A stretch of DNA of 62,225 nt from an uncultured Porphyromonadaceae bacterium (GTDB lineage Bacteria > Bacteroidota > Bacteroidia > Bacteroidales > Muribaculaceae): assembly GCA_947175495.1 (NCBI GenBank), contig CAMWNB010000010.1, positions 1-62,225 of the forward strand. The letters run 5' to 3'. The translations under genes and the position numbers were made by a program. Each line of letters starts with the position of its first letter. Within the stretch, counting starts at the first letter, position 1. Below the pieces are notes generated by a model. That model ran no database searches and had not been told where the DNA came from. It worked only from the letters and a program-made list of their open reading frames with translations. Below, piece after piece: positions 1-62,225 of the stretch.

Positions 1-11
1 CACTCAAAAAA

Positions 12-52
12 GAGAGGCTGCGCCGTAAAACTTAATTACGACACAGCCTCTT
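12..52. terminator. Bidirectional rho-independent terminator
   Basis: AGAGGCTG at 13-20 pairs perfectly with CAGCCTCT at 44-51, and a second paired block lies inside it with two mismatches. An A-run precedes the stem and a T-run follows it, so it can stop transcription in both directions. It lies about 30 bases beyond the stop of the minus-strand peptide transporter. Whatever gene lies left of the window may share it. Confidence 0.85.
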
Positions 53-80
53 TTTGTTTCAGTAACGGTCGGACCGGCTT

Positions 81-1604
81 TTAAGCCGTGGCACGCTCAA
101 GCCACTTAAGCATGGCAAACATGGCACCCATGCTCACAAGGCATACGGCCAGGAACACAGCCCATGCCACCCAGAGAGGATACTGATTGTAGATCAGCGG
201 GCCGATCCAAAGCAGAAGATTGCCGAGCGCCGTGGCGCCGAGCCAAAGGCCCTGGCACAGGCCCTGCAGATGCTTGGGAGCCACCTTCGACACAAAGCTC
301 AGACCCAGCGGCGAGATGAACAGCTCGGCCACGGTCATGAAGAAATAGTAGAGGATGAGCACCCACCAGCCGGCCTTGGCCACGGTGACACCCTGCGCCA
401 TGAGGGCGCGGAAGTCGGTGCCCGAAGGATAGTCCATCACAAGCGAGAACACCATAAGGAAGAGGTAGGCCACGCCGGCCAGACCCATGCCTATGGCAAT
501 CTTCTTGGGCGTGCTTATCTCGCGGCCGCGACGGCTGAGAGCGCCGAAAAGCAGCATCACCAGCGGTGTCAGCACTATCACGAAGAAAGGATTCACAGCC
601 TGCCAGATTTCGGGGGCGATGGCCGAGGTGTCCACGAAGTCGCGGGCAAAGAGGCTCATCGACGTGCCGTTCTGGTGGAACGAGAACCAGAAGAAGATGG
701 CGATGCCGAGCACGGCGAAGAGGGCATACATGCGCTGGCGGATTTCCGCGGCCATGGCACGGCGCTCCTCGCTGCTCATCTTCACCTCTTCGGCCTTGGC
801 CTTGGCGGCGGGAGTGGGCAGGCCTTTCTTGGTGATCACGAAGATAGTGAGCGAGATGAGCATGGCAGCCACGGAGGCGATGAAGGAGTAGTGGATGCCC
901 GTGTTGAACACGTTCAGATACTCCGAGCAGAAAGCCTGCAGCTCGTGGCCCTGCGTGTAGCCCACGGCGGTGGCCATGGCGTAGAGCTGGTCGATGTTCT
1001 CGGTGGCCATGGTGCCGGTGACGCTCAGGAATTCATGGCACAGCGCGGGGAACTGCGCGTCGTACACCATGCCGTTGGCGTCGAGCCACCAGCTGCGCAG
1101 CATCGGAGCCACGAAGGGGGCGATGAGACCGCCGATGTTTATGAACACATAGAAAATCTGGAAACCCGAGTCGCGCTGCGAGGCATAGCGGGGGTTGTCG
1201 TAGAGCTGGCCGACGATAGCCTGCAGATTGCCTTTGAACAGGCCGTTGCCGAAGGCTATGAAGAACAGAGCCAGCGCCGTCACGGCCAGAAGCATGTCGG
1301 TGTTCTCCGACGTAGCCATCACCGGCACCGCGAGCACCACATAGCCGAGCGTCATCACCACAAGGCCCCAGATGATGGTGCCCTTGTAGTTCTGCGTCTT
1401 GTCGGCAATGGTGCCGCCCACCAGGCTCAGCACATAGATGCCGGCATAGAACACGGAATAGATAAGAGTACTTTTCTCCTCGGAGAGACCGAACTTCGAG
1501 CAGAGGAACAGCACCAGCACTGCATTCATGATGTAGTAGCCAAAGCGTTCGCCCATGTTGCTCAAGGCCGCCGGTATCAGGCCTTTGGGATGATTCTTGA
1601 ACAT
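81..1604 (-). CDS. POT/PTR2-family proton-dependent peptide MFS transporter
   Basis: This 507-residue inner-membrane protein belongs to the proton-coupled oligopeptide transporter family and should import di- and tripeptides. The N-terminus (NHPKGLIPAAL, then ERFGYYIM) carries the family ExxERF-type helix 1 motif. GGTIADKTQNYKG around residues 63-75 is the MFS loop 2-3 signature, and FYVFINIGG around residues 150-158 is the PTR2 signature. Hydrophobic segments fit about 14 helices, and the length is normal. A roughly 50-residue non-membrane stretch near residues 172-225 separates two helices, as in several Bacteroidetes members. A 57-base gap separates it from sufE upstream, so it may be co-transcribed or use a weak promoter of its own. 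The exact peptide range cannot be read from sequence. Confidence 0.93.
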   Translation of the reverse strand: MFKNHPKGLIPAALSNMGERFGYYIMNAVLVLFLCSKFGLSEEKSTLIYSVFYAGIYVLSLVGGTIADKTQNYKGTIIWGLVVMTLGYVVLAVPVMATSENTDMLLAVTALALFFIAFGNGLFKGNLQAIVGQLYDNPRYASQRDSGFQIFYVFINIGGLIAPFVAPMLRSWWLDANGMVYDAQFPALCHEFLSVTGTMATENIDQLYAMATAVGYTQGHELQAFCSEYLNVFNTGIHYSFIASVAAMLISLTIFVITKKGLPTPAAKAKAEEVKMSSEERRAMAAEIRQRMYALFAVLGIAIFFWFSFHQNGTSMSLFARDFVDTSAIAPEIWQAVNPFFVIVLTPLVMLLFGALSRRGREISTPKKIAIGMGLAGVAYLFLMVFSLVMDYPSGTDFRALMAQGVTVAKAGWWVLILYYFFMTVAELFISPLGLSFVSKVAPKHLQGLCQGLWLGATALGNLLLWIGPLIYNQYPLWVAWAVFLAVCLVSMGAMFAMLKWLERATA

Positions 1605-1661
1605 GTGATGATATTAGATGATTGATATATTGAATTTACAAATGAAGCCGTTCCGCAATCC

Positions 1662-2093
1662 TCAGGCCCCGGATTTCAGACTCTTGAAGGCAAGGGCGTA
1701 GACGCGCATCTGCTTCACCATGGCCACGAGGCCGTTGCTGCGCGTGGGCGAGAGGTGGCGGCTGAGGCCTATCTCGTCGATGAAGTGCAGGTCGGCGCCA
1801 AGGATGTCGTCGGGTTTCTGCCCGTCGAGCACGCTCACGAGCATCGAGATTATGCCCTTCACGATGATGGCGTCGGAGTCGGCGCGGAAGTGCACCAGCC
1901 CGTTGTCGTCCATCGTTGCGTCGAGCCACACACGGCTCTGGCAGCCTTCGATGAGGCGGTCGGGAGTCTTGAGCTCCTCGGGCAGCGGCTCCAGGGCGTT
2001 GCCCAGGTCGATTATATAGCCGTAACGGTCCATCCAGTCGCTGATGTCGGCGAATTCTTCCGTTATCTCCTGTTGGCGTTCTTCTATTGTCAT
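1662..2093 (-). CDS. sufE: SufE-family Fe-S assembly sulfur acceptor
   Basis: This is a 143-residue SufE. The family accepts persulfide sulfur from the cysteine desulfurase SufS and passes it to the SufBCD scaffold in the cytosol. The core RLIEGCQSRVWLDA (around residues 45-58) carries the single conserved sulfur-acceptor cysteine in its usual ExC context, and HFIDEIGLSRHLSPTRSNGL is the C-terminal family block. The start chosen is the ATG at 2093, which overlaps the stop of the upstream peptidase by ATGA and gives a normal length. No suf genes are next to it, so the pairing with M28 peptidase looks like a local operon and not a Suf locus. Confidence 0.93.
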   Translation of the reverse strand: MTIEERQQEITEEFADISDWMDRYGYIIDLGNALEPLPEELKTPDRLIEGCQSRVWLDATMDDNGLVHFRADSDAIIVKGIISMLVSVLDGQKPDDILGADLHFIDEIGLSRHLSPTRSNGLVAMVKQMRVYALAFKSLKSGA

Positions 2094-3100
2094 TTTTCCT
2101 TGTAAATTAAACTGAGTACGGTCTTTCCCACACGCTCGAGCGTGGTGCGGTCGATGTTGGCCGCATTGTCGTCGTGCGTGTGCCATGTGGGCGGGAAAGT
2201 GCCCGTAGCGGGATTCATGTTTTCTATGATGTCGGCGGCAGGGATGCCGGCGCGGTTCACGTATATATGGTCGTCGACCACAGCGCCTCCGCGACTGTTC
2301 ACGAAGGTGCTGCCGTAGCCGAGGGCTGCGGCCTCGGCCCAGATTTTGTCGACCACACGGGCTGCGGCCACGTCGGAGAACTGCTCGCGGTGGAACTGCG
2401 CCCCCGCTCCGCCCACCATGTCGAGCAATATGGCATACGCCGGCTTCACGCCGGTGGCGTACGGGTCGCGCTCGGCCCACATCTGCGTGCCCAGGCACCA
2501 TGTGTCGTTGCCGGGGTTGAGGCCCGGCTCTATCTCTTCGCTGTAGCCGCTGTCCTCGGCGTCGACGAGCAGCACGTCCACGCCCGCGCGGGGCGCCGTG
2601 CGGCCTATGCAGCGTGCAATCTCCAGTATCACGGCCACGCCGCTTGCACCGTCGTTGGCGCCCGGAATCGGCTGCATGCGCCGCGCGGGGTCGGCTTCCA
2701 TGTCGGCCCACGGGCGTGTGTCGTAGTGCGCCACAAGCAGCACGCGCCGGGGGGCGCCGCTGTTGAACGACGCCAGCACGTTGCACACGGGCAGCACCTG
2801 CCCGTCCCAGCGCCGCATGCTGCCGCGCTGCATCTCCACGGTGTCGGCGCCGGCGGCTCGCAGGCGCGAGGCAATCCATCCGGCGCAGCGTGCGCCGGCC
2901 TCGCTGCCGGGAGTGCGGGGGCCCATATCGGTCTGCGCCACCACCAGGGCATAGGCCGTGTCGGCGCTGAACGAATCGGCCGGTGCGGCCGCACGCTCCT
3001 GCGGGGCGTCGGCACGGGCCGTGCCGGCTCCGCTTCCTGCCGAGCACGCCATAAGCGCCATGGCCGCTATTGTCGTTGCGGCTATTCTCTTTAACTTCAT
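2090..3100 (-). CDS. M28 metallopeptidase lipoprotein (glutaminyl cyclase-like)
   Basis: This is a 336-residue exported zinc enzyme. The N-terminus is a lipoprotein signal with the lipobox LMAC (Cys19). Zinc-site residues of the M28 fold are visible: His125 in VAHYDTRPW, Asp150 in GANDGASG and Glu182 in DAEDSGYSE, with later positions near DMVGG and the C-terminal THDDNAANID. The WCLGTQMW region and this layout are like Bacteroidales glutaminyl-peptide cyclotransferase homologues, which make N-terminal pyroglutamate, but sequence alone does not separate cyclase from aminopeptidase. It overlaps sufE by 4 bases and is transcribed away from ubiE across a 40-base divergent promoter gap. Confidence 0.88.
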   Translation of the reverse strand: MKLKRIAATTIAAMALMACSAGSGAGTARADAPQERAAAPADSFSADTAYALVVAQTDMGPRTPGSEAGARCAGWIASRLRAAGADTVEMQRGSMRRWDGQVLPVCNVLASFNSGAPRRVLLVAHYDTRPWADMEADPARRMQPIPGANDGASGVAVILEIARCIGRTAPRAGVDVLLVDAEDSGYSEEIEPGLNPGNDTWCLGTQMWAERDPYATGVKPAYAILLDMVGGAGAQFHREQFSDVAAARVVDKIWAEAAALGYGSTFVNSRGGAVVDDHIYVNRAGIPAADIIENMNPATGTFPPTWHTHDDNAANIDRTTLERVGKTVLSLIYKEK

Positions 3101-3106
3101 ATCGCG

Positions 3107-3133
3107 AAATTACATATTTTTTTTGTAATTTTG
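3107..3133. promoter_or_regulatory. Divergent promoter with inverted repeat between M28 peptidase and ubiE
   Basis: The plus strand has TAATTTTG at 3126-3133, a match to the Bacteroidetes -7 box TAnnTTTG. AAATTACA (3107-3114) and TGTAATTT (3124-3131) form a perfect inverted repeat, which puts a similar TAATTTCG box on the minus strand for the peptidase. Only 7 bases separate the plus-strand box from the ubiE ATG. Confidence 0.65.
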
Positions 3134-3140
3134 CACTCAT

Positions 3141-3881
3141 ATGGAAGTAAAGGCCGAAAAAGTGTTGCCCTACGCCGCCGACGAGCGTGCCAAAGGCGAG
3201 CAGGTGCGCGAAATGTTCGACAGCATCGCGCCTGCCTACGACTTTATGAACCGCGCCATGACGCTCGGCATCGACCGCCTGTGGCGCCGACGCGCCGTGC
3301 GCGCCGTGGCCGGCTCGCGCCCCGCGCGGGTGCTTGACATCGCCACCGGCACAGGCGACGTGGCCATAGCTGTGGCCCGTGCACTCCCGGAAGCTTCCGT
3401 GCTCGGCATCGACCTCAGCGAAGGCATGATAGCCATCGGACGCCGCAAGGTGGCCGACGCCGGCCTCGAAAGCCGCATCGACCTGCGGCAGGGCGACAGC
3501 CTGGCCATTGACCTTCCCGACGCCTCGGTCGACGCCATCACCGTGGCCTACGGCGTGCGCAACTTCGAGCACCTCGACCTCGGCTACGCCGAAATGATGC
3601 GCGTGCTGCGCCCCGGAGGCACACTCTGCGTGCTCGAGCTGTCCACGCCCCGCGGCGTGCTCACCGCCCCTCTCTACCGTCTCTACACCCGCTTCGTCAT
3701 CCCCGCACTCGGCCGTCTCGTGTCGCGCGACGTGAGGGCCTACTCTTATCTTCCCGAGAGCATAGCCGCCGTCCCGCAGGGCGACGCCATGTGCGCGCTC
3801 ATCCGCGCTGCCGGAGCATCGTCAGCCACAGCACGCGCCATGACCTTCGGCGCCTGCACCCTCTACTTAGCACGAAAATAA
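3141..3881 (+). CDS. ubiE: Demethylmenaquinone methyltransferase UbiE/MenG
   Basis: This 246-residue class I SAM methyltransferase methylates demethylmenaquinone to menaquinone, the last step of the quinone pathway in anaerobic Bacteroidales. The N-terminal block FDSIAPAYDFMNRAMTLGIDRLWRR is the UbiE signature. SAM-binding motif I is DIATGTGD at residues 66-73, followed by GIDLSEGM, and YGVRNFEHLD and MRVLRPGGTLCVLE are later family blocks. The length is standard. It is first in a plus-strand run and the next gene starts 17 bases after it. The ATG sits almost on the predicted transcription start, so the message may be leaderless. Confidence 0.95.
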   Translation: MEVKAEKVLPYAADERAKGEQVREMFDSIAPAYDFMNRAMTLGIDRLWRRRAVRAVAGSRPARVLDIATGTGDVAIAVARALPEASVLGIDLSEGMIAIGRRKVADAGLESRIDLRQGDSLAIDLPDASVDAITVAYGVRNFEHLDLGYAEMMRVLRPGGTLCVLELSTPRGVLTAPLYRLYTRFVIPALGRLVSRDVRAYSYLPESIAAVPQGDAMCALIRAAGASSATARAMTFGACTLYLARK

Positions 3882-3897
3882 CCCACCACCTCACACT

Positions 3898-5226
3898 ATG
3901 CCCACGTTCAAAGCCCTTTTGCTGCTCGCGGCAGCCACATGCGCTTTCAGCGCCAACGCACAGTTCCACTACCGCGGCTCGGCCCGCGTGGCCGACACCG
4001 ATCCGGCCGTCATAGCTCCCCTCACGGCCGAGGACTCAATCGACCCCGAAGCCCTGCCCCCCGACACCACCGTCAGCCTCACCCCGCTCCCCGCATATTT
4101 CTTCATGCCGTCGGTCTACACCCACTACGACTTCCCCGACAGCACCGACATAGCCCGCTACGACTACTCCGGCGACCCGGCCCTGCGCTGGCTCGAGGAT
4201 GCCAACGCCGTGGCCGCGCGAATGCAGGGCATGCGCCACCGCTTCTTCTTCCGCTACCCCTACTACACCTCCTACCTGGCACAGGAACTGCCCGACGCAC
4301 CCAAGCAGTACTCCGCCGTAGTCGACCCCTCCGACTTCTCCGTCGACATCGTGGAGACCGTCACCGGCCCCGTCGCCGCGCCCACGGTCAAGGCCGAGGA
4401 AGTGAAGAAACGCCACTGGATACGCACCTTCAACGTGGCGCTGCAGTTCTCGCAGGCATATATCTCGCCCAACTGGTATCAAGGCGGCAAGAACAACCTC
4501 AACATGCTGGGACAGATTTTCTACAACGTCAAGCTCAACCAGGAATTCCACCCCACACTCCTGTTCGAAACCACAGCCCAGTACAAGCTCGGCATGAACA
4601 ACGCCCCCGACGACGAGTACCACGACTACAACATCAACGAAGACATCTTCCAGGTCAACTCCACATTCGGTCTCAAAGCCGCACGCCGCTGGTACTACTC
4701 GGTCACCGGACAGTTCAAGACACAGCTGCTCAACTCCTACACCCCCAACAGCACCGAACTTAAGAGCGCATTCCTTTCGCCCGGCGACCTCACCGTCGGT
4801 GTCGGTATGACCTACAACTACGCCAACAAGAAGAACACCTTCACATTCGACGCCAACATATCGCCGATATCCTACAACCTGCGCATATGCCGCAGCGACC
4901 GCCTCGACCACGAGGCATACGACATTCGCCAGGAGCGCACCACGGCCAACAAGTTCGGTAGCAACGTCGAGCTCAAGCTCTACTGGAAACTCTGCTACAA
5001 CATCTCGCTGCGCTCGCGCCTCTACACATTCTCCGACTACCACACCATCCAGGCCGACTGGGAAAACACGCTCGTGTTTGAAATCAACAAGTTCCTCACC
5101 ACGCAGATATTCGCCCACGCGCGCTACGACTCCTCGACGCCCCGCGTGGAGGACAGCAAGTGGCATAAGCTGCAGTTCAAGGAAATTCTGTCGATAGGCT
5201 TCGCCTACAAGTTCAGTTCTCTCTGA
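3898..5226 (+). CDS. DUF3078 outer-membrane protein
   Basis: This is a 442-residue Bacteroidetes-specific protein with a signal peptide (about residues 1-21, ending AFSANAQF). The N-terminal third is low-complexity and polar. From about residue 175 comes the DUF3078 region (VALQFSQAYISPNWYQGGKNNLNMLG), with alternating aromatic beta-strands typical of an outer-membrane barrel and a final Tyr-Lys-Phe strand. The function of the family is unknown. It is followed by a gene whose ATG overlaps its stop by one base. Confidence 0.88.
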   Translation: MPTFKALLLLAAATCAFSANAQFHYRGSARVADTDPAVIAPLTAEDSIDPEALPPDTTVSLTPLPAYFFMPSVYTHYDFPDSTDIARYDYSGDPALRWLEDANAVAARMQGMRHRFFFRYPYYTSYLAQELPDAPKQYSAVVDPSDFSVDIVETVTGPVAAPTVKAEEVKKRHWIRTFNVALQFSQAYISPNWYQGGKNNLNMLGQIFYNVKLNQEFHPTLLFETTAQYKLGMNNAPDDEYHDYNINEDIFQVNSTFGLKAARRWYYSVTGQFKTQLLNSYTPNSTELKSAFLSPGDLTVGVGMTYNYANKKNTFTFDANISPISYNLRICRSDRLDHEAYDIRQERTTANKFGSNVELKLYWKLCYNISLRSRLYTFSDYHTIQADWENTLVFEINKFLTTQIFAHARYDSSTPRVEDSKWHKLQFKEILSIGFAYKFSSL

Positions 5227-5729
5227 TGCTCCGCATCCTCCTCCTCTTCATCGCTATCGCAGCATCCATTCCGGCCTGGCGGGCGACAGCCCAGCGCACC
5301 ACGCGGGGAGGACGGACGCAAGTCGCGCGCAGCACCGCAGCGGCCGACACGAAACAGCGCCCCGCCGACACCGACACCGTGGTGGCTCCCGAGCCCGGCG
5401 CCGTGGTCTTCACCGGCTACGACAAGACCCTCAACTCCACCCGCGAGAGCCTCTTCGTAAGCAACAACGGCACAGCCACCCTCTCATGGTTGCTGCTCAC
5501 AATCGACTACCTCGACCCTGCCGGACGCCAGCTGCACCGCCGCACCGTGCCGGTGGCCTGCGACATACCCGCCGGACAGACACGCCGCATCGACATCGCC
5601 TCGTGGGACCGCCAGGGCGTCTACTTCTACCGCGGCTCTGAGCCGCGCCGGCGCGTCACAGCAGCCGCATCGCCCTACACCGTCACCCTCTCCGCCGACT
5701 CCGTGGCCATGAGGAAAGACACGCGCTGA
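5226..5729 (+). CDS. Secreted protein of unknown function, FxLYD-like fold possible
   Basis: This 167-residue protein has a hydrophobic signal segment (residues 4-22, ending ATAQ). After a basic, threonine-rich linker, residues 55-155 look like one beta-sandwich: GYDKTLNSTRESLFVSNNG, then WLLLTIDYLDPAGRQLHRRTV, then IPAGQTRRIDI. This pattern resembles domains that describe modified side chains of a beta-strand pair (FxLYD-like), but I do not recognise a named family. Its ATG overlaps the TGA of the DUF3078 gene, so the two are translationally coupled and probably act together in the envelope. Confidence 0.7.
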   Translation: MLRILLLFIAIAASIPAWRATAQRTTRGGRTQVARSTAAADTKQRPADTDTVVAPEPGAVVFTGYDKTLNSTRESLFVSNNGTATLSWLLLTIDYLDPAGRQLHRRTVPVACDIPAGQTRRIDIASWDRQGVYFYRGSEPRRRVTAAASPYTVTLSADSVAMRKDTR

Positions 5730-5773
5730 CGCCTTTTTATCTTTTATTTTTTATTTTTTATTTTACAAAAGGA

Positions 5774-5801
5774 TTGCGCATCCATATTTTCCTTATCTTT
5801 G
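5774..5801 (+). promoter_or_regulatory. Promoter for the MazG-like gene
   Basis: TTG at 5774-5776 (-33 type) is followed after 17 bases by TATCTTTG at 5794-5801, a full match to the Bacteroidetes -7 consensus TAnnTTTG. The predicted start lies about 15 bases before the ATG at 5821. An in-frame ATG at 5807 runs into a stop after five codons, which supports the later start. Confidence 0.65.
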
Positions 5802-5820
5802 CACAAATGAGCGAACACAA

Positions 5821-6171
5821 ATGAACGGCCACACTCCCGACATAACCCTGCGCGAGGCGCAGCGCTCCGTCGACCGATGGATCACCACCATCGGAGTGCG
5901 CTATTTCTCGCCGCTCACCAACATGGCTGTGCTCACGGAAGAAGTGGGAGAGGTGGCGCGCATCATGGCACGCACCTATGGCGACCAGTCGGCCAAACCA
6001 TCCGACAAGGGCCCCGAAGCGCTTGCCGACGAACTCGCCGACGTGCTGTGGGTGGTGGCCGCCATCGCCAACCAGACAGGCATAGACCTCACCGACGCCC
6101 TGCGCCGGAACATTGACAAGAAAACGCTGCGCGACGCCACGCGCCACCGCGACAATCCAAAACTGCATTAA
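5821..6171 (+). CDS. MazG-like nucleotide pyrophosphohydrolase
   Basis: This is a 116-residue single-domain MazG-type all-alpha NTP pyrophosphatase, which hydrolyses (d)NTPs to NMP and pyrophosphate. The divalent-metal signature is visible as LTEEVGEVARIM (ExxE, around residues 39-50) and ADELADVLWVV (ExxD, around residues 69-79). Its length suits the short MazG-like class (RS21-C6/YpjD type) and not the two-domain E. coli MazG. It has its own promoter and is followed after 25 bases by deoC, so both genes deal with nucleotides. Confidence 0.88.
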   Translation: MNGHTPDITLREAQRSVDRWITTIGVRYFSPLTNMAVLTEEVGEVARIMARTYGDQSAKPSDKGPEALADELADVLWVVAAIANQTGIDLTDALRRNIDKKTLRDATRHRDNPKLH

Positions 6172-6196
6172 TCAACAACCCAAAATACAAACGATT

Positions 6197-7081
6197 ATGA
6201 GCGACAAGTACAATCAGGCAATCGCCGCCAGCAAAGTCCTCGACGACGATGCAGCAGTTTCAGAAGCCGTTGCCAAAATCCTCAGCGACAACTTCGATGC
6301 CAACAACACAATGGAGGTGCACAAATTCCTCCTCAACACCGTCGACCTCACAACCCTCAACTCCACCGACTCCCCCTCGAGCGTGGCTGCCTTCGTCGAG
6401 CGCGTAAACGCTTTCGACGAGGAGCACCCCGAGCTGCGCAACGTGGCAGCCATCTGCACCTACCCCAACTTCGCACAGCTCGTGCGCACCGTGCTCGACG
6501 TCAGCGACGTCGACGTGTGCTGCGTCAGCGGAGGCTTCCCCTCGTCGCAGACCTTCACCGAAGTAAAGGTGGCCGAGACTGCCCTCGCAGTTGAAGGCGG
6601 CGCCGACGAGATAGATATCGTGCTCAACCTCGGCAACTTCCTCGACGGCGACTACGAGGAAGTGTGCGACGAAATCATCGAACAGAAACACGCCTGCCGC
6701 GACGCACTCCTCAAGGTGATACTCGAGACCGGAGCCCTGCAGACCGCCGCCAACATCAAGAAAGCCAGCGTGCTCTCGCTCTTCTCCGGCGCAGATTTTC
6801 TGAAGACATCCACCGGCAAGGGCTATCCCGGCGCGTCACTCGACGCTGCCTATGTGATGTGCTCCTGCATCAAGGAATACTACGAAGCCACCGGCACCAT
6901 GGTCGGATTCAAGGCTGCCGGCGGCGTGCGCACCACAGAGCAGGCCGTGCAGTACTACTCCATCGTCAAGGCCGTCCTCGGCGAAAAATGGCTCACCAAC
7001 GAGTACTTCCGCCTCGGCGCAAGCAGCCTGGCCAACAACCTGCTGAGCGACATCCTCGGCGAAGAGACAAAATTCTTCTAA
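6197..7081 (+). CDS. deoC: Deoxyribose-phosphate aldolase
   Basis: This 294-residue class I aldolase splits 2-deoxyribose-5-phosphate into acetaldehyde and glyceraldehyde-3-phosphate in deoxynucleoside breakdown. The Schiff-base lysine lies in FLKTSTGKG and the second catalytic lysine in GFKAAGGVRT. EIDIVLNLG carries the conserved Asp. The reading frame is open upstream to 6113, inside mazG, but the ATG at 6197 gives the usual N-terminus (MSDKYNQAI) just after the mazG stop, so I chose it. About 40 residues of extra N-terminal helix compared with short DeoC proteins match the longer E. coli-like class. Confidence 0.95.
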   Translation: MSDKYNQAIAASKVLDDDAAVSEAVAKILSDNFDANNTMEVHKFLLNTVDLTTLNSTDSPSSVAAFVERVNAFDEEHPELRNVAAICTYPNFAQLVRTVLDVSDVDVCCVSGGFPSSQTFTEVKVAETALAVEGGADEIDIVLNLGNFLDGDYEEVCDEIIEQKHACRDALLKVILETGALQTAANIKKASVLSLFSGADFLKTSTGKGYPGASLDAAYVMCSCIKEYYEATGTMVGFKAAGGVRTTEQAVQYYSIVKAVLGEKWLTNEYFRLGASSLANNLLSDILGEETKFF

Positions 7082-7082
7082 A

Positions 7083-7568
7083 ATGAAAATCTGGATACAC
7101 ACCGGTGGCGTGCAGAACGGCCCCTACAGCAAGGAGCAGATAGCCGCCATGCACCTGCCCCCGGCCACACCCGTGTGGTACGAGGGCCTTCCGCAGTGGA
7201 TTCCCGCATGCCAGGCTCCGGAGCTCGCCGACATCTTCGGCGCCGCCGAGCCGGGAGAAAACCCGGGGGAGACGACGACAGTGCGAGCTTCCGAGCCGGC
7301 AGCCGCTGCCGTGTGCGGCGTGGAGACCGCAGAGGCGCTGCCGCCGCGGCCATCCACCTTCCTGGCATGGAGCATCATCCTGACGCTCTGCTGCTGCACA
7401 CCCTTCAGCCTCGCGGCCGTCGTCACCGGCGCCCTCACCACGCAGCGCTACAACCGCGGCGACTACGAAGGCGCGCAGCGCATGTCGGGCATAACGGAGT
7501 GGCTTGTCATCATCTCCATCACGCTCGGCATCGTGGGTCTGCCCGTAAGCATGATAGCCATGATGTGA
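7083..7568 (+). CDS. GYF_2-CD225 (dispanin-like) two-helix membrane protein
   Basis: This is a 161-residue protein in three parts. Residues 1-50 (IHTGGVQNGPYSKEQIAAM, VWYEGLPQWIPA) form a GYF_2 domain, a predicted protein-binding module. Residues 55-92 are a Pro/Ala/Glu-rich linker. Residues 95-161 are two membrane helices with CCCTPFSLAAVVTGALTTQRYNRGDYEGA between them, the CD225/interferon-induced-transmembrane-like pattern. The function of the bacterial family is unknown. It starts one base after the deoC stop and is followed closely by a DUF2752 gene, a pairing seen in other Bacteroidetes. Confidence 0.85.
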   Translation: MKIWIHTGGVQNGPYSKEQIAAMHLPPATPVWYEGLPQWIPACQAPELADIFGAAEPGENPGETTTVRASEPAAAAVCGVETAEALPPRPSTFLAWSIILTLCCCTPFSLAAVVTGALTTQRYNRGDYEGAQRMSGITEWLVIISITLGIVGLPVSMIAMM

Positions 7569-7572
7569 TGCC

Positions 7573-7941
7573 GTGCGCCCACCGATGAGATCCGGCAATC
7601 TTTTTCGCGCGGCGGTCGCCTTCGTGGCGGTCGCCGCGCTCGCATGGTACTATTTCCGCGACCCGGCCGTGGCGCCGGCGCCGCGCTGTCTGCTGCAGGC
7701 CATCACCGGCTACGATTGTCCCGGCTGCGGCACACAGCGCGCGCTCCATGCCCTTCTCCATGCGCGCGTAGGCGAGGCATGGGCCTTCAACCCGGCGGTG
7801 TTCTTCGCCGTGCCTCTGGCGGCGCTTTATCTGCTGGCCGACCGCCTGCCCCGGCGCATGCAGCGCGTGCTCTACGCGCCGGCGTTCATCCTCGCTGTGG
7901 CCGCCGCCATCCTGGCCTGGTGGATAGGCCGCAACCTATAG
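7573..7941 (+). CDS. DUF2752 membrane protein
   Basis: This small membrane protein has the DUF2752 signature: CPGCGTQRALHALLHARVGEAWAFNP, with cysteines at residues 49 and 52 (counted from the GTG start), followed by two more hydrophobic segments. The function is unknown; the CPGCG motif suggests metal or redox chemistry at the membrane. The GTG at 7573 opens the frame. An ATG four codons later (7585) is an equally good start. It ends the plus-strand run and faces a minus-strand gene across a shared terminator. Confidence 0.85.
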   Translation: MRPPMRSGNLFRAAVAFVAVAALAWYYFRDPAVAPAPRCLLQAITGYDCPGCGTQRALHALLHARVGEAWAFNPAVFFAVPLAALYLLADRLPRRMQRVLYAPAFILAVAAAILAWWIGRNL

Positions 7942-7960
7942 CCTGATGTCCACAAAAAAA

Positions 7961-7998
7961 AATCCCGACAGCCGCGCGAGCGGAGCCGGGATTTTTTT
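7961..7998. terminator. Bidirectional terminator between convergent genes
   Basis: AATCCCG (7961-7967) pairs with CGGGATT (7987-7993) around a GC-rich loop, with an A-run on the left and a T-run on the right. It sits between the stop of DUF2752 (plus) and the stop of the propeller lipoprotein (minus) and can serve both. Confidence 0.88.
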
Positions 7999-8016
7999 GC
8001 GCGTGTGTGTTTTCTA

Positions 8017-9045
8017 TCAGTATAGTTTGAAATTCATGCGCCAGATGTTGAACTTGTCGTCCTTGTTGGCACGCGTCGACAGGAAATAGATACTCTTGCC
8101 GTCCTTCGACCATTGGGGGCAGACATCCGTGGCGGGATGGTATGTGAGCTGAATCATGTTGGAGCCGTCGAGCTTCACAGCGAAGATGTCAAGGTTCTTG
8201 GTCTTGTTGATGTTGCTCTTGGTGTTGCCCACCACGAGCATCCACTCGCCGTTGGGCGACACGGTGGGATGCGTGTAGCCACGGTTTTCGTCGCTGAGCA
8301 CGAGGGTCTCCTGACCGTTTTCGAAGTTCACTCGCCAGATTTCGGAGTTGCCGTTGTCGTTATTGCGCACACACAGAAACTCGTCGTTGCTGTCGCCGAT
8401 CATTGCAGGATGGAAGCCGCGTGAGCAGTTGGTGAGTTCGCCGGTGCCGAGGTCGTAGCTCCAGATGCTGGGGCCGTTGCGGCCTTCTGTGCGGGTGAAG
8501 AACACCTTCTTGCCGTTGGGCGAGAGCACGGGTTCGTAGTCGTAGTTGTTGCTGGTGAGCTGACGCATGAGAGTGCCTTTGTGGGCGTTCATCACACACA
8601 TCTTCGACTGGTCGTTGCTGATGTCGGAGAAGTAAAGATTGTCGTCGGCGCCCCACTCGATGTCGGATGTCAAGCGGGTAGTGCGTTGGGTGGCGGTGCC
8701 GCCGGTGCCTGCGCGGCGAATCATGATGTTGCGGGTCTTGTCGTTACCGGTCAGGTAGGCGAGCTCGGTGCCGTCGGGCGAGATGGAAAGCAGACGGGAG
8801 GTGCCCCAGCTAACTCCGTTTTTCTTGTTGCCGCCCTTGATGGCTGTTGTGAACATGTTGCCCATGAAATAGTTGCTCATCGTGGGACCATACACCGGAA
8901 TCTTGGATTCATCTGTGATCTTCACGATGTTGAGGCCGGTTTCTTCAGGAGAGAATGCCGCCATGTAGGTCTTCTTGCCGCAGGAGCTGAGGGTCATAAG
9001 GCCGCAGGCTACGGCACTCATCAGCATGATTTTGCCAATCTTCAT
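8017..9045 (-). CDS. TolB/PD40-type beta-propeller lipoprotein
   Basis: This is a 342-residue exported lipoprotein with lipobox LSSC (Cys22). From about residue 75 it has repeating WD40-like (PD40) blades: LLSISPDGTELAYLTGN, EPVLSPNGKKVFFTRTE, HPTVSPNGEWMLVVGN and DVCPQWSKDGKSIYFLSTR. These form a TolB-like propeller, so a protein-protein role at the envelope is likely, but this is not TolB itself because no Pal or Tol genes are near and the N-terminal TolB domain is absent. It stands alone, with its own promoter and terminator. Confidence 0.85.
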   Translation of the reverse strand: MKIGKIMLMSAVACGLMTLSSCGKKTYMAAFSPEETGLNIVKITDESKIPVYGPTMSNYFMGNMFTTAIKGGNKKNGVSWGTSRLLSISPDGTELAYLTGNDKTRNIMIRRAGTGGTATQRTTRLTSDIEWGADDNLYFSDISNDQSKMCVMNAHKGTLMRQLTSNNYDYEPVLSPNGKKVFFTRTEGRNGPSIWSYDLGTGELTNCSRGFHPAMIGDSNDEFLCVRNNDNGNSEIWRVNFENGQETLVLSDENRGYTHPTVSPNGEWMLVVGNTKSNINKTKNLDIFAVKLDGSNMIQLTYHPATDVCPQWSKDGKSIYFLSTRANKDDKFNIWRMNFKLY

Positions 9046-9112
9046 TTGTCTAATTTTTATGGTGAGTAATGCGATATGATTGTGTGTTGTGTGGTTTATT
9101 CGGAATTTTCCA

Positions 9113-9140
9113 CAAAAATAGGCATAAATTACCCCCCCAA
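9113..9140 (-). promoter_or_regulatory. Promoter for the propeller lipoprotein
   Basis: Read on the minus strand, TATTTTTG (9113-9120) fits the -7 box TAnnTTTG and TTG (9138-9140) is a -33 element 17 bases upstream. The predicted leader before the ATG at 9045 is about 60 bases. Confidence 0.55.
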
Positions 9141-9258
9141 TTAATTAACTATTTTTAACCTTTTTAAGTTGTCGGCGTTTTTTCGTTTGCAAATGTAAAT
9201 TTTTTATTGTTGATAACTTTTTTACGTTTGGCGATGTAAATTTTTCACCTTTTTTCGC

Positions 9259-9266
9259 TAACTTTG
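9259..9266 (+). promoter_or_regulatory. -7 box of the dcw cluster promoter
   Basis: TAACTTTG fits the Bacteroidetes -7 consensus. It lies about 43 bases before the rsmH ATG in an AT-rich gap of 264 bases. No -33 TTTG lies at the expected distance (the nearest is at 9227-9230, 28 bases away), so the promoter is only partly supported. It would drive the whole division and wall operon. Confidence 0.5.
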
Positions 9267-9309
9267 AAGGCGGAACGGACCCTCCTTTCGGCATTTTAGT
9301 CAAACATCT

Positions 9310-10233
9310 ATGAATCAAGAAGTTTATCACATTCCGGCTCTACTCCCGCAGACCATCGCCGCGCTCGACATCAAGCCGGGCGGTGTCTATGTGGATGCCA
9401 CCTACGGCGGAGGGGGGCATTCGGCTGCTATCCTGGAGGCCCTGGGTGCCGACGGACGCCTGTATGGTTTCGACCAGGACGAGGACGCCGTGCGCCGTGC
9501 GCCGGCAGCGGCCGACCCGCGTTTCACCATGGTCTACAGCAATTTCCGCTTCTTGCACAATTTCATGGACTACTACGGCGTGCCGGCCGTCGACGGCGTG
9601 CTGGCCGACCTGGGAGTGAGCTTCCACCACTTCGACGACCCCTCGCGCGGCTTCTCGTTCCGCTGGGAGGGAGTGCTCGACATGCGCATGAACCGCCGCG
9701 GCGGACGCTCGGCGGCCGACCTGCTGGCCACGGCTTCCGTCGAAGACCTCACGCGCATGCTGCGCCTCTACGGCGAGCTGCGCCAGGCTCCGCGGCTGGC
9801 ACAGGCCATCGTCAAGGCGCGCGCCACAGCCCCCGTCGACACCGTCGAGGCACTGCGCGCAGTGGCCGAGCCGCTGCTCAACCCACGCCAGGTCAAGAAG
9901 GAGATGGCCCAGCTGTTCCAGGCGCTGCGAATCGAGGTCAACGACGAACTCGGAGCCCTGCGCGCGCTCCTGCGCCAGGCTCTTAAAGTGCTGCGCCCCG
10001 GAGGCCGGCTGGCCATCATCACATACCACTCGCTGGAAGACCGTCTCGTGAAAAACTTCATGCGCACCGGCGACATCGACGGCCGCGAGCAGAAGGACTT
10101 CTTCGGACGCTCGCTGGCACCCATGCGCCTGCTCAATGCCAAACCCATAGTGCCGGACGACGCCGAAATCGAAGCCAACCCGCGCAGCCGCAGCGCCAAA
10201 CTGCGCGTGGCCGAAAAACTCTCCGAGCAATGA
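9310..10233 (+). CDS. rsmH: 16S rRNA m4C1402 methyltransferase RsmH
   Basis: RsmH (MraW, 307 residues) methylates N4 of C1402 of 16S rRNA. SAM-binding VDATYGGGGHSAAIL occurs at residues 28-42. DLGVSFHHFDDPSRGFSF and ALRIEVNDEL are family blocks, and the C-terminal RSRSAKLRVAE is complete. The alpha-helical insert typical of the family is present. It opens the dcw cluster, where mraZ would normally precede it; the 264 bases upstream hold no mraZ. It overlaps ftsL by ATGA. Confidence 0.96.
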   Translation: MNQEVYHIPALLPQTIAALDIKPGGVYVDATYGGGGHSAAILEALGADGRLYGFDQDEDAVRRAPAAADPRFTMVYSNFRFLHNFMDYYGVPAVDGVLADLGVSFHHFDDPSRGFSFRWEGVLDMRMNRRGGRSAADLLATASVEDLTRMLRLYGELRQAPRLAQAIVKARATAPVDTVEALRAVAEPLLNPRQVKKEMAQLFQALRIEVNDELGALRALLRQALKVLRPGGRLAIITYHSLEDRLVKNFMRTGDIDGREQKDFFGRSLAPMRLLNAKPIVPDDAEIEANPRSRSAKLRVAEKLSEQ

Positions 10234-10595
10234 AAAAACTGAAACTGCCACGCACCGACACACGCCGCCTGGCGTCCACCGTCGACAACATAGCCCACGG
10301 ACGATTCCTCACAAGCGGACTCTTCAAGCGCTACTTCTTCGCCGTGCTCCTCGCGGTGGTGCTCATCATGATGAGCATCTCGGTGCGATTCGACTGCGTG
10401 ACGGGCATGGAGACCATCGCATCGCTGCGCACACGCCTCGAGGTGGTGCGCACCGAGCTGCAGCGCGAGCGCTCGCTCTACATGAGCACCACGCGCGAGT
10501 CGGCCATGCAGCAGCGCGTCGACTCCCTCGGCCTCGGCCTGGGCATACGCCAGCGTCCACCATTCAAACTCCCCGACAGCAATGAGCAACACTGA
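10230..10595 (+). CDS. ftsL: FtsL-like division protein
   Basis: This 121-residue bitopic protein has a cytoplasmic basic N-terminus, one membrane helix at about residues 36-51 (FFAVLLAVVLIMMSIS), then a short heptad-like coiled-coil (METIASLRTRLEVVRTELQRERSLY) in the periplasm. Sequence identity in this family is low, so the call rests on topology, size and the exact position between rsmH and the division transpeptidase. FtsL bridges FtsQ and FtsW-FtsI in the divisome. It overlaps rsmH by 4 bases and ftsI by 14 bases. Confidence 0.85.
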   Translation: MKKLKLPRTDTRRLASTVDNIAHGRFLTSGLFKRYFFAVLLAVVLIMMSISVRFDCVTGMETIASLRTRLEVVRTELQRERSLYMSTTRESAMQQRVDSLGLGLGIRQRPPFKLPDSNEQH

Positions 10596-12780
10596 TCCCG
10601 CACGCCCCGCCGCAAAACGCCCCGACAGCAAGCGCCGCGCACGCATAATGCTGAATCTCAGCATCATCGTCATGCTCGTGGCAGCCATGGCCATAGCCAT
10701 AGTGTTCATGCTGTTCAACACCACCGTCATCAATGCCGATGCATGGAACCGCAAGGGACAGCGACAGCTCGACACCATCACACCCATCGCGCCCCTGCGA
10801 GGCGACATCCTCGCATGCGACGGCTCCATTCTGGCCACCAACCTCAACTACTACGACGTCAGCATCGACTTCAAGCCCAAACGCTTCTACATCCGCCAGT
10901 ACGTGGAATCGCTCGACAGCCTGGCCGACACGCTGGCAGTCTACTTCCCCCACCGCACCCGCGCGCAGTGGCACGCCTACCTGTCGGCGCCCCTGGCCAA
11001 GCCGCGCAGCAAAAGAAGCAGCACCTACCGCCTCGTGCGCAACGTGCCCTTCGACGTGGCACAGCGATTCAAGACATTCCCGTTCTTCCGACGCTCGCGC
11101 AACTCCAACCGCACCGGACTCAAGCTCGACCCGGTGCTGCGCCGCATGTATCCCTACGGCGACATGGCGCGCCTCAGCATAGGACGCGTCGGCTTCATCC
11201 CCGGAAAGGACACCCAGCACGGCATATCGGGCCTAGAGCAAGCCCTCGACACCCTCCTCTACGGCACGCCCGGAAAGGCCAAGCGCGTCATGTTCACCAA
11301 CCGCGTGGCCAAGTGGCCTATAGAGCAGCCGCGCCACGGCTACACCGTCACCACCACCATCGACATCACCATCCAGGACATCCTCGAGAGCGAACTCGGC
11401 GAGATGCTCGTCAACAGCAACGCCGACTGGGGCACCGCCATGATAATGGAAGTGGCCACGGGCGACATCAAGGCTATATCCAACCTTGAACGCGACTCGC
11501 TCCATCCAGGCAAATACATCGAAGCCATGAACCGCGCCGTGCTGGCCTACGAACCCGGCTCGGTCATGAAGACAATCTCGATGATCGCCGCACTCGAGGA
11601 CGGCTACGCGCTGCCGGTCGACAAACAGTTCGCCATCGGCCACAGCTACGCCTACCGCGGCGGACGTCCTATCCACGACACCCACTCGCCGGCATCGCTG
11701 CCCGTCAGCCGCTTTCTGGAATACTCCTCCAACATAGGCATGACCAAGCTCGTCGCCGCCCACTACGAAAGCAACCCCAACGGCTTCCGCGAACGCCTGC
11801 GACAGATGGGATTCTTCGACCGCTTCGGCACCGGCATCGCCCGCGAACGCCGTCCCTACATCCCCACCCTCGAAAACAACAACCGCGGCCTCGTGGCCCT
11901 CTCGCGCATGACATTCGGCTACAGCACCATGATTCCGCCGCTCTACACATGCGCCATCTACAACGCAGTGGCCAACGACGGACGCTTCGTGCGCCCGCGC
12001 CTGGTAAAAGCACTGCGCGGCCACGACGGGCGCGACAGCATCATACCCGTCAGCTATGTGCGCGACAGCATCATGAGCACCAAAAACGCACGACTGCTGC
12101 GCGACATGCTCACACAGGTGGTCTACGGCGACGGAGGCACAGCCAAGTTCCTGCGCGACAAGACAGTGCGCATCGCCGGAAAGACAGGCACAGCCAAAAT
12201 CGTCAATGAGCTGAAGCCGGGACAGAAACGCGACAGCGTGGTCGGAGCCGACGGACGCAAGCGCCCCGTCAGTCTCGGCTACAAGGAAGGACACTACCGC
12301 GTGGCCTTCTGCGGGTTCTACCCTGCCGAAAAACCCAAATACACCTGCATAGTCGTCATCAGCGACCCGCGGCCGCCGCTCCACGGACCGGCAGTCACCG
12401 CCGGAGCCGTGCTCAAGAACACAGCCCTCAAGCTATACGCCCGAGGCTACCTCGACGACTACGCCGACATCACAGACAACGCTCCGGCCGACCCCGGCCG
12501 ACCCACCCTCTACGCCACATTCCGCAACGACCGCTCGCGACGCATCCACGACTACATCGACATGGAGCGCGCGGCCGTCATCAACCGCCCGGCCGCCGTA
12601 GCCGCAGGCCATGTGCCCGACGTCCGCGGCCTCGGCGTGCGCGAGGCTGTGGTGCGCCTCGAGGAAGCCGGCTTCAACGTGGCATTCGAAGGCGTGGGCT
12701 ACGTCACGGAGCAGACACCCGCCGCCGGTGTCCCCGCCAAGCCCGGCAGTCGCGTCAACCTCACGTTAAGACAAATTTAG
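10582..12780 (+). CDS. ftsI: Division transpeptidase FtsI (PBP3) with C-terminal PASTA domain
   Basis: This 732-residue class B penicillin-binding protein crosslinks septal peptidoglycan. It has one membrane helix at about residues 23-45, a PBP dimerisation domain, then the transpeptidase with nucleophile motif SVMK (Ser327, Lys330), SSN (Ser382-Asn384) and KTGT (Lys534-Thr537). Residues 678-732 form one PASTA domain (VPDVRGLGVREAV and onwards), common in Bacteroidetes FtsI and unlike the E. coli protein. All catalytic residues are present. It is coupled to ftsL by overlap and followed one base later by murE. Confidence 0.95.
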   Translation: MSNTDPARPAAKRPDSKRRARIMLNLSIIVMLVAAMAIAIVFMLFNTTVINADAWNRKGQRQLDTITPIAPLRGDILACDGSILATNLNYYDVSIDFKPKRFYIRQYVESLDSLADTLAVYFPHRTRAQWHAYLSAPLAKPRSKRSSTYRLVRNVPFDVAQRFKTFPFFRRSRNSNRTGLKLDPVLRRMYPYGDMARLSIGRVGFIPGKDTQHGISGLEQALDTLLYGTPGKAKRVMFTNRVAKWPIEQPRHGYTVTTTIDITIQDILESELGEMLVNSNADWGTAMIMEVATGDIKAISNLERDSLHPGKYIEAMNRAVLAYEPGSVMKTISMIAALEDGYALPVDKQFAIGHSYAYRGGRPIHDTHSPASLPVSRFLEYSSNIGMTKLVAAHYESNPNGFRERLRQMGFFDRFGTGIARERRPYIPTLENNNRGLVALSRMTFGYSTMIPPLYTCAIYNAVANDGRFVRPRLVKALRGHDGRDSIIPVSYVRDSIMSTKNARLLRDMLTQVVYGDGGTAKFLRDKTVRIAGKTGTAKIVNELKPGQKRDSVVGADGRKRPVSLGYKEGHYRVAFCGFYPAEKPKYTCIVVISDPRPPLHGPAVTAGAVLKNTALKLYARGYLDDYADITDNAPADPGRPTLYATFRNDRSRRIHDYIDMERAAVINRPAAVAAGHVPDVRGLGVREAVVRLEEAGFNVAFEGVGYVTEQTPAAGVPAKPGSRVNLTLRQI

Positions 12781-12781
12781 A

Positions 12782-14272
12782 ATGCAGACACTTAGCCATT
12801 TACTCCAGGATATAGGCCCGTGCCGCACCGAGGGCCGCACCGACGTCGCCGTCAGCGGCATCGAGAGCGACTCGCGCCGCGTGGGCCCCGGCAGCCTCTT
12901 CGTGGCCGTGTGCGGCACCGCTGTCGACGGCCACCGCTTCATCCCCGCAGCCATCGCAGCCGGCGCGGCAGCCATAGTGTGCGACGAAGCCTACACGCTG
13001 CCGGAGGGCACCGATGCAGCCGACATCGCCATAGTGCGTCCGGCATGCGGAACCGCCGAAGCCCTCGGCCGCCTCGCCTCGGCATGGCACGGCCATCCGT
13101 CGCGACGCCTCACCCTCGTGGGCGTCACCGGCACCAACGGCAAGACCACCATCGCCACCCTGCTCTACGACATGGCCCGCATGCGCGGACAGCGCGCCGG
13201 ACTGCTCAGCACCGTGGTCAACCGCATCGACGGACGCGCCGTCCCGTCCACACACACCACCCCCGACCCGCTCGAACTCAACGCACTGCTGGCCGAGATG
13301 GTCGAGGCCGGATGCACATTCGCGGCCATGGAGGTGAGCAGCCACGCATGCGCCCAGCGCCGCATCGCCGGACTGCGCTTTGCCGGAGGAGTGTTCACCA
13401 ACCTCACGCGCGACCATCTCGACTACCACAAGACTTTCCGCGCCTATCTCGAAGCCAAGAAGATGTTCTTCGACGCACTGCCCGCCGACGCCTGGGCACT
13501 CGTCAACGCCGACGACTCTCACGCGCGTATATTAGTGCAGAACACGCGTGCGCGCGTAAGCACCTACTCCCTGCGCAGCGACGCCGACTTTCGCGGCGCC
13601 GTCGTCGAGGACCGCATCGACGGCATGCTCCTGCGCATCGACACCCGAGAGGTGCACACAGCCTTCGCCGGACGCTTCAACGCTTCCAACCTCCTCGCCG
13701 TCTACGGCGCCGAGCGCCTGCTGGGAACCCCGCGCGACGAAGCTCTCACCGCCCTCAGCGCCCTGCGCCCCGTGGCCGGACGATTCCAGACATTCCACGG
13801 CGCAGGCATCACCGCCATCGTCGACTACGCCCACACACCCGACGCCCTCGTCAACGTGCTCGACACCATCCGCGAGGCCGCAGGCCCTGCAGCCGAAGTC
13901 ATCACCGTGTGCGGATGCGGAGGCGACCGCGACCACGGCAAGCGCCCGATGATGGCGGCCGAGGCCGCACGCCGCAGCTCGCTGCTCGTCATCACCTCCG
14001 ACAATCCCCGCAGCGAAGACCCCGCAGCCATCGCCGACGACATGCTCGCCGGCCTCGACGACGACGCCCGCCTCGCAGCCGAGGTGGTGCTCGACCGCGC
14101 CGAAGCCATCCGCAGAGCCATCCTCGCCGCAGAGCCGGGCGCCGTAGTCCTCGTGGCCGGGAAAGGCCATGAGGACTACCAGATAGTAGGCGCCGAGCGC
14201 CGCCATTTCGACGACTGCGAACATGTGCGGGCAGCTCTCGGCCTACGAGAAAAACAACAGGATTCCAAATAG
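12782..14272 (+). CDS. murE: UDP-MurNAc-tripeptide synthetase MurE (meso-DAP adding)
   Basis: This 496-residue Mur ligase adds the third stem-peptide residue. The ATP loop GVTGTNGKTT lies at residues 114-123, followed by STHTTPDP (substrate site) and EVSSHA. The specificity loop reads SDNPRSEDP (DNPR at 407-410), the diaminopimelate-type signature, so the peptidoglycan should contain meso-DAP and not lysine. The C-terminal GKGHEDYQ is intact. It starts one base after the ftsI stop and leads into mraY after 20 bases. Confidence 0.96.
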   Translation: MQTLSHLLQDIGPCRTEGRTDVAVSGIESDSRRVGPGSLFVAVCGTAVDGHRFIPAAIAAGAAAIVCDEAYTLPEGTDAADIAIVRPACGTAEALGRLASAWHGHPSRRLTLVGVTGTNGKTTIATLLYDMARMRGQRAGLLSTVVNRIDGRAVPSTHTTPDPLELNALLAEMVEAGCTFAAMEVSSHACAQRRIAGLRFAGGVFTNLTRDHLDYHKTFRAYLEAKKMFFDALPADAWALVNADDSHARILVQNTRARVSTYSLRSDADFRGAVVEDRIDGMLLRIDTREVHTAFAGRFNASNLLAVYGAERLLGTPRDEALTALSALRPVAGRFQTFHGAGITAIVDYAHTPDALVNVLDTIREAAGPAAEVITVCGCGGDRDHGKRPMMAAEAARRSSLLVITSDNPRSEDPAAIADDMLAGLDDDARLAAEVVLDRAEAIRRAILAAEPGAVVLVAGKGHEDYQIVGAERRHFDDCEHVRAALGLREKQQDSK

Positions 14273-14292
14273 TCACAACTCATAACCAAGCG

Positions 14293-15543
14293 ATGCTCTA
14301 TTATCTCTTTCAGCAGCTTCAGGACTCGGGACTGCCGGGCGTGCGCCTGATGGACTACCTCACCTTCCGCTCGGGCGCGGCATTCGTCATAGGCCTGCTC
14401 ATGGCCGTGTTCGTCGGGCGTGCCATCATCAACCGCCTGCAGATGATGCAGGTGGGCGAAATAATCCGCGACCTCGACCTTGAAGGCCAGCAGGCCAAGA
14501 AAGGCACCCCCACGATGGGCGGCATAATCATCATCCTCAGCATCCTCGTGCCGTGCCTGCTCGTAGGCAACCTCGCCAACCCCTACATGCTGCTCATGCT
14601 CGTGGCCACATTGTGGCTCGGCACCATCGGCTTCCTCGACGACTACAAGAAGCTCACCAAACACAACAAGGACGGCATACGCGGCAAGTACAAGATATTC
14701 GGCCAGGTGGGACTCGCAGTCATCGTCGCCGGCACCATGTATCTCAACCCCGACATGGTCATTGTGGAAAATTCCGAAATCATCTCGGCCGAGACACAGC
14801 GCGTCGAGGAAGTGGTCTACGACAGCGAACCCTTGAAATCTCCGCAGACCACCATCCCGTTCGTGAAGAACAACAACTTCAACTACTCGTGGTTTACGGG
14901 CTGGATGGGTTCGGCGGCCGAGACCGGCGGATGGGTGGTGTTCTTCTTCGTGGTCATGTTCCTCGTCACAGCCACAAGCAACGGCGCCAACCTCAACGAC
15001 GGACTCGACGGCCTTTGCGCGGGACTGAGCGCCGTGGCAGGCGTCGCACTCACCATAATGGCCTATCTCGGCGGACACGTCATCTACTCGGCCTACCTCA
15101 ACATCATGTACATTCCCGCCAGCGGCGAGCTCGTCGTGTTCATGGCCGCCTTCATCGGCGCCCTCGTCGGCTTCCTGTGGTACAACGCCAGCCCGGCGCA
15201 GGTGTTCATGGGCGACACCGGCTCGCTCACCCTCGGCGGCATCATCGCCGTCTTCGCCATCCTCATCCACAAGGAACTGCTGCTGCCGATCCTCGTGGCA
15301 CTCTTCTACATCGAGGACCTCTCAGTGGTGCTGCAGGTGGCATGGTTCAAGCGCACAGGCGGCAAACGCATCTTCAAGATGTCGCCCCTCCACCACCACT
15401 TCCAGAAACCCGGCGACGGATCCTATCCGGCCCTCATCCAGTGGCCCCGTCAGGCCATCCCCGAGGCAAAGATTGTCACCCGTTTCTGGATCATCGGCAT
15501 CATCCTCGCCGTCATCACGTTCGTAACCCTCAAGATTCGATAA
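14293..15543 (+). CDS. mraY: Phospho-MurNAc-pentapeptide transferase MraY
   Basis: This 416-residue polytopic enzyme transfers phospho-MurNAc-pentapeptide to undecaprenyl phosphate, making lipid I. Visible family blocks are GTPTMGG (residues 73-79), GFLDDYKKL (catalytic Asp-Asp), SNGANLNDGLDGLC and the C-terminal MSPLHHHFQKPG. Between helices, around residues 150-215, it has an extended loop (MVIVENSEIISAETQRVEE and on). This makes it longer than the E. coli enzyme of about 360 residues and is a usual Bacteroidetes feature. It is central in the cluster, 4 bases before murD. Confidence 0.96.
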   Translation: MLYYLFQQLQDSGLPGVRLMDYLTFRSGAAFVIGLLMAVFVGRAIINRLQMMQVGEIIRDLDLEGQQAKKGTPTMGGIIIILSILVPCLLVGNLANPYMLLMLVATLWLGTIGFLDDYKKLTKHNKDGIRGKYKIFGQVGLAVIVAGTMYLNPDMVIVENSEIISAETQRVEEVVYDSEPLKSPQTTIPFVKNNNFNYSWFTGWMGSAAETGGWVVFFFVVMFLVTATSNGANLNDGLDGLCAGLSAVAGVALTIMAYLGGHVIYSAYLNIMYIPASGELVVFMAAFIGALVGFLWYNASPAQVFMGDTGSLTLGGIIAVFAILIHKELLLPILVALFYIEDLSVVLQVAWFKRTGGKRIFKMSPLHHHFQKPGDGSYPALIQWPRQAIPEAKIVTRFWIIGIILAVITFVTLKIR

Positions 15544-15547
15544 CGCC

Positions 15548-16882
15548 ATGAGCCAAAAGAAAATAGTAGTGCTCGGCGCCGGCGAGAGCGGCACCGGAGC
15601 CGCCATCCTCGCCAAGGACAAAGGCATGCATGTGTTCCTCAGCGACTACGGCACCGTGGCTCCCCGCTACGCCGCCATGCTCGACGCCGAAGGCATCGAG
15701 TGGGAGCAGGGAACCCACACGATGCAACGCATCCTCGATGCCGACGAGATTGTAAAGAGCCCCGGCATTGCCGACACCACACCCGTCATGAAAGCCGTGC
15801 GCGAGCGCGGCATCCATGTGGTCAGCGAGATAGAGTTTGCCGGACGCTTCTTCCCCGAAGGCACACGCACAGTGTGCATCACCGGCAGCAACGGCAAGAC
15901 CACCACTACCATGCTCACCCGCCATATCCTGCACCACGCAGGCATCGATGCCTCTCTCGCCGGCAACATCGGCCGCTCGCTGGCCCTGCAGGTGGCACGC
16001 GAGCCGCACGCAGTCTACGTCATTGAGCTGAGCAGCTTCCAGCTCGACAACATGTACGACTTCCGCGCCGACACGGCCGTGATCATGAACATCACCCCCG
16101 ACCATCTCGATCGCTACGACTACAAGATGGAGAACTATGTCGACGCCAAACTGCGCATCGTGCGCAACATGCGTCCCTCCGACACCTTCATCCACTGGGC
16201 CGACGACCCCGTCGTCATGGCACGCGACCTCCGCGCCCTCACCCCCGCCGCCGACCGCCTCTTTGCCATCACCTCCCGCCCGGGCCTCGCCGCATGTTTC
16301 GCCGGCGGCAGCCTCATGCTCGACGGCTCGCCGCTCATGCCCGAAGCAGAACTGTCCCTGCCGGGCGAGCACAACCGCCTCAACAGCATGGCTGCAGCCC
16401 TCGCCGCCGAGAGCATGGGCGCCGCACGCGAGGCCATAGCGGAAGCTCTCGCCACATTCGCCCCCGTGGAACACCGCCTCGAGCCCGCGGGCACCGTCGA
16501 CGGCGTGCGCTGGATCAACGACTCAAAGGCCACCAACGTCAACTCCTGCTTCTACGCCCTCGGCGCCATGACCACGCCCACCGTGCTCATCCTCGGAGGC
16601 AAGGACAAAGGCAACGACTACTCCGAAATCCTGCCGCTCGTGCGCGACAAGGTCAAGGCCATCGTGGCCATGGGTCTGCACAACGAGAAGATTGTCGACT
16701 ATTTCTCGCCCTACGTCCCCGTAGTGTCCACCGCCTCGCTGGCCGACGCCGTCGCAGCATGCCGCTCGCTGGCCGTCGCCGGCGACACCGTGCTGCTCTC
16801 GCCATGCTGCGCCAGCTTCGACCTGTTCACATCCTACGAGGACCGCGGACACCGCTTCAAAAATGCCGTAAAAAACCTCTGA
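15548..16882 (+). CDS. murD: UDP-MurNAc-L-alanine:D-glutamate ligase MurD
   Basis: This 444-residue Mur ligase adds D-glutamate to UDP-MurNAc-L-Ala. The N-terminal Rossmann motif is VLGAGESGTG, the ATP loop is ITGSNGKTTTT (around residues 110-120), ELSSFQLDNM is the substrate block, NITPDHLDRY is followed by the carbamylated-lysine region, and INDSKATN is the C-terminal signature. The length is normal. It lies between mraY and ftsW with short gaps. Confidence 0.95.
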   Translation: MSQKKIVVLGAGESGTGAAILAKDKGMHVFLSDYGTVAPRYAAMLDAEGIEWEQGTHTMQRILDADEIVKSPGIADTTPVMKAVRERGIHVVSEIEFAGRFFPEGTRTVCITGSNGKTTTTMLTRHILHHAGIDASLAGNIGRSLALQVAREPHAVYVIELSSFQLDNMYDFRADTAVIMNITPDHLDRYDYKMENYVDAKLRIVRNMRPSDTFIHWADDPVVMARDLRALTPAADRLFAITSRPGLAACFAGGSLMLDGSPLMPEAELSLPGEHNRLNSMAAALAAESMGAAREAIAEALATFAPVEHRLEPAGTVDGVRWINDSKATNVNSCFYALGAMTTPTVLILGGKDKGNDYSEILPLVRDKVKAIVAMGLHNEKIVDYFSPYVPVVSTASLADAVAACRSLAVAGDTVLLSPCCASFDLFTSYEDRGHRFKNAVKNL

Positions 16883-16894
16883 CACTCTGCCACA

Positions 16895-18220
16895 ATGGAC
16901 TCCTCTACCACAGCCGCCACCATCGCAGCCGAAGCGGACGCAATCCGCCCGAAAGTGCGCACCGACCATCAGATCTGGGGCATCTACATCGTGCTCCTCA
17001 TCTTCTCGATCATCGAGCTGTTCAGCGCCTCCAGCCAGGAAGTGCGCGTCGACGACATCTACGGCCCGCTCTTCCGCCACGCCCAGTTCCTTGTGGCGGG
17101 CCTCGCAGCAATGCTCATCATCCAGCACTTCCACTACCGCTACGTCGTCAAAGCCATCCCCTGGCTCATTGCAGGCAGCATAGCGGCCATGCTCTATGTG
17201 CTCGTGGCCGGCGTCACCATCAACGGCGCGCGCCGAGGCATGCGCATCGCGGGCATGGTCATCCTCCCCGCCGAATTCATCAAGCTCGCCGTGGCTCTCG
17301 GCGTAGCCCTCATCATGAGCCGATACCAGGTGAAAGGCCGGCGCGACGTCTCCACCCACGGCATCGTGCTGTGCGTGGTCCTCACCCTCGTCAGCTCCGG
17401 ACTGCTCTTCACCCAAGGCCTCACCAACACGCTGCTGCTCATGGCCATAAGCATGGCCATGATGGCCATAGGCGGCGTGGGCTTCAAGAAATTCTGGTGC
17501 GTGGTCATCATCTACGGCATCATCGGCGGCGGAGCCATCGGCGTAAAGGTGCTCACAGCCAAGAACGCAGGTCCCACCCCGGAAGCCATCGAGATAGCCC
17601 GTCTCAACCACGAAGAAGTGGGAGAAGGCAACAGTGAAGACCGCTCGGCCACATGGTACGGGCGCATAACGCGCCATTTCCGCCTCAACAAATACGACGA
17701 CCCCATCTCCGACATCAACAAGCAGGAGCAGCTCAGCTACATAGCCCAGGCCCACGGCGGCCTCACGGGCGTAGGCCCCGGAAAGTCGCGCGAGAACGCA
17801 CGCCTGCCCCTGGCCTTCAGCGACTACATCTTCGCCATCATCGTCGAGGAATGCGGCCTGATATTCAGCGTGTTCCTGCTGCTGTGCTATCTCTGGCTGC
17901 TCGGCCGGGCAGGCTATGTGGGCATACGCCTGCGGCGCACGCCGGCATGCTTCCTCATGATAGGCTGCGGCGTCTACATCGTCATCCAGGCCCTCTTCCA
18001 CATGGCCATCGTCAGCGGCGTATTCCCCGTGTCGGGACAGCCGCTGCCACTAATCAGCAAGGGCGGAACATCTGTGCTCGCCACATCCATCGCCATAGGC
18101 GTCATGCTCAGCGTCAGCCGTCACGCCGCACGCACCACCGACACCGACGACGAAGCCGCCACACGCGAAATCCAGAGCCTGCCCGAAAACCTCCGAACCG
18201 ACAACCCCACTCAGCTATGA
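16895..18220 (+). CDS. ftsW: Septal peptidoglycan polymerase FtsW (SEDS family)
   Basis: This 441-residue SEDS protein polymerises glycan strands at the septum with FtsI. It has about ten membrane helices. The second helix-loop region is interrupted by a large polar loop (about residues 228-285), the site of the big periplasmic loop of SEDS proteins. FPVSGQPLPLISKGGTS is the C-terminal SEDS signature, and the catalytic Asp of the loop is likely in the SDYIFAIIVEECG block. It overlaps murG by ATGA. Confidence 0.94.
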   Translation: MDSSTTAATIAAEADAIRPKVRTDHQIWGIYIVLLIFSIIELFSASSQEVRVDDIYGPLFRHAQFLVAGLAAMLIIQHFHYRYVVKAIPWLIAGSIAAMLYVLVAGVTINGARRGMRIAGMVILPAEFIKLAVALGVALIMSRYQVKGRRDVSTHGIVLCVVLTLVSSGLLFTQGLTNTLLLMAISMAMMAIGGVGFKKFWCVVIIYGIIGGGAIGVKVLTAKNAGPTPEAIEIARLNHEEVGEGNSEDRSATWYGRITRHFRLNKYDDPISDINKQEQLSYIAQAHGGLTGVGPGKSRENARLPLAFSDYIFAIIVEECGLIFSVFLLLCYLWLLGRAGYVGIRLRRTPACFLMIGCGVYIVIQALFHMAIVSGVFPVSGQPLPLISKGGTSVLATSIAIGVMLSVSRHAARTTDTDDEAATREIQSLPENLRTDNPTQL

Positions 18221-19332
18221 CAACACCCATCAGACGCGTCATCATAAGCGGCGGAGGCACCGGCGGACACATCTTCCCCGCACTCAGCATCGCCGGCGCC
18301 CTGCGCCGCCGCTACCCCGACGTCGACATACTCTTCGTCGGCGCCGACAACCGCATGGAGATGCAACGCGTGCCCGCCGCCGGCTACCCCATCGTGGGCC
18401 TTCCCGTCGCAGGCTTCGACCGCAAGCGCCTGTGGCGCAACTTCCGCACCCTCTGGCTGCTGCTCCGAAGCATGCGCAAGGCACGCAAGACCGTGCGCGA
18501 CTTCCGCCCCCAGATAGCAATCGGCGTGGGCGGCTACTGCAGCGGACCCACCCTCAAGGCGGCCCAGAAACTCGGCGTGCCCACCCTGATACAGGAACAG
18601 AACGGCTATCCCGGCGTCACCAACAAGCTGCTCGGCAGCAAGGCCGACGCCATCTGCGTGGCCTATGAAGGCACCGAGCGATTCTTCCCGGCCGACAGAA
18701 TACACCTCACAGGCAACCCCGTGCGCGAGTCGCTCCTGCACTGCGCCCTCACCCCCGCCCAGGCACGCGAAAAACTCGGATTCGACCCCGACAGGCCACT
18801 GGTGCTCGTCGTGGGAGGCAGCCTTGGCGCCACCACCGTAAACAAAGCGATAGCCGCAGGTGTTAAAGATATTGTGGCCGCCGGAGCGCAACTCCTGTGG
18901 CAGACGGGCAAACGCGACACCGAGCTTGCCGCCGAATCCACCGCCGACGTGCCCGGCACACGCGCCACACAATTCATCACCGACATGGACGTGGCCTATC
19001 GCGCGGCCGACATCGTCGTATCGCGCGCAGGAGCCGGCTCCATCAGCGAGCTCCAGCTGCTCGGAAAGCCGGCGGTGCTCGTCCCCTCGCCCAACGTCAC
19101 CGAGGACCATCAGCGCAAAAACGCCCTCGCCCTCGTGGCCCGCGACGCAGCCGTAATGGTGGAGGACGCCGCCGCAGCCACAGGCCTCGTGCCGGCTGTC
19201 ACAGCCCTGCTCGCCGACCCCGGGCGCCGCGAGGCCATGAGCCGGGCCATATCGGCCATGGCGCTGCGCGACAGCGACGAACGAATAGTAGACATCATTG
19301 AAGAAATCATCGACCGACATGAACGAAAATAG
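18217..19332 (+). CDS. murG: Lipid II synthase MurG
   Basis: This 371-residue GT28 glycosyltransferase adds GlcNAc to lipid I at the inner membrane face. The N-terminal glycine loop SGGGTGGHIFPAL (residues 10-22), the second loop GVGGYCSGP, QEQNGYPGVTNK and the donor-site block SRAGAGSISELQLLGKPAVLVPSP are all present. The frame extends upstream into ftsW, but the ATG at 18217 gives the standard N-terminus and the ATGA overlap. Its end overlaps murC by 14 bases. Confidence 0.96.
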   Translation: MTTPIRRVIISGGGTGGHIFPALSIAGALRRRYPDVDILFVGADNRMEMQRVPAAGYPIVGLPVAGFDRKRLWRNFRTLWLLLRSMRKARKTVRDFRPQIAIGVGGYCSGPTLKAAQKLGVPTLIQEQNGYPGVTNKLLGSKADAICVAYEGTERFFPADRIHLTGNPVRESLLHCALTPAQAREKLGFDPDRPLVLVVGGSLGATTVNKAIAAGVKDIVAAGAQLLWQTGKRDTELAAESTADVPGTRATQFITDMDVAYRAADIVVSRAGAGSISELQLLGKPAVLVPSPNVTEDHQRKNALALVARDAAVMVEDAAAATGLVPAVTALLADPGRREAMSRAISAMALRDSDERIVDIIEEIIDRHERK

Positions 19333-20740
19333 CATATACAGGCGCGTCTACTTCGTAGGCGGCGGAGGCATAGGCATGGCCGCCCTCGAGCGCTACTTCC
19401 TATCGCAAGGTCTCGACGTGGCCGCCTACGACCGCACACCCTCCGAACTCACCGCACGCCTCGAGCAGGAAGGCGTGGCCATGTGCTACGACGACGACCC
19501 CGACGCCGCAGTCCCCGACGCCTTCCGCGACCCGGCCGACACCCTCGTCGTGTTCACTCCCGCCGTGCCTGCCGGCTCCGCCGTCATGCGCTTCTTCGCC
19601 ACCGCAGGCCACCGCATGATCAAGCGCGCCGAAGCTCTCGGCATCGTCACACGCCGCTCCCGCGCGCTCTGCTTTGCAGGCACCCACGGAAAGACCACCA
19701 CATCGGCCATGGCCGCCCATGTGCTCCACACATGCACCGTCGGCTGCAACGCATTCCTCGGAGGCATCCTCCGCAACTGCGACAGCAACCTCATTCTTGC
19801 CCCCGAATCGCCGTGGACAGTCGCAGAAGCCGACGAGTACGACCGCTCATTCCACCGCCTGCAGCCCCACATAGCCGTCATCACAGCCACCGACCCCGAC
19901 CACCTCGACATCTACGGCACCGAAGAAGCCTATCTGGAGAGCTTCGCCCATTTCACCGAACTCATCCGTCCCGGCGGTGCACTCGTGGCCCACACCGGCC
20001 TCAAGCTCAAGCCACGTCTCGGCGCCGACGTCAGCGTATTCTCCTACTCACGCAATGAAGGCGACTTCCATGCCGACCGCATCCGCATAGCCGACGGCAC
20101 CATATTATTCGACTTCGTACACCCCGGCGGCCGCATCGCCGACATAGAACTGGGCGTACCGGTCGACATCAACATCGAGAACGCCGTCGCAGCCCTTGCC
20201 GCATGCTGGCTCACAGGCGACCTCGAGCCCGACGCCGCACGCCGGGCCATGGCATCGTTCATGGGCACCGAGCGACGATTCCAGTTCCTGCTCAAACAGC
20301 CACGAGGCGGCCGCGTCATCATCGACGACTACGCCCACCATCCCGACGAGCTCCGCACCAGCATTGCCTCCGTGCGCGCCCTCTACCCCAACCGCCACAT
20401 CACCGTGGCCTTCCAGCCCCATCTCTACACCCGCACCCGCGACTTCGCCACGCAGTTCGCCGACGCACTCTCCGCGGCCGACGCCGTCGTGCTCACCGAC
20501 ATATACCCCGCACGCGAGCTACCCATCCCCGGCGTCACCTCCGACATCATCTTCCGCGACGTGCGCACCGACGACAAAACACTCATCCACAAAGACAATT
20601 TGGTGGATTGGCTGAAAAATCGTAACTTTGACATCCTATTGGCCTGCGGTGCCGGCGACATGAGTCTGCTGCTGCCGCAAGTAGCTGCATATTACACCGA
20701 TAAACCCCTCAACGGCGCCGAAAACGCCATAAACTCCTAA
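19319..20740 (+). CDS. murC: UDP-MurNAc:L-alanine ligase MurC
   Basis: This 473-residue Mur ligase adds the first stem-peptide residue, L-alanine. The Rossmann-like start YFVGGGGIGMAAL, the ATP loop FAGTHGKTTTSAM, EADEYDRSF and the C-terminal DDYAHHPDELR and AFQPHLYTRTRDF are MurC-specific. I chose the ATG at 19319 (MNENSIYRR), which overlaps the murG end. The upstream ATG seven codons earlier is less likely. No ddl follows, in contrast to many dcw clusters; ftsQ comes next after 13 bases. Confidence 0.95.
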   Translation: MNENSIYRRVYFVGGGGIGMAALERYFLSQGLDVAAYDRTPSELTARLEQEGVAMCYDDDPDAAVPDAFRDPADTLVVFTPAVPAGSAVMRFFATAGHRMIKRAEALGIVTRRSRALCFAGTHGKTTTSAMAAHVLHTCTVGCNAFLGGILRNCDSNLILAPESPWTVAEADEYDRSFHRLQPHIAVITATDPDHLDIYGTEEAYLESFAHFTELIRPGGALVAHTGLKLKPRLGADVSVFSYSRNEGDFHADRIRIADGTILFDFVHPGGRIADIELGVPVDINIENAVAALAACWLTGDLEPDAARRAMASFMGTERRFQFLLKQPRGGRVIIDDYAHHPDELRTSIASVRALYPNRHITVAFQPHLYTRTRDFATQFADALSAADAVVLTDIYPARELPIPGVTSDIIFRDVRTDDKTLIHKDNLVDWLKNRNFDILLACGAGDMSLLLPQVAAYYTDKPLNGAENAINS

Positions 20741-20753
20741 ACCAAGGCCGCAG

Positions 20754-21620
20754 ATGTCCAAGCGCTCCGTCATAATGTGTGCATGCACAGTGGTGCTTCT
20801 GGTCTACCTGGCATTCGCCACGGCAGCCACAGGCTCCATGGCCCGACGGGCACCCGTCGGAAAAGTGCGCATACAGGTCGAGGACACCCTGCGCACAGGA
20901 TTCATCACATCCGACGACATCGCACGCGAGTTCGCCCCCGGCGCCGTCTCCGGCGCGCCACGCTGCTCCGTCGACCTGCGCAAGATGGAAACACAGCTGC
21001 GCGCCTCCGACAAAATCGAACGCGCCAACGTGGCCATGCTCGCCGACGGCTCCCTCGCCATCGACGTCGTGCCAATGGTGCCCGTCGCACGCGTGTTCGA
21101 GAGCCGCGGCCACCGTTCCTACTACATCAACGCCGACGGCAAGCGCATCGGAGCCGAAGCCCGTTTCCACATCGACGTGCCCGTCGTGTGCGGCACATTC
21201 TCCGAAACGCTCCCCCCGGCGCGGCTCCTGCCCCTGCTCAGCCACATCGCCGCCGACCCCCAGCTCGACGCCCTCGTCAGCACAATAGTCAGCGAGCCCG
21301 ACGGCGACATCATCATCGTGCCAGCCATGCGCGGCCACGTCGTCAACTTCGGCGACACTGCCGACGTATCCGACAAATTCGCGCGCCTGCAGCGCTTCTA
21401 CCGCACCATCCCCGACGTGCGGGGATGGGACAGCTACGACACCATCAGCGTCAAATGGCGCGGACAGGTCGTGGCCACAAAGCGCGCCGGACGGCTTCGG
21501 CCCGTGCAGCTCGCCGTGCGCGAGGAAGAGTTCATCGACGCCGACAACGAGACCGTAAACGGCAACGACCCCAACTCCCCCGACAACGGAATAATACCCG
21601 ACGACGCTTACTCTAACTGA
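20754..21620 (+). CDS. ftsQ: Division protein FtsQ
   Basis: This 288-residue bitopic protein has a short cytoplasmic end and one membrane helix (about residues 6-27). A POTRA-like domain follows (VRIQVEDTLRTGFITSDDI, residues 38-105), then the beta domain ending near TISVKWRGQVVA. FtsQ scaffolds FtsL/FtsB and links early and late divisome. Identity to E. coli FtsQ is low, so topology and the position between murC and ftsA carry much of the call. The last 35 residues are an acidic, Asn-rich tail. Confidence 0.88.
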   Translation: MSKRSVIMCACTVVLLVYLAFATAATGSMARRAPVGKVRIQVEDTLRTGFITSDDIAREFAPGAVSGAPRCSVDLRKMETQLRASDKIERANVAMLADGSLAIDVVPMVPVARVFESRGHRSYYINADGKRIGAEARFHIDVPVVCGTFSETLPPARLLPLLSHIAADPQLDALVSTIVSEPDGDIIIVPAMRGHVVNFGDTADVSDKFARLQRFYRTIPDVRGWDSYDTISVKWRGQVVATKRAGRLRPVQLAVREEEFIDADNETVNGNDPNSPDNGIIPDDAYSN

Positions 21621-21646
21621 ACACCACCCATAACAACCACAACAGA

Positions 21647-23161
21647 ATGGATGCCCGATATATAGCCGTACTTGAAATCGGCAGCAGCAAAGTCAAAGGC
21701 GCCGTGGCACGCGTCGACAGCGACGGCAACGCCACGCTCGTTGCCACACACGAAGTCAAGACACTCAACTGCGTGCGCCACGGGCGCGTGCAGAACGTCC
21801 AGGAAGTGGCCGCGCGCGTCGAAGAAGTGCTGCGCCGCCTCGAGAACGACCAGGCAGTGGCCCCACGCAAGATACGACGCCTGCGCGTCGCTCTCGGCGG
21901 ACGCTCCGTCTGCTCCGTCCACACCGCCGTCGACGTGCGTCTGCCGGCCGAATCGGAAATCACGGCCACTACCATCGAGCGCCTCAAGAGCGACGCCGTC
22001 ACCGACCTCCCCGCCGACCGCTCCGTCATCGCCGTGCTGCCGCGCAGCTTCAACGTCGACGGAGCCGAAGTCAGCAAAATCGTCGGCATGTTCGGCCGCA
22101 ACATCCATTCTGAAATGACAGTCATTCTCGCCGCTCCCGACAACCGCACCAACCTCGACCGAGTGCGCATGGCAAGCACCGACATCGAAGGCGACGTGGC
22201 AGTCGAGCGCATCTATGTGCCCCGACAGCTCGCCCTCGCACGCATGGCACTCACGCCTTCCGAGCAGCAGCTCGGCGTGGCCCTCGTCGACCTCGGAGCC
22301 GAAACCACCACCATCAGCATCCACCGCGGCGGCGCGCTCCAGACACTCGTCACCCTCCCCATGGGCGGACGCAACATCACACGCGACATAGCCATCGGCC
22401 TAAGCATCACCGAAGAACAGGCCGAGTACATAAAGATAGCCCAGGCATCGGCCATCCCCGACCCGCAGAACGACACCGCAGCAGGCGAGACACGCGAGAT
22501 AAACAGCTACGCCCAGGCACGCGCCGGCGAAATCATCGCCAACGTAATCCACCGCATAGAGCAGGCAGGATTCAAAGTAGCCGACCTTCCGGCAGGAATC
22601 GTCCTCACCGGACGCGCATCCCGCATGCGCCGGATGGCCGAACTCTTCGAGACACAGACAAAGATGAAAGTGCGCATCGCACCCGCCGACAACAGCGTGC
22701 GGCCGGGCACCACAGGCGCCGACCCCGTCGACAGCCTCGACATCATGGCCCTGGCCGCATGGCCCGTCTTCGACAACGAAAGCGACCTCACCGACATCCC
22801 CGCAGTCGACGACCCCGCAATCGACGACCACAACGAATATGAGCAGCCCTTCGACGACCCCCGCATAGCCGGCAATACCCGCGGACGCCGCGGCCGCGAC
22901 ATCGACGACAGCGAACTCCTCTCCGACGACCCCGACGACGACGATTACTACAGCAACCGCCGGCACGGAGAAGACAAAAAGAAGAAAAAAGTCAAGACAC
23001 CACGACGCCACGACAATTTCACCGGCGACATAGACGACGATGGAGACACCGACGGAGACACCGACGACAACGGCAGCCGCTTCGGAAGCATGCGCCGCTT
23101 CATCTCCAAGATCGGACGCGGAATCATCGGCACACAAGGCCCCGACGACATAGACGAATAA
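21647..23161 (+). CDS. ftsA: Cell-division actin homologue FtsA
   Basis: This 504-residue actin-fold ATPase tethers FtsZ to the membrane. The phosphate loop region is AVLEIGSSKVKGAVA (residues 6-20), the 1C-type domain follows, and VDLGAETTTISI is the second phosphate motif. ADLPAGIVLTGRASRMR and the following block end the actin core near residue 375. The remaining residues are unusual: a long acidic, partly Asp/Lys-alternating linker leads to a C-terminal amphipathic helix (FGSMRRFISKIGRGIIG) that is the likely membrane anchor. E. coli FtsA is about 420 residues, so the linker accounts for most of the extra length. Confidence 0.94.
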   Translation: MDARYIAVLEIGSSKVKGAVARVDSDGNATLVATHEVKTLNCVRHGRVQNVQEVAARVEEVLRRLENDQAVAPRKIRRLRVALGGRSVCSVHTAVDVRLPAESEITATTIERLKSDAVTDLPADRSVIAVLPRSFNVDGAEVSKIVGMFGRNIHSEMTVILAAPDNRTNLDRVRMASTDIEGDVAVERIYVPRQLALARMALTPSEQQLGVALVDLGAETTTISIHRGGALQTLVTLPMGGRNITRDIAIGLSITEEQAEYIKIAQASAIPDPQNDTAAGETREINSYAQARAGEIIANVIHRIEQAGFKVADLPAGIVLTGRASRMRRMAELFETQTKMKVRIAPADNSVRPGTTGADPVDSLDIMALAAWPVFDNESDLTDIPAVDDPAIDDHNEYEQPFDDPRIAGNTRGRRGRDIDDSELLSDDPDDDDYYSNRRHGEDKKKKKVKTPRRHDNFTGDIDDDGDTDGDTDDNGSRFGSMRRFISKIGRGIIGTQGPDDIDE

Positions 23162-23180
23162 TCTGCAACACCCTACCAAT

Positions 23181-24518
23181 ATGGCACCCGACGATACAGA
23201 ATATCTCAACAAATACGAAAACAACAGCGACGAGCCAAACCATATCGTGGTCATAGGCGTCGGCGGCGGCGGCAACAACGCCGTCAACTACATGTACCGG
23301 CAGGACATACAGAGCGTCTCCTTCGTCGTAGCCAACACCGACAGGCAGGCACTTGAATCCTCGCCGGTGCCCAACAAGCTCCTTCTCGGACCCACCGTCA
23401 CCCGCGGACGCGGAGCCGGCGCCAAGCCCGAGCGCGCACGCGCGGCAGCCGAGGAGAGCGCCACCGACATCGACAAAGTGTTCGACGACGACGTCGACAT
23501 GGTGTTCGTCACCGCAGGCATGGGTGGAGGCACAGGCACAGGCGCCGCACCCGTCGTGGCGCGCATAGCCCGAGAGCGAGGACTCCTCACCATAGGCATC
23601 GTCACCATACCCTTCCTCTTCGAAGGTCTGCGCAAAATCAACAAAGCCCTCGCAGGCGCCGAAGAAATGAGCAAATACGTCGACGCGCTTCTCGTCATAA
23701 ACAACGAGCGGCTCACCGACATCTACCCCGACGAAATCTTCGAGGAAGCCTTCGCAAAGGCCGACGACACCCTCGCCACAGCCGCACGTTCCATATCCGA
23801 AATAATAACCAACGAAGGATACATCAACCTCGACTTCAACGACGTCGACACCACCCTGCGCGACGGCGGCACGGCCATCATATCCATCGGCTACGGCGAA
23901 GGCGAGAACCGCGTCACCAAGGCCATCGAAGACGCGCTCAACTCGCCGCTGCTCAACAACACCGACGTGTTCACCAGCAAGCACCTGCTCTTCAACCTCT
24001 GCTATTCCCGAGAGGCCGAGGACAAGTTCAAGGCACGCGAGGCACGCGAGTTCAACGAATTCGTAAGCAAAATCGACCCGCAGGTGGAAGTCATCTGGGG
24101 TATCAAGTACGACGAGACCCTCGGCAACAAAGTCAAGCTCACCGTGCTCGCCTCAGGCTTCGACATCACCATCCGCGAGAACAGCCAGGGCACGCCCGAC
24201 ATCGTCCTCACAGGCGAGCAGACCGGCAGCAAAGCCGCCGAACCCGACACCATCGACACAAAAAAACTCACCGACTGGTACGGCGACGACAAGATAGGCG
24301 AGACCATACGCACCCAGGACCGACAGCGCTACATCATACTCGACGACGACAGCCTCGACAACGACGAGGTCATAGAGCGATTCGAGAAAAACCCCGCCTA
24401 CAACCGCGACCGCCGCGTGGCCCAGAACATCAAGGGACGCACACCGGCCCCGGCCGCCGAACAGCGCACAGCCCCGGCCGCCGACCCCAACAGCATCAAC
24501 TTCATGGACGAAGAATGA
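23181..24518 (+). CDS. ftsZ: Cell-division tubulin homologue FtsZ
   Basis: This 445-residue GTPase polymerises into the Z-ring. The nucleotide site has GVGGGGNNAVNYM and the tubulin signature GGGTGTG (residues 115-121). The catalytic T7 loop reads NDVDTTLRDGG. A variable, charged linker starts near residue 330. The C-terminal end (AADPNSINFMDEE) differs from the E. coli conserved tail but fits a hydrophobic FtsA-binding peptide. Its stop overlaps the next gene, a sirtuin, by ATGA. Confidence 0.97.
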   Translation: MAPDDTEYLNKYENNSDEPNHIVVIGVGGGGNNAVNYMYRQDIQSVSFVVANTDRQALESSPVPNKLLLGPTVTRGRGAGAKPERARAAAEESATDIDKVFDDDVDMVFVTAGMGGGTGTGAAPVVARIARERGLLTIGIVTIPFLFEGLRKINKALAGAEEMSKYVDALLVINNERLTDIYPDEIFEEAFAKADDTLATAARSISEIITNEGYINLDFNDVDTTLRDGGTAIISIGYGEGENRVTKAIEDALNSPLLNNTDVFTSKHLLFNLCYSREAEDKFKAREAREFNEFVSKIDPQVEVIWGIKYDETLGNKVKLTVLASGFDITIRENSQGTPDIVLTGEQTGSKAAEPDTIDTKKLTDWYGDDKIGETIRTQDRQRYIILDDDSLDNDEVIERFEKNPAYNRDRRVAQNIKGRTPAPAAEQRTAPAADPNSINFMDEE

Positions 24519-25201
24519 AAAAACATCTCGTCATCAGCACCGGCGCAGGCATGAGCGCCGAAAGCGGCATATCGACATTCCGCGACGCAGGAGGCCTGTG
24601 GGAAAAATACCCCGTCATGCAGGTCTGCAGCGCCGACGGCTTCGCGCGCGACCCCGCCATCGTCCACAAATTCTACAACGAGCGGCGCGCCCAGCTCGAC
24701 ACCGTCAGTCCAAACGCCGGCCACCGGGCCCTCGTCGACCTCGAGCAGCACTTCGATGTCGACGTCATCACCCAGAACGTCGACGACCTCCACGAACGCG
24801 CCGGAAGCACGCGCGTGCACCATCTTCACGGCGAACTACGCAAAGTGCGCGCCATCGACGACGACACCCTTGTCTACACCCTACGCCCGAGAGAGTGCAC
24901 CACGCCCGACACACGCATCGACGGCCACGCCGTGCGCCCCCACATCGTATTCTTCCAGGAAGCCGTGCCGGAGTTCGAGCCCGCCACAAAGATAGTGGCC
25001 GGCGCCGACATCTTCGTCATCATCGGCACCACACTCAGCGTCTATCCCGCAGCAGCTCTGCTGCGCTATGTGCGCCCCGGCACACCCGTCTACTATATAG
25101 ACCCCAACCCCGCCGACGTGCCCGCCGACGTCCACGTCATCCGCGCCGGCGCATCCGAAGGCATAGCCGAGCTTGCCCGCATCTTACTGGACAAAAAATG
25201 A
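24515..25201 (+). CDS. cobB: NAD-dependent protein deacylase (sirtuin), zinc-less type
   Basis: This 228-residue Sir2 protein uses NAD to remove acyl groups from lysines. GAGMSAESGISTFRD at residues 10-24, QNVD at 87-90 and the catalytic His105 (HLHGE) are all present. Tyr54 and Arg57 in FYNERR match the class III pair that favours succinyl/malonyl substrates. The four zinc cysteines expected between residues 110 and 150 are absent, and the segment there is short (RAIDDDTLVYTLRPRECTT). Homologues I recall from Bacteroides also lack them. The following block reads PHIVFFQEAVP where PHIVWFGE is usual. Its ATG overlaps the ftsZ stop, so translation is tied to FtsZ. Confidence 0.9.
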   Translation: MKKHLVISTGAGMSAESGISTFRDAGGLWEKYPVMQVCSADGFARDPAIVHKFYNERRAQLDTVSPNAGHRALVDLEQHFDVDVITQNVDDLHERAGSTRVHHLHGELRKVRAIDDDTLVYTLRPRECTTPDTRIDGHAVRPHIVFFQEAVPEFEPATKIVAGADIFVIIGTTLSVYPAAALLRYVRPGTPVYYIDPNPADVPADVHVIRAGASEGIAELARILLDKK

Positions 25202-25255
25202 GAAGGTGTTTCAATTAGTTCTGCATGGTGTCTTTTCACCACCCTGTTATTGACA

Positions 25256-26134
25256 ATGATTATGAAACAACCTCCGAATCTGTCCGCAGCCGATTCCCTC
25301 TATATATTGCCCGCGTCGACCGCACCCGCCGCGCCATTCGATGCAAGCATAGACCATGCTCTCGAGGCAGCCGTAGAGAAAGAGCCCATCGACCTGTCGC
25401 TCTTCCGCAGCATCATCGCCGAAGCATCCGCGCCCCCGGCATGGATGCAGGGATGCGAGCCCGAGCCACGCATCATACATCCCGCAGGCCACTCAGTGGT
25501 GCTCGGCGTCCTCGCCCTCCTTTTCGTGGCATGTCTGATGGCATTCAGCTACTTCGGACGAGCCATCACCGCAAGCGTGCAGGACCTCTGGAGCGTCCGC
25601 CGACGCGAAAACGCCTTCGACGAAGGCAGTCCGGGCCGACGGCGCGTGCAGCTGCTGCTCGCCCTGCAGTTCGCAGCCTACGGCGGTGTGCTCCTCTACG
25701 CAGCCATGTCGCCGGGACCCGCCACCGACGCCCGCGGAGCACTCGTCGACACCCTCCGCCTCATGGGGCTCGCAGCCGCCTACTACGCCTTCCAGTACTG
25801 CGCCTACGGCATCACCGCCTACACATTCGCTCCCGACCAATCCCGCGCCGCACGATGGCTCGACGGATTCAGCGCCTCCCAGGGCCTGGCAGGCATGCTG
25901 CTGGCCATTCCCACCCTCGGACTCGTGTTTTATCCTGATGCCTCCATAGGCTTTCTTATTGCCGCCGCAGTCATCTATTTAGCCGCACGATTGATATTTA
26001 TTGCCAAAGGTTTTAGAATTTTTTACACCGGAGTAGGCTCATTAGTCTATTTTATTTTGTACCTTTGCACCCTTGAAATAGTACCCGTCATTTGCATTGC
26101 GGCCATAGCAGCGGCCATTGTAAGGGTCAATTAG
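25256..26134 (+). CDS. DUF4271 membrane protein
   Basis: This protein of about 292 residues has a cytoplasmic or periplasmic N-terminal third and then about seven membrane helices from residue 80 on (GHSVVLGVLALLFVACLMAFS and later segments ending IVPVICIAAIAAAIV). This is the Bacteroidetes DUF4271 architecture, of unknown function. The frame opens at a TTG (25250), but ATGs at 25256 and 25262 are better starts. Its position directly before hemD and rnpA is conserved in the order. The 3' end is visibly richer in A and T than the rest. Confidence 0.82.
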   Translation: MIMKQPPNLSAADSLYILPASTAPAAPFDASIDHALEAAVEKEPIDLSLFRSIIAEASAPPAWMQGCEPEPRIIHPAGHSVVLGVLALLFVACLMAFSYFGRAITASVQDLWSVRRRENAFDEGSPGRRRVQLLLALQFAAYGGVLLYAAMSPGPATDARGALVDTLRLMGLAAAYYAFQYCAYGITAYTFAPDQSRAARWLDGFSASQGLAGMLLAIPTLGLVFYPDASIGFLIAAAVIYLAARLIFIAKGFRIFYTGVGSLVYFILYLCTLEIVPVICIAAIAAAIVRVN

Positions 26135-26167
26135 TCGTGACACATTCTCACTAAACGCGTTAATATA

Positions 26168-26920
26168 GTGATTATCAAAAAGATTTTAGTTTCTCAGCCG
26201 AAGCCCGAATCCGAAAAATCGCCTTATTTCGAGATTGCTGAAAAATATGGCGTAGATATAGTGTTCCGTCCTTTCATCAAAGTGGAAGGTCTCTCGGCTA
26301 AGGATTTCCGCGCACAGAAAATTAACATTGCCGACTATACAGCCATCATATTCACAGCCAAGACTGCCGTCGACAATTTCTTCCGTCTTGCCGAAGAAAC
26401 GCGCGTAAGCATTCCCGACACTCAGAAATATTTCTGCTCGTCCGAAAGCATCGCCAACTACCTGCAGAAATACATCATCTACCGCAAGCGCAAAATCTTC
26501 GCATCCAAGACAGGCAAGCTCGCCGACATCATACCCGCTATGGTCAAGCACAAGACCGAGCGCTACCTCTTCGCTGTCAGCGACGTGCACAACGGAAAAG
26601 ACTCCAAGCTGCTCACCGACAGCAAAGTCAACTTCACGCCCGCCGTGATGTACCGCACCGTCAGCAACGACTTCGCACCCGACGAACCGTTCGACTACGA
26701 CATGCTCGTGTTCTTCAGCCCCCAGGGCATACAGTCGCTCATGAAGAACTTCCCCGACTTCAAGCAGGGCGACATCAGCATCGCCACTTTCGGAGCCACT
26801 ACAGCCGCCGCAGCGCAGGAAGCAGGACTCCGCATCGACATCGGCGCCCCCACTCCCGAGGCACCGTCCATGACACTCGCCATCGACAAGTACCTCGCCA
26901 AAAACCAGCCACAGGAATAA
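26168..26920 (+). CDS. hemD: Uroporphyrinogen-III synthase family protein
   Basis: This 250-residue HemD-type protein has two similar alpha/beta lobes. [25 protein letters not shown] is the N-terminal family block, [13 protein letters not shown] the first-lobe loop, and [11 protein letters not shown] and [14 protein letters not shown] the second-lobe signatures. HemD closes hydroxymethylbilane to uroporphyrinogen III. Many Bacteroidales lack a full haem pathway, so the real role here may differ. The start is the GTG at 26168; the next in-frame candidates would cut off the conserved strand. Confidence 0.88.
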
Positions 26921-26937
26921 AGAACGTCCCCCACACC

Positions 26938-27318
26938 GTGGAACGCAATTTACGACTATACAAGAAACAGCGCCTCTGTTCGCCCACAGCGATCGAGGCG
27001 CTGTTTGCCCGCACCCCCGACTGCTCCGGAGCGCTGGCCTACCCGCTCCGCGCCGTGTGGCGACCCGACCCCGGACGCCGAAGCGACGCGCCCCTGGCAT
27101 TCGTCATCGTAGTCCCCAAGCGCAGGCTGCGCCATGCCGTCGACCGGGTGCTGATGCGCCGACGCATACGCGAGGCTTTCCGCCTCCACCACGCCGAGCA
27201 TCCGCTCCCCGAAGGAGCGCGCACCGACGTAGCCTTCGTCTACGTTGCATCAAAGCCCGAACCCTACGAAACCGTAGAGCGGGCCATGCACAAACTTCTC
27301 TCCAAACTATCATCCTGA
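26938..27318 (+). CDS. rnpA: Ribonuclease P protein component
   Basis: This basic 126-residue protein assists the RNase P RNA in maturing tRNA 5' ends. The RNR-type signature is [13 protein letters not shown], with the preceding [13 protein letters not shown] block typical for RnpA. The N-terminus ([17 protein letters not shown]) matches the family start, where ERL-CSK is usual. It lies 17 bases after hemD and just before yidD, the common rnpA-yidD pairing. Confidence 0.94.
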
Positions 27319-27332
27319 CCCCTCTCTCGTCC

Positions 27333-27551
27333 ATGACACTCGCCGCCCGCATCCTGTCCATCCCGGTGCTCTTCTACAGGGCGGCTATATCCCCGCTTTT
27401 CCCCCCATGCTGCCGCTTCACCCCCACATGCAGCGCCTACGCCCTTGAGGCCCTGCGCCGCCACGGCGCGCTGCGCGGCTCATGGCTCGCCATAAAAAGA
27501 ATCCTGCGTTGCCATCCCTGGGGAGGCAGCGGCTACGACCCAGTGCCATGA
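27333..27551 (+). CDS. yidD: Membrane protein insertion efficiency factor YidD
   Basis: This 72-residue YidD carries all family residues: [44 protein letters not shown]. The conserved cysteines and the HPWxxxGYDPVP ending are intact. YidD is a small peripheral membrane protein that helps YidC-dependent insertion. The frame is open far upstream inside rnpA, but the ATG at 27333 is 14 bases after the rnpA stop and gives the standard length. It overlaps the TatD gene by ATGA. Confidence 0.94.
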
Positions 27552-28111
27552 CCGACGCCCACACCCACAACCTCGCAGCCGGACCCGACGCCGTCATCAA
27601 CATCGAGCCCGACACGCAGCTGCCATCCGAAGGCAGCTTCAGCACAGGCGTGCACCCGTGGCGAAGCGCCGAAGCCGCAACACTGTGGCCACTGGTGGAA
27701 ACCATCGCCTCCGACCCGAGCATAGTCGCCATAGGCGAGTGCGGAATAGACCGTCTGCGAGGCGCAGACATGGAAACACAGACCGAACTGCTGCGCCGCC
27801 ACGCCATACTCGCCGAAAACCTCGCCAAACCACTCATCATCCACTGCGTGCGCGCATGGGCCGAACTTCTGGCCGTGCACGCATCCGTACGCCCCTCCGT
27901 GCCATGGATAGTCCACGGATTCCGGGGCGCGCCCGCCCTTGCCCGTCAGCTCCTCGACGCAGGCATGCACATCTCCCTGGGCGAGCACTTCCGTCCCGAC
28001 ACCGCCGCCATCATCCCCCCCGGACGCCTGCACGTCGAGACCGACACCTCATCACTCCCCATCCGGGAAATAGCCGCGCGAGTAAGCGCAGCACGCCATA
28101 CGAAACTTTAA
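27548..28111 (+). CDS. TatD-family metal-dependent hydrolase, short form
   Basis: This 187-residue TIM-barrel hydrolase is related to TatD DNases. Metal ligands are visible: HTH at residues 5-7, GECGID, IHCVRAW, VHGFRG and the Asp of VETDTSS. It is shorter than the usual 250-265 residues because loops around the barrel are reduced (HPWRSAEAA replaces the longer first loop), yet each ligand is kept. The frame is open upstream, but the ATG at 27548 overlaps yidD's stop. Family members cleave DNA ends or act in tRNA/RNA turnover; the actual substrate here is unknown. Confidence 0.85.
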
Positions 28112-28132
28112 CCCCATAATCCCAATATTCCC

Positions 28133-29371
28133 ATGATCCTCAACCTCATCGCATTCACCTCCGTGCTCCACGACTCCTCCATGGTGCGCGACTCCCACGA
28201 AGCCCTCATCTCAGAGCTCGAAAAACACTTCGACAAAGTCAACATCCTCTCTGCCGACGAAGCCCGCGAGCTGCCCGACGGCGACTTCCGCGCACTCTTC
28301 ATAGCCACCGGCGGCGTGGAGTGCCAGGTAAAGGACGCCTTCAACTCACTCCCCGACCCCGCGCTGCTCGTGGCCGACGGCACACACAACTCCCTCGCCG
28401 CATCCCTCGAGATAGCCTCATTCCTGCGCCAGCACGGACTGGCAAGCGAAGTAGTCCACGGCACCGTCAGCCAGATAGCCGAACGCCTCGTCCAGCTCAG
28501 CCGCCTCCACGACGTACGGTCCAAACTCGCCGGACGCCGCATAGGAGTCATCGGCACACCCTCCGACTGGCTCATATCCTCCGGTCTCGATCCCGAAGCC
28601 GCAAAAGAACGCTGGGGCATAGAACTCGTCCATCTTCCCCTCGAGCGCGTCTACGAATACTACGACCAGATCACCGACGCCGAAGTAGCCGACGCCTGCG
28701 AGACACTGAAAGCACGCGCCAAGAGCCGCGTCGAACCCACCGACGAAGACATAACCAAGGCCATGCGCCTCGCCGTAGCCATCAAGCGCCTCGTTGCCGA
28801 AGAAGGCCTCGCAGCAATCACCCTCGCATGCTTCCGACTGCTCGAACGCACAGCCACCACCGGCTGCCTCGCACTCTCCATCCTCAACGACGAAGGCATC
28901 ATGGCAGGATGCGAAGGAGACCTGCAGACACTCTTCACCATGATGCTCGTGCAGGCCGCCACTGGCAAGGCATCCTTCATGGCCAACCCATCCAAAATCG
29001 ACACCTACAGCAACGAAGTCGTAATGGCCCACTGCACAATCGGCATCAACCAGACACAGGGATTCATCCTCCGCAACCACTTCGAGTCGCTCAGCGGCGT
29101 GGCCATCCAGGGCGCACTTCCCCAAGGCAAAGTCACCGTAATAAAAGTCGGCGGTACCGACCTCGACCGCTACTTCGTCACCTCGGCCTACCTCCAGGAA
29201 AACCTCAACCACCACAACATGTGCCGCACGCAGGTGCGCCTCCACTTCAACCAGCCCGCCTCCTACTTCCTCCGCAACAGCATCGGCAACCACCACGTAA
29301 TCCTCATCGGCGACCACGCCGAAGTGCTCAACGACCTCCTCAACGCCGCCGGCTGCACACGCGTCAAGTAG
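28133..29371 (+). CDS. FucI-fold isomerase-like protein of unknown substrate
   Basis: This 412-residue protein has an N-terminal alpha/beta part (MILNLIAFTSVLHDSSMVRDSHEAL, then GGVECQVKDAF and RRIGVIGTPSDWLI). Its C-terminal half (LALSILNDEGIMAGCEGDLQTLFTMMLVQAATGKASFMANPS, then HCTIGINQTQGF) resembles the L-fucose/L-arabinose isomerase domain, with Glu and His in the places of metal ligands. It lacks strong similarity to true sugar isomerases and has no sugar genes beside it. It is last in the ftsZ-to-TatD run and is followed by a strong terminator. The fold call is moderate and no reaction can be assigned. Confidence 0.6.
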   Translation: MILNLIAFTSVLHDSSMVRDSHEALISELEKHFDKVNILSADEARELPDGDFRALFIATGGVECQVKDAFNSLPDPALLVADGTHNSLAASLEIASFLRQHGLASEVVHGTVSQIAERLVQLSRLHDVRSKLAGRRIGVIGTPSDWLISSGLDPEAAKERWGIELVHLPLERVYEYYDQITDAEVADACETLKARAKSRVEPTDEDITKAMRLAVAIKRLVAEEGLAAITLACFRLLERTATTGCLALSILNDEGIMAGCEGDLQTLFTMMLVQAATGKASFMANPSKIDTYSNEVVMAHCTIGINQTQGFILRNHFESLSGVAIQGALPQGKVTVIKVGGTDLDRYFVTSAYLQENLNHHNMCRTQVRLHFNQPASYFLRNSIGNHHVILIGDHAEVLNDLLNAAGCTRVK

Positions 29372-29430
29372 TCCGCCACACTCCCCCGCGCCTTCCGCCA
29401 GACACAGGAAAGCGCATGCACAACGACACA

Positions 29431-29472
29431 AAAAATAAACGGCATAGTTATCACTTATGCCGTTTATTTTTT
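29431..29472. terminator. Strong rho-independent terminator
   Basis: A 16-bp perfect stem (29431-29446 with 29456-29471) has AAACGGCATA on the left and TATGCCGTTT on the right of a 9-base loop. It is flanked by A and T runs, so it can work in both directions. It closes the long plus-strand series that starts with rsmH. Confidence 0.92.
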
Positions 29473-29473
29473 A

Positions 29474-29498
29474 GACCCCGTTATTGAGGAACGGGGTC
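29474..29498. other. Second GC-rich hairpin directly after the terminator
   Basis: GACCCCGTT (29474-29482) pairs perfectly with AACGGGGTC (29490-29498) around a 7-base loop. It has no proper T-run, so it is probably not a terminator of its own. It begins one or two bases after the terminator stem ends. Confidence 0.7.
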
Positions 29499-29907
29499 TT
29501 CCATTCAGTGTCAACAACCATGTTGAAAACTGTTGAAACTCTCTCAGCAAATATCAACAACATTATTTGCAAATCCCGCATCCTTTTCCTATTGGAAATC
29601 CTCCCCGCCCACGCAACATTTTTCCACACAAAGTTTAAGCCGCCTTATCAACCCCTTTTTATACAGCTTAACACGGAAATCTCGACGAAAATTATTAACT
29701 TTGCACATTATTAACACAATGTAGATAAAGCAGCTAATTCTTTATTGGTCATGGTATAAGGCTGTTCATAAAGATTGAAAACCTCAGTTCGGAGTGCAAT
29801 AACCCATATTTGCAAGCTTTTGCCCGGAAAGTTATTGCCGTTATTTACAGCCTCTACTATTACTTCTGAAGAATTTATTTTTAAAATATAATCTAATAAA
29901 GAATATA
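29499..29907. other. AT-rich intergenic region before nadA
   Basis: This 409-base stretch is far richer in A and T than its surroundings. It holds several 9-mers resembling DnaA boxes or their variants (rc TTTTCAACA near 29520, TTTTCCACA near 29622), a -7 box TAACTTTG at 29696-29703, and an inverted repeat GCAATAAC (29796-29803) / GTTATTGC (29831-29838). The minus strand from 29938 to 29711 stays open for 75 codons and reads like real protein (for example TMTNKELAALSTL), possibly a gene remnant. I see no intact gene in it. Confidence 0.6.
29696..29703 (+). promoter_or_regulatory. Possible nadA promoter -7 box
   Basis: TAACTTTG fits the TAnnTTTG box. If it drives nadA, the leader would be about 200 bases and would contain the inverted repeat at 29796-29838. 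No other match lies nearer to the nadA start. Confidence 0.4.
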
Positions 29908-30876
29908 ATGACTGTCGAAAAAGGCTATGTCGACGCACCCGTCCCCGACGGTGTTGATATCGTTGCCGAGATACGTCGGCTCAAAAAAGAAAAGCAGGCT
30001 GTCGTCCTCGCCCACTACTATCAGAGCGGCGACATCCAGGATATAGCCGACCACGTCGGCGACTCGCTGGCAATGGCACAATACGCCGCCACACTCCGCG
30101 ACGCAAAAATCATCGTCGTCTGCGGAGTGCACTTCATGGGAGAGACCGCCAAGCTCCTCTGCCCCGACAAGAAAGTGCTCATCCCCGACACCAACGCCGG
30201 ATGCTCACTGGCCGACAGCTGCCCACCCGAAGCCTTCGAGGCATTCGTCAAGGCCCACCCGGACCACACCGTCGTCAGCTACGTCAACACATCAGTCGGC
30301 GTCAAGGCTCTCACCGACATCGTCGTCACCAGCGGCAACGCACGCAAGGTCATCGACAGCCTTCCTGCCGACGAGAAGATAATCTTCGGACCCGACCGAA
30401 ACCTCGGAAATTACATAAACGCGCAGACCGGCCGCCGGATGCTCCTCTGGGACGGCGCATGCCATGTGCATGAGCTCTTCTCCGCCGAGAAAATCGCCGC
30501 GCTCAAGGACCGGCATCCCGAAGCACGCGTGCTTGTCCACCCCGAGTGCAAGCGCCCGCTCACTCTGCTCGCCGACTGTGTAGGATCCACGGCGGCCCTC
30601 CTCAAATATGCGCAGGAGAATCCCGCCACCGAATTCATCGTAGCCACCGAGAGCGGCATCCTCCACGAGATGCGCCGCCTGTGCCCCGGCAAGACGTTCA
30701 TCCCGGCGCCGCCGAGCGACAGCACATGCGGCTGCAACGATTGCGCGTTCATGAAACTCATCACCATGGAAAAGCTCTACAACACCCTCCGCTACGAGCT
30801 TCCCGAAATCAACATCGATCCCGCCATTGCCGACCGTGCGCGCCGACCCATCGACTGCATGCTTGAACTTTCATAA
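29908..30876 (+). CDS. nadA: Quinolinate synthase NadA
   Basis: This 322-residue enzyme condenses iminoaspartate with dihydroxyacetone phosphate to quinolinate in NAD synthesis. The 4Fe-4S cysteines are in [17 protein letters not shown] and [31 protein letters not shown] is the N-terminal signature, and [11 protein letters not shown] and TESGI are substrate-site blocks. Neither nadB nor nadC is in the window, so the NAD pathway genes are dispersed. leuS follows after 14 bases. Confidence 0.96.
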
Positions 30877-30890
30877 GAATTATTCCCGCT

Positions 30891-33668
30891 ATGAACTATA
30901 ATCCGCAAGAGATAGAACCGCGCCTGCAGCAATACTGGCGCGACAACAACATCTATAAAGTGGAGGCCGACTCCACACGTCCCAAATTCTATGTGCTCGA
31001 CATGTTCCCCTACCCGTCGGGCGCAGGTCTGCATGTGGGCCATCCGCTCGGCTACATCGCCAGCGACATTTATTCGCGCTACAAGCGCCTCAAAGGCTTC
31101 AACGTGCTCCACCCCATGGGCTACGACGCCTACGGACTCCCCGCCGAGCAGTACGCCATACAGACGGGACAGCATCCCGAGACCACGACCACACAGAACA
31201 TCGCGCGCTATCGCTCGCAGCTCGAGAAAATAGGTTTCTGCTACGACTGGAGCCGAGAGATACGCACCTGCGATCCCTCCTACTACAAATGGACACAATG
31301 GGCCTTCAAGCGCATGTTCGAGAGCTACTACGACACCGCTGCCGACGCCGCACGCCCCGTAGCCGACCTCGTGGCGCATCTTGAGAAGCACGGCACCGAA
31401 GGCCTCCATGCCGCCGGCTCGAAAGAACTGTCATTCACGGCCGCCGAATGGCAGGCCATGGACGAGCGGGCCAAGAGCGACGCCCTCATGAACTGGCGCA
31501 TCGCCTACCTTGGCAACTCCATGGTCAACTGGTGTCCCGCCCTCGGCACAGTTCTCGCCAACGACGAAGTGAGCGAGGGCCTCAGCCTGCGCGGAGGATA
31601 TCCCGTCGAGCAGAAAATGATGTATCAGTGGTGCCTGCGCGTCAGCGCCTATGCAGGACGTCTGCTCAAAAGTCTCGACACACTCGACTGGACCGACTCT
31701 CTCAAGGAAACGCAGCGCAACTGGATAGGCCGCAGCGAAGGCGCCGAGATGCACTTCGCCATCGACGGCTCCGACGTCGTGCTCGACATCTTCACCACCC
31801 GTGCCGACACCGTCTTCGGCGTCACATTCATGGTGCTCGCACCCGAGAGCGCCTACGTCGACATGGTCACCACCCCCGACCGACGCGAGGCTGTCCGTGC
31901 CTACGTGGAAGCCACCAAGCGCAAGACCGAGCGCGAGCGCATGATCGACAAGAAAGTCAGCGGCGAATTCACCGGAGCCTACGCCATCAACCCCCTCAGC
32001 GGCGCCCGCGTGCCTGTCTACGTCAGCGACTATGTGCTCGCCGGCTACGGCACGGGAGCCATTATGGCCGTGCCGGCCCACGACAGCCGCGACTACGCCT
32101 TCGCCCGCCACTTCGATCTTCCCGTCATTCCCCTCATCGAGGGCGCCGACGTGTCGGAGGAGAGCTTCGACGCCAAAGAAGGCCGCATGATCAATTCCGA
32201 AGGCCCCGAACTCAACCTCAACGGCATGGAAGTGAAAGACGCCATCGCCGCCGCCAAGCGCTTCATCGAGGAGAAAGGAATAGGTCGCGTAAAAGTCAAC
32301 TACCGCCTGCGCGACGCCATCTTCAGCCGCCAGCGCTACTGGGGCGAACCATTCCCCGTATATTATAAGGACGGCATCCCCTGCCTCCTGCCCGACAGCG
32401 AGCTGCCGCTGCTCCTGCCCGAAATCAGCAGCTACAGGCCCACGGCCGACGGCGAGCCCCCTCTGGCACGCGCCGAGCACTGGTGCACCCCCGAAGGCTA
32501 CCGGCTCGAGCTCAACACCATGCCGGGATTCGCAGGCTCCTCGGCCTACTATCTGCGCTACATGGACCCCCACAACTCCGAAGCTCTCGTAAGCCCCGAG
32601 GCCAACGCCTACTGGCGCAACGTCGACCTCTACATCGGCGGCACAGAGCATGCCACCGGCCACCTCATCTACAGCCGCTTCTGGAACAAGTTCCTCTTCG
32701 ACCTCGGCGCAGTAGTCGAAGACGAGCCCTTCCGCAAGCTCATCAACCAGGGCATGATCCAGGGACGAAGCAATTTCGTCTACCGCATTAAAGACACTAA
32801 CACTTTTGTGTCGGCCGACCTCAAGGACCAATACGACACCACCGCCATCCATGTCGACGTCAACATCGTCAGCAACGACGTGCTCGACACCGACGCCTTC
32901 CGCGCATGGCGACCCGACTATGCCGACGCCGAGTTCGTGCTCAACGCCGACGGAAAGTATATCTGCGGCTACGCCGTAGAGAAAATGTCCAAGTCAATGT
33001 TCAACGTAGTCAATCCCGACGACATCGTGGAGCGTTACGGCGCCGACACGCTCCGCCTCTACGAGATGTTCCTCGGCCCGCTCGAGCAGAGCAAGCCATG
33101 GGACACCAACGGCATCGACGGCGTAAACCGCTTCCTCAAGAAATTCTGGGGACTCTACTTCAAGGGCGACACGCTCCTCGTCGACGACGCCGAGCCCACC
33201 GCCGACAATCTCCGAAGCCTCCACAAGCTCATAAAGAAAGTAGGTGCCGACATCGAGAACTTCTCGTTCAACACCTCCGTAGCCGCGTTCATGATCTGCG
33301 TCAACGAACTCTCGCAGCAGAAATGCACCTCGCGTGCCATTCTCGAGCCGCTGCTCGTGGTGATTGCACCCTTCGCCCCGCACATCGCCGAAGAACTCTG
33401 GCATGCCGCCCTCGGCCACACCCGCTCCATTGTCGACGCCGCATGGCCTGCCTTCAACGAAGAATACCTGCGCGAGAGCAGCGTCAACTACGCCGTCAGC
33501 TTCAACGGCAAGGCACGCTTCAACATGCAGATGCCCGCCGATGCGTCCGCAGCCGATGTAGAAGCGGCAGCCCTCGCCCACGAAAGCTCCGCGCGCTGGC
33601 TCGAAGGAAAGACCGTGCGCAAGGTAATAGTGGTGCCCGCCAAGATTGTCAACATTGTAGTGTCTTGA
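30891..33668 (+). CDS. leuS: Leucyl-tRNA synthetase
   Basis: This 925-residue class I synthetase charges tRNA-Leu. The HIGH-type motif is [16 protein letters not shown] (around residues 39-54), the editing domain carries [19 protein letters not shown] with the conserved Asp, and the KMSKS loop reads EKMSKSMFN (around residues 698-706). The C-terminal anticodon-binding and leucine-specific domains are present. It is longer than E. coli LeuS (860), with extra sequence near residues 145-185 and before KMSKS, as in other Bacteroidetes. Confidence 0.97.
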
Positions 33669-33717
33669 GCCGCGCAATAAAAGCCGCCGAAAGACGTTAA
33701 TATAGCGATATTACAGC

Positions 33718-34314
33718 ATGAAACAGCCGCGTACCATAATATTCGCCTCCCACAACGCCCACAAGGTTGAGGAAATGCGCCGCATCTGCGGCCCCGCCTT
33801 CCGCATCCTCTCGCTGGCCGACATGGGATGCGACACCGACATCCCCGAGGACGGCTCCACCCTGGCCGAGAACGCCGAGGCTAAAGCCCGGTGGGTGTAC
33901 GAACGATATGGCACGGAATGTTTCGCCGACGACACCGGTCTCGAGGTAGAAGCCCTCGGCGGTGCGCCGGGAGTGCACACGGCCCGCTTTGCCGGACCCG
34001 CATGCGACCCCGCGGCCAATGTGGCGCTCCTTCTGGAGCGCCTCAGCGGCGCGACGGACCGCAGCGCATGCTTCCGCACGGTAATAGCCCACATTGCAGC
34101 CGACGGCACCCTCACACGCTTCGACGGCATAGCCCGCGGAACTATCGCCGGCAGCCGCATGGGCGACGCCGGATTCGGCTACGACCCCGTATTCATCCCC
34201 GAAGGACACACCCGCAGTTTCGCGCAGATGGCGCCCGACGAGAAGAATGCCATAAGCCACCGCGGACGTGCCACTGCCCAACTCATCGACTTCCTACAAT
34301 CGTCACTCCAATGA
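33718..34314 (+). CDS. rdgB: RdgB/HAM1 non-canonical purine NTP pyrophosphatase
   Basis: This 198-residue house-cleaning enzyme hydrolyses ITP, dITP and XTP to monophosphates. The substrate motif SHNAHK lies at residues 11-16, the catalytic metal region is ADDTGLEVEALGG, GDAGFGYDPVFIPEG is the nucleobase pocket, and ISHRGRA closes the protein. All are intact. It overlaps the PorZ-like gene by ATGA. Confidence 0.95.
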   Translation: MKQPRTIIFASHNAHKVEEMRRICGPAFRILSLADMGCDTDIPEDGSTLAENAEAKARWVYERYGTECFADDTGLEVEALGGAPGVHTARFAGPACDPAANVALLLERLSGATDRSACFRTVIAHIAADGTLTRFDGIARGTIAGSRMGDAGFGYDPVFIPEGHTRSFAQMAPDEKNAISHRGRATAQLIDFLQSSLQ

Positions 34315-36719
34315 TAAAGCGACTTTACCTGTTTCTCCTCATATCGCTCCTTGCCGCCGGTGCAGCCTTTGCACAGGCCACCGGCACATGGAATCTGATG
34401 CCCGTGTACGGCGGCGCGGCCGAGCGCCTCGTCGACACACCCGACAAGGTGTACTACCTTTCGTCCGGACATCTTTTCTCCTACGACAAGGAAGCCGACG
34501 AGACGCGCCACTACTCATCCGTCAACTCCCTCAACGACGTAGACGTCACCCTCATTGCCTACAATCCCCGGGGGCGCTACCTCGCCGTGGTCTACTCCTC
34601 CCACAACATCGACCTCCTCTACGACAACGGCCGTGTGGTGAATCTTCCCGACATCCGCGACGCCAACATTTCATCCGACAAGACCGTCTCATCCATCGAT
34701 TTCACCCCGGACGGACGCATGTATGTGGCCACAGGTTTCGGATTCGTCGCGTTCGACGACAGCAAACACCGCGTGGCCGACAGCGGCATCTACAACGAAG
34801 CCTTCGTCTATGCCGGAGAGATTGGAGGCCATGTGGTCCTTGTGAAAGGCAACGAAATCTACGCATCGCCGGTCGATACACGCCACAACTCTTTTGACTC
34901 ATTCACCAGGATAGCCAATTTGCCGGGTACAGGCGCTGTTATGCACCGGCTCGGCACCGAACGTCTCGTGGCGAGAAACACTCTTGCCACGAGCTCCAAC
35001 AAATACTACATCGTCACGCCCGACTTCGCAGGAGCTTCAGCAGCCGTCACCACCATCGACAACGGCATCATGCGCATGGACTTCTGCGATGCACCCGACG
35101 GCAGCATCTACTTTGCCTCCGGCACCGTCATGCGCAACATTCAGCCCGACGGCACCGTCAAAGTAGTGAGCACGATGCCTTCCGGTTTATACAACAAAAC
35201 TCTCTTCACGCGCGTCGGCACAGCCTCCATATGGGCCTCCGACTTCACAGGCGTCGGAGAGTACTCCGTGTCCGATGCAGGCACCCTGACCATGCTCCGC
35301 GACCATGCCAAGCCCGAATCGCTCACATGCTCCTGGCCTGCCTTCATGACCCTCTCTCCCGACGGCAGCCGCATCTACATCTCCAACGTCGGCTACGATC
35401 CCATACTGGGCTATCTGACATCCGGCGACCAGGCTTTCTCCTTGCAGCAGACCACGAATATCATAGAAAACGGAATGGTCAGCGACGTCACATGCTACAA
35501 TATCGACAACACCGGCAAGGTGATGACAGGAGGCACACACGAGCCCGTAGAAGACCCTTCCGACCCCTCTGTCTACTACATCGCCAACTTCCAGAAAGGC
35601 ATATACAGAATTAAGGACGGCGAGCAGGTGGGACATATAGCAAGAGCTCAGATGCCTTTCTCCGAAAGCTGGGCACAGTGGGTGCACGATGTCCGAATCG
35701 ACCGTCACGGCAATTTGTGGATGGGCATATGGACAGCCAACGGCCGAAACCCCATATACATTCTTCCCGCCGATAAACTGCAGGATATGGACCACATTCA
35801 GCCGGCCGACTGGCTGATTCCCGCCGTTTCATCCTACAGCCACGGTTCGGGCATTGTGTCTCTGATGCACTCCCGCACCAACAACGTACTGTACTCCTCG
35901 CACCACAACATGCGCGGTTTGCTCGTCTACGACCACAAAGGCACAGAGACAAACCTGGCCGACGACACCCACAGCGTCTTCACCACTTTCGTCGACCAGG
36001 ACGGAGCGCAGAACACCATATCCAACGTGATACGCATGGTCGAAGACCCGCAGGGACAGATATGGGTATGCCATGAAAGAGGCATATTTGTGATTCCGGA
36101 TATAGCCACGGCCATACGCAGCAACGTCCTCTATGCCCGAAAGCCGAAAGTGGCGCGCAACGACGGCACCAACTACGCCGACTATCTTCTCGACGGCGAG
36201 CCGGTGATGGACATAAGCGTCGACCCGGCCGGCCGCAAATGGATTGCCACTAAAAATTCCGGCGCATACCTCGTCAGCGCCGACGGCACGCAGATTCTCG
36301 AAAACTACACCACCGAAAACTCATCGCTGCCGTCCAACAAGGTGCTCTCCGTAGTGGCCGACCCGCAGTCAAGCTACATCTATTTCGGCACGGAGAAAGG
36401 CGTCGTGTGCTACAGCAGCTCCGCATCGCCGGCAGCAGAGGACTATTCCGACGTCTACGCCTACCCCAATCCCGTACGCCCCGACTACACCGGATGGATC
36501 ACCATCACTGGGCTCATGGACAACTCGCTTGTGAAAATTACCGATGCCGCAGGCAATCTCGTCCACCAGGGCACAAGCGAAGGCGGAATGTACCTCTGGA
36601 ACGGCTGCAGCATGGCAAACCAACGCGTGCGCTCCGGCGTTTACTTTGTGTTCGCTTCTCAGAACGCCGCGGGCTCGGCATCGGGCAAGCCCGTTACTAA
36701 AATTATGGTGATAAACTGA
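34311..36719 (+). CDS. porZ: PorZ-like double beta-propeller protein with type IX-style C-terminal domain
   Basis: This 802-residue exported protein has a signal peptide of about residues 1-22 (ending AFAQA). Two sets of propeller repeats follow, with two-component-regulator-propeller blades such as VRIDRHGNLWMGI, VEDPQGQIWVCHERGIFVI and SVDPAGRKWIATKNSGAYLV. The C-terminal 85 residues start at YAYPNPVRPDYTGWITITG and end SGVYFVFAS...KIMVIN, a type A sorting-like beta-sandwich. In Porphyromonas, PorZ is a surface part of the type IX secretion attachment complex. The architecture and length match it. Whether this organism has a working type IX system cannot be judged from the window. Confidence 0.78.
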   Translation: MIKRLYLFLLISLLAAGAAFAQATGTWNLMPVYGGAAERLVDTPDKVYYLSSGHLFSYDKEADETRHYSSVNSLNDVDVTLIAYNPRGRYLAVVYSSHNIDLLYDNGRVVNLPDIRDANISSDKTVSSIDFTPDGRMYVATGFGFVAFDDSKHRVADSGIYNEAFVYAGEIGGHVVLVKGNEIYASPVDTRHNSFDSFTRIANLPGTGAVMHRLGTERLVARNTLATSSNKYYIVTPDFAGASAAVTTIDNGIMRMDFCDAPDGSIYFASGTVMRNIQPDGTVKVVSTMPSGLYNKTLFTRVGTASIWASDFTGVGEYSVSDAGTLTMLRDHAKPESLTCSWPAFMTLSPDGSRIYISNVGYDPILGYLTSGDQAFSLQQTTNIIENGMVSDVTCYNIDNTGKVMTGGTHEPVEDPSDPSVYYIANFQKGIYRIKDGEQVGHIARAQMPFSESWAQWVHDVRIDRHGNLWMGIWTANGRNPIYILPADKLQDMDHIQPADWLIPAVSSYSHGSGIVSLMHSRTNNVLYSSHHNMRGLLVYDHKGTETNLADDTHSVFTTFVDQDGAQNTISNVIRMVEDPQGQIWVCHERGIFVIPDIATAIRSNVLYARKPKVARNDGTNYADYLLDGEPVMDISVDPAGRKWIATKNSGAYLVSADGTQILENYTTENSSLPSNKVLSVVADPQSSYIYFGTEKGVVCYSSSASPAAEDYSDVYAYPNPVRPDYTGWITITGLMDNSLVKITDAAGNLVHQGTSEGGMYLWNGCSMANQRVRSGVYFVFASQNAAGSASGKPVTKIMVIN

Positions 36720-37255
36720 TGGACAATAGTTTACTTAAATATAAAGACGAACGCGACAAAAGCTACGGTGTGGCAGGCATGGCCATAGCCGTTGTCGCCT
36801 ACGATTGCGAGGACATGCTCGCTTCCGTTTCAATGGATGCCGACCCGGGACATGCCATTGAATTCGGTTCTGAATTTTATTTCAACGGCAATCCGCGTCT
36901 TTCGGCCAAAATTGCATGGACCGAACTTCTTAAGCAGTTTCGCCTGGCCACCGGTCTGCTTGTGGCCAATGCAATGAGCCGCAACTATGTGCAGCATCGG
37001 CGGCGCCTTTCTTTCGATACAGAGAAGGCACTCCGAGAAATCATCCACGCCTGCGGAGCCGAGGACGAGACACAGCTCGACGACGACGAGATTGACGCCG
37101 TGATCGAGCGCAACTTCGAGTTCTTCAACCGTCTCTTCCAGATGCAGGCAGTCCACGAGGCAGCCCATTCGCTTGCCTCGCAGCTTGTGGAGCGGCGCAC
37201 ACTCACACCCGCCGAAGTCGTCGACCGCCTCGCATCGATGATGCGCTATCTGTAG
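36719..37255 (+). CDS. Conserved protein of unknown function coupled to the PorZ-like gene
   Basis: This 178-residue cytosolic-looking protein has no signal peptide or membrane helix. It begins with a beta-rich segment (YGVAGMAIAVVAYDCEDMLASVSMD), then EFGSEFYFNGNPRLSAKIAWTELLKQF, then an all-helical, acidic C-terminal half. I do not recognise a named family. Its ATG overlaps the TGA of the PorZ-like gene by one base, so production is linked, although one product is exported and the other probably is not. Its stop overlaps the 3' end of the opposite acyltransferase by 10 bases. Confidence 0.7.
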   Translation: MDNSLLKYKDERDKSYGVAGMAIAVVAYDCEDMLASVSMDADPGHAIEFGSEFYFNGNPRLSAKIAWTELLKQFRLATGLLVANAMSRNYVQHRRRLSFDTEKALREIIHACGAEDETQLDDDEIDAVIERNFEFFNRLFQMQAVHEAAHSLASQLVERRTLTPAEVVDRLASMMRYL

Positions 37256-38295
37256 AGAAACCTTTTCCCTATCGCAAACCAGGAAAAGCAGGATACAGCC
37301 GTGACCGCACAGGTGATAAGCGATAGTCTGGCAATTGCAGAACACCCCTCGAACCATCCGCATTGCAGCGACACCAGCAGTATGGGCATATGATATAGAT
37401 ACATATCATACGACACGTTGTTGACGTTGAGTTTTTGCAGAAACCCGAAGTTGCCGGCGAACGAAAACAACAGAGTGGCCGTAGACACCACGAGCGGACT
37501 TATAATTATCTCATAATATGGCATATTGCTTGCCGTAAGGACGATAAGCAAAACAATGATTGCTATTCCTATGCGGTGCTTCATGAAAAAATCATGAACA
37601 AAATAGATAAGCACGCCTGTGTAAAAATACATCAGCTGTCCGAACACCTGACGTGAGAGAATATTATATATCTCCTTATCCGTTGTCAGATATAAATGGC
37701 TGAAACACAATCTGTACGCCATAGACATCACATATATTCCCACAACCGTCCACACTACGTTCCTGAGAGAGTTCCCTCTCTTTTTGTGCAGCATAGCGAT
37801 GATAGCGGAGAATATGGGAATGGAAATATACAGCAACACCTCTATTTTTATAGTCCACAACGACCCGTTCACAGCATGCACCGGAAGGCTTTGGAACACT
37901 CCCGGAAGTTCCGGTTCAAGAAAATTCAGAAACACCGCATTGCTGACCACATACTTCAGCCAGTCTATGTTGAAAAAGTATTCTTTCCACGACAACGTGC
38001 TGAAAGCTACCAGTCCGAACGCACAGAGCAGAACTATAAATAGATACGGCGGAAGAATCCTTCTGGCGCGTCTCAGCAGGTAAGGTCTTATGCCGCCCGA
38101 GCTCAGCCAGCTTTTATACACAAGAAATCCGCTTAATGCGAAGAATCCCCCCACCGCATTGTAGCTCGACGTAGGCATCGCAAAATCAGTGCCGTACACC
38201 AGATTGAAATGAGCTGTTATCACGCACATGGCGAGATAATAGCGCACCGCCCCCATGTTGTTGGCATACTTGCCACTTGCTTTCGCTTTCTCCAC
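37246..38295 (-). CDS. Acyltransferase family 3 membrane protein
   Basis: This integral membrane protein of about 349 residues has around ten hydrophobic helices. It follows the OafA/YrhL-type acyltransferase-3 pattern, with N-terminal RYYLAMCVITAHF (catalytic-type His), GGFFALSGFLVY and RARRILPPY blocks. Such enzymes acetylate surface glycans. The chosen start is the GTG at 38295; an ATG at 38256 (MGAVRYY) is equally possible. The open frame upstream of these lies inside wbqC. The coding sequence is clearly poorer in G and C than every neighbour, which suggests horizontal gain. Confidence 0.85.
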   Translation of the reverse strand: MEKAKASGKYANNMGAVRYYLAMCVITAHFNLVYGTDFAMPTSSYNAVGGFFALSGFLVYKSWLSSGGIRPYLLRRARRILPPYLFIVLLCAFGLVAFSTLSWKEYFFNIDWLKYVVSNAVFLNFLEPELPGVFQSLPVHAVNGSLWTIKIEVLLYISIPIFSAIIAMLHKKRGNSLRNVVWTVVGIYVMSMAYRLCFSHLYLTTDKEIYNILSRQVFGQLMYFYTGVLIYFVHDFFMKHRIGIAIIVLLIVLTASNMPYYEIIISPLVVSTATLLFSFAGNFGFLQKLNVNNVSYDMYLYHMPILLVSLQCGWFEGCSAIARLSLITCAVTAVSCFSWFAIGKRFLYR

Positions 38296-38302
38296 GCCTA
38301 CA

Positions 38303-38902
38303 TCACATTTCCTGTTTCCCCATCGCGCGCCGCAACGCAAGCGCTGCCTCCGGGCCGAGGTTGAATATAAGATCAAGCACGCTCAGGCCGTCCAGAAAAC
38401 CTAATTCTGCCTGTCGCACCTGCCAGTATGCGCCTACCGACCCCGCAGGAGGCATTTTCACGCTCTCTGACGCGTCGTAACTGATTTTCGTGTCAATCAT
38501 CAGTATCTTGCACACAGCCTCGTTCACGGCCTTTATTTGTGCCTCCAGAGCCGTTCCCTCTTCAGGAAACAGCGCCGGAGCCAGCCTGTCGATATAAAAC
38601 TCATAGAAAGGCGTGCGTCCGTAGGCCGACGCCAGCGACGTAGCGTGCACTGCCTGCCATCGTCCGTGCCCGCTTATGCGCACATCGGTCCACCGCGCGT
38701 TGGGCACGCCGTGAGGCGCCTGCACAGGCACCGTCAGCATCAGTCGGCCGCGCGTGTCGGCCACCTCGTAGCGGTGGGTCTCCTTGCGCCGTTTGTCGTA
38801 TGGAGCGTGCATCGCTATGTCCACATGCGCGCATTGCCCCATCAGCGCATAATATGCGGCCGACGGGGCAAGTGCGGGAGGTAGTAATAATTTTTCCGTC
38901 AT
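38303..38902 (-). CDS. WbqC-like family protein
   Basis: This 199-residue protein shows the WbqC pattern: LLLPPALAPSAAYYALM at the start, YDKRRKETHRYEVADTRGRLMLTVPVQ in the middle, and YEFYIDRLAPALF. WbqC-like proteins are linked to O-antigen or surface-sugar loci, but their reaction is not settled. In Bacteroides relatives, it follows lepB as here. Its ATG overlaps the lepB stop by ATGA, and the acyltransferase begins 8 bases after its end. Confidence 0.85.
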   Translation of the reverse strand: MTEKLLLPPALAPSAAYYALMGQCAHVDIAMHAPYDKRRKETHRYEVADTRGRLMLTVPVQAPHGVPNARWTDVRISGHGRWQAVHATSLASAYGRTPFYEFYIDRLAPALFPEEGTALEAQIKAVNEAVCKILMIDTKISYDASESVKMPPAGSVGAYWQVRQAELGFLDGLSVLDLIFNLGPEAALALRRAMGKQEM

Positions 38903-40359
38903 TTATCCGGATTGGCGTCCTTGAGTATGCGGTTCCAGCGTATGCCGCCGTTCAGAAGGCTGCGGTCTCGGTCGAAGCTGATGAGCACACGCATCGGAGT
39001 GCCCACCACATGGTCTTCCGGCACGAAACCCCAGAAGCGCGAGTCCTGCGAGTTGTCGCGGTTGTCGCCCATCATGAAGTAATAGTCCATCGCAAAGGTA
39101 TAGGCCTGTGCCGGCTTGCCGTCGATAAACACCGTGCCGTCATCAGCCAGCCACGAGTTCGTGTGGCCCTCATAGTTGCGTATCACCCTGTGATACATCT
39201 TCCATGCCGACGGCGACATCTTCACGGTCATGCCCTTCTTGGGGATCAGCACGCCATGCTCGCCGCCGTAGTTGCTCAGAGTCCATTCTTCGGCCAGGCC
39301 TTCCGGGAAGAGATTCAGCGCAGCGCCGTCCGTGGCGAACACATCGCCGAATTTCACCGCGTCGTGCAGCGTTCCGTCGGCACGCAGCTCGGCTATCATC
39401 TGCTGCGTCATAGGCATCACATAGAAGAAATCGTTGGCCTGCGCGCCGGGCAGTATGGCCGAAAGCCTCATGCGGTCCGTGCCTTCGGCCATCAGAGCCT
39501 GCACGTCGCCCTGGGCTATGCCAAGCGCGTGCATACGGTCCTCGTCGATCGGACGGCTCACTGCCGCTATGTAGTTGAACTGCACATTCTCCGGCATAGC
39601 CTGCGCCTTGCCGTCGATGTAGATGGTGTCGTTTACTATGCGCAGCCGTTCGCCGGGCAGGCCCACCGCGCGTTTCACAAAGTTCTGCCTGCGGTCCACA
39701 GGGCGGTAGATCACCTCGCCGAACTGTTCCGGATTCTGCCTTATGGTCTCGCGGCCGTAGCGCTTCACCAGCAGGTCGTAATACTCCGGCGACTCCTCGT
39801 AGCGGGCACACACAGTGTCGCCCGCAGGAAAGTTGAACACCACGATGTCGCCGCTCTCCACGCCGCGAAGGCCGCGAAGGCGGCGATATTCGTTGCTCGG
39901 GCTGTCAAGATAGCTCTTGCAGCCCAGCACCGGCAGCTTGTTGTGCACAAGAGGAAAATGCACAGGCGTCATGGGCACGCGCGGACCGTACATCAGCTTG
40001 TTCACCCACAGGTAGTCGCCCGTCAGAAGCGTCTTTTCAAGCGACGACGACGGTATCTGGTAATTCTGTCCCACGAAGGCGAACACGAAGTAAACAAGCA
40101 CCAGCGCGTACACGATCGCGTCCACCCAGCTCATCACTCCGGTCACGGCCTTGTTCTTGCTCTTCTTCCACCACGTCAGAGGGATGTACCCGGTGATGTA
40201 GATATCGAACAGCAGCACCAGGCCCAGAGCCCACCACGGGCTGCCAAGCCAGGCCACCCATGCCAGGTAGATGAGCCCAACTATGCCGAAACGCACCCAG
40301 CGGGTGGTTTTCACCTGCGAGATGCGTTCGTGGAAATCACTTTTGAAATCCTTGCTCAT
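38899..40359 (-). CDS. lepB: Signal peptidase I, long Bacteroidetes form
   Basis: This 486-residue membrane serine protease removes signal peptides from exported proteins. Two or three N-terminal helices are followed by the catalytic Ser block IPSSSLEKTLLTGDYLWV, the general-base Lys in FVKRAVGLPGERL, and the C-terminal box MGDNRDNSQDSRFWGFVP. About 200 residues are inserted between box C and box D, as in Bacteroidetes, where LepB is far longer than the E. coli protein. It is transcribed with the Lrp-type regulator before it (4-base overlap). Confidence 0.94.
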   Translation of the reverse strand: MSKDFKSDFHERISQVKTTRWVRFGIVGLIYLAWVAWLGSPWWALGLVLLFDIYITGYIPLTWWKKSKNKAVTGVMSWVDAIVYALVLVYFVFAFVGQNYQIPSSSLEKTLLTGDYLWVNKLMYGPRVPMTPVHFPLVHNKLPVLGCKSYLDSPSNEYRRLRGLRGVESGDIVVFNFPAGDTVCARYEESPEYYDLLVKRYGRETIRQNPEQFGEVIYRPVDRRQNFVKRAVGLPGERLRIVNDTIYIDGKAQAMPENVQFNYIAAVSRPIDEDRMHALGIAQGDVQALMAEGTDRMRLSAILPGAQANDFFYVMPMTQQMIAELRADGTLHDAVKFGDVFATDGAALNLFPEGLAEEWTLSNYGGEHGVLIPKKGMTVKMSPSAWKMYHRVIRNYEGHTNSWLADDGTVFIDGKPAQAYTFAMDYYFMMGDNRDNSQDSRFWGFVPEDHVVGTPMRVLISFDRDRSLLNGGIRWNRILKDANPDK

Positions 40360-40826
40360 TTGTAGCTTACGGGTATTTCGCGCGATATGGAGTTGTCAAG
40401 TGAGATAAGGGTTTCAGTCCCGACTACGCCGGGTATCATCTGTATCTTGTTGTTCAGAAGATCCATCAGATGCTCATTGTCGCGGGCATAAAGTTTCACC
40501 AGCAGTGTGTAAGGACCGGTGGTGAAATGACACTCCACAATCTCCGGAATCTTCTCGAATTCGGGCACGGCGTCGCGGTACATGGCGCCGCGTTCAAGCG
40601 TCACGCCTATATAAGTGCAGGTGCTGTAGCCCAGCACATGGGGGTCCACCGAGTAGCCCGAGCCGGTGATTACATTCATGTCTATCATGCGTTGGATGCG
40701 CTGGTGGATGGCTGCGCGGCTCACTCCGCATTCTATTGCTACGTCTTTTGAGGGGATGCGTGCGTTGTGCATCACAATCTTGAGAATGTGTCTGTCAAGA
40801 TTGTCAATTTTGTCCATATGTGGCAT
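40356..40826 (-). CDS. Lrp/AsnC-family transcription regulator
   Basis: This 156-residue regulator has an N-terminal helix-turn-helix (LDRHILKIVMHNARIPSKDVAIECGVSRAAIHQRIQRM) and a C-terminal RAM effector domain (VTLERGAMYRDAVPEFEKIPEIVECHFTTGPYTLLVKLYARD), usually binding amino acids. The second ATG (40817, MDKIDNL) is also a possible start. It overlaps lepB, so it may control its own operon of lepB, wbqC and the acyltransferase, though that is inference. Confidence 0.93.
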   Translation of the reverse strand: MPHMDKIDNLDRHILKIVMHNARIPSKDVAIECGVSRAAIHQRIQRMIDMNVITGSGYSVDPHVLGYSTCTYIGVTLERGAMYRDAVPEFEKIPEIVECHFTTGPYTLLVKLYARDNEHLMDLLNNKIQMIPGVVGTETLISLDNSISREIPVSYK

Positions 40827-40843
40827 TGTACTGAAATTTTTTA

Positions 40844-40872
40844 CAAAAGTAACAAATTTCTATCAAATACAA
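40844..40872 (-). promoter_or_regulatory. Promoter for the Lrp-lepB operon
   Basis: On the minus strand, TACTTTTG (40844-40851) fits the -7 box, with TTG (40870-40872) 18 bases upstream as -33. The expected leader before the ATG at 40826 is about a dozen bases. Confidence 0.6.
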
Positions 40873-40953
40873 GCAATATTGTCTCAAAAAACCGCAAAAT
40901 ATGTCGCATAACATACTTTTAACTCCCTATCACATCCCACTTTGCAAAAATAT

Positions 40954-41706
40954 TCAACTTCTCGGCACTTTCTTGCGCTTAGGCGAGAAAATACTGTTCC
41001 ATTTCAGACGGATCACACCGAACACAGCTTCGCCGAATATCGACGAATTCATCTTCGAAGTGCCGAGCACGCGGTTCACGAACACAATAGGCACCTCTGC
41101 CACCTTGAAGCCCATCTGATGCGCCGTAAATTTCATCTCTATCTGAAAAGCATACCCTTTGAACTTGATTGCATCCAGGTCGAATGCCTCGAGCACACGC
41201 CTGCGGTAGCACACAAATCCGGCCGTAGTGTCGTGAACGGGCAGCCCCGTCACCAGCCGCACATATTTCGACGCGTAGTACGACATCAGCACCCTGCCCA
41301 TTGGCCAGTTCACCACATTCACGCCCGTCACATAGCGAGAGCCCACGGCCACGTCTGCTCCCTCTTCGGCACATGCCTTGCGCAGACGTTCCAGGTCGGC
41401 GGGATTGTGGCTGAAGTCAGCGTCCATTTCAAAGATATACTCATATCCCTCGGCCAGAGCGCGCTTGAAGCCCTCTATATAGGCCGTGCCGAGGCCCAGT
41501 TTGCCCGCACGTTCCGTTATCATCACACGCCCGGGAAACTCCGCCATCTTGTCCTTTACGATTGCCGCCGTGCCGTCGGGCGAGTTGTCGTCAATCACCA
41601 GCACGTCGAAGCCGTGTTCAAGTCCCATCACGGCATCAATGATAGCCGCCGCGTTCTCGCGCTCGTTGTACATCGGGATTATTACCACGCAATCGCTTTT
41701 CGTCAT
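40954..41706 (-). CDS. GT2 polyprenol-monophosphate mannosyl/glycosyltransferase
   Basis: This 250-residue family 2 glycosyltransferase is of the dolichol-phosphate mannose synthase type. The nucleotide-sugar fold starts with VVIIPMYNERENAAAI, followed by VLVIDDNSPDGTA, EMDADFSHNPADL (metal-binding DxD) and a catalytic region near DTTAGFVCYRRRV. It lacks the C-terminal membrane anchors of the longer class, so it is soluble or peripheral and probably makes a polyprenyl-phosphate sugar. An open frame continues upstream through the 72-bp repeats, but the ATG at 41706 gives the standard N-terminus. Confidence 0.9.
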   Translation of the reverse strand: MTKSDCVVIIPMYNERENAAAIIDAVMGLEHGFDVLVIDDNSPDGTAAIVKDKMAEFPGRVMITERAGKLGLGTAYIEGFKRALAEGYEYIFEMDADFSHNPADLERLRKACAEEGADVAVGSRYVTGVNVVNWPMGRVLMSYYASKYVRLVTGLPVHDTTAGFVCYRRRVLEAFDLDAIKFKGYAFQIEMKFTAHQMGFKVAEVPIVFVNRVLGTSKMNSSIFGEAVFGVIRLKWNSIFSPKRKKVPRS

Positions 41707-41731
41707 ACTTTTAATTTTTTTATTTCCGACG

Positions 41732-41763
41732 CAAATATACGGATAAGTCGAGAGCAAAACAAA
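41732..41763 (-). promoter_or_regulatory. Promoter of the glycosyltransferase in repeat unit 1
   Basis: TATATTTG (41732-41739) fits TAnnTTTG and TTTG (41760-41763) is the -33 element, 20 bases upstream. Predicted leader to the ATG at 41706 is about 20 bases. A second identical promoter sits 72 bases upstream at 41804-41835. Confidence 0.65.
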
Positions 41764-41875
41764 TTTATTTGATTTTGCCGAGCGCGAGTATATTCGGCAA
41801 AGCCAAATATACGGATAAGTCGAGAGCAAAACAAATTTATTTGATTTTGCCGAGCGTGAGTATATTCGGCATAGC
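41732..41875. repeat. Two tandem copies of a 72-bp promoter-bearing repeat
   Basis: Units at 41732-41803 and 41804-41875 differ at two positions only. Each contains, read on the minus strand, a hairpin (TTGCCGA with TCGGCAA at 41775-41781/41794-41800 in unit 1), TTTG at 41760-41763, and TATATTTG at 41732-41739, with the same spacing in unit 2. Both strands stay open through it in one frame because 72 is a multiple of three. The promoter of the glycosyltransferase is inside it. Confidence 0.9.
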
Positions 41876-41894
41876 CGGATATGACATTTTTTTC

Positions 41895-41902
41895 TAACTT
41901 TG
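41895..41902 (+). promoter_or_regulatory. Promoter -7 box of the O-methyltransferase
   Basis: TAACTTTG fits the -7 consensus and ends 5 bases before the ATG at 41908. This leaves room for almost no leader. Confidence 0.6.
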
Positions 41903-41907
41903 CCATC

Positions 41908-42552
41908 ATGAAACAAGAAGAAGAACTCCTCGAAGAATACATCCAGAGCCACATCGACCCCGAACCCCCTGCCCTTCACGCACTTTGGCGACGCACCCAC
42001 CTCCGCCACGTCTATCCGCGCATGTGCTCCGGCCACATCCAGGGACGCCTCCTGCGCATGCTCGCCGCCATGGTGCAGCCCCGTCGCGTAATCGAGCTCG
42101 GCACATTCACAGGCTACTCAGCCCTCTGCCTCGCCGAAGGAATGTCCGCCGACGGCGAACTCCACACCATCGAAATCGACGACGAGATGGAGCCCGAGCT
42201 CTCCGAACTCTTCTCCGCGCCACATCCGGGAGCACCCGTCACACTCCACATCGGCGACGCGCTCGACATCATCCCGACTCTTCCGGCCCCATGGGACATG
42301 GCCTTCATCGACGCCAACAAGCGCCACTACACCGACTACTACGAGCTACTCCTTCCGCGCATGCGTCCCGGCGGCATAATCCTTGCCGACAACACCCTCT
42401 GGAGCGGCAAGATTCTCCACCCCGACGCTGCACGCGACCCGCAGACCCGCGCACTCCTCGAATTCAACGACCGCGTCGCCGCCGACCCACGCGTCACCCG
42501 CGTGATCCTGCCGCTCCGCGACGGTCTCACCATCCTCCGCGTCAACCCGTAG
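41908..42552 (+). CDS. Class I SAM-dependent O-methyltransferase
   Basis: This 214-residue methyltransferase is of the catechol/caffeoyl-CoA O-methyltransferase type. VIELGTFTGYSALCLAEGM is SAM motif I, HTIEIDDEME is motif II, MAFIDANKRHYTDYYELLLPRMRPGGIILADN carries the metal-binding Asp residues, and VLPLRDGLTILR ends the fold. The substrate is unknown. The in-frame upstream ATG at 41881 lies in the -7 box region, so 41908 is the better start. It stands alone, diverging from the glycosyltransferase. Confidence 0.92.
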   Translation: MKQEEELLEEYIQSHIDPEPPALHALWRRTHLRHVYPRMCSGHIQGRLLRMLAAMVQPRRVIELGTFTGYSALCLAEGMSADGELHTIEIDDEMEPELSELFSAPHPGAPVTLHIGDALDIIPTLPAPWDMAFIDANKRHYTDYYELLLPRMRPGGIILADNTLWSGKILHPDAARDPQTRALLEFNDRVAADPRVTRVILPLRDGLTILRVNP

Positions 42553-42617
42553 GCACAAAGAAGCGACATTCCCGCACAAGCCGCTTAAAACAAGTAAATC
42601 CATCCCCTCATAGACCA

Positions 42618-42650
42618 TAATTTTGCAGCATAATTCACAAATCTGCAAAA
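42618..42650 (+). promoter_or_regulatory. Promoter with overlapping inverted repeat (candidate operator)
   Basis: TAATTTTG (42618-42625) is a -7 box. A perfect inverted repeat TTTTGCAG (42621-42628) / CTGCAAAA (42643-42650) overlaps it and spans the expected transcription start. The ATG of the 778-residue protein follows at 42660. A repressor binding there would block the operon. Confidence 0.5.
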
Positions 42651-42659
42651 CTACAGTCT

Positions 42660-44996
42660 ATGAAATCCTACATCTGCCGCCCGCTCGGACTCTCCTCCCG
42701 CGTTTCCGCATGCCACAACCTCCGTCCCGCTCCCGACGGCTCCGCCCGTCTCACAGCAGTCGGAATGCCTGCCATAGTTGCCCCTGCCGGACACAATCCC
42801 GTCCTCCACTTCTCCGTCCCCGATGGCATGCGCCTTCTCACCCATGTCGGTCGCGAACTCTACCTCATCCGCCCGTCCCGCATGCCGCTTCATCTCGGCA
42901 CACTCCCCGCCGAACCCCTCTGCGCCGTCGCCACTGCCGACCGCATCGTCGTCTCCACCTCCGCGGGCATGGTCACACTCTCCGCGCCCTCCTACAGCGT
43001 CCCCGATGCAGTCGCATCCCTCCCGGCCGTCTCCCTCCGCGCCGTCAGCCGTGGCCTCGTCCGCGCCGACGTTGCTCCCCGCACTCTCTCCGGAGGCGAC
43101 TACCGCCGCCAGTCGGCCCTCACCCCGGCCGATGCACGCACAGTCAGCGCCGACCTCCGCGCAGCCTACACAGCCCTTTGTCAGTATGCAGCCGAGCAGT
43201 CGGCCATGCTCCAGCCGGCACTCGCCTCCTACACCCTCCTCGACGCCGAAGGCCGCGAACTGTTCACTTCTCCGCCGGTCCTCCTCGGCACGCGTCAATG
43301 CCTCACGGCCGTCAACGCCACATGTGGTTCCGACGGCCTCCTTGCCAGCTACACCCTCACTGCCGACACATGGCAGCCCGAACTGTCCGTTCCGCCCCAT
43401 GCCTGCCCGGGCGTGCGCTCGGTCCGCGTCACCCTATCGCCGCAGCTCCACCCCGTCGACCCCGGCACAGAGGCCGACACATGGCTGCGCCACACCGCCG
43501 CCGACACCACTGTCACTGCCCGCCTGCACACCACCGTACTCACCCCCGCCACCATCCGCGAGGCAGCAGCGCGCATGCCCCGGCTGTGCCGTGTCGTAAG
43601 CGTTGTATCCGCGTCGCCGGCCACCTGCGTCATCCCCTGCCCTCCCTCCGCAGGTCCGCATGCCGAGATTGCCGCCCTGTCCGCAGTCCTTGAACGCCCC
43701 GTTGCCGAAGTCAGCCGTGCAGCAGCACTCACGCAGGCGCCCCACTCCTTCACCGCCTCATGCGGAGCCGTCTCGGGCGACACGGTCATGTGGGGAAATA
43801 TCACCTCCTGCCCCTACGCCGGCTACCCGGCCCCGCTGCTCGCCGCGTCCGTTGCCGACGACGAATCATGGCAGGCCTACGTCGCCGTAGACTTCGCCTC
43901 CGGCGCGCGGGCCGTCTGGACCGGTTCCGGTTCCTCCTCCGCGCCCCTTGCCTTCTCCCCGCTTCTCTGCTATCCGTCGCCCGATGCGGTCAGCCTCACC
44001 ATAGGTCTGTCCACCCCGACACGCACAGTGCGCTCTGTTTTTCCACTCACTCCGGTTCCGGGCGGCCGCATGTCGGCCTATGTCGCCGACTCCCTTGCCC
44101 CTGTAGCCCTCGATGCGGTCTCTTCCTATGCCGTCCCCGACCCCATCGTCATCCCCGTCTCCCGCCCCGCCACCGTCATTGCCGCCGCGGCCGGCGCTCC
44201 CTTCGTGCCGATAGCCCTGCGCGGAGGCTTCGGCCACAGCAGAGTCCGCCTTCTTCCATCCCTCGGCAGCACATCCTCATGGGATTTCGGCCGCACACGC
44301 ATGCTCGCCTTCGGCACCGGCGGCATCTACTCCGTAGCTCTCGGGTCTTCCCGTGCTTCCCTCGCCGCAGGCCGCATCGACAGCCGCCGCACCTCCTCGG
44401 CGCTTGCCGTAGCCGAGGCATCCGACGGTGCCGTCTACGCCATCGCCGGCGGCGACCTCGTCTCGGTCACAGCCCGCGGAGCCACCACCCTCATCCCCGA
44501 CTGCGGCTTCTCCGCCCTCGCCTGGAATCCCGCCTTTGCCGAGCTATGGTGTTTTCCGTCCGACGGCGACACCGCCACAGTCATCTCCACCGCCCTCCGC
44601 GGCCTTCCGCGCCACATGCGCTCTCTGCCCCTCTCAGGCTCCGTCGCAGGACCCTGCATCGCCACGCCCGACGGCATTCGCGCCCTCCATCTCGAGCAGG
44701 CCGCCACGCTCCCCGTGGCCTGGACAGCCACCTTCGCTCCGGCCGACGGCTACCTCTGCCGTCCCTCCCGTTTCACATTCCACATGGGAGGCACATCCGT
44801 CGACCTGCGCCTGTCCGTAGCCGCCGCCTCGTGGCTTTCCGCCGAGCCCCTGCCCGTGCTCACGGGCCGTTTCACCGGCGACATCCGCTCCGCTCTCGTC
44901 CTCCGTCCGATTCTCCGCCCCGTCCGTGCCGTACGCCTCAGCGTCGAAGGCACCGCCGCAGCCGATTTCTCACTCTCTAAAATCACCCTGCAATGA
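42660..44996 (+). CDS. Uncharacterised 778-residue protein upstream of terminase
   Basis: I do not recognise this family. The 778-residue protein has no signal peptide and no membrane helix, few Lys residues and many Ala, Ser, Pro and Leu. It appears all-beta in the second half, with regularly spaced strand patterns (DFASGARAVWTGSG, SYAVPDPIVIPVSR, AFGTGGIYSVALGSS, ASDGAVYAIAGGDLVSV, LAWNPAFAELWCF) that suggest a propeller. The N-terminal block (YICRPLGLSSRVSACHNLRPAPDGSARLTAVG) looks like a fixed domain start. Codon use is as C-rich as host genes. Its stop overlaps the terminase start by ATGA, so the pair is translated as a unit and the proteins probably cooperate. A virion or packaging partner is possible, but not shown. 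Confidence 0.75.
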   Translation: MKSYICRPLGLSSRVSACHNLRPAPDGSARLTAVGMPAIVAPAGHNPVLHFSVPDGMRLLTHVGRELYLIRPSRMPLHLGTLPAEPLCAVATADRIVVSTSAGMVTLSAPSYSVPDAVASLPAVSLRAVSRGLVRADVAPRTLSGGDYRRQSALTPADARTVSADLRAAYTALCQYAAEQSAMLQPALASYTLLDAEGRELFTSPPVLLGTRQCLTAVNATCGSDGLLASYTLTADTWQPELSVPPHACPGVRSVRVTLSPQLHPVDPGTEADTWLRHTAADTTVTARLHTTVLTPATIREAAARMPRLCRVVSVVSASPATCVIPCPPSAGPHAEIAALSAVLERPVAEVSRAAALTQAPHSFTASCGAVSGDTVMWGNITSCPYAGYPAPLLAASVADDESWQAYVAVDFASGARAVWTGSGSSSAPLAFSPLLCYPSPDAVSLTIGLSTPTRTVRSVFPLTPVPGGRMSAYVADSLAPVALDAVSSYAVPDPIVIPVSRPATVIAAAAGAPFVPIALRGGFGHSRVRLLPSLGSTSSWDFGRTRMLAFGTGGIYSVALGSSRASLAAGRIDSRRTSSALAVAEASDGAVYAIAGGDLVSVTARGATTLIPDCGFSALAWNPAFAELWCFPSDGDTATVISTALRGLPRHMRSLPLSGSVAGPCIATPDGIRALHLEQAATLPVAWTATFAPADGYLCRPSRFTFHMGGTSVDLRLSVAAASWLSAEPLPVLTGRFTGDIRSALVLRPILRPVRAVRLSVEGTAAADFSLSKITLQ

Positions 44997-46870
44997 GCAC
45001 CCCGCCCGAAATCCTTCTCGAAAACGCCCGTCGCATGCGCCTTCGCGCCAAGCTCGAAACCGACTACGACCCCATCTCCGGGCGCGGCGCCTGCGGGCCG
45101 CGCGTATTCGTCGGCCACACTCCCGTGGAAGAAATTGCCAAAGCATGGATACCGCGCGCCATGCGCGACGACCCCGCCTACCCGTCCGCCACGACCGATT
45201 CCCTTGCCTGGCGGCGCTTGCGATGCCGCTACGATTTCGAGTACTGGTGCGTAAGCTGCGTCACCATCCACCACAAGGTCACACGCCTCGAGTCGCCGTT
45301 CATCCTCAACTATCCCCAGCGCCGGGTCCTCGCCATCCTCGAGGCCGACCGCCTCGCACGCATCCCCATGCGCGTCATCATGCTTAAGGCGCGCCAGTGG
45401 GGAGGCAGCACACTGGTGCAGATGTATATGGCATGGATTCAGAGCTGCCTGCGCCGCAACTGGAATTCGCTCATCTGCGCCCACGTCAAGGACACAGCCG
45501 CAAGCATCCGCGGCATGTACACTCGCATGCTCGCATCCTATCCTCCCGAGCTCTGGGACGGCGACGAGCCGCCGAGGTTCGTCCCCTACGAGCGCACAAT
45601 CAACGTCCGCGAACTCACCGGGCGCGGCTGCCTCGTCACCATAGGCTCGGCCGAAAACCAGGAAGCCGTCCGGGGAGCCGACTATGCCATGGCCCACCTC
45701 AGCGAGACAGCCTTCTGGCCATCCACGCCGCGCTCCTCGCCCGACGATTTCATACGCGCCGTCTGCGGAGCCATAGCACTCATCCCCGACTCGCTCATCG
45801 TCATGGAGAGCACAGCCAACGGTGTAGGATCCTACTTCCATCGCGAGTGGACGCGCTGCAAGCAGGGAAAAGGCGACAAGCACGCCATCTTCATCCCATG
45901 GCACGAGATAGCCATCTATCGCATGGAACCGCCCGAAATCGACGGATTCTACGAGACATTCACCCCCTACGAACGCATGCTCTGGGACATGGGGCTCGCC
46001 TTCGACCAGATTTATTGGTACCGCCGCAAGCTCACCGAGCAGACCGACCACGCCAAGGTGATGGCCGAGTTTCCGACCACCGACATCGAAGCATTCATCA
46101 ACACAGGTTCCGGCGTATTCGCCACCGAGCACGTCGAGCGCATGCGGGCCGGCTGCTGCAAGCCGCTGCGGCGCTGCGAGCCGGCAGCAGGAGGTATCTT
46201 CCGCGACGACTCTCTCGGCCGTCTGCTCGTATGGCGCGACGTCGAGCAGGGCGCACGCTACGTCGTCAGCGTCGACATAGGCGGACGTTCCGACAAGTCC
46301 GACTGGTCCGTAATCTCGGTCATGCGCCGCGCCGGCTACGGCTCCGACGTCCACGAGGTCGTGGCGCAGTGGCGCGGACACACCGACCACGACATCCTCG
46401 TCGCCCACGCCGAGAACATTGCCCGCCACTACAATCTCGCACTCCTCATCATCGAGAGCAACACACTCGAGAGCGAGGCCTCCGGCGACCCCAATCTCTT
46501 TGTCCTCTCGCGGCTTGCCGAGCGCTATTCCAACATCTACATGCGCCGGGGCTTCGATTCCGTTACGGGCGAAGCCACGCAGCGCATCGGCTTCCACACC
46601 AACCGCGCCACAAAGGCGGTCATAATATCCGAACTCATCGCCGCCGTCCGCGACGGTCTCTACATCGAGCGCGACAGCCGAGCGTGCGACGAGCTCCTCA
46701 CCTACGAGCAGCAGTCCAACGGCGCTTTCGCGGCACGGGCCGGTTGCCACGACGACATCCTCATCACCCGCGCCCTCGCCCTGCATGCCCTCCACGGCCT
46801 ACCGGCGCCGCGCTCCGATGTGCGCCCTACGGTTCTTGCCGCCCGCCCCGGTTTCCGCTCGCGCTGGTAG
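44993..46870 (+). CDS. Phage-type terminase large subunit (TerL), full length
   Basis: This 625-residue protein carries both TerL domains. The ATPase has the deviant Walker A KARQWGGST (residues 132-140), Walker B ending in catalytic Glu238 (HLSETAFW) and the coupling motif STANG (273-277). The nuclease has the RNase-H-like acidic triad Asp428 (VDIGGRSDKSDW), Glu488 (LLIIESNT) and Asp587/Asp588 (GCHDDIL). TerL cuts and pumps phage DNA into proheads. No small terminase, portal, protease or capsid gene is present within the window, and the gene uses host-like codons. Its 3' end overlaps the opposing xerD by 44 bases. Confidence 0.92.
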   Translation: MSTPPEILLENARRMRLRAKLETDYDPISGRGACGPRVFVGHTPVEEIAKAWIPRAMRDDPAYPSATTDSLAWRRLRCRYDFEYWCVSCVTIHHKVTRLESPFILNYPQRRVLAILEADRLARIPMRVIMLKARQWGGSTLVQMYMAWIQSCLRRNWNSLICAHVKDTAASIRGMYTRMLASYPPELWDGDEPPRFVPYERTINVRELTGRGCLVTIGSAENQEAVRGADYAMAHLSETAFWPSTPRSSPDDFIRAVCGAIALIPDSLIVMESTANGVGSYFHREWTRCKQGKGDKHAIFIPWHEIAIYRMEPPEIDGFYETFTPYERMLWDMGLAFDQIYWYRRKLTEQTDHAKVMAEFPTTDIEAFINTGSGVFATEHVERMRAGCCKPLRRCEPAAGGIFRDDSLGRLLVWRDVEQGARYVVSVDIGGRSDKSDWSVISVMRRAGYGSDVHEVVAQWRGHTDHDILVAHAENIARHYNLALLIIESNTLESEASGDPNLFVLSRLAERYSNIYMRRGFDSVTGEATQRIGFHTNRATKAVIISELIAAVRDGLYIERDSRACDELLTYEQQSNGAFAARAGCHDDILITRALALHALHGLPAPRSDVRPTVLAARPGFRSRW

Positions 46871-47765
46871 CGAAGCTGCGAGGGTGGCAGCGCTCTATCT
46901 CCTCGCGCAGCCGCGCGTTCTCCAGATGCAGGTAGATCTCAGTCGTGCCTATGCTCTCGTGCCCGAGCATCTGCTGGATAGCGCGCAGGTTGGCGCCGCC
47001 CTCCAGCAGCGCCGTGGCAAAAGAGTGCCGCAGCGTGTGGGGCGATATTTCTTTCCTTATCCCCGCAGCCTCCGCCAGTTCCTTCACTATGTAGAACACC
47101 ATCACACGCGTCAGACGCCGTCCGCAGCGGTTCAGAAACACATATCCCTCATGCCCGGACTTCACCGGGTACGTCTCCCTTTCCGCCAGCCAGTCCGTCA
47201 CCTCGGCCACGGCGCTTGCGCTCATCGGCACCATGCGTTCCTTGGTCCCCTTGCCGGTCACTGTCAGATAACCCAGCTCAAGATTCATGCGGCTTATCTC
47301 AAGGCCCGTGAGCTCGCTCACACGCAGCCCGCAGCTGAACATCACCTCTATCATCGCACGGTTGCGCTGCGCGTGCGGGCGCGTAGGGTCTATCGACGCC
47401 ATCATCGCGTCCACTTCGTCCACCGTCAGCACTTCCGGCAGGTGCATCCCCGTGCGCGGCGCGTCTATCAGCAGGGTAGGGTTCTCGTCCACCATCCGCT
47501 CCAGTTTCATGAATCTGTACAGCGACTTCACCCCCGATATTACCCTTGCCTGGCTTCGCGCGGCTATGCCCAGGTCGTGAAGATCGCCCACAAAGTGCAG
47601 CAGGTCGTCAGTCGTGGCCGTCTGCGGCGTCAGTCCGTGCTCCTGCAGCCATGCGTCCAGCCGCAGGGCGTCCGCGGCATAGGCCAGGCGCGTGTTCTCG
47701 CTCATGCCGCGTTCCAGCAGCAGCCACGCGGCGTAGCGCGTGTGAAGTGTAGCTCCCGCGCTCAT
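46827..47765 (-). CDS. xerD: Tyrosine recombinase XerD/XerC
   Basis: This 312-residue tyrosine recombinase is of the chromosome-dimer-resolution type. The N-terminal SAM-like domain is complete (YAAWLLLERGMSENTRLAYAADALRLDAWL). Catalytic residues are seen as SCGLRVSEL (Arg), TGKGTKERMVP (Lys), PHTLRHSFATALLEGGANL (His-x-x-Arg), LGHESIGTTEIYLHL (His, then nucleophile Tyr). It is most similar to housekeeping XerD and not to phage integrases. The last 15 or so residues (FATSASGNRGGRQEP) extend past the usual end and lie over the terminase 3' end. It overlaps the DUF4294 gene by ATGA, as part of the pdxJ-to-xerD series. Confidence 0.92.
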   Translation of the reverse strand: MSAGATLHTRYAAWLLLERGMSENTRLAYAADALRLDAWLQEHGLTPQTATTDDLLHFVGDLHDLGIAARSQARVISGVKSLYRFMKLERMVDENPTLLIDAPRTGMHLPEVLTVDEVDAMMASIDPTRPHAQRNRAMIEVMFSCGLRVSELTGLEISRMNLELGYLTVTGKGTKERMVPMSASAVAEVTDWLAERETYPVKSGHEGYVFLNRCGRRLTRVMVFYIVKELAEAAGIRKEISPHTLRHSFATALLEGGANLRAIQQMLGHESIGTTEIYLHLENARLREEIERCHPRSFATSASGNRGGRQEP

Positions 47766-48397
47766 CTTATCGTTCCCTCCTCCACGCCGCACGCTATGCG
47801 CTCTATCGTCGCGTCCTCCTTGTCCTTCTGAGGGTTGTAGTCGGCCTTCAGGCTCACGCCGAACAGCTTGCCGAATCCCTGCCAGAACCCCGCGCGGAAG
47901 CTGCCGAGGAAGGCGCGTATTATGTCGTAGCTCGACTGGTTCGTCTCTCTCTGTATCAGCTTCACCAGCACCCGCGCCTGACGCCGCGAGAATTTCTTCA
48001 GCACAGGCTTGTACTGCTCGAACAGCGCTTTCTCCATCTTCTTCAGATAGTCCTCGCGCTCCTTCTTCGTAGGGAAAGTCTCGATATACTCGTAGGTCTC
48101 AACCAGCGTCTCGGCAATCAGCTTGGCATAGGGTAGGGTGAGCTTCACGTCCCGCACCGTCCGCCAGTAGAATTGCTCCTCCTTCTTGTTCTTGAATTTC
48201 AGCTTCGGAAACACCGTTATCCCCCTTAGCGCCAGCACCGGCACCGTGTCCCCTTCCTCGTCTATCTTGAAATAATATCCCGTATAGTATGGCTCCCGTC
48301 CTGTCCCCGGGTCCTCAAGCGTCCGCGTCTTGGCCGAAGCGGACATCGCCGCCCCGACAATCAGAAACAATATGCAAAACCGCTGTCCCATACTCAT
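47762..48397 (-). CDS. DUF4294 exported protein
   Basis: This 211-residue protein has a signal peptide (residues 1-23, ending SASAK). The DUF4294 core follows: GYYFKIDEEGDTVPVLALRGITVFPKLKFKNKKEEQFYWRTVRDVKLTLPYAKL, then a helical basic half. The family is Bacteroidetes-specific and of unknown function, and is usually beside xerD as here. A second ATG two codons later (48391) is possible. Confidence 0.85.
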   Translation of the reverse strand: MSMGQRFCILFLIVGAAMSASAKTRTLEDPGTGREPYYTGYYFKIDEEGDTVPVLALRGITVFPKLKFKNKKEEQFYWRTVRDVKLTLPYAKLIAETLVETYEYIETFPTKKEREDYLKKMEKALFEQYKPVLKKFSRRQARVLVKLIQRETNQSSYDIIRAFLGSFRAGFWQGFGKLFGVSLKADYNPQKDKEDATIERIACGVEEGTIR

Positions 48398-48460
48398 ATA
48401 TAAACAACCCGCCCGTCACTCCGTTCATCCCCCCCGGGAATCAGCGGAACAGTGGCAGGC

Positions 48461-50497
48461 TCATCGCCTCAGCATCTGGTTTCCCCCGCTGTTCTGCAGC
48501 GTGCTGCTGTTTCCGCCGAAGCCGCCGAAGTTCGGTCCCATGAAGTTCGAGTTGCCCCATTCGTCCTCGTCCTCCTCGTCTTCATCAGCCTTCAGCTTCT
48601 CGCCGGGACGCAGTTTCGGCTTGTTCTTCTTTATGGCCAGCGGCTTCTGCTGGTCCACAGGCAGTTCGTTCAGATTCCAGTCCTGCGCCACGTCCCAGTT
48701 CTTCTTCAGTTTCAGAGCCTTGGCGAAGTAGTACACATCCTCCGGCTGTATGCTGTCCGCCACGCCCGTGTCCCACTTCCCGTTGTCGTTGCGGTCCACA
48801 AACAGCCGCGCGTAGTACGTCCCGGGCGCCAGATGCCGCAGCACCGCATGCCCGTCCGCGCCCACCGGCGCCTTGTACACCGGCGCGTCCGACGCGTTCA
48901 GCAGCTGCACCACAGCCTTTTCGCCGGGCTGCAGACCATTTATGGCGAAGTCCACCGCCGAGTATTCCTCAAGCTGTTTCACAGTGAACTCATGCTTGAA
49001 AGGCTGGTTCCATTCCCCGTATATGCCCGTTATGGCAGCCGAGTCTATCTCAAGTCTGTATTTCGCGCCGGGCGTCCATTCATAGTCGAAATATCGACGC
49101 AGCAGGTTCGTCGGGTCCATGCCCGCGCGCGGAGCCTCCACAGCCGTCAGCACCGTGTCAACGTACATGCTCAGACGCACGCCTGCCGTGTCCCAGTGCG
49201 CTATAGGCTGGTCAAACTCCACCCTTACGGGCAGATGCACCTCCTGCGTCGAGCCCGTAAGCGCCTTTATGCCTATGAAGTTGAGCGCCACCGGAGGCAC
49301 ACTGTCGGCACCCACGCTGTCAGTCTCCTCTTCTTTCTTCTTCTTTTTCTTCTTGTCCTGCTTCTGCTGGGGATCCTTGAAGAAGAAGCGGAGTGTGTCC
49401 GTAGTCCACACCATGCGCTCCAGCGAGTCCGGCTTCTGATAGCGCACCGACAGCCGCAGCGAGTCCGTGCCGTACACCGTCGAGTCCGTTATCCAGTACA
49501 TCATCGAGTCCCGACCCTCGTTTATCTGCGCCAGTAGCCAGTCAGCCCGGGGCTCAAGGCGCCGTGCCGATGCTGTGTCGTTCACCACGCTCACCTCAGG
49601 CAGCGAGTCGCACCTGGCGCCGAATCCGAGCGTTATGGTGCGGCGCGTAGGCCGCGCGTAGTCCTTGAGATACTGCGCCGAGTAGCCTTCGTTGAACCAT
49701 GTCAGCAGCACGTCGTTAGGCAGATAGCGCACGCCTCCGTGTGTCACCAGCGAATCCGTGCCGGTGCTCGAGCGCAGCGTGTCCGTCACTTCTATGCTCT
49801 CCACTGTCGGCACAAGGTCCACGTCCAGGTATGCCACGTCCTCCGAGCGGTCCCAGTGGTAGTCCCTGTTTATGTCGTTGATGGCGTATATCCTGTATCG
49901 GCCTTCCGCAAGGCCGCGCACAGTGAACTGGCCGTACTGGTTCGTGCGCGCCACGCGCTCCAGAGGAACCGTGCGCAGCGTCGTGTCCGCCACCGAATCC
50001 GCCCTGTACACACCCACGAGCATTCCCTGCGCCGGTTCTAAGTTCTCCGCTGCAAGCACGATGCCTGAGATTTTCAGAGAGTCTATCGTCTCGCCGGTCG
50101 AGAAGTCAATCGCGAATCCGTCCAGCACATTGCCCTCGTTCAGGTCCTTGATGGCATCGCCGAAGTCTATCGTGTACGTCACGTCCGGCACAAGCGTGTC
50201 CCTCAGTTCCACGCTCAGTCTGCGGCCGTTGGCGTTCACGCTTGGAGGCGTCGACTGTGCCGGCGACACTATCACCTTGTTGAACGCATCGTCCAGCTGG
50301 ATGTTCTCGTCAAACGTTACCGTCAGCCGCGTGCTCTTCACGTTCTTTTCTCCGGGCTTGGGGTTGGAGTTCACATACACTGGCGGATCCATGTCCCTGG
50401 CGCCGCCCTCCGGACGTCCGATGCTCGCGCAGGCCGGAGCTATCAGTCCCCCCGCCACAGCCAGTAATGCCGTCAGATGTCGCCAGTATCTTTTCAT
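48461..50497 (-). CDS. Ig-like domain lipoprotein of the CASIG type
   Basis: This 678-residue exported lipoprotein has its acylated cysteine at residue 23 in PACASIGRPEGG, a start shared by a Bacteroidetes family. Next to it is a SbsA-like Ig domain (PVYVNSNPKPGEKNVKSTRLTVTFDENIQL). Later are carboxypeptidase-regulatory-like segments (LVGVYRADS, GQFTVRGLAEGRYRIYAINDINRDYHWD; and the RNDNGKWDTG block). The C-terminal 60 residues are charged and Gly/Asn-rich. The start at 50497 (MKRYWRH) removes nine non-conserved residues. The role is unknown; such proteins probably act in the periplasm or on the outer membrane. Confidence 0.82.
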   Translation of the reverse strand: MKRYWRHLTALLAVAGGLIAPACASIGRPEGGARDMDPPVYVNSNPKPGEKNVKSTRLTVTFDENIQLDDAFNKVIVSPAQSTPPSVNANGRRLSVELRDTLVPDVTYTIDFGDAIKDLNEGNVLDGFAIDFSTGETIDSLKISGIVLAAENLEPAQGMLVGVYRADSVADTTLRTVPLERVARTNQYGQFTVRGLAEGRYRIYAINDINRDYHWDRSEDVAYLDVDLVPTVESIEVTDTLRSSTGTDSLVTHGGVRYLPNDVLLTWFNEGYSAQYLKDYARPTRRTITLGFGARCDSLPEVSVVNDTASARRLEPRADWLLAQINEGRDSMMYWITDSTVYGTDSLRLSVRYQKPDSLERMVWTTDTLRFFFKDPQQKQDKKKKKKKEEETDSVGADSVPPVALNFIGIKALTGSTQEVHLPVRVEFDQPIAHWDTAGVRLSMYVDTVLTAVEAPRAGMDPTNLLRRYFDYEWTPGAKYRLEIDSAAITGIYGEWNQPFKHEFTVKQLEEYSAVDFAINGLQPGEKAVVQLLNASDAPVYKAPVGADGHAVLRHLAPGTYYARLFVDRNDNGKWDTGVADSIQPEDVYYFAKALKLKKNWDVAQDWNLNELPVDQQKPLAIKKNKPKLRPGEKLKADEDEEDEDEWGNSNFMGPNFGGFGGNSSTLQNSGGNQMLRR

Positions 50498-50520
50498 ATT
50501 GCAAATATGGATAAATCCTT

Positions 50521-51261
50521 TCAATTGGCCTGCTTGCGCTTCCTTCTGCGCCAGAATGCACGGTATTCCTTCACGGCGTCGGCCACAAAGGCCTCGGCCT
50601 CGGCGATGCCTGACGCGCGGCAGTATTCCCGCGCCAGCTCGGCCGTCAGTTCTTCTGTGTTCAGCAGTCTTGCGAACATCGCCATCTGTTCCTCACGCTC
50701 GTGCACGTCGAAGCGCATCCGGTTTATATCCACGAGCATGTAGTGGCGCTTGCCCTCGTGGTCTGTGCGGTAGAGAACATTGCCCGGCGAGAAGTCTTTC
50801 ACGAGCACCCCGGCCTTGTGCAGCCTCACCATCAGTTCGGCGAGTTCACGCAGCATTGTCTTGCACTCCGGCAGTCGCTCGATGTCGCGCACTTCGCGCA
50901 CGCCGTTTATGTGGCGGCAGAAATAATAGCTGCGGCCGAACATGCCGAACGTACGCTGCTCAGCGTAGGCTATCGGCTCCGGAGTCTCAAAACCCATCGA
51001 CAGCAGCCGCATCGCGTTGTTGAACGCACGCGACGCCTTCGACGGGCGCAGCAGTCCGTAGGCTATCTTATTTATCCAGATAGGCACCTTGTAGGCCTTG
51101 ACGCTCACGTCTCCTTCGTCCGTGCCCACGGCCACAACCGTGTTGCGCGGACCGTCGTACACCATCCTCGCGTCGGCCGGCAGTCCGTTCGCCGCCACGC
51201 TGTCCACCAGCGGCTCCAGGCTGTCGTACACGCTGTTGATATGTATTGTCGTCACCGTCAT
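50521..51261 (-). CDS. LPS core heptose/Kdo kinase-like protein (InaA/WaaP family)
   Basis: This 246-residue small kinase-fold protein has an ATP-binding Lys55 (VSVKAY), catalytic Asp156 and Asn161 in KDFSPGNVLY (replacing the HRD loop), and Asp178 in LVDIN (replacing DFG). This matches the lipopolysaccharide kinase family that phosphorylates inner-core sugars. It follows tonB by 8 bases and precedes the Ig-like lipoprotein. The target sugar is inferred only from the family. Confidence 0.85.
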   Translation of the reverse strand: MTVTTIHINSVYDSLEPLVDSVAANGLPADARMVYDGPRNTVVAVGTDEGDVSVKAYKVPIWINKIAYGLLRPSKASRAFNNAMRLLSMGFETPEPIAYAEQRTFGMFGRSYYFCRHINGVREVRDIERLPECKTMLRELAELMVRLHKAGVLVKDFSPGNVLYRTDHEGKRHYMLVDINRMRFDVHEREEQMAMFARLLNTEELTAELAREYCRASGIAEAEAFVADAVKEYRAFWRRRKRKQAN

Positions 51262-51269
51262 GCCGCGCG

Positions 51270-52079
51270 TTATTTGAAAGTGTAGGTGATATACGCCGTC
51301 GACACCTCCGGAGCATTGTCGTCGGCACGGGTGAAACGCCGCGTGCGCACCTCGGCCTCCACGGCCTTGCGCACGGTCGGGTCGGTGGCTGCGGGGGCGT
51401 CGCCGCCCTGGAAGGTCACCGAGGTCACCTTGCCCGTGCGGTCAATCTTAAGCATCATCTTCACGCTGCCGGTCACCGTGCTCGGCACCTTGGCGTAGGC
51501 CGGTATTATCCATCCGCCGCCTGCCTGGCCTGTGCCGCGGCCGTTCAGTGCCGAAGCCTTGTCGCTCGGCGCGCCGGCGTTGCCGGGCGTCTTGCCTTGC
51601 GATGCCGTGTTGTTTTTGCCCGTGGCGTTCTTGAATGCGTTCTGCGTGTTGGCCGTCGCGCGGCGGCGGGCCTCCTCCTGTTCCTGCTGGCGCCTCAGCT
51701 CCTCGGCGCTCGGGCCGGTCTTCTGAGGTTCCTTGGGCTTGGTCTTCACGGCCGAGGGCTGCTTGCTCGTCACCGTCGCGGGAGCCTCTGCAGGCTCGCC
51801 GGCGTCCTTCACGTCGTGGCCGCTCTCCGGTGTCGGCGTTGCTGCGCCGTGCGCCTCCTCGGGCAGCGGAGCGGGAGCCGGGATGTCGGCCGCAGGCGCA
51901 TGGCTCTGAGGCAGGTCTATGATTTCGGCGTATTCCTCCACGGTGATTTCGCTTGTGCGCTTCGGAGGCCACTCGCGGTCGCGTTCGCGCACACTCATGT
52001 GCCCTAACAGCAGCCAGGCTGAAATCAGCGCGCACACGACAAGCGTCGCCACTATGGAGTATATTCGCGTCCGGTCCAT
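51270..52079 (-). CDS. TonB-like energy transducer
   Basis: This 269-residue protein has one N-terminal membrane helix (about residues 9-27), a long Pro/Ala/Glu/Lys-rich periplasmic linker and a C-terminal TonB-type beta domain (PSTVTGSVKMMLKIDRTGKVTSVTFQGGD to ITYTF). It couples the inner-membrane ExbB-ExbD proton channel to outer-membrane receptors. The domain is short and its linker is extremely variable. It lies in order exbB-exbD-tonB. Confidence 0.88.
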   Translation of the reverse strand: MDRTRIYSIVATLVVCALISAWLLLGHMSVRERDREWPPKRTSEITVEEYAEIIDLPQSHAPAADIPAPAPLPEEAHGAATPTPESGHDVKDAGEPAEAPATVTSKQPSAVKTKPKEPQKTGPSAEELRRQQEQEEARRRATANTQNAFKNATGKNNTASQGKTPGNAGAPSDKASALNGRGTGQAGGGWIIPAYAKVPSTVTGSVKMMLKIDRTGKVTSVTFQGGDAPAATDPTVRKAVEAEVRTRRFTRADDNAPEVSTAYITYTFK

Positions 52080-52082
52080 TCT

Positions 52083-52553
52083 CTATTCCGTTGCTTCTTC
52101 AGCCGCCGTGGCGGCGGGGTCGGGTAGGGAGGGAGCAGGGGTCGTGCTCATCGGCTTGGTGGCCAGCACCATCTTCAGCGACGCGCCGGCGCCGGCGTTC
52201 AGCACCTCTACCACCTTGCCGTAGGGCACAGCCTCGTCGGCGTACACGGCGAAAGCCGCCGCGCTGTCCTGGGCGGCAATCACGCTCAGATAGTCTATCA
52301 GATGCTCGCTCTCCACGGGCAGCAGCTCGCCTTCTTCGTAGCTCACATAGTAGCTTCCGTCCGTGTCCACATACACTCGCGTCGCAGGCTTCAGCGGGGT
52401 CTGCTCGCTGCTCTCGGGCAGCTTTATCTCCAGGGCCGTCGGAAACACAAATGTCGACGTCACCATGAAGAACACCAGCAGCAGGAATATCACATCCGTC
52501 ATCGAGGCCATCGAAAACGTGGCCATCATCTCCTGTTGACGTTTCAGTGCCAT
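52083..52553 (-). CDS. exbD: Biopolymer transporter ExbD/TolR
   Basis: This 156-residue bitopic protein has a single helix at about residues 15-36 (SMTDVIFLLLVFFMVTSTFV) with the ion-conducting Asp in MTDVIF, then a periplasmic beta-alpha domain. It forms the proton channel with ExbB. Both neighbours fit that role: exbB 4 bases before and tonB 3 bases after. Confidence 0.93.
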   Translation of the reverse strand: MALKRQQEMMATFSMASMTDVIFLLLVFFMVTSTFVFPTALEIKLPESSEQTPLKPATRVYVDTDGSYYVSYEEGELLPVESEHLIDYLSVIAAQDSAAAFAVYADEAVPYGKVVEVLNAGAGASLKMVLATKPMSTTPAPSLPDPAATAAEEATE

Positions 52554-52557
52554 TGCC

Positions 52558-53292
52558 TTACACGCTTGCGGGTTCGTTCAGCAGGTCCATGAATTCCATT
52601 GTCCGAGCCTCCATCATGTTCATCACCTTGTTGATGCGGGCCACAAGGAAGTTGTAGGCGAACATCGCGGCGATGCCCACGATAAGGCCGGCCACCGTCG
52701 TCACAAGAGCCGTGTAGATGCCGCCGGCAAAATCGCCTATCGACGCGGCAGTGCCGGCCGAAGCTATCGAATAGAAAGCCTGCACCATGCCCGTCACAGT
52801 GCCGAGGAAGCCGAGCATCGGAGCGCCGGCGGCGGTCGTCGCAAGCCAGGGCAGACCCTTGCTCAGCGCGGCCACTTCCAGATTGCCCGTGTTCTCGATG
52901 GCCACGAGCACATCGTTCATCGGGCGCCCGATGCGGGTGATGCCCTTTGCTATCAGGCGGGAGTAGGGCGAGCCTGTGGCCTTGCACAGGTTCAGCGCGC
53001 TCTCCGTCTCCCCGTCATGGATATAATCCTTTATGCGTTTCATGAATCCCTCGTCGTAGCGGGCGGCCTTGTACGTCACTATCGAACGCTCTGCCAGCAC
53101 ATAGATGCTGATGACGAGCAGCACGGCGAGAATCACCATTATCCACCCGCCTTCCACGCACAGCTCCCATAGCGACAGCGGTTCGGCGGCCGGAGCCGCT
53201 GCAGCTGCGCTCGCTGCGGCAGAGGGTAGGGCACTTGCCGCCTGGGCGGCGCTGTCGGCGGCTATGGCCGCGATTTCTTGCAGAAACAACAT
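52558..53292 (-). CDS. exbB: MotA/TolQ/ExbB proton channel protein
   Basis: This 244-residue protein has three membrane helices. The first is GGWIMVILAVLLVISIYVLA around residues 47-66, and the others are in the LPWLATTAAGAPMLGFLGTVTGMVQAF and TALVTTVAGLIVGIAAMFAYNFLV blocks, with the conserved Gly-Thr-Val channel motif. The N-terminal 45 residues are Ala-rich. It powers TonB. It starts 21 bases after pdxJ. Confidence 0.93.
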   Translation of the reverse strand: MLFLQEIAAIAADSAAQAASALPSAAASAAAAAPAAEPLSLWELCVEGGWIMVILAVLLVISIYVLAERSIVTYKAARYDEGFMKRIKDYIHDGETESALNLCKATGSPYSRLIAKGITRIGRPMNDVLVAIENTGNLEVAALSKGLPWLATTAAGAPMLGFLGTVTGMVQAFYSIASAGTAASIGDFAGGIYTALVTTVAGLIVGIAAMFAYNFLVARINKVMNMMEARTMEFMDLLNEPASV

Positions 53293-53313
53293 TGGTTTAT
53301 TTTCGTTTTGGAT

Positions 53314-54036
53314 TTAGCTTTGGCTTAATGCTGCGCGATAGCGCTTTATGGTCTCTTCAAGGCCCAGATACAGGGCGTCGCAGATCAGTGCGTGCCCTAT
53401 CGACACTTCGTCCAGATAAGGCATGTGCTCGGCGAAATACGCAAGGTTCTCAAGGTTCAGGTCGTGACCCGCGTTCACGCCCACACCGGCGCTGTGTGCC
53501 GCGCTCGCAGCCTCCACATACGGCGCCACGGCAGCCTCGGGATCGCTCGCGTACATGTCGGCGTAAGGCTTCGTGTAAAGCTCCACGCGGTCGGCGCCGG
53601 CACGGGCTGCCGCACGCACCATCTCCGGGTCCGGATCCACGAATATGCTGCAGCGTATGCCCATTGACGTCAGCTTCTCGGCTATAGCGGACAGTTCGTC
53701 GAAGTGAGCCGGAACATCCCAGCCCGCGTTGCTCGTCAGAGCGTCTGGAGCGTCAGGCACAAGAGTCACCTGCTCGGGGCGAGCGCGCATCACCAGGTCC
53801 ATGAACTCCGCCGTCGGATGTCCCTCTATGTTGAATTCCTTACGCACCACCGGTCGGAGCTGCATCACATCGCTGCGGCGGATATGACGCTCGTCCGGGC
53901 GCGGATGCACCGTGATGCCGTCGGCGCCGAAGCGCTGGCAGTCCTCCGCGGCCTGCGTCACCGAGGGCCGGTTCTCGCCGCGCGCGTTGCGCAGAGTGGC
54001 GATTTTGTTGATGTTTACGCTAAGGTTGGTCTTCAA
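53314..54036 (-). CDS. pdxJ: Pyridoxine 5'-phosphate synthase PdxJ
   Basis: This 240-residue TIM-barrel enzyme makes pyridoxine 5'-phosphate from deoxyxylulose phosphate and 3-amino-2-oxopropyl phosphate. [69 protein letters not shown] and [13 protein letters not shown] are family blocks. The start codon appears to be TTG (54036), because no ATG is in frame and the N-terminus fits there. It opens the envelope operon (exbB, exbD, tonB). Confidence 0.95.
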
Positions 54037-54082
54037 TGCGAAAAATTTTGTTCTGTCTCTTACGTTTTAATGGGAAAATGCC

Positions 54083-54090
54083 TAAATTTG
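54083..54090 (+). promoter_or_regulatory. -7 box of the ACT-like protein and nadK operon
   Basis: TAAATTTG fits TAnnTTTG on the plus strand and gives a leader of about 45-50 bases before the ATG at 54140. Just downstream, TCTGAGT (54108-54114) and ACTCAGA (54124-54130) form a 7-bp inverted repeat. Confidence 0.5.
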
Positions 54091-54116
54091 CATTCACGCA
54101 TTCCATCTCTGAGTTG

Positions 54117-54124
54117 CAAAATTA
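54117..54124 (-). promoter_or_regulatory. -7 box of pdxJ on the minus strand
   Basis: Read on the minus strand, TAATTTTG fits the -7 consensus. It lies in the loop of the inverted repeat at 54108-54130, about 80 bases before the pdxJ start. I see no clear -33 element for it. Confidence 0.4.
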
Positions 54125-54139
54125 CTCAGAATATACGAT

Positions 54140-54517
54140 ATGACGAAAGAATTGACTGCAAAAGATATAAAAAAAATGAACCCCGACGAGCTTTTTCCGC
54201 CTCACCCCGAGGCCTCCGACATGCTCGTCGCATGCCCCCGCGACCGCTACTCCGCATCGGCCGTGGCCCGCGCCGTCGAGGACGCCGACGCCCACTTGCT
54301 CAACCTCAACGTCACAGCCCTCAGAGCCGACCCCGACGACACATCCGCCATCATCATCGCCCTGCGCGTCAGCCGGCGCGACGTCGCATCCGTAGCCCGC
54401 TCACTCGCCCGCTACGGCTTCGACACTCTCGACTTCTCCACACCCGACGGAGGCTCCGACACTCTCGACGACGCACGCTCCCGCGCAGCCGAGCTGCTAC
54501 GTTATCTCGAAATGTAA
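54140..54517 (+). CDS. Stand-alone ACT-like protein related to CBS-domain proteins
   Basis: This 125-residue protein begins with a 25-residue non-conserved lead. From residue 30 a single ACT-like fold follows (CPRDRYSASAVARAVEDADAHLLNLNVTALRADPDDTSAIIIALRVSRRDVASVARSLARYGFDTLDF) and the tail ends RAAELLRYLEM. In Bacteroides, a protein between pdxJ and nadK has an N-terminal CBS pair followed by a domain like this one with the same ending (recalled, not computed). Here, the CBS pair is missing, so it is probably a shortened relative. It lies 13 bases before nadK. Confidence 0.65.
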   Translation: MTKELTAKDIKKMNPDELFPPHPEASDMLVACPRDRYSASAVARAVEDADAHLLNLNVTALRADPDDTSAIIIALRVSRRDVASVARSLARYGFDTLDFSTPDGGSDTLDDARSRAAELLRYLEM

Positions 54518-54530
54518 CTCTCCCGCACCC

Positions 54531-55394
54531 ATGAAGATTGCAATCTACGGCTCACGCCGACAGGACGCCCACATCCACGCTCTCGAAGCCTTCATGCGCT
54601 CCCTCTCCGCCGAAGGCCACGAAGTGGTCATGCACCCCAAGCTCTACCGCTACCTCCTCGCCGTCATCCCCGGGGCACTCATGTGTGTGCGCCGCGTGGT
54701 CGAATCCGCAGCCGACGCCGGAGCCGACCTCGCCGTCAGCATCGGAGGCGACGGCACATTCCTGCGCACGGCCGAGTGGCTCGCCGGAGCCCCCACTCCC
54801 GTGGCTGGCGTCAACACAGGCCATCTCGGCTACCTCACCGCCGTAGGCATCGACGGCATCGCATCCCTCGTCCCGGCATTCGTCGCCGGCGACCTTGTCG
54901 CCGACGAGCGCAGTCTCATTCACGTCGCATCGCCCGAAATGCGCATATGGCCCTACGCGCTCAACGAAGTCGCGCTCCTCAAAAGCGAGACGGCAGCCAT
55001 GATCAATGTCGCGGCAATGCTCGACGGCAACCCCCTCGCCGACTATCGCGTCGACGGACTGCTCGTATCCACGCCCACAGGCTCCACCGCCTACAACCTC
55101 AGCGTCGGAGGCCCCATCGTCCAGCCGTCAGCGCCCGTCTGGACCATCGCCCCCATAGCCGCCCACTCCCTGTCCATGCGGCCGCTCGTCGTCAACGACA
55201 CCTCCGTCCTCACCCTCACGGCCACAGGACGTGCGCCACACGTCCGCCTCAGCATCGACGGCCGTGCCGTCACCCTCGACATCGACACCACTCTCACCCT
55301 CCGCCGCGCACCGTTCACCATACGCGTCCTGCATCCCGCCGACTACTCTTTCTCCACCACCCTCCGCGAAAAACTCCACTGGGCCACCGACTGA
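54531..55394 (+). CDS. nadK: NAD kinase
   Basis: This 287-residue kinase phosphorylates NAD to NADP. The diacylglycerol-kinase-like GGDGTFLRTAEWL loop (around residues 74-86), GVNTGHLGYLTAV, NEVALLKSETAAMI and STPTGSTAYNLSVGGPIVQP are intact. It is the only NADP maker seen in the window. The gene ends before a REP-like palindrome in a convergent gap. Confidence 0.96.
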   Translation: MKIAIYGSRRQDAHIHALEAFMRSLSAEGHEVVMHPKLYRYLLAVIPGALMCVRRVVESAADAGADLAVSIGGDGTFLRTAEWLAGAPTPVAGVNTGHLGYLTAVGIDGIASLVPAFVAGDLVADERSLIHVASPEMRIWPYALNEVALLKSETAAMINVAAMLDGNPLADYRVDGLLVSTPTGSTAYNLSVGGPIVQPSAPVWTIAPIAAHSLSMRPLVVNDTSVLTLTATGRAPHVRLSIDGRAVTLDIDTTLTLRRAPFTIRVLHPADYSFSTTLREKLHWATD

Positions 55395-55413
55395 TACCAC
55401 ACGCAACGCCCGC

Positions 55414-55441
55414 GGAGCGGCGACGTCCACGTCGCCGACCC
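55414..55441. repeat. Single REP-like palindrome with GGAG head
   Basis: GGAG at 55414-55417 is followed by a perfect palindrome (55418-55437): CGGCGACGT, a CC centre and ACGTCGCCG, then ACC. The same element occurs three times at 61737, 61928 and 62124. This copy lies between convergent nadK and the CorC-like gene. Confidence 0.85.
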
Positions 55442-55475
55442 TGTCACGAAAGGCTGCATCGCTGTCTTTCCCGAT

Positions 55476-56750
55476 CTATTCCCCCGCGTCAAGTATCCTT
55501 ATCATCTCAAGCCTTGTGGCGCTCTTCTTCAGCACCACAAACTTCAGACCCCCGAGCACAATCTCAGCCTTCTCCTCCGGGATAGTCCCCGTGGCGTGCA
55601 GCAGATACCCTGCCACCGTCTGATAATCGTCATCCTCCGGGATGTCAAGATGAAGATTCTCGTTCAGCCACGCAATCTCTGCGCGGCCCGACACCTCATA
55701 CACGCCGGGCTCCACAGTCCGTGCGGTGAACTCAGCCTTGTCGTGCTCATCCTGAATGTCGCCGAAAATCTCCTCCACAAGGTCCTCCAGCGTCAGAAAA
55801 CCGCTCGTGCCGCCGAACTCATCCACCACAATCGCAATCGAACGCTTCTGCTGAAGCAGCCTGCGCATCATCACGTTGGCCAGCAGATTCTCGGGAGCGT
55901 ACAGCACGGGCTTTATATGCTGCTGCCAGTCCTCGCCGGGCACAAACAGCTCGCTCACATGGATATAGCCGGCAATATCGTCTATATCCTCCCTGTACAC
56001 GATTATCTTGCTCCGGCCCGTCGAGGTGAACAGACGGCTCAGCTCCTCGCGAGCCGTGTCGTACTGCACCGCCACTATCTCGTTGCGCGGAATCATGCAG
56101 TCCTTCACATGCGTCGTGCTGAAGTCCAGCGCATTCTGAAACAGCTTCACCTCGTTCTCCACCGTCGCCTTCGTCTCCTCCATGTTGTCGATAGCCTCCT
56201 CAAGATAGTCGTTGAGGTCGCCCACGCTTATAAGACTCACATAGCTGCTGTGCGTCTTCGCGCCCACAATCTTCATTAGACCCCGCGACAGCCACGTCGC
56301 AAGAAGCGAAATCGGGTACAGAACCACATAGAACAGCGCCACCGGAAGCGCCAGCACCCTCAGCGTGCTGTTCGGGTTGATGCCGAAAACAGTCTTCGGC
56401 AGAAACTCGCCCGTCAGCAATATCACGCCCGTCGATATAAGCGTCTGACACAAAAGGATAAGAAACTCCGATTTTATTCCGAGGTCATACTGCAGCCACG
56501 GCTCCAGCATCTTCGCGGCGCCCATGCCGTAGATCACCAGCACCACATTGTTGCCCACAAGAATCGTCGAGATGAAGAACTCGCTCTTGTCGTAGAAGCG
56601 CTTCACCAGGCGCGACACCAGGCCGCCCTTCTGCACATCCACAGCCGTGCGCACCTTGTCGGCAGTCACGAAAGCCATCTCCGTGCCCGAGAAAAAACCC
56701 GACAGCACCAGCGAAATGGCCGTAATCACAATCCACGTTGTCTCCATCAC
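55476..56750 (-). CDS. CNNM/CorC/HlyC-family membrane protein
   Basis: This 424-residue protein consists of a DUF21/CNNM membrane domain (residues 1-150 with four helices: SLVLSGFFSGTEMAFV, NVVLVIYGMGAAKML and others), two CBS domains (about residues 200-320, CMIPRNEIVAV and ANVMMRRLLQQKRSIAIVVDEFGGTSGFLTLEDLVEEIFG) and a CorC_HlyC domain (about residues 335-420). Relatives move magnesium or other ions, and the flavobacterial GldE belongs here. The role here is not settled. It overlaps lptC by ATGA. Confidence 0.9.
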   Translation of the reverse strand: MMETTWIVITAISLVLSGFFSGTEMAFVTADKVRTAVDVQKGGLVSRLVKRFYDKSEFFISTILVGNNVVLVIYGMGAAKMLEPWLQYDLGIKSEFLILLCQTLISTGVILLTGEFLPKTVFGINPNSTLRVLALPVALFYVVLYPISLLATWLSRGLMKIVGAKTHSSYVSLISVGDLNDYLEEAIDNMEETKATVENEVKLFQNALDFSTTHVKDCMIPRNEIVAVQYDTAREELSRLFTSTGRSKIIVYREDIDDIAGYIHVSELFVPGEDWQQHIKPVLYAPENLLANVMMRRLLQQKRSIAIVVDEFGGTSGFLTLEDLVEEIFGDIQDEHDKAEFTARTVEPGVYEVSGRAEIAWLNENLHLDIPEDDDYQTVAGYLLHATGTIPEEKAEIVLGGLKFVVLKKSATRLEMIRILDAGE

Positions 56751-57490
56751 TTCATAGGTCTTATAGTCGTACTGTTGTTTCCGCCTGGCGACGGCACGGC
56801 AGGCGTCAGCGTCGAAGGCGATGCCTGCGCGGGCGTCGGAGCGATACGCTCCGCATCCCGCTCCGACGCTCTTTTGGGAGCGGCTCTGCGGCTCTTGGCA
56901 GGAGCAGCGGTGCTGTCCGCAGCCGTACTGTCCGGCGCAGCACCGGCCCCACGCGCATCCCTGTCTATCGGGATAATGCCCGTCGGGCGGTTCACCGTGT
57001 ACTCCGTCATGTTCTCATTGCTGCGGAAGCCATAGCCCTCTATCACCCTGTCCGAACGCACTATGTGGATGAACGAGTCCGAGTACACCTTCCGCTGCTG
57101 CTGGTCCCAGAACAGCTGCTGCGTCAGAAACGAGTCCCCATCCACGTTCACCATCACCACATGCCCGTCCAGACGCCACAGACGCCGCCGGCTCATGTAC
57201 ACGGCGCTGTCCGAGCGGATATTCGCCTCTCTCTGCATCGAGTGGTCATACTGCTCCAGACGCAGCTCCTCCGGGAAGCGCCAGTACGGGTCCTTCGCTT
57301 CCTCATACATCTCCCACACGCGCGTGTCGATATGATAGCGCACATAGCCGCTGTCGCTGATAAACGTGTTCACATCCGTCGTCGTCATCGTCGGCGTGTC
57401 CGTCCCCGCGTTGGCCACATAGCTCCTGCGTTCCTCGCCGCACCCGGCAAGCAACCCCGCACACGCTATGCACCAGACAGCTCTCCTCAT
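56747..57490 (-). CDS. lptC: LPS export protein LptC, lipoprotein form
   Basis: This 247-residue LptC has a lipobox LAGC at Cys17 and a beta-jellyroll with DVNTFISDSGYVRYHIDTRVWEMYEEAKDPYWRFPEELRLEQYD, then SRRRLWRLDGHVVMVNVDGDSFLTQQLFWDQQQRKVYSD. The last 70 residues are a Pro/Ala/Arg-rich tail not needed for the fold. LptC passes LPS from LptBFG to LptA. The start at 57490 (MRRAVWC) gives a normal signal. It is followed by the CorC gene, and lies 47 bases after the outer-membrane barrel gene. Confidence 0.88.
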   Translation of the reverse strand: MRRAVWCIACAGLLAGCGEERRSYVANAGTDTPTMTTTDVNTFISDSGYVRYHIDTRVWEMYEEAKDPYWRFPEELRLEQYDHSMQREANIRSDSAVYMSRRRLWRLDGHVVMVNVDGDSFLTQQLFWDQQQRKVYSDSFIHIVRSDRVIEGYGFRSNENMTEYTVNRPTGIIPIDRDARGAGAAPDSTAADSTAAPAKSRRAAPKRASERDAERIAPTPAQASPSTLTPAVPSPGGNNSTTIRPMK

Positions 57491-57537
57491 ACATTCTCGG
57501 ACTGTGGCCGCACATGCCGCGGCCACAGCAAAAAAAC

Positions 57538-58776
57538 TTAGTAAATCTTATTGGGTCTGAACCACATCTCGTTGAAATTCACGCCGAGAGTGATATTCAG
57601 ATAATTCTCCTTGATAAGGGCGTTCGGGCTGCCCTGGCGGTGGCGCCATTCCACACCCACGTTCACAATCGTCTTGAAGCCCGGAACAGGGAAACCCATG
57701 CCGGCGCCGATGCCGAAATCCTTCAGCTCGTTGCCCAGCACACGCAGATAGTCGCGGTTGTAGAAAGCGCCCAGCCGGTAGTTGGCCCTGCGGAAATAGC
57801 TGCCGCGCGGGTTCGGAGTCCACTGCATGCCGGCCGAAATCTTGTAGCGGTCGTTCAGCACGCCGGTCTCCCCGTTGTATTTGGCCTTGCTCCAGGGCTG
57901 ATAGGTGCCGTCCACCTCTACCGTCAGCCTATCGTTGAACGTGTAGCCCAGGCCCACGCCAAGGCTCCAGGGCGACGAATATCTGCCGTCAATGCCCTCC
58001 TCGCTCTCCGTCGGAGCCGAGTCAAGGCTCTGGTCGTAGGCCCACTGCTCCACATTGCCGTGGAAATTCTTTCCCGGAGTGAACACGGCGCCAAACGTAA
58101 GAAGGTCGCGGCGACCGACGGCCACAGAGTACTGCAGACCTACGTTCACACTCCAGTCCGACACCGACAGCTGACGCTCGAACAGCGACGTGTTGCCGCC
58201 CGATGTGACAGCGTAAGAGTCATTGTACGTCGTGCCGAACATGTAAGCCACGTTGGCGCCCACGCTCAAGCCCTTGAAAGGCATGTAGCCGATGCCGGCG
58301 TACACCTGGTTGATGCTGCCCGAGCCGCTGCGAGAGTCATAGCCGTTTTCTATCGTGTTGCCGAATGCGTAGCCCGTGCTCGCATAAGGCAGAAGACCCA
58401 CGCTCATGCCAAGGCCGCGCGTCAGCGGAAACTGCATCGTTATGTAGTCCAGACCGCCGCCGAAGTCGTTGCTGCGGTTGCGCACGCCGTCCACAGTCTC
58501 CTCGTTCCACAGACACGTCAGGTCCACGCCCATGTCAAACAGAAACGTCATCGAGTCTATCCTCGCATAGCTCGCAGGGTTCATCACATTGATGGTTCTG
58601 CCGCTGTGCATCGCGTAGCCCGTGCCTCCCATCTGCCGCTGGGCGGCCGAGGCATTGTCGCTCAGTATGCCGTACCCGTAGCGGGAGTAGGGCGTCATTG
58701 TGCCGTTCTGGGCACTCGCACCCGCCGAAGCTGCCGCTACAGCTATCAGGGCGCAGATGAGTCGTGTTATCTTCAT
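57538..58776 (-). CDS. Outer-membrane beta-barrel protein (FadL/PorV-like)
   Basis: This 412-residue exported protein has a signal peptide (about residues 1-22, ending GASAQ). A start with NGTMTPYSRYGYGIL and GGTGYAMHSGRTINVMNPASYARIDS is typical for OmpP1/FadL-like Bacteroidetes barrels. Many alternating strands end with an aromatic C-terminus (FRPNKIY). Substrate and role are unknown. It lies between coaX and lptC, a conserved order in Bacteroidales. Confidence 0.82.
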   Translation of the reverse strand: MKITRLICALIAVAAASAGASAQNGTMTPYSRYGYGILSDNASAAQRQMGGTGYAMHSGRTINVMNPASYARIDSMTFLFDMGVDLTCLWNEETVDGVRNRSNDFGGGLDYITMQFPLTRGLGMSVGLLPYASTGYAFGNTIENGYDSRSGSGSINQVYAGIGYMPFKGLSVGANVAYMFGTTYNDSYAVTSGGNTSLFERQLSVSDWSVNVGLQYSVAVGRRDLLTFGAVFTPGKNFHGNVEQWAYDQSLDSAPTESEEGIDGRYSSPWSLGVGLGYTFNDRLTVEVDGTYQPWSKAKYNGETGVLNDRYKISAGMQWTPNPRGSYFRRANYRLGAFYNRDYLRVLGNELKDFGIGAGMGFPVPGFKTIVNVGVEWRHRQGSPNALIKENYLNITLGVNFNEMWFRPNKIY

Positions 58777-58779
58777 TGT

Positions 58780-59514
58780 TTACAGTTGTTCTTTTATGTT
58801 GTGTTCAAGTATGCTCACAAGACCCTTCCCCACAAGGTCCGGGTCCCGCACATACTCTATGTTCAGCAGCGGAGCTATCGTTTCCGCCCGTCCGCCCGTC
58901 AGCACCACTAAGGTATCTTCGGGAAGGCGGCCCAGGTAGTACGTCAGCTCTCCGGCTATGCCGTAAAGAGCGCCGCAGCGCATCGCCGTCTCTGTGTCCT
59001 CGCCCCATTCCGGCAGCTCGCCGTCCACGCTCGTCTCGGGCAGCTTCGCCGTGTAGGCGTGAAGGCTGCGCAGGCGCATGCCGGCGCCGGGAGCGATGTT
59101 GCCGCCGTGGAAAGCCGCGTCAGGTCCCACCACGTCGTACGTCACAGCCGTACCGATGTCGGCCACAAGACACCGACGCCCGGCGTAGGCGGCCACGGCG
59201 CCCGCGGCCGCAGCCACGCGGTCGAGACCCAGCGTTCCGGCCGTGCGGTAGCGCAGCTCTATCGGCAGCGGAGTCTCGTGAGTCAGCTCCACCAGGCGGT
59301 CGCACGCCTTCCGAAGCTCCTCTATGTGGGCCTCGTTGCGGGCCCCCACCGAGCAGTAGATGCCGGCCGCCGGACGCCCGTGCCGCCGCAGTTCCGCAGC
59401 CACAGCCTCGGCCGACAGTGTCTTCGACATCACCCGCCCCGCCACCGAACCGTCCCGCCACACGGTCAGCTTCGTCGCCGTGTTGCCCTGGTCTATCGTC
59501 GCGTAAAGAGCCAA
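58780..59514 (-). CDS. coaX: Type III pantothenate kinase CoaX
   Basis: This 244-residue ASKHA-fold kinase makes 4'-phosphopantothenate, the first step to CoA. TIDQGNTATKLTV (DxGNT phosphate loop), RTAGTLGLDRVAAAAGAVA, VADIGTAVTYDVV and GGNIAPGAGMRLRSLHAYTAKLP are the family motifs. The start appears to be TTG (59514) because no in-frame ATG lies at the N-terminus. It follows serS by 17 bases. Confidence 0.93.
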   Translation of the reverse strand: MALYATIDQGNTATKLTVWRDGSVAGRVMSKTLSAEAVAAELRRHGRPAAGIYCSVGARNEAHIEELRKACDRLVELTHETPLPIELRYRTAGTLGLDRVAAAAGAVAAYAGRRCLVADIGTAVTYDVVGPDAAFHGGNIAPGAGMRLRSLHAYTAKLPETSVDGELPEWGEDTETAMRCGALYGIAGELTYYLGRLPEDTLVVLTGGRAETIAPLLNIEYVRDPDLVGKGLVSILEHNIKEQL

Positions 59515-59531
59515 TTGCGCCTGGTTTATGC

Positions 59532-60803
59532 TTAGTCTATGATGTCAAAGCCCGTGTACTTGCGCAGGCATTCCGGCACCACGATGCCCTCCGGAGTCTG
59601 GTTGTTCTCCAGAAGAGCGGCCATGATGCGCGGCAGTGCGAGAGCCGAGCCGTTCAGCGTGTGGCACAGGCGCGTCTTCTTGTCGGCGCCGCGGTAGCGG
59701 CACTTCAGACGGTTGCTCTGGTATGTCTCGAAATTCGACACGCTCGACACCTCGAGCCAGCGCTTCTGGGCGGCCGAGTACACCTCGAAGTCAAACGTTA
59801 TCGCGCTCGTGAAGCTCATGTCGCCGCCGCACAGGCGCAGGATGTGCCACGGCAGGCCCAGCTTCTCCAGCAGACCCTGCACATGGTCCTTCATCTCCTC
59901 CAGGGCGGCATAGCTGTCCTCGGGGCGCTCGATGCGCACGATTTCCACCTTGTCGAACTGATGCAGACGGTTCAGACCGCGCACATCCTTGCCGTAGCTG
60001 CCGGCCTCGCGGCGGAAGCAGGCCGAGTAGGCGCAGTTCTTCACAGGCAGCTTGTCGTCGGCGATGATTACGTCTCTGTAAAGGTTCGTCACAGGCACCT
60101 CTGCCGTCGGAATCATATACAGATTGTCAAGCGTCACCACATACATCTGAGCCTCCTTGTCCGGAAGCTGGCCGGTGCCGATGCCGCTCGCCTCGTTCAC
60201 GACGTAAGGAGGCTGCACCTCAAGGTAGCCCGCAGCCGACGCCTCGTCCAGGAAGAACTGTATCAGAGCCCTCTGAAGCTTGGCGCCCTTGCCGAGATAA
60301 ACAGGGAAACCGGCGCCGGTGATTTTCACGCCCAGGTCAAAGTCGATCAGATTGTACTTCTTCGCCAGGTCCCAGTGCGCCAGGGCATCTTCGCCCAGCT
60401 CGGGCATCTTGCCGCCCTCTTTGTCCACCACGTTGTCGGCGGCCGACAGGCCTTCGGGCACCATAGCGCAAGGCACGTTAGGCACGCCCAGCAGTATCTC
60501 TCTTATCTGAGCCTCCGTAGCAGCCAGTTTCTCGGCATACTCCTTCTGGCTCACCTTTATCGTAGCCACGCGGGCCTTCAGCTCTTCGGCCTCGGCCTTC
60601 TGTCCGGCCTTCATCTTGGCGCCGATCTGCGCCGCCAGATTGTTCAGTTCAGCCGCCTCCGTGTCGTTGCGCTGCTGAAGCGAGCGGCGCTCCGCATCCA
60701 GAGCCAACACATCGTCAATAGCCTTGCGGCCATCGAAACCCTTGATTCCGAGACGCCTTACAATATCGTCCGGATTCTCCTTAATCTGCTGTAAAGTAAG
60801 CAT
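59532..60803 (-). CDS. serS: Seryl-tRNA synthetase
   Basis: This 423-residue class II synthetase charges tRNA-Ser. An N-terminal coiled-coil arm (about residues 30-105, ALDAERRSLQQRNDTEAAELN) binds the long variable arm of the tRNA. Catalytic motifs 2 and 3 appear around FRREAGSYGKDVRGLNRLHQFDKVE and NGSALALPRIMAALLENNQ. Complete and of normal length. It shares a run with coaX and the YqeY gene, which is 125 bases upstream. Confidence 0.97.
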   Translation of the reverse strand: MLTLQQIKENPDDIVRRLGIKGFDGRKAIDDVLALDAERRSLQQRNDTEAAELNNLAAQIGAKMKAGQKAEAEELKARVATIKVSQKEYAEKLAATEAQIREILLGVPNVPCAMVPEGLSAADNVVDKEGGKMPELGEDALAHWDLAKKYNLIDFDLGVKITGAGFPVYLGKGAKLQRALIQFFLDEASAAGYLEVQPPYVVNEASGIGTGQLPDKEAQMYVVTLDNLYMIPTAEVPVTNLYRDVIIADDKLPVKNCAYSACFRREAGSYGKDVRGLNRLHQFDKVEIVRIERPEDSYAALEEMKDHVQGLLEKLGLPWHILRLCGGDMSFTSAITFDFEVYSAAQKRWLEVSSVSNFETYQSNRLKCRYRGADKKTRLCHTLNGSALALPRIMAALLENNQTPEGIVVPECLRKYTGFDIID

Positions 60804-60928
60804 ACTATGACAATTTATTTCTTTTCATTCAACAACTGCCCGCGCGAGCATCATTCCAAAACCGAAAAAAGCCTTTCGCGTCCTCTTTCGATTCCGTCCA
60901 TTTATCAATTGATTTGCCGGAGGCGCTG

Positions 60929-61384
60929 CTACATCTCCGCCAGCAGCTCCTTCACCCGCGTCGAGATCGCACGGCCGTCGGCGCGGCCCGCAAGAGCCTT
61001 CGTCGCAGTGCCCATCACCCGGCCCATGTCGCCGGGACCCTTGGCGCCGGTCTCGTCGATAATACGGCGCAGCTCGGCATCCAGTTCCTCGGGAGTCAGA
61101 GCCTTCGGCAGATACTCCTCTATCACGGCAGCCTCCGCCAGCTCGCCTTCAGCAAGCTCCGGGCGGTTCTGTTCCGTATATATACGCGCGCTTTCCTTGC
61201 GCTGCTTGGCCATTTTCACAAGAATCTTCATAGCGCTCTCGTCGCTCAGCTCGCCATTGGCGCCCGGAGCGCTCTTAGCCTCCAGAAACTCCTTCTTGAT
61301 GCCGCGAAGAGCCTCCAGACGCACCTTGTCCCTTGCGAGCATGGCGGCCTTGATGTCTCCGCTTATCTTTTCAAACAAATCCAT
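60929..61384 (-). CDS. GatB/YqeY domain protein
   Basis: This 151-residue protein has the YqeY fold: MDLFEKISGDIKAAMLARDKVRLEALRGIKKEFLEAK, LVKMAKQRKESARIY, LAEGELAEAAVIEEYLPKALTPEEL and a C-terminal MGRVMGTATKALAGRADGRAISTRVKELLA. The family is a tRNA-associated domain of amidotransferase GatB without its catalytic partner. The frame opens with GTG at 61390, but the ATG at 61384 fits the family start. In many Bacteroidetes, this gene follows ftsZ; here it does not. Confidence 0.92.
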   Translation of the reverse strand: MDLFEKISGDIKAAMLARDKVRLEALRGIKKEFLEAKSAPGANGELSDESAMKILVKMAKQRKESARIYTEQNRPELAEGELAEAAVIEEYLPKALTPEELDAELRRIIDETGAKGPGDMGRVMGTATKALAGRADGRAISTRVKELLAEM

Positions 61385-61443
61385 TTTCACTCAATTTGTT
61401 GTTCATTCATTCAAGCACGAGCGTCCCCCGCACTTTTAACCCA

Positions 61444-61451
61444 CAAAAGTA
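61444..61451 (-). promoter_or_regulatory. -7 box of the YqeY-serS run
   Basis: On the minus strand, TACTTTTG fits TAnnTTTG, the same 8-mer as at the Lrp promoter. The leader before 61384 would be about 55 bases. The -33 region is not clear. Confidence 0.45.
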
Positions 61452-61566
61452 CATCTTTTTTCATTATCCACGCCCCGCACAACTTAAAAAATTATTAATA
61501 CCCCGACTTTTAACCGCTTTTTCCGCATTTTTCCCGTAAAAACTTTCCGCAATGCAAAAAAAACAC

Positions 61567-61574
61567 TAACTTTG
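61567..61574 (+). promoter_or_regulatory. -7 box of the tRNA-Pro promoter
   Basis: TAACTTTG lies 18 bases before the tRNA start. A weak -33 TTTC lies about 17 bases upstream. This spacing gives a short 5' leader to be cut by RNase P. Confidence 0.6.
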
Positions 61575-61592
61575 CATCCGCAAATTGCCAAT

Positions 61593-61665
61593 CGGGGTGT
61601 AGCACAGTTGGCAGCGCGCCACGTTCGGGACGTGGAGGTCGGAAGTTCGAGTCTTCTCACCCCGA
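61593..61665 (+). tRNA. tRNA-Pro with anticodon CGG
   Basis: The acceptor CGGGGTG (61593-61599) pairs with CACCCCG (61658-61664), followed by discriminator A at 61665. The anticodon arm is CCACG-TTCGGGA-CGTGG (61619-61635) with anticodon CGG at 61626-61628, reading proline codon CCG. The T arm is GGAAG-TTCGAGT-CTTCT. The gene does not encode CCA, since CAA follows. CCG is frequent in this GC-rich genome. Confidence 0.95.
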
Positions 61666-61709
61666 CAAGCGGGAGCGGCACAAGCCGCCCCCGCTTTTTT
61701 CATATCCCC

Positions 61710-62225
61710 CCGCAGCCACGCCCGCCGGTAGTGGAGCGGCGACGTCCACGTCGCCGACCGGCCAACAAGCTCCGCCTCCCACCGGGCTCGGCCGCGTGGC
61801 GGCCGTACCAACCAATAGCCACAGGTGAGCATGCGCGCAGCGCAGCCTGTGGAGACAAAACGCCCCCTCACAGCTTGGGCCGCATAGCGGTCCTACACCT
61901 CCGCACCCGCGCCCGCCGGTAGTGGAGCGGCGACGTCCACGTCGCCGACCGGCCAACAACCCCCGCCTTCCCCCTGGGTTCGGCCGCGTGGCGGCCGTAC
62001 CAACCAATAGCCACAGGTGAGCATGCGCGCAGCGCAGCGCAGCCTGTGGAGACAAAACGCCCCCACACAGCCTGGGCCGCATAGCGGTCCTACCCCCCGC
62101 AGCCACGCCCGCCGGTAGTGGAGCGGCGACGTCCACGTCGCCGGCCGGCCAACAGCCCCCGCACCCCGGCCGGCCGCGTGGCGGCCGTACCAACCAATAG
62201 CCACAGGTGAGCACGCGCGCAGCGC
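61710..62225. repeat. Tandem array of REP-like palindromic units, cut by window end
   Basis: The 560 bases after the tRNA hold no gene. Units of about 191 and 196 bases begin at GCCGGT 61724, 61915 and 62111; the third is cut. Each unit holds a CGGCGACGT-CC-ACGTCGCCG palindrome (61737, 61928, 62124), GGCCGC-GTG-GCGGCC (61790, 61982, 62172) and, in the two full units, CCACAGG with CCTGTGG and GGGCCGC-ATA-GCGGTCC. GTAG and GGAG tetramers stand before the first palindrome, and the last reads GTAGGACCGC on the minus strand. Confidence 0.88.

Follow-up and report, generated by a model that had tools for sequence, protein, structure and literature searches.

The 62,225-nt stretch of Muribaculaceae DNA analysed here (the window) carries a two-gene unit in which P1 is followed by a terminase gene, TerL (Table 1). 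As the first-pass annotation had described, TerL is full-length with its catalytic residues and overlaps the 778-residue P1 by 4 bases. Its statement that the window holds no further head gene was also borne out: at E 0.01, the window gave no additional hit to profiles of the capsid, portal, scaffold, connector, candidate small terminase, k5, holin and endolysin. An intact prophage would be expected as an uninterrupted phage genome that brings its own replication and integration genes; the 62 kb showed just P1 and TerL. The absence of an integrase, claimed in the same annotation, holds solely in the sense that there is no clear phage integrase, because the tyrosine recombinase overlapping the TerL 3' end scores as XerD/XerC-type (NF001399 above cut-off; TIGR02225 XerD at 312 bits, just below the cut-off of 329.6). 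Likewise, host-like codon use applies to third-position GC (0.77 for P1 and 0.82 for TerL; neighbours mostly ~0.78) but not to codon usage as a whole, whose correlation with that of 13 selected neighbours is low for both P1 (0.34) and TerL (0.48). Strand is a likely cause of these low values, because the two other plus-strand genes tested also gave low correlations (0.32 and 0.45).

Table 1 Features of the P1-TerL locus and its immediate surroundings in the window
Feature	Position	Strand	Remark
GCGACATTCCCGCAC, resembles upstream element of other lineages	42563..42577	+	weak resemblance, below significance in the window genome
TAATTTTG, putative -7 promoter box of the P1-TerL unit	42618..42625	+	same box before many P1 genes
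P1 ORF, 778 aa, first gene of the P1-TerL unit	42660..44996	+	open ORF
Stop-start overlap P1/TerL, 4 bases	44993..44996	+	
TerL ORF, 625 aa, with intact ATPase and nuclease residues	44993..46870	+	open ORF, catalytic residues
Tyrosine recombinase, XerD/XerC-type	46827-47792	minus	overlaps TerL 3' end by 44 bases

TerL matched PHROG family phrog_2 (3.1e-23) and, in the PDB, best matched T4 gp17 (2.4e-7), while Pfam gave no match up to E 1. An alignment of 47 rows (40 from the family and 7 from phages or viral contigs) shows no variation at K132, Q135, G137, S139, E238, D428, E488, D587 or D588. The family TerLs are 44-61% identical to the window TerL (alignment A4), and homologues with 35-37% identity occur in the Bacteroides phages BS-TP4, BKO1-TP3 and BF1-TP2. 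Searched as a single sequence, P1 matched nothing up to E 1 in Pfam, PHROG, NCBIfam or the PDB. Profiles built on P1, by contrast with the single sequence, match phage structural proteins, with homologues in phage BS-TP4 (gp26, 4e-16), viral contig L041 (5e-19) and prophage L268, and these phage homologues ruled out the earlier view of P1 as an unrelated host protein. P1 homologues are only 19-32% identical to the window protein (alignment A3). Twelve of 54 P1 members match phrog_32516, a family without assigned function, one of 54 matches a tail-protein family (E 0.0099), and the P1 profile found no convincing match in the PDB (best E 0.088). P1 is thus related to phage proteins of structural type, and a role in the tail or as a nozzle may be proposed.

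The first-pass annotation had regarded TerL as an orphan, which does not hold for the genome as a whole. Contig C7 carries one cluster of portal, SU10-type capsid, connector, k5 and k4, the last a candidate small terminase by position only, and contig C51 carries an endolysin-type amidase gene. The C7 capsid protein matches PF17236 (1.5e-53) and the C7 portal PF16510 (2e-13). A holin was not found in the window genome, and P1 is the sole candidate tail gene identified. An orphan terminase or defence nuclease had also been considered, and was dropped once portal and capsid were found in the same genome and across the family.

Indeed, the genes are widespread in the Muribaculaceae: TerL was found in 181/198 genomes (missing from 17), portal in 184/196, P1 in 173/196 and capsid in 180/196, that is, each in 88-94% of the 196-198 genomes and in 29/30 genera. 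True prophages are among the copies counted (at least 16 portal matches span the full phage model). In six other families, the 25 TerL-bearing genomes include 24 with portal and 25 with capsid, mostly scattered. The one-contig genome G486 has TerL at 1427504, capsid at 1395210 and portal at 1148864, loci hundreds of kb apart that presumably cannot fit one phage-sized fragment. Portal and scaffold are shortened in Muribaculaceae, and in other genera an amidase or holin gene adjoins portal, connector or P1 (L367-L372).

In the TerL tree, Muribaculaceae (41 rows) form one clade with support 99 and the six families another with support 99, although f60 has only 58; the corresponding clades of the similar capsid tree have supports of 89 and 98. 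The split between domesticated and viral sequences is weakly supported (65 for TerL, 80 for capsid). Congruence with hosts was judged at family and genus level. The dN/dS values of TerL, capsid, portal and P1 (0.03-0.19) are far below 1, the check that had been proposed for a kept function, but a pair of true prophages gave an equally low value for portal (0.082), and low dN/dS alone is therefore no proof of domestication.

Further evidence comes from the promoters. By the -7 box consensus, TAATTTTG is a putative promoter box. The first motif search gave this box alone, and an upstream element emerged after trimming. In 16 genomes, separate loci of one genome carry a common lineage-specific promoter element: same-genome promoter pairs had a mean score of 17.0 and cross pairs one of 8.03, with 0/20,000 permutations as high. 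The test was run after the sequences had been inspected and so was not blind; it left out G077 (P1 without -7 box), used a manually chosen P1 start for G010, accepted a TTCG variant of the box and included 5/16 pairs with no more than 20 kb between the partners. Nine of the 11 pairs at least 45 kb apart or on different contigs ranked their partner first. The window genome ranked 8 of 16; its GCGACATTCCCGCAC stands 55 bases before the -7 box, against 37 bases for the element of other lineages, and a dyad pattern had no match in the window. The score on P1 promoters (58 promoters, 355 controls) comes from a motif trained on those promoters and is not independent; applied to other genes, the P1-trained motif placed 4/16 k2 promoters and 2/17 k4 promoters above the control 95% level. 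Support from promoter pairs is weaker in the other families, where settings were changed and resampling treats pairs as independent. In three genomes of one genus, the element also precedes the holin and amidase (endolysin) genes. Within the window genome, the promoters of the capsid locus and the amidase share 18/24 bases at the same offset, whereas 14 control promoters share at most 13 with either; the P1 promoter, with 12 and 11 bases, agrees with them no better than the controls.

P1-TerL is probably one locus of a split, co-regulated and domesticated phage head-and-packaging set, most likely a gene transfer agent. We consider it highly likely that the set encodes a domesticated, functional DNA-packaging particle, and give transfer of host DNA to other cells a somewhat better than even chance. 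In the proposed mechanism, one putative regulator would switch the scattered loci on together; the capsid protein with the reduced scaffold, connector and portal would form the head, which TerL, perhaps with k4 as small terminase, would fill with fragments of the host's own chromosome; lysis of the cell would fall to holin and amidase, and P1 may form the tail end contacting the recipient. A broader proposal, to which we give even odds, is an ancient, independently domesticated Bacteroidales gene transfer agent that predates the split of the seven host families, was broken into loci of one to few genes and stays coordinated through a regulator with a binding element co-evolving at sites across the chromosome, some lineages having a regulon of dozens of sites and expanded small-protein families.

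Ordinary prophage remnants, acquired many times and now decaying, are a highly improbable source of these genes. Related phages and true prophages do exist (BS-TP4, BF1-TP2, L268 and G184:C1:2069483), and some lineages show decay, such as the same-genus genome G052, in which TerL is missing and the capsid match contains an in-frame stop. However, the occurrence of each gene in 88-94% of the genomes searched, the host-family clades of TerL and the promoter elements common to separate loci all speak against this origin, and TerL, portal and capsid are lacking together from five genomes, though for two of the five completeness does not exceed 65%. The first-pass annotation had proposed that portal and capsid genes at the same locus in relatives would make the pair a plain prophage remnant. 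Two loci (L078 and L080) do hold both genes there, but they are part of the family-core set and therefore represent a domesticated head module; its suggestion that the pair is no decaying prophage, but domesticated and kept by selection, stands for this genome.

A killing particle like PBSX, in which the same genes package host DNA and kill related strains without DNA transfer, would equally need the head, terminase and lysis genes, and P1 evolves fast (19-32% identity against 44-61% for TerL), as a binding protein in conflict might. We nevertheless consider it unlikely, as the analysis identified no gene dedicated to killing and none for a tail fibre, and vertical inheritance across seven families would suit transfer or repair equally well. 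The scattered single loci and the shortened portal and scaffold of Muribaculaceae could also reflect lost particle assembly, with the head genes kept for another host function that involves no DNA-packaging particles, for example as capsid or terminase parts that interfere with related phages. This is quite improbable given that the ATPase and nuclease residues of TerL are both invariant and that the genome retains together, with a common promoter element, the genes for capsid, connector, portal, terminase and lysis.

Muribaculaceae are a major family of the mouse gut. If the gene transfer agent reading is true, they possess a particle of their own with which to exchange chromosomal DNA, gene transfer agents have a further independent origin, and such agents can split into very small loci yet remain coordinated. 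Separate phage-derived genes with mutually similar promoters inside one genome would then offer a route to their detection. No report of a gene transfer agent in Bacteroidota was found in the open-licence full-text literature among the matches listed. GTA-like chromosomal DNA is reported in mouse-gut virus-like particles (PMC7667829, available part), and an ancient Bacteroidales agent, if true, could explain part of it. The genomes of the cultured strains Heminiphilus faecis AM35, Muribaculaceae Isolate-002 and Isolate-013 carry TerL, and the idea is therefore directly testable.

Among related phages, BS-TP4, BKO1-TP3 and BF1-TP2 all have homologous TerL, portal, capsid, connector and k4, and a P1-type protein was seen in BS-TP4. 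In contrast to the domesticated set, their head genes lie within ~20 kb of one phage genome, with a full-length portal and a longer scaffold, and BS-TP4 is annotated with integrase and replication genes and encodes proteins as long as 5391 aa. PBSX of Bacillus subtilis, compared by description, is likewise a phage-derived particle packaging host DNA, but its killing activity is known, and it is described as a DNA-packing killer (PMC7667829, available part).

Following the definition and criteria of gene transfer agents in the available text of PMC9662315, the set consists of proteins that match those of tailed phages (TerL, portal, capsid, connector and P1), is fully endogenised at several loci (contigs C10, C7 and C51 in this genome; scattered in G486) and shows mostly vertical inheritance with co-diversification at family and genus level in the TerL and capsid trees. 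The FpGTA candidate of Faecalibacterium also comes from a gut bacterium and comprises TerL, portal, capsid and scaffold; by description, it differs in being one 10.5 kb operon with long-read packaging evidence in another phylum (PMC12946183, available part). That 2026 study of three human donors, as far as its available text goes, reports that GTA-like packaging was found chiefly in Ruminococcaceae and Oscillospiraceae, whereas Bacteroides showed lateral transduction; these findings count against our best explanation. With RcGTA, BaGTA and BhGTA/VSH-1, the set shares a head, portal and terminase derived from tailed phages, several chromosomal loci, lysis genes under the same control and host-family clades, a likeness drawn by description from what its genes reveal. 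It differs from these known agents in its ancestor type, with an SU10-type capsid and a P22-type portal (by Pfam), and in having, in many genomes, loci of one or two genes and a promoter element that co-evolves across them.

The two open frames and the 4-base overlap that the first-pass annotation reported for P1, a phage structural-type protein, and TerL are real, and the catalytic residues of TerL are intact, as judged by alignment and PHROG/PDB profile matches. It was also correct that no other head gene lies near TerL, as a profile search of the window found no other member of the packaging set. Its suggestion that TerL is an orphan has to be given up, since contig C7 of the same genome encodes portal, capsid, connector, k4 and k5. 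A 75-aa frame upstream of the capsid gene was assigned, by position and by eye, as k2, a presumed reduced scaffold. The tyrosine recombinase whose frame overlaps the TerL 3' end by 44 bases on the opposite strand scores as XerD/XerC-type and, on its sequence, is taken as a presumed host gene. Window positions 36719-53292 lie in a stretch of negative GC skew, and the plus-strand genes tested there, P1 and TerL among them, are unlike most minus-strand neighbours in codon use.

Features of the packaging set, genes associated with it and related loci
Feature	Location	Size	Remark
P1	window 42660..44996 (+)	778 aa	
TerL	window 44993..46870 (+)	625 aa	
Tyrosine recombinase	window 46827-47792 (-)		
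Portal	C7:72102-73418		profile match
Capsid	C7:73969-75462		profile match
Connector	C7, cluster with portal and capsid	184 aa	
k4, candidate small terminase	C7, same cluster	139 aa	
k5, further small protein of the head set	C7, same cluster	141 aa	
Amidase	C51:2634-3041		window genome
TerL; capsid; portal	starts 1427504; 1395210; 1148864		one-contig genome G486
Small-protein family, PVSxKFY ... EIDxAxxRSxxAR	L305, L307, L309, L311, L313, L314, L324-L329, L332, L336, L337, L340-L345, L354, L355, L358, L359		behind g6 element; 26/49 frames, counting L316
Second small-protein family, RYLGRxLTPxE	L304, L306, L347, L351		behind g6 element; 4/49 frames
DUF6808 protein	L356 (G117)		1.5e-26; behind same element
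AAA_25 protein	L357 (G117)		helix-turn-helix similarity; behind same element
BS-TP4 large proteins	L042 7518-15455; 24730-40905	2645; 5391 residues	

TerL is present, mostly in single copy, in 181 of 198 same-family genomes, and in 134/141 good genomes and 29/30 genera. Of 196 family genomes, profile searches detected portal in 184, capsid in 180 and P1 in 173, counts for the set that include some true prophages; at least 16 portal matches span almost the whole phage model, and most others stop around position 535-550 (model length 658). TerL, portal and capsid are jointly absent from five genomes (G026, G047, G084, G147 and G172; completeness 62-91%), of which the first three belong to one genus, g26, whose member G067 has all three genes. 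In G052, from the genus of the window, TerL is absent and the capsid match is interrupted by an in-frame stop. Of 41 loci (window included), 31 have P1 upstream of TerL in the same orientation, with a gap of up to ~1.1 kb; in one it lies ~2.4 kb downstream, and in nine it is not in the fetched stretch. Flanking genes are otherwise mostly unlike between loci. P1 was found in 60 of 80 named loci, many of them from those same genomes and many ending at contig ends.

According to the first-pass annotation, portal and capsid genes at the same locus in relatives would mark a plain prophage remnant. Such loci exist: P1-TerL-k2-capsid-connector-portal-k4-k5 runs unbroken in L078 and L080, and L373 has the order P1-k2-capsid-connector-portal. 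The plain-remnant reading is itself very unlikely, the genes being kept across the family. Three Bacteroides phages carry a TerL 35-37% identical, together with portal and DUF5309-type capsid genes; in one of them, BS-TP4, Pfam gives a P22-type portal and a SU10-type capsid. BS-TP4 also encodes two very large proteins (see table) and a reverse transcriptase, and in the records of the three phages (PQ571277, PQ571269 and PQ571263) TerL is annotated as 'tail spike protein'. In viral contig L039 and prophage L268, a k4 homologue immediately precedes TerL and overlaps it by 4 bases; in the three Bacteroides phages it stands one gene farther upstream. Neither Pfam nor PHROG gives k4 a function, and gene position alone makes it a candidate small terminase.

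Across the order, 35 of 393 genomes (206 genera searched) have a TerL match. Twenty-five of these fall in six families (best matches 813-865 bits), a count of TerL-bearing genomes only, as same-family members may sit among 338 unmatched genomes; portal was detected in 24 and capsid in all 25 by profile search. The fetched six-family loci have scaffolds of 251-331 aa and portals of 619-714 aa, and Muribaculaceae have k2 of 80-170 aa and portals of 422-495 aa (leaving out the split L130 portal). In two further genomes, G216 and G505, and for the second copies in G331 and G427, the arrangement resembles a contiguous prophage.

The separate loci share promoter elements. In 16 genomes, we compared the P1/TerL-locus and capsid/portal-locus promoters over 90 bases upstream of the putative -7 box. 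Same-genome pairs averaged 17.0 vs 8.03 for cross pairs (sd 1.95, maximum 17), a mean reached in 0/20,000 permutations. The true partner ranked first in 13/16 genomes, second in G094 and G022 and eighth in the window genome; nine of the 11 pairs that lie on separate contigs or are separated by 45 kb or more ranked it first. In 13 of 15 alignments listed, the distance from match to box agrees between the two promoters to within one base; the element itself varies between lineages. Other families show a smaller effect (24 same-genome pairs, mean 11.54, vs 160 cross-family pairs, 9.37; 0/20,000 resamples). In the window genome, capsid-locus and amidase promoters agree at 18/24 bases at equal offset, and the P1 promoter shows no such agreement.

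In genus g6, the pattern ATTAYCRCACN{18,26}TANNTTTG occurs in 12/16 genomes (3-39 sites each), and its reversed control in 0/16. Three of the seven sites in G130 precede P1-TerL, connector-portal and capsid. In G054, G184 and G117, sites also precede a phage-type holin, which scores above the PF05105 cut-off in each of them, and a lysis-class N-acetylmuramoyl-L-alanine amidase (phrog_822); in G054 both stand among frames read by eye as host genes. Over half of the frames downstream of fetched g6 sites form one expanded small-protein family; L304 and L306 of a second family had no Pfam or PHROG match, and the AAA_25 protein might be a helicase or regulator. In other genera, amidase or holin adjoins portal, connector or P1 (L367-L372). 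Holin occurs in 74/139 and phrog_822-type amidase in 75/139 family genomes, prophage copies counted; profile search detected no holin in the window genome.

In the TerL tree (72 rows), the 41 Muribaculaceae rows fall into a single clade (SH-aLRT 99) and 18 six-family rows into a separate one (99), with viruses and prophages on the other side of a weakly supported split (65). The capsid tree (40 rows) groups alike (89 and 98; both together 80). Nei-Gojobori dN/dS of close pairs was 0.028-0.121 for TerL (14 listed of 89 pairs), 0.036-0.106 for capsid (8 unsaturated among 14 listed pairs), 0.084 and 0.111 for portal, 0.189 for P1 (one pair) and 0.284 for k4 (one independent pair). These values, well below 1, bear out the earlier idea that the genes are kept by selection. 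Purifying selection is clear, yet a phage would show the same: a true-prophage portal pair gave an equally low 0.082, so selection alone is not diagnostic of domestication.

The genes kept are the ones that a phage-like head requires for its assembly, filling and release; a PBSX-like killing particle is the main rival to a gene transfer agent (GTA). For three human donors, long-read work (PMC12946183, available part) placed GTA-like packaging chiefly in Bacillota and reported lateral transduction in Bacteroides; its text contains no word beginning 'Muribacul' or 'Barnesiella'. Mouse-gut transductomics (PMC7667829, available part) assigned generalised-transduction or GTA-like patterns to 46 contigs; Bacteroidetes was the commonest phylum among contigs with a pattern (83), and some patterns were possibly contamination. 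Given several loci, common promoter elements and host-lineage descent, the set shows three of the six published GTA characteristics, namely phage origin, an endogenised multi-locus genome and host co-diversification, as worded in the available part of PMC9662315.
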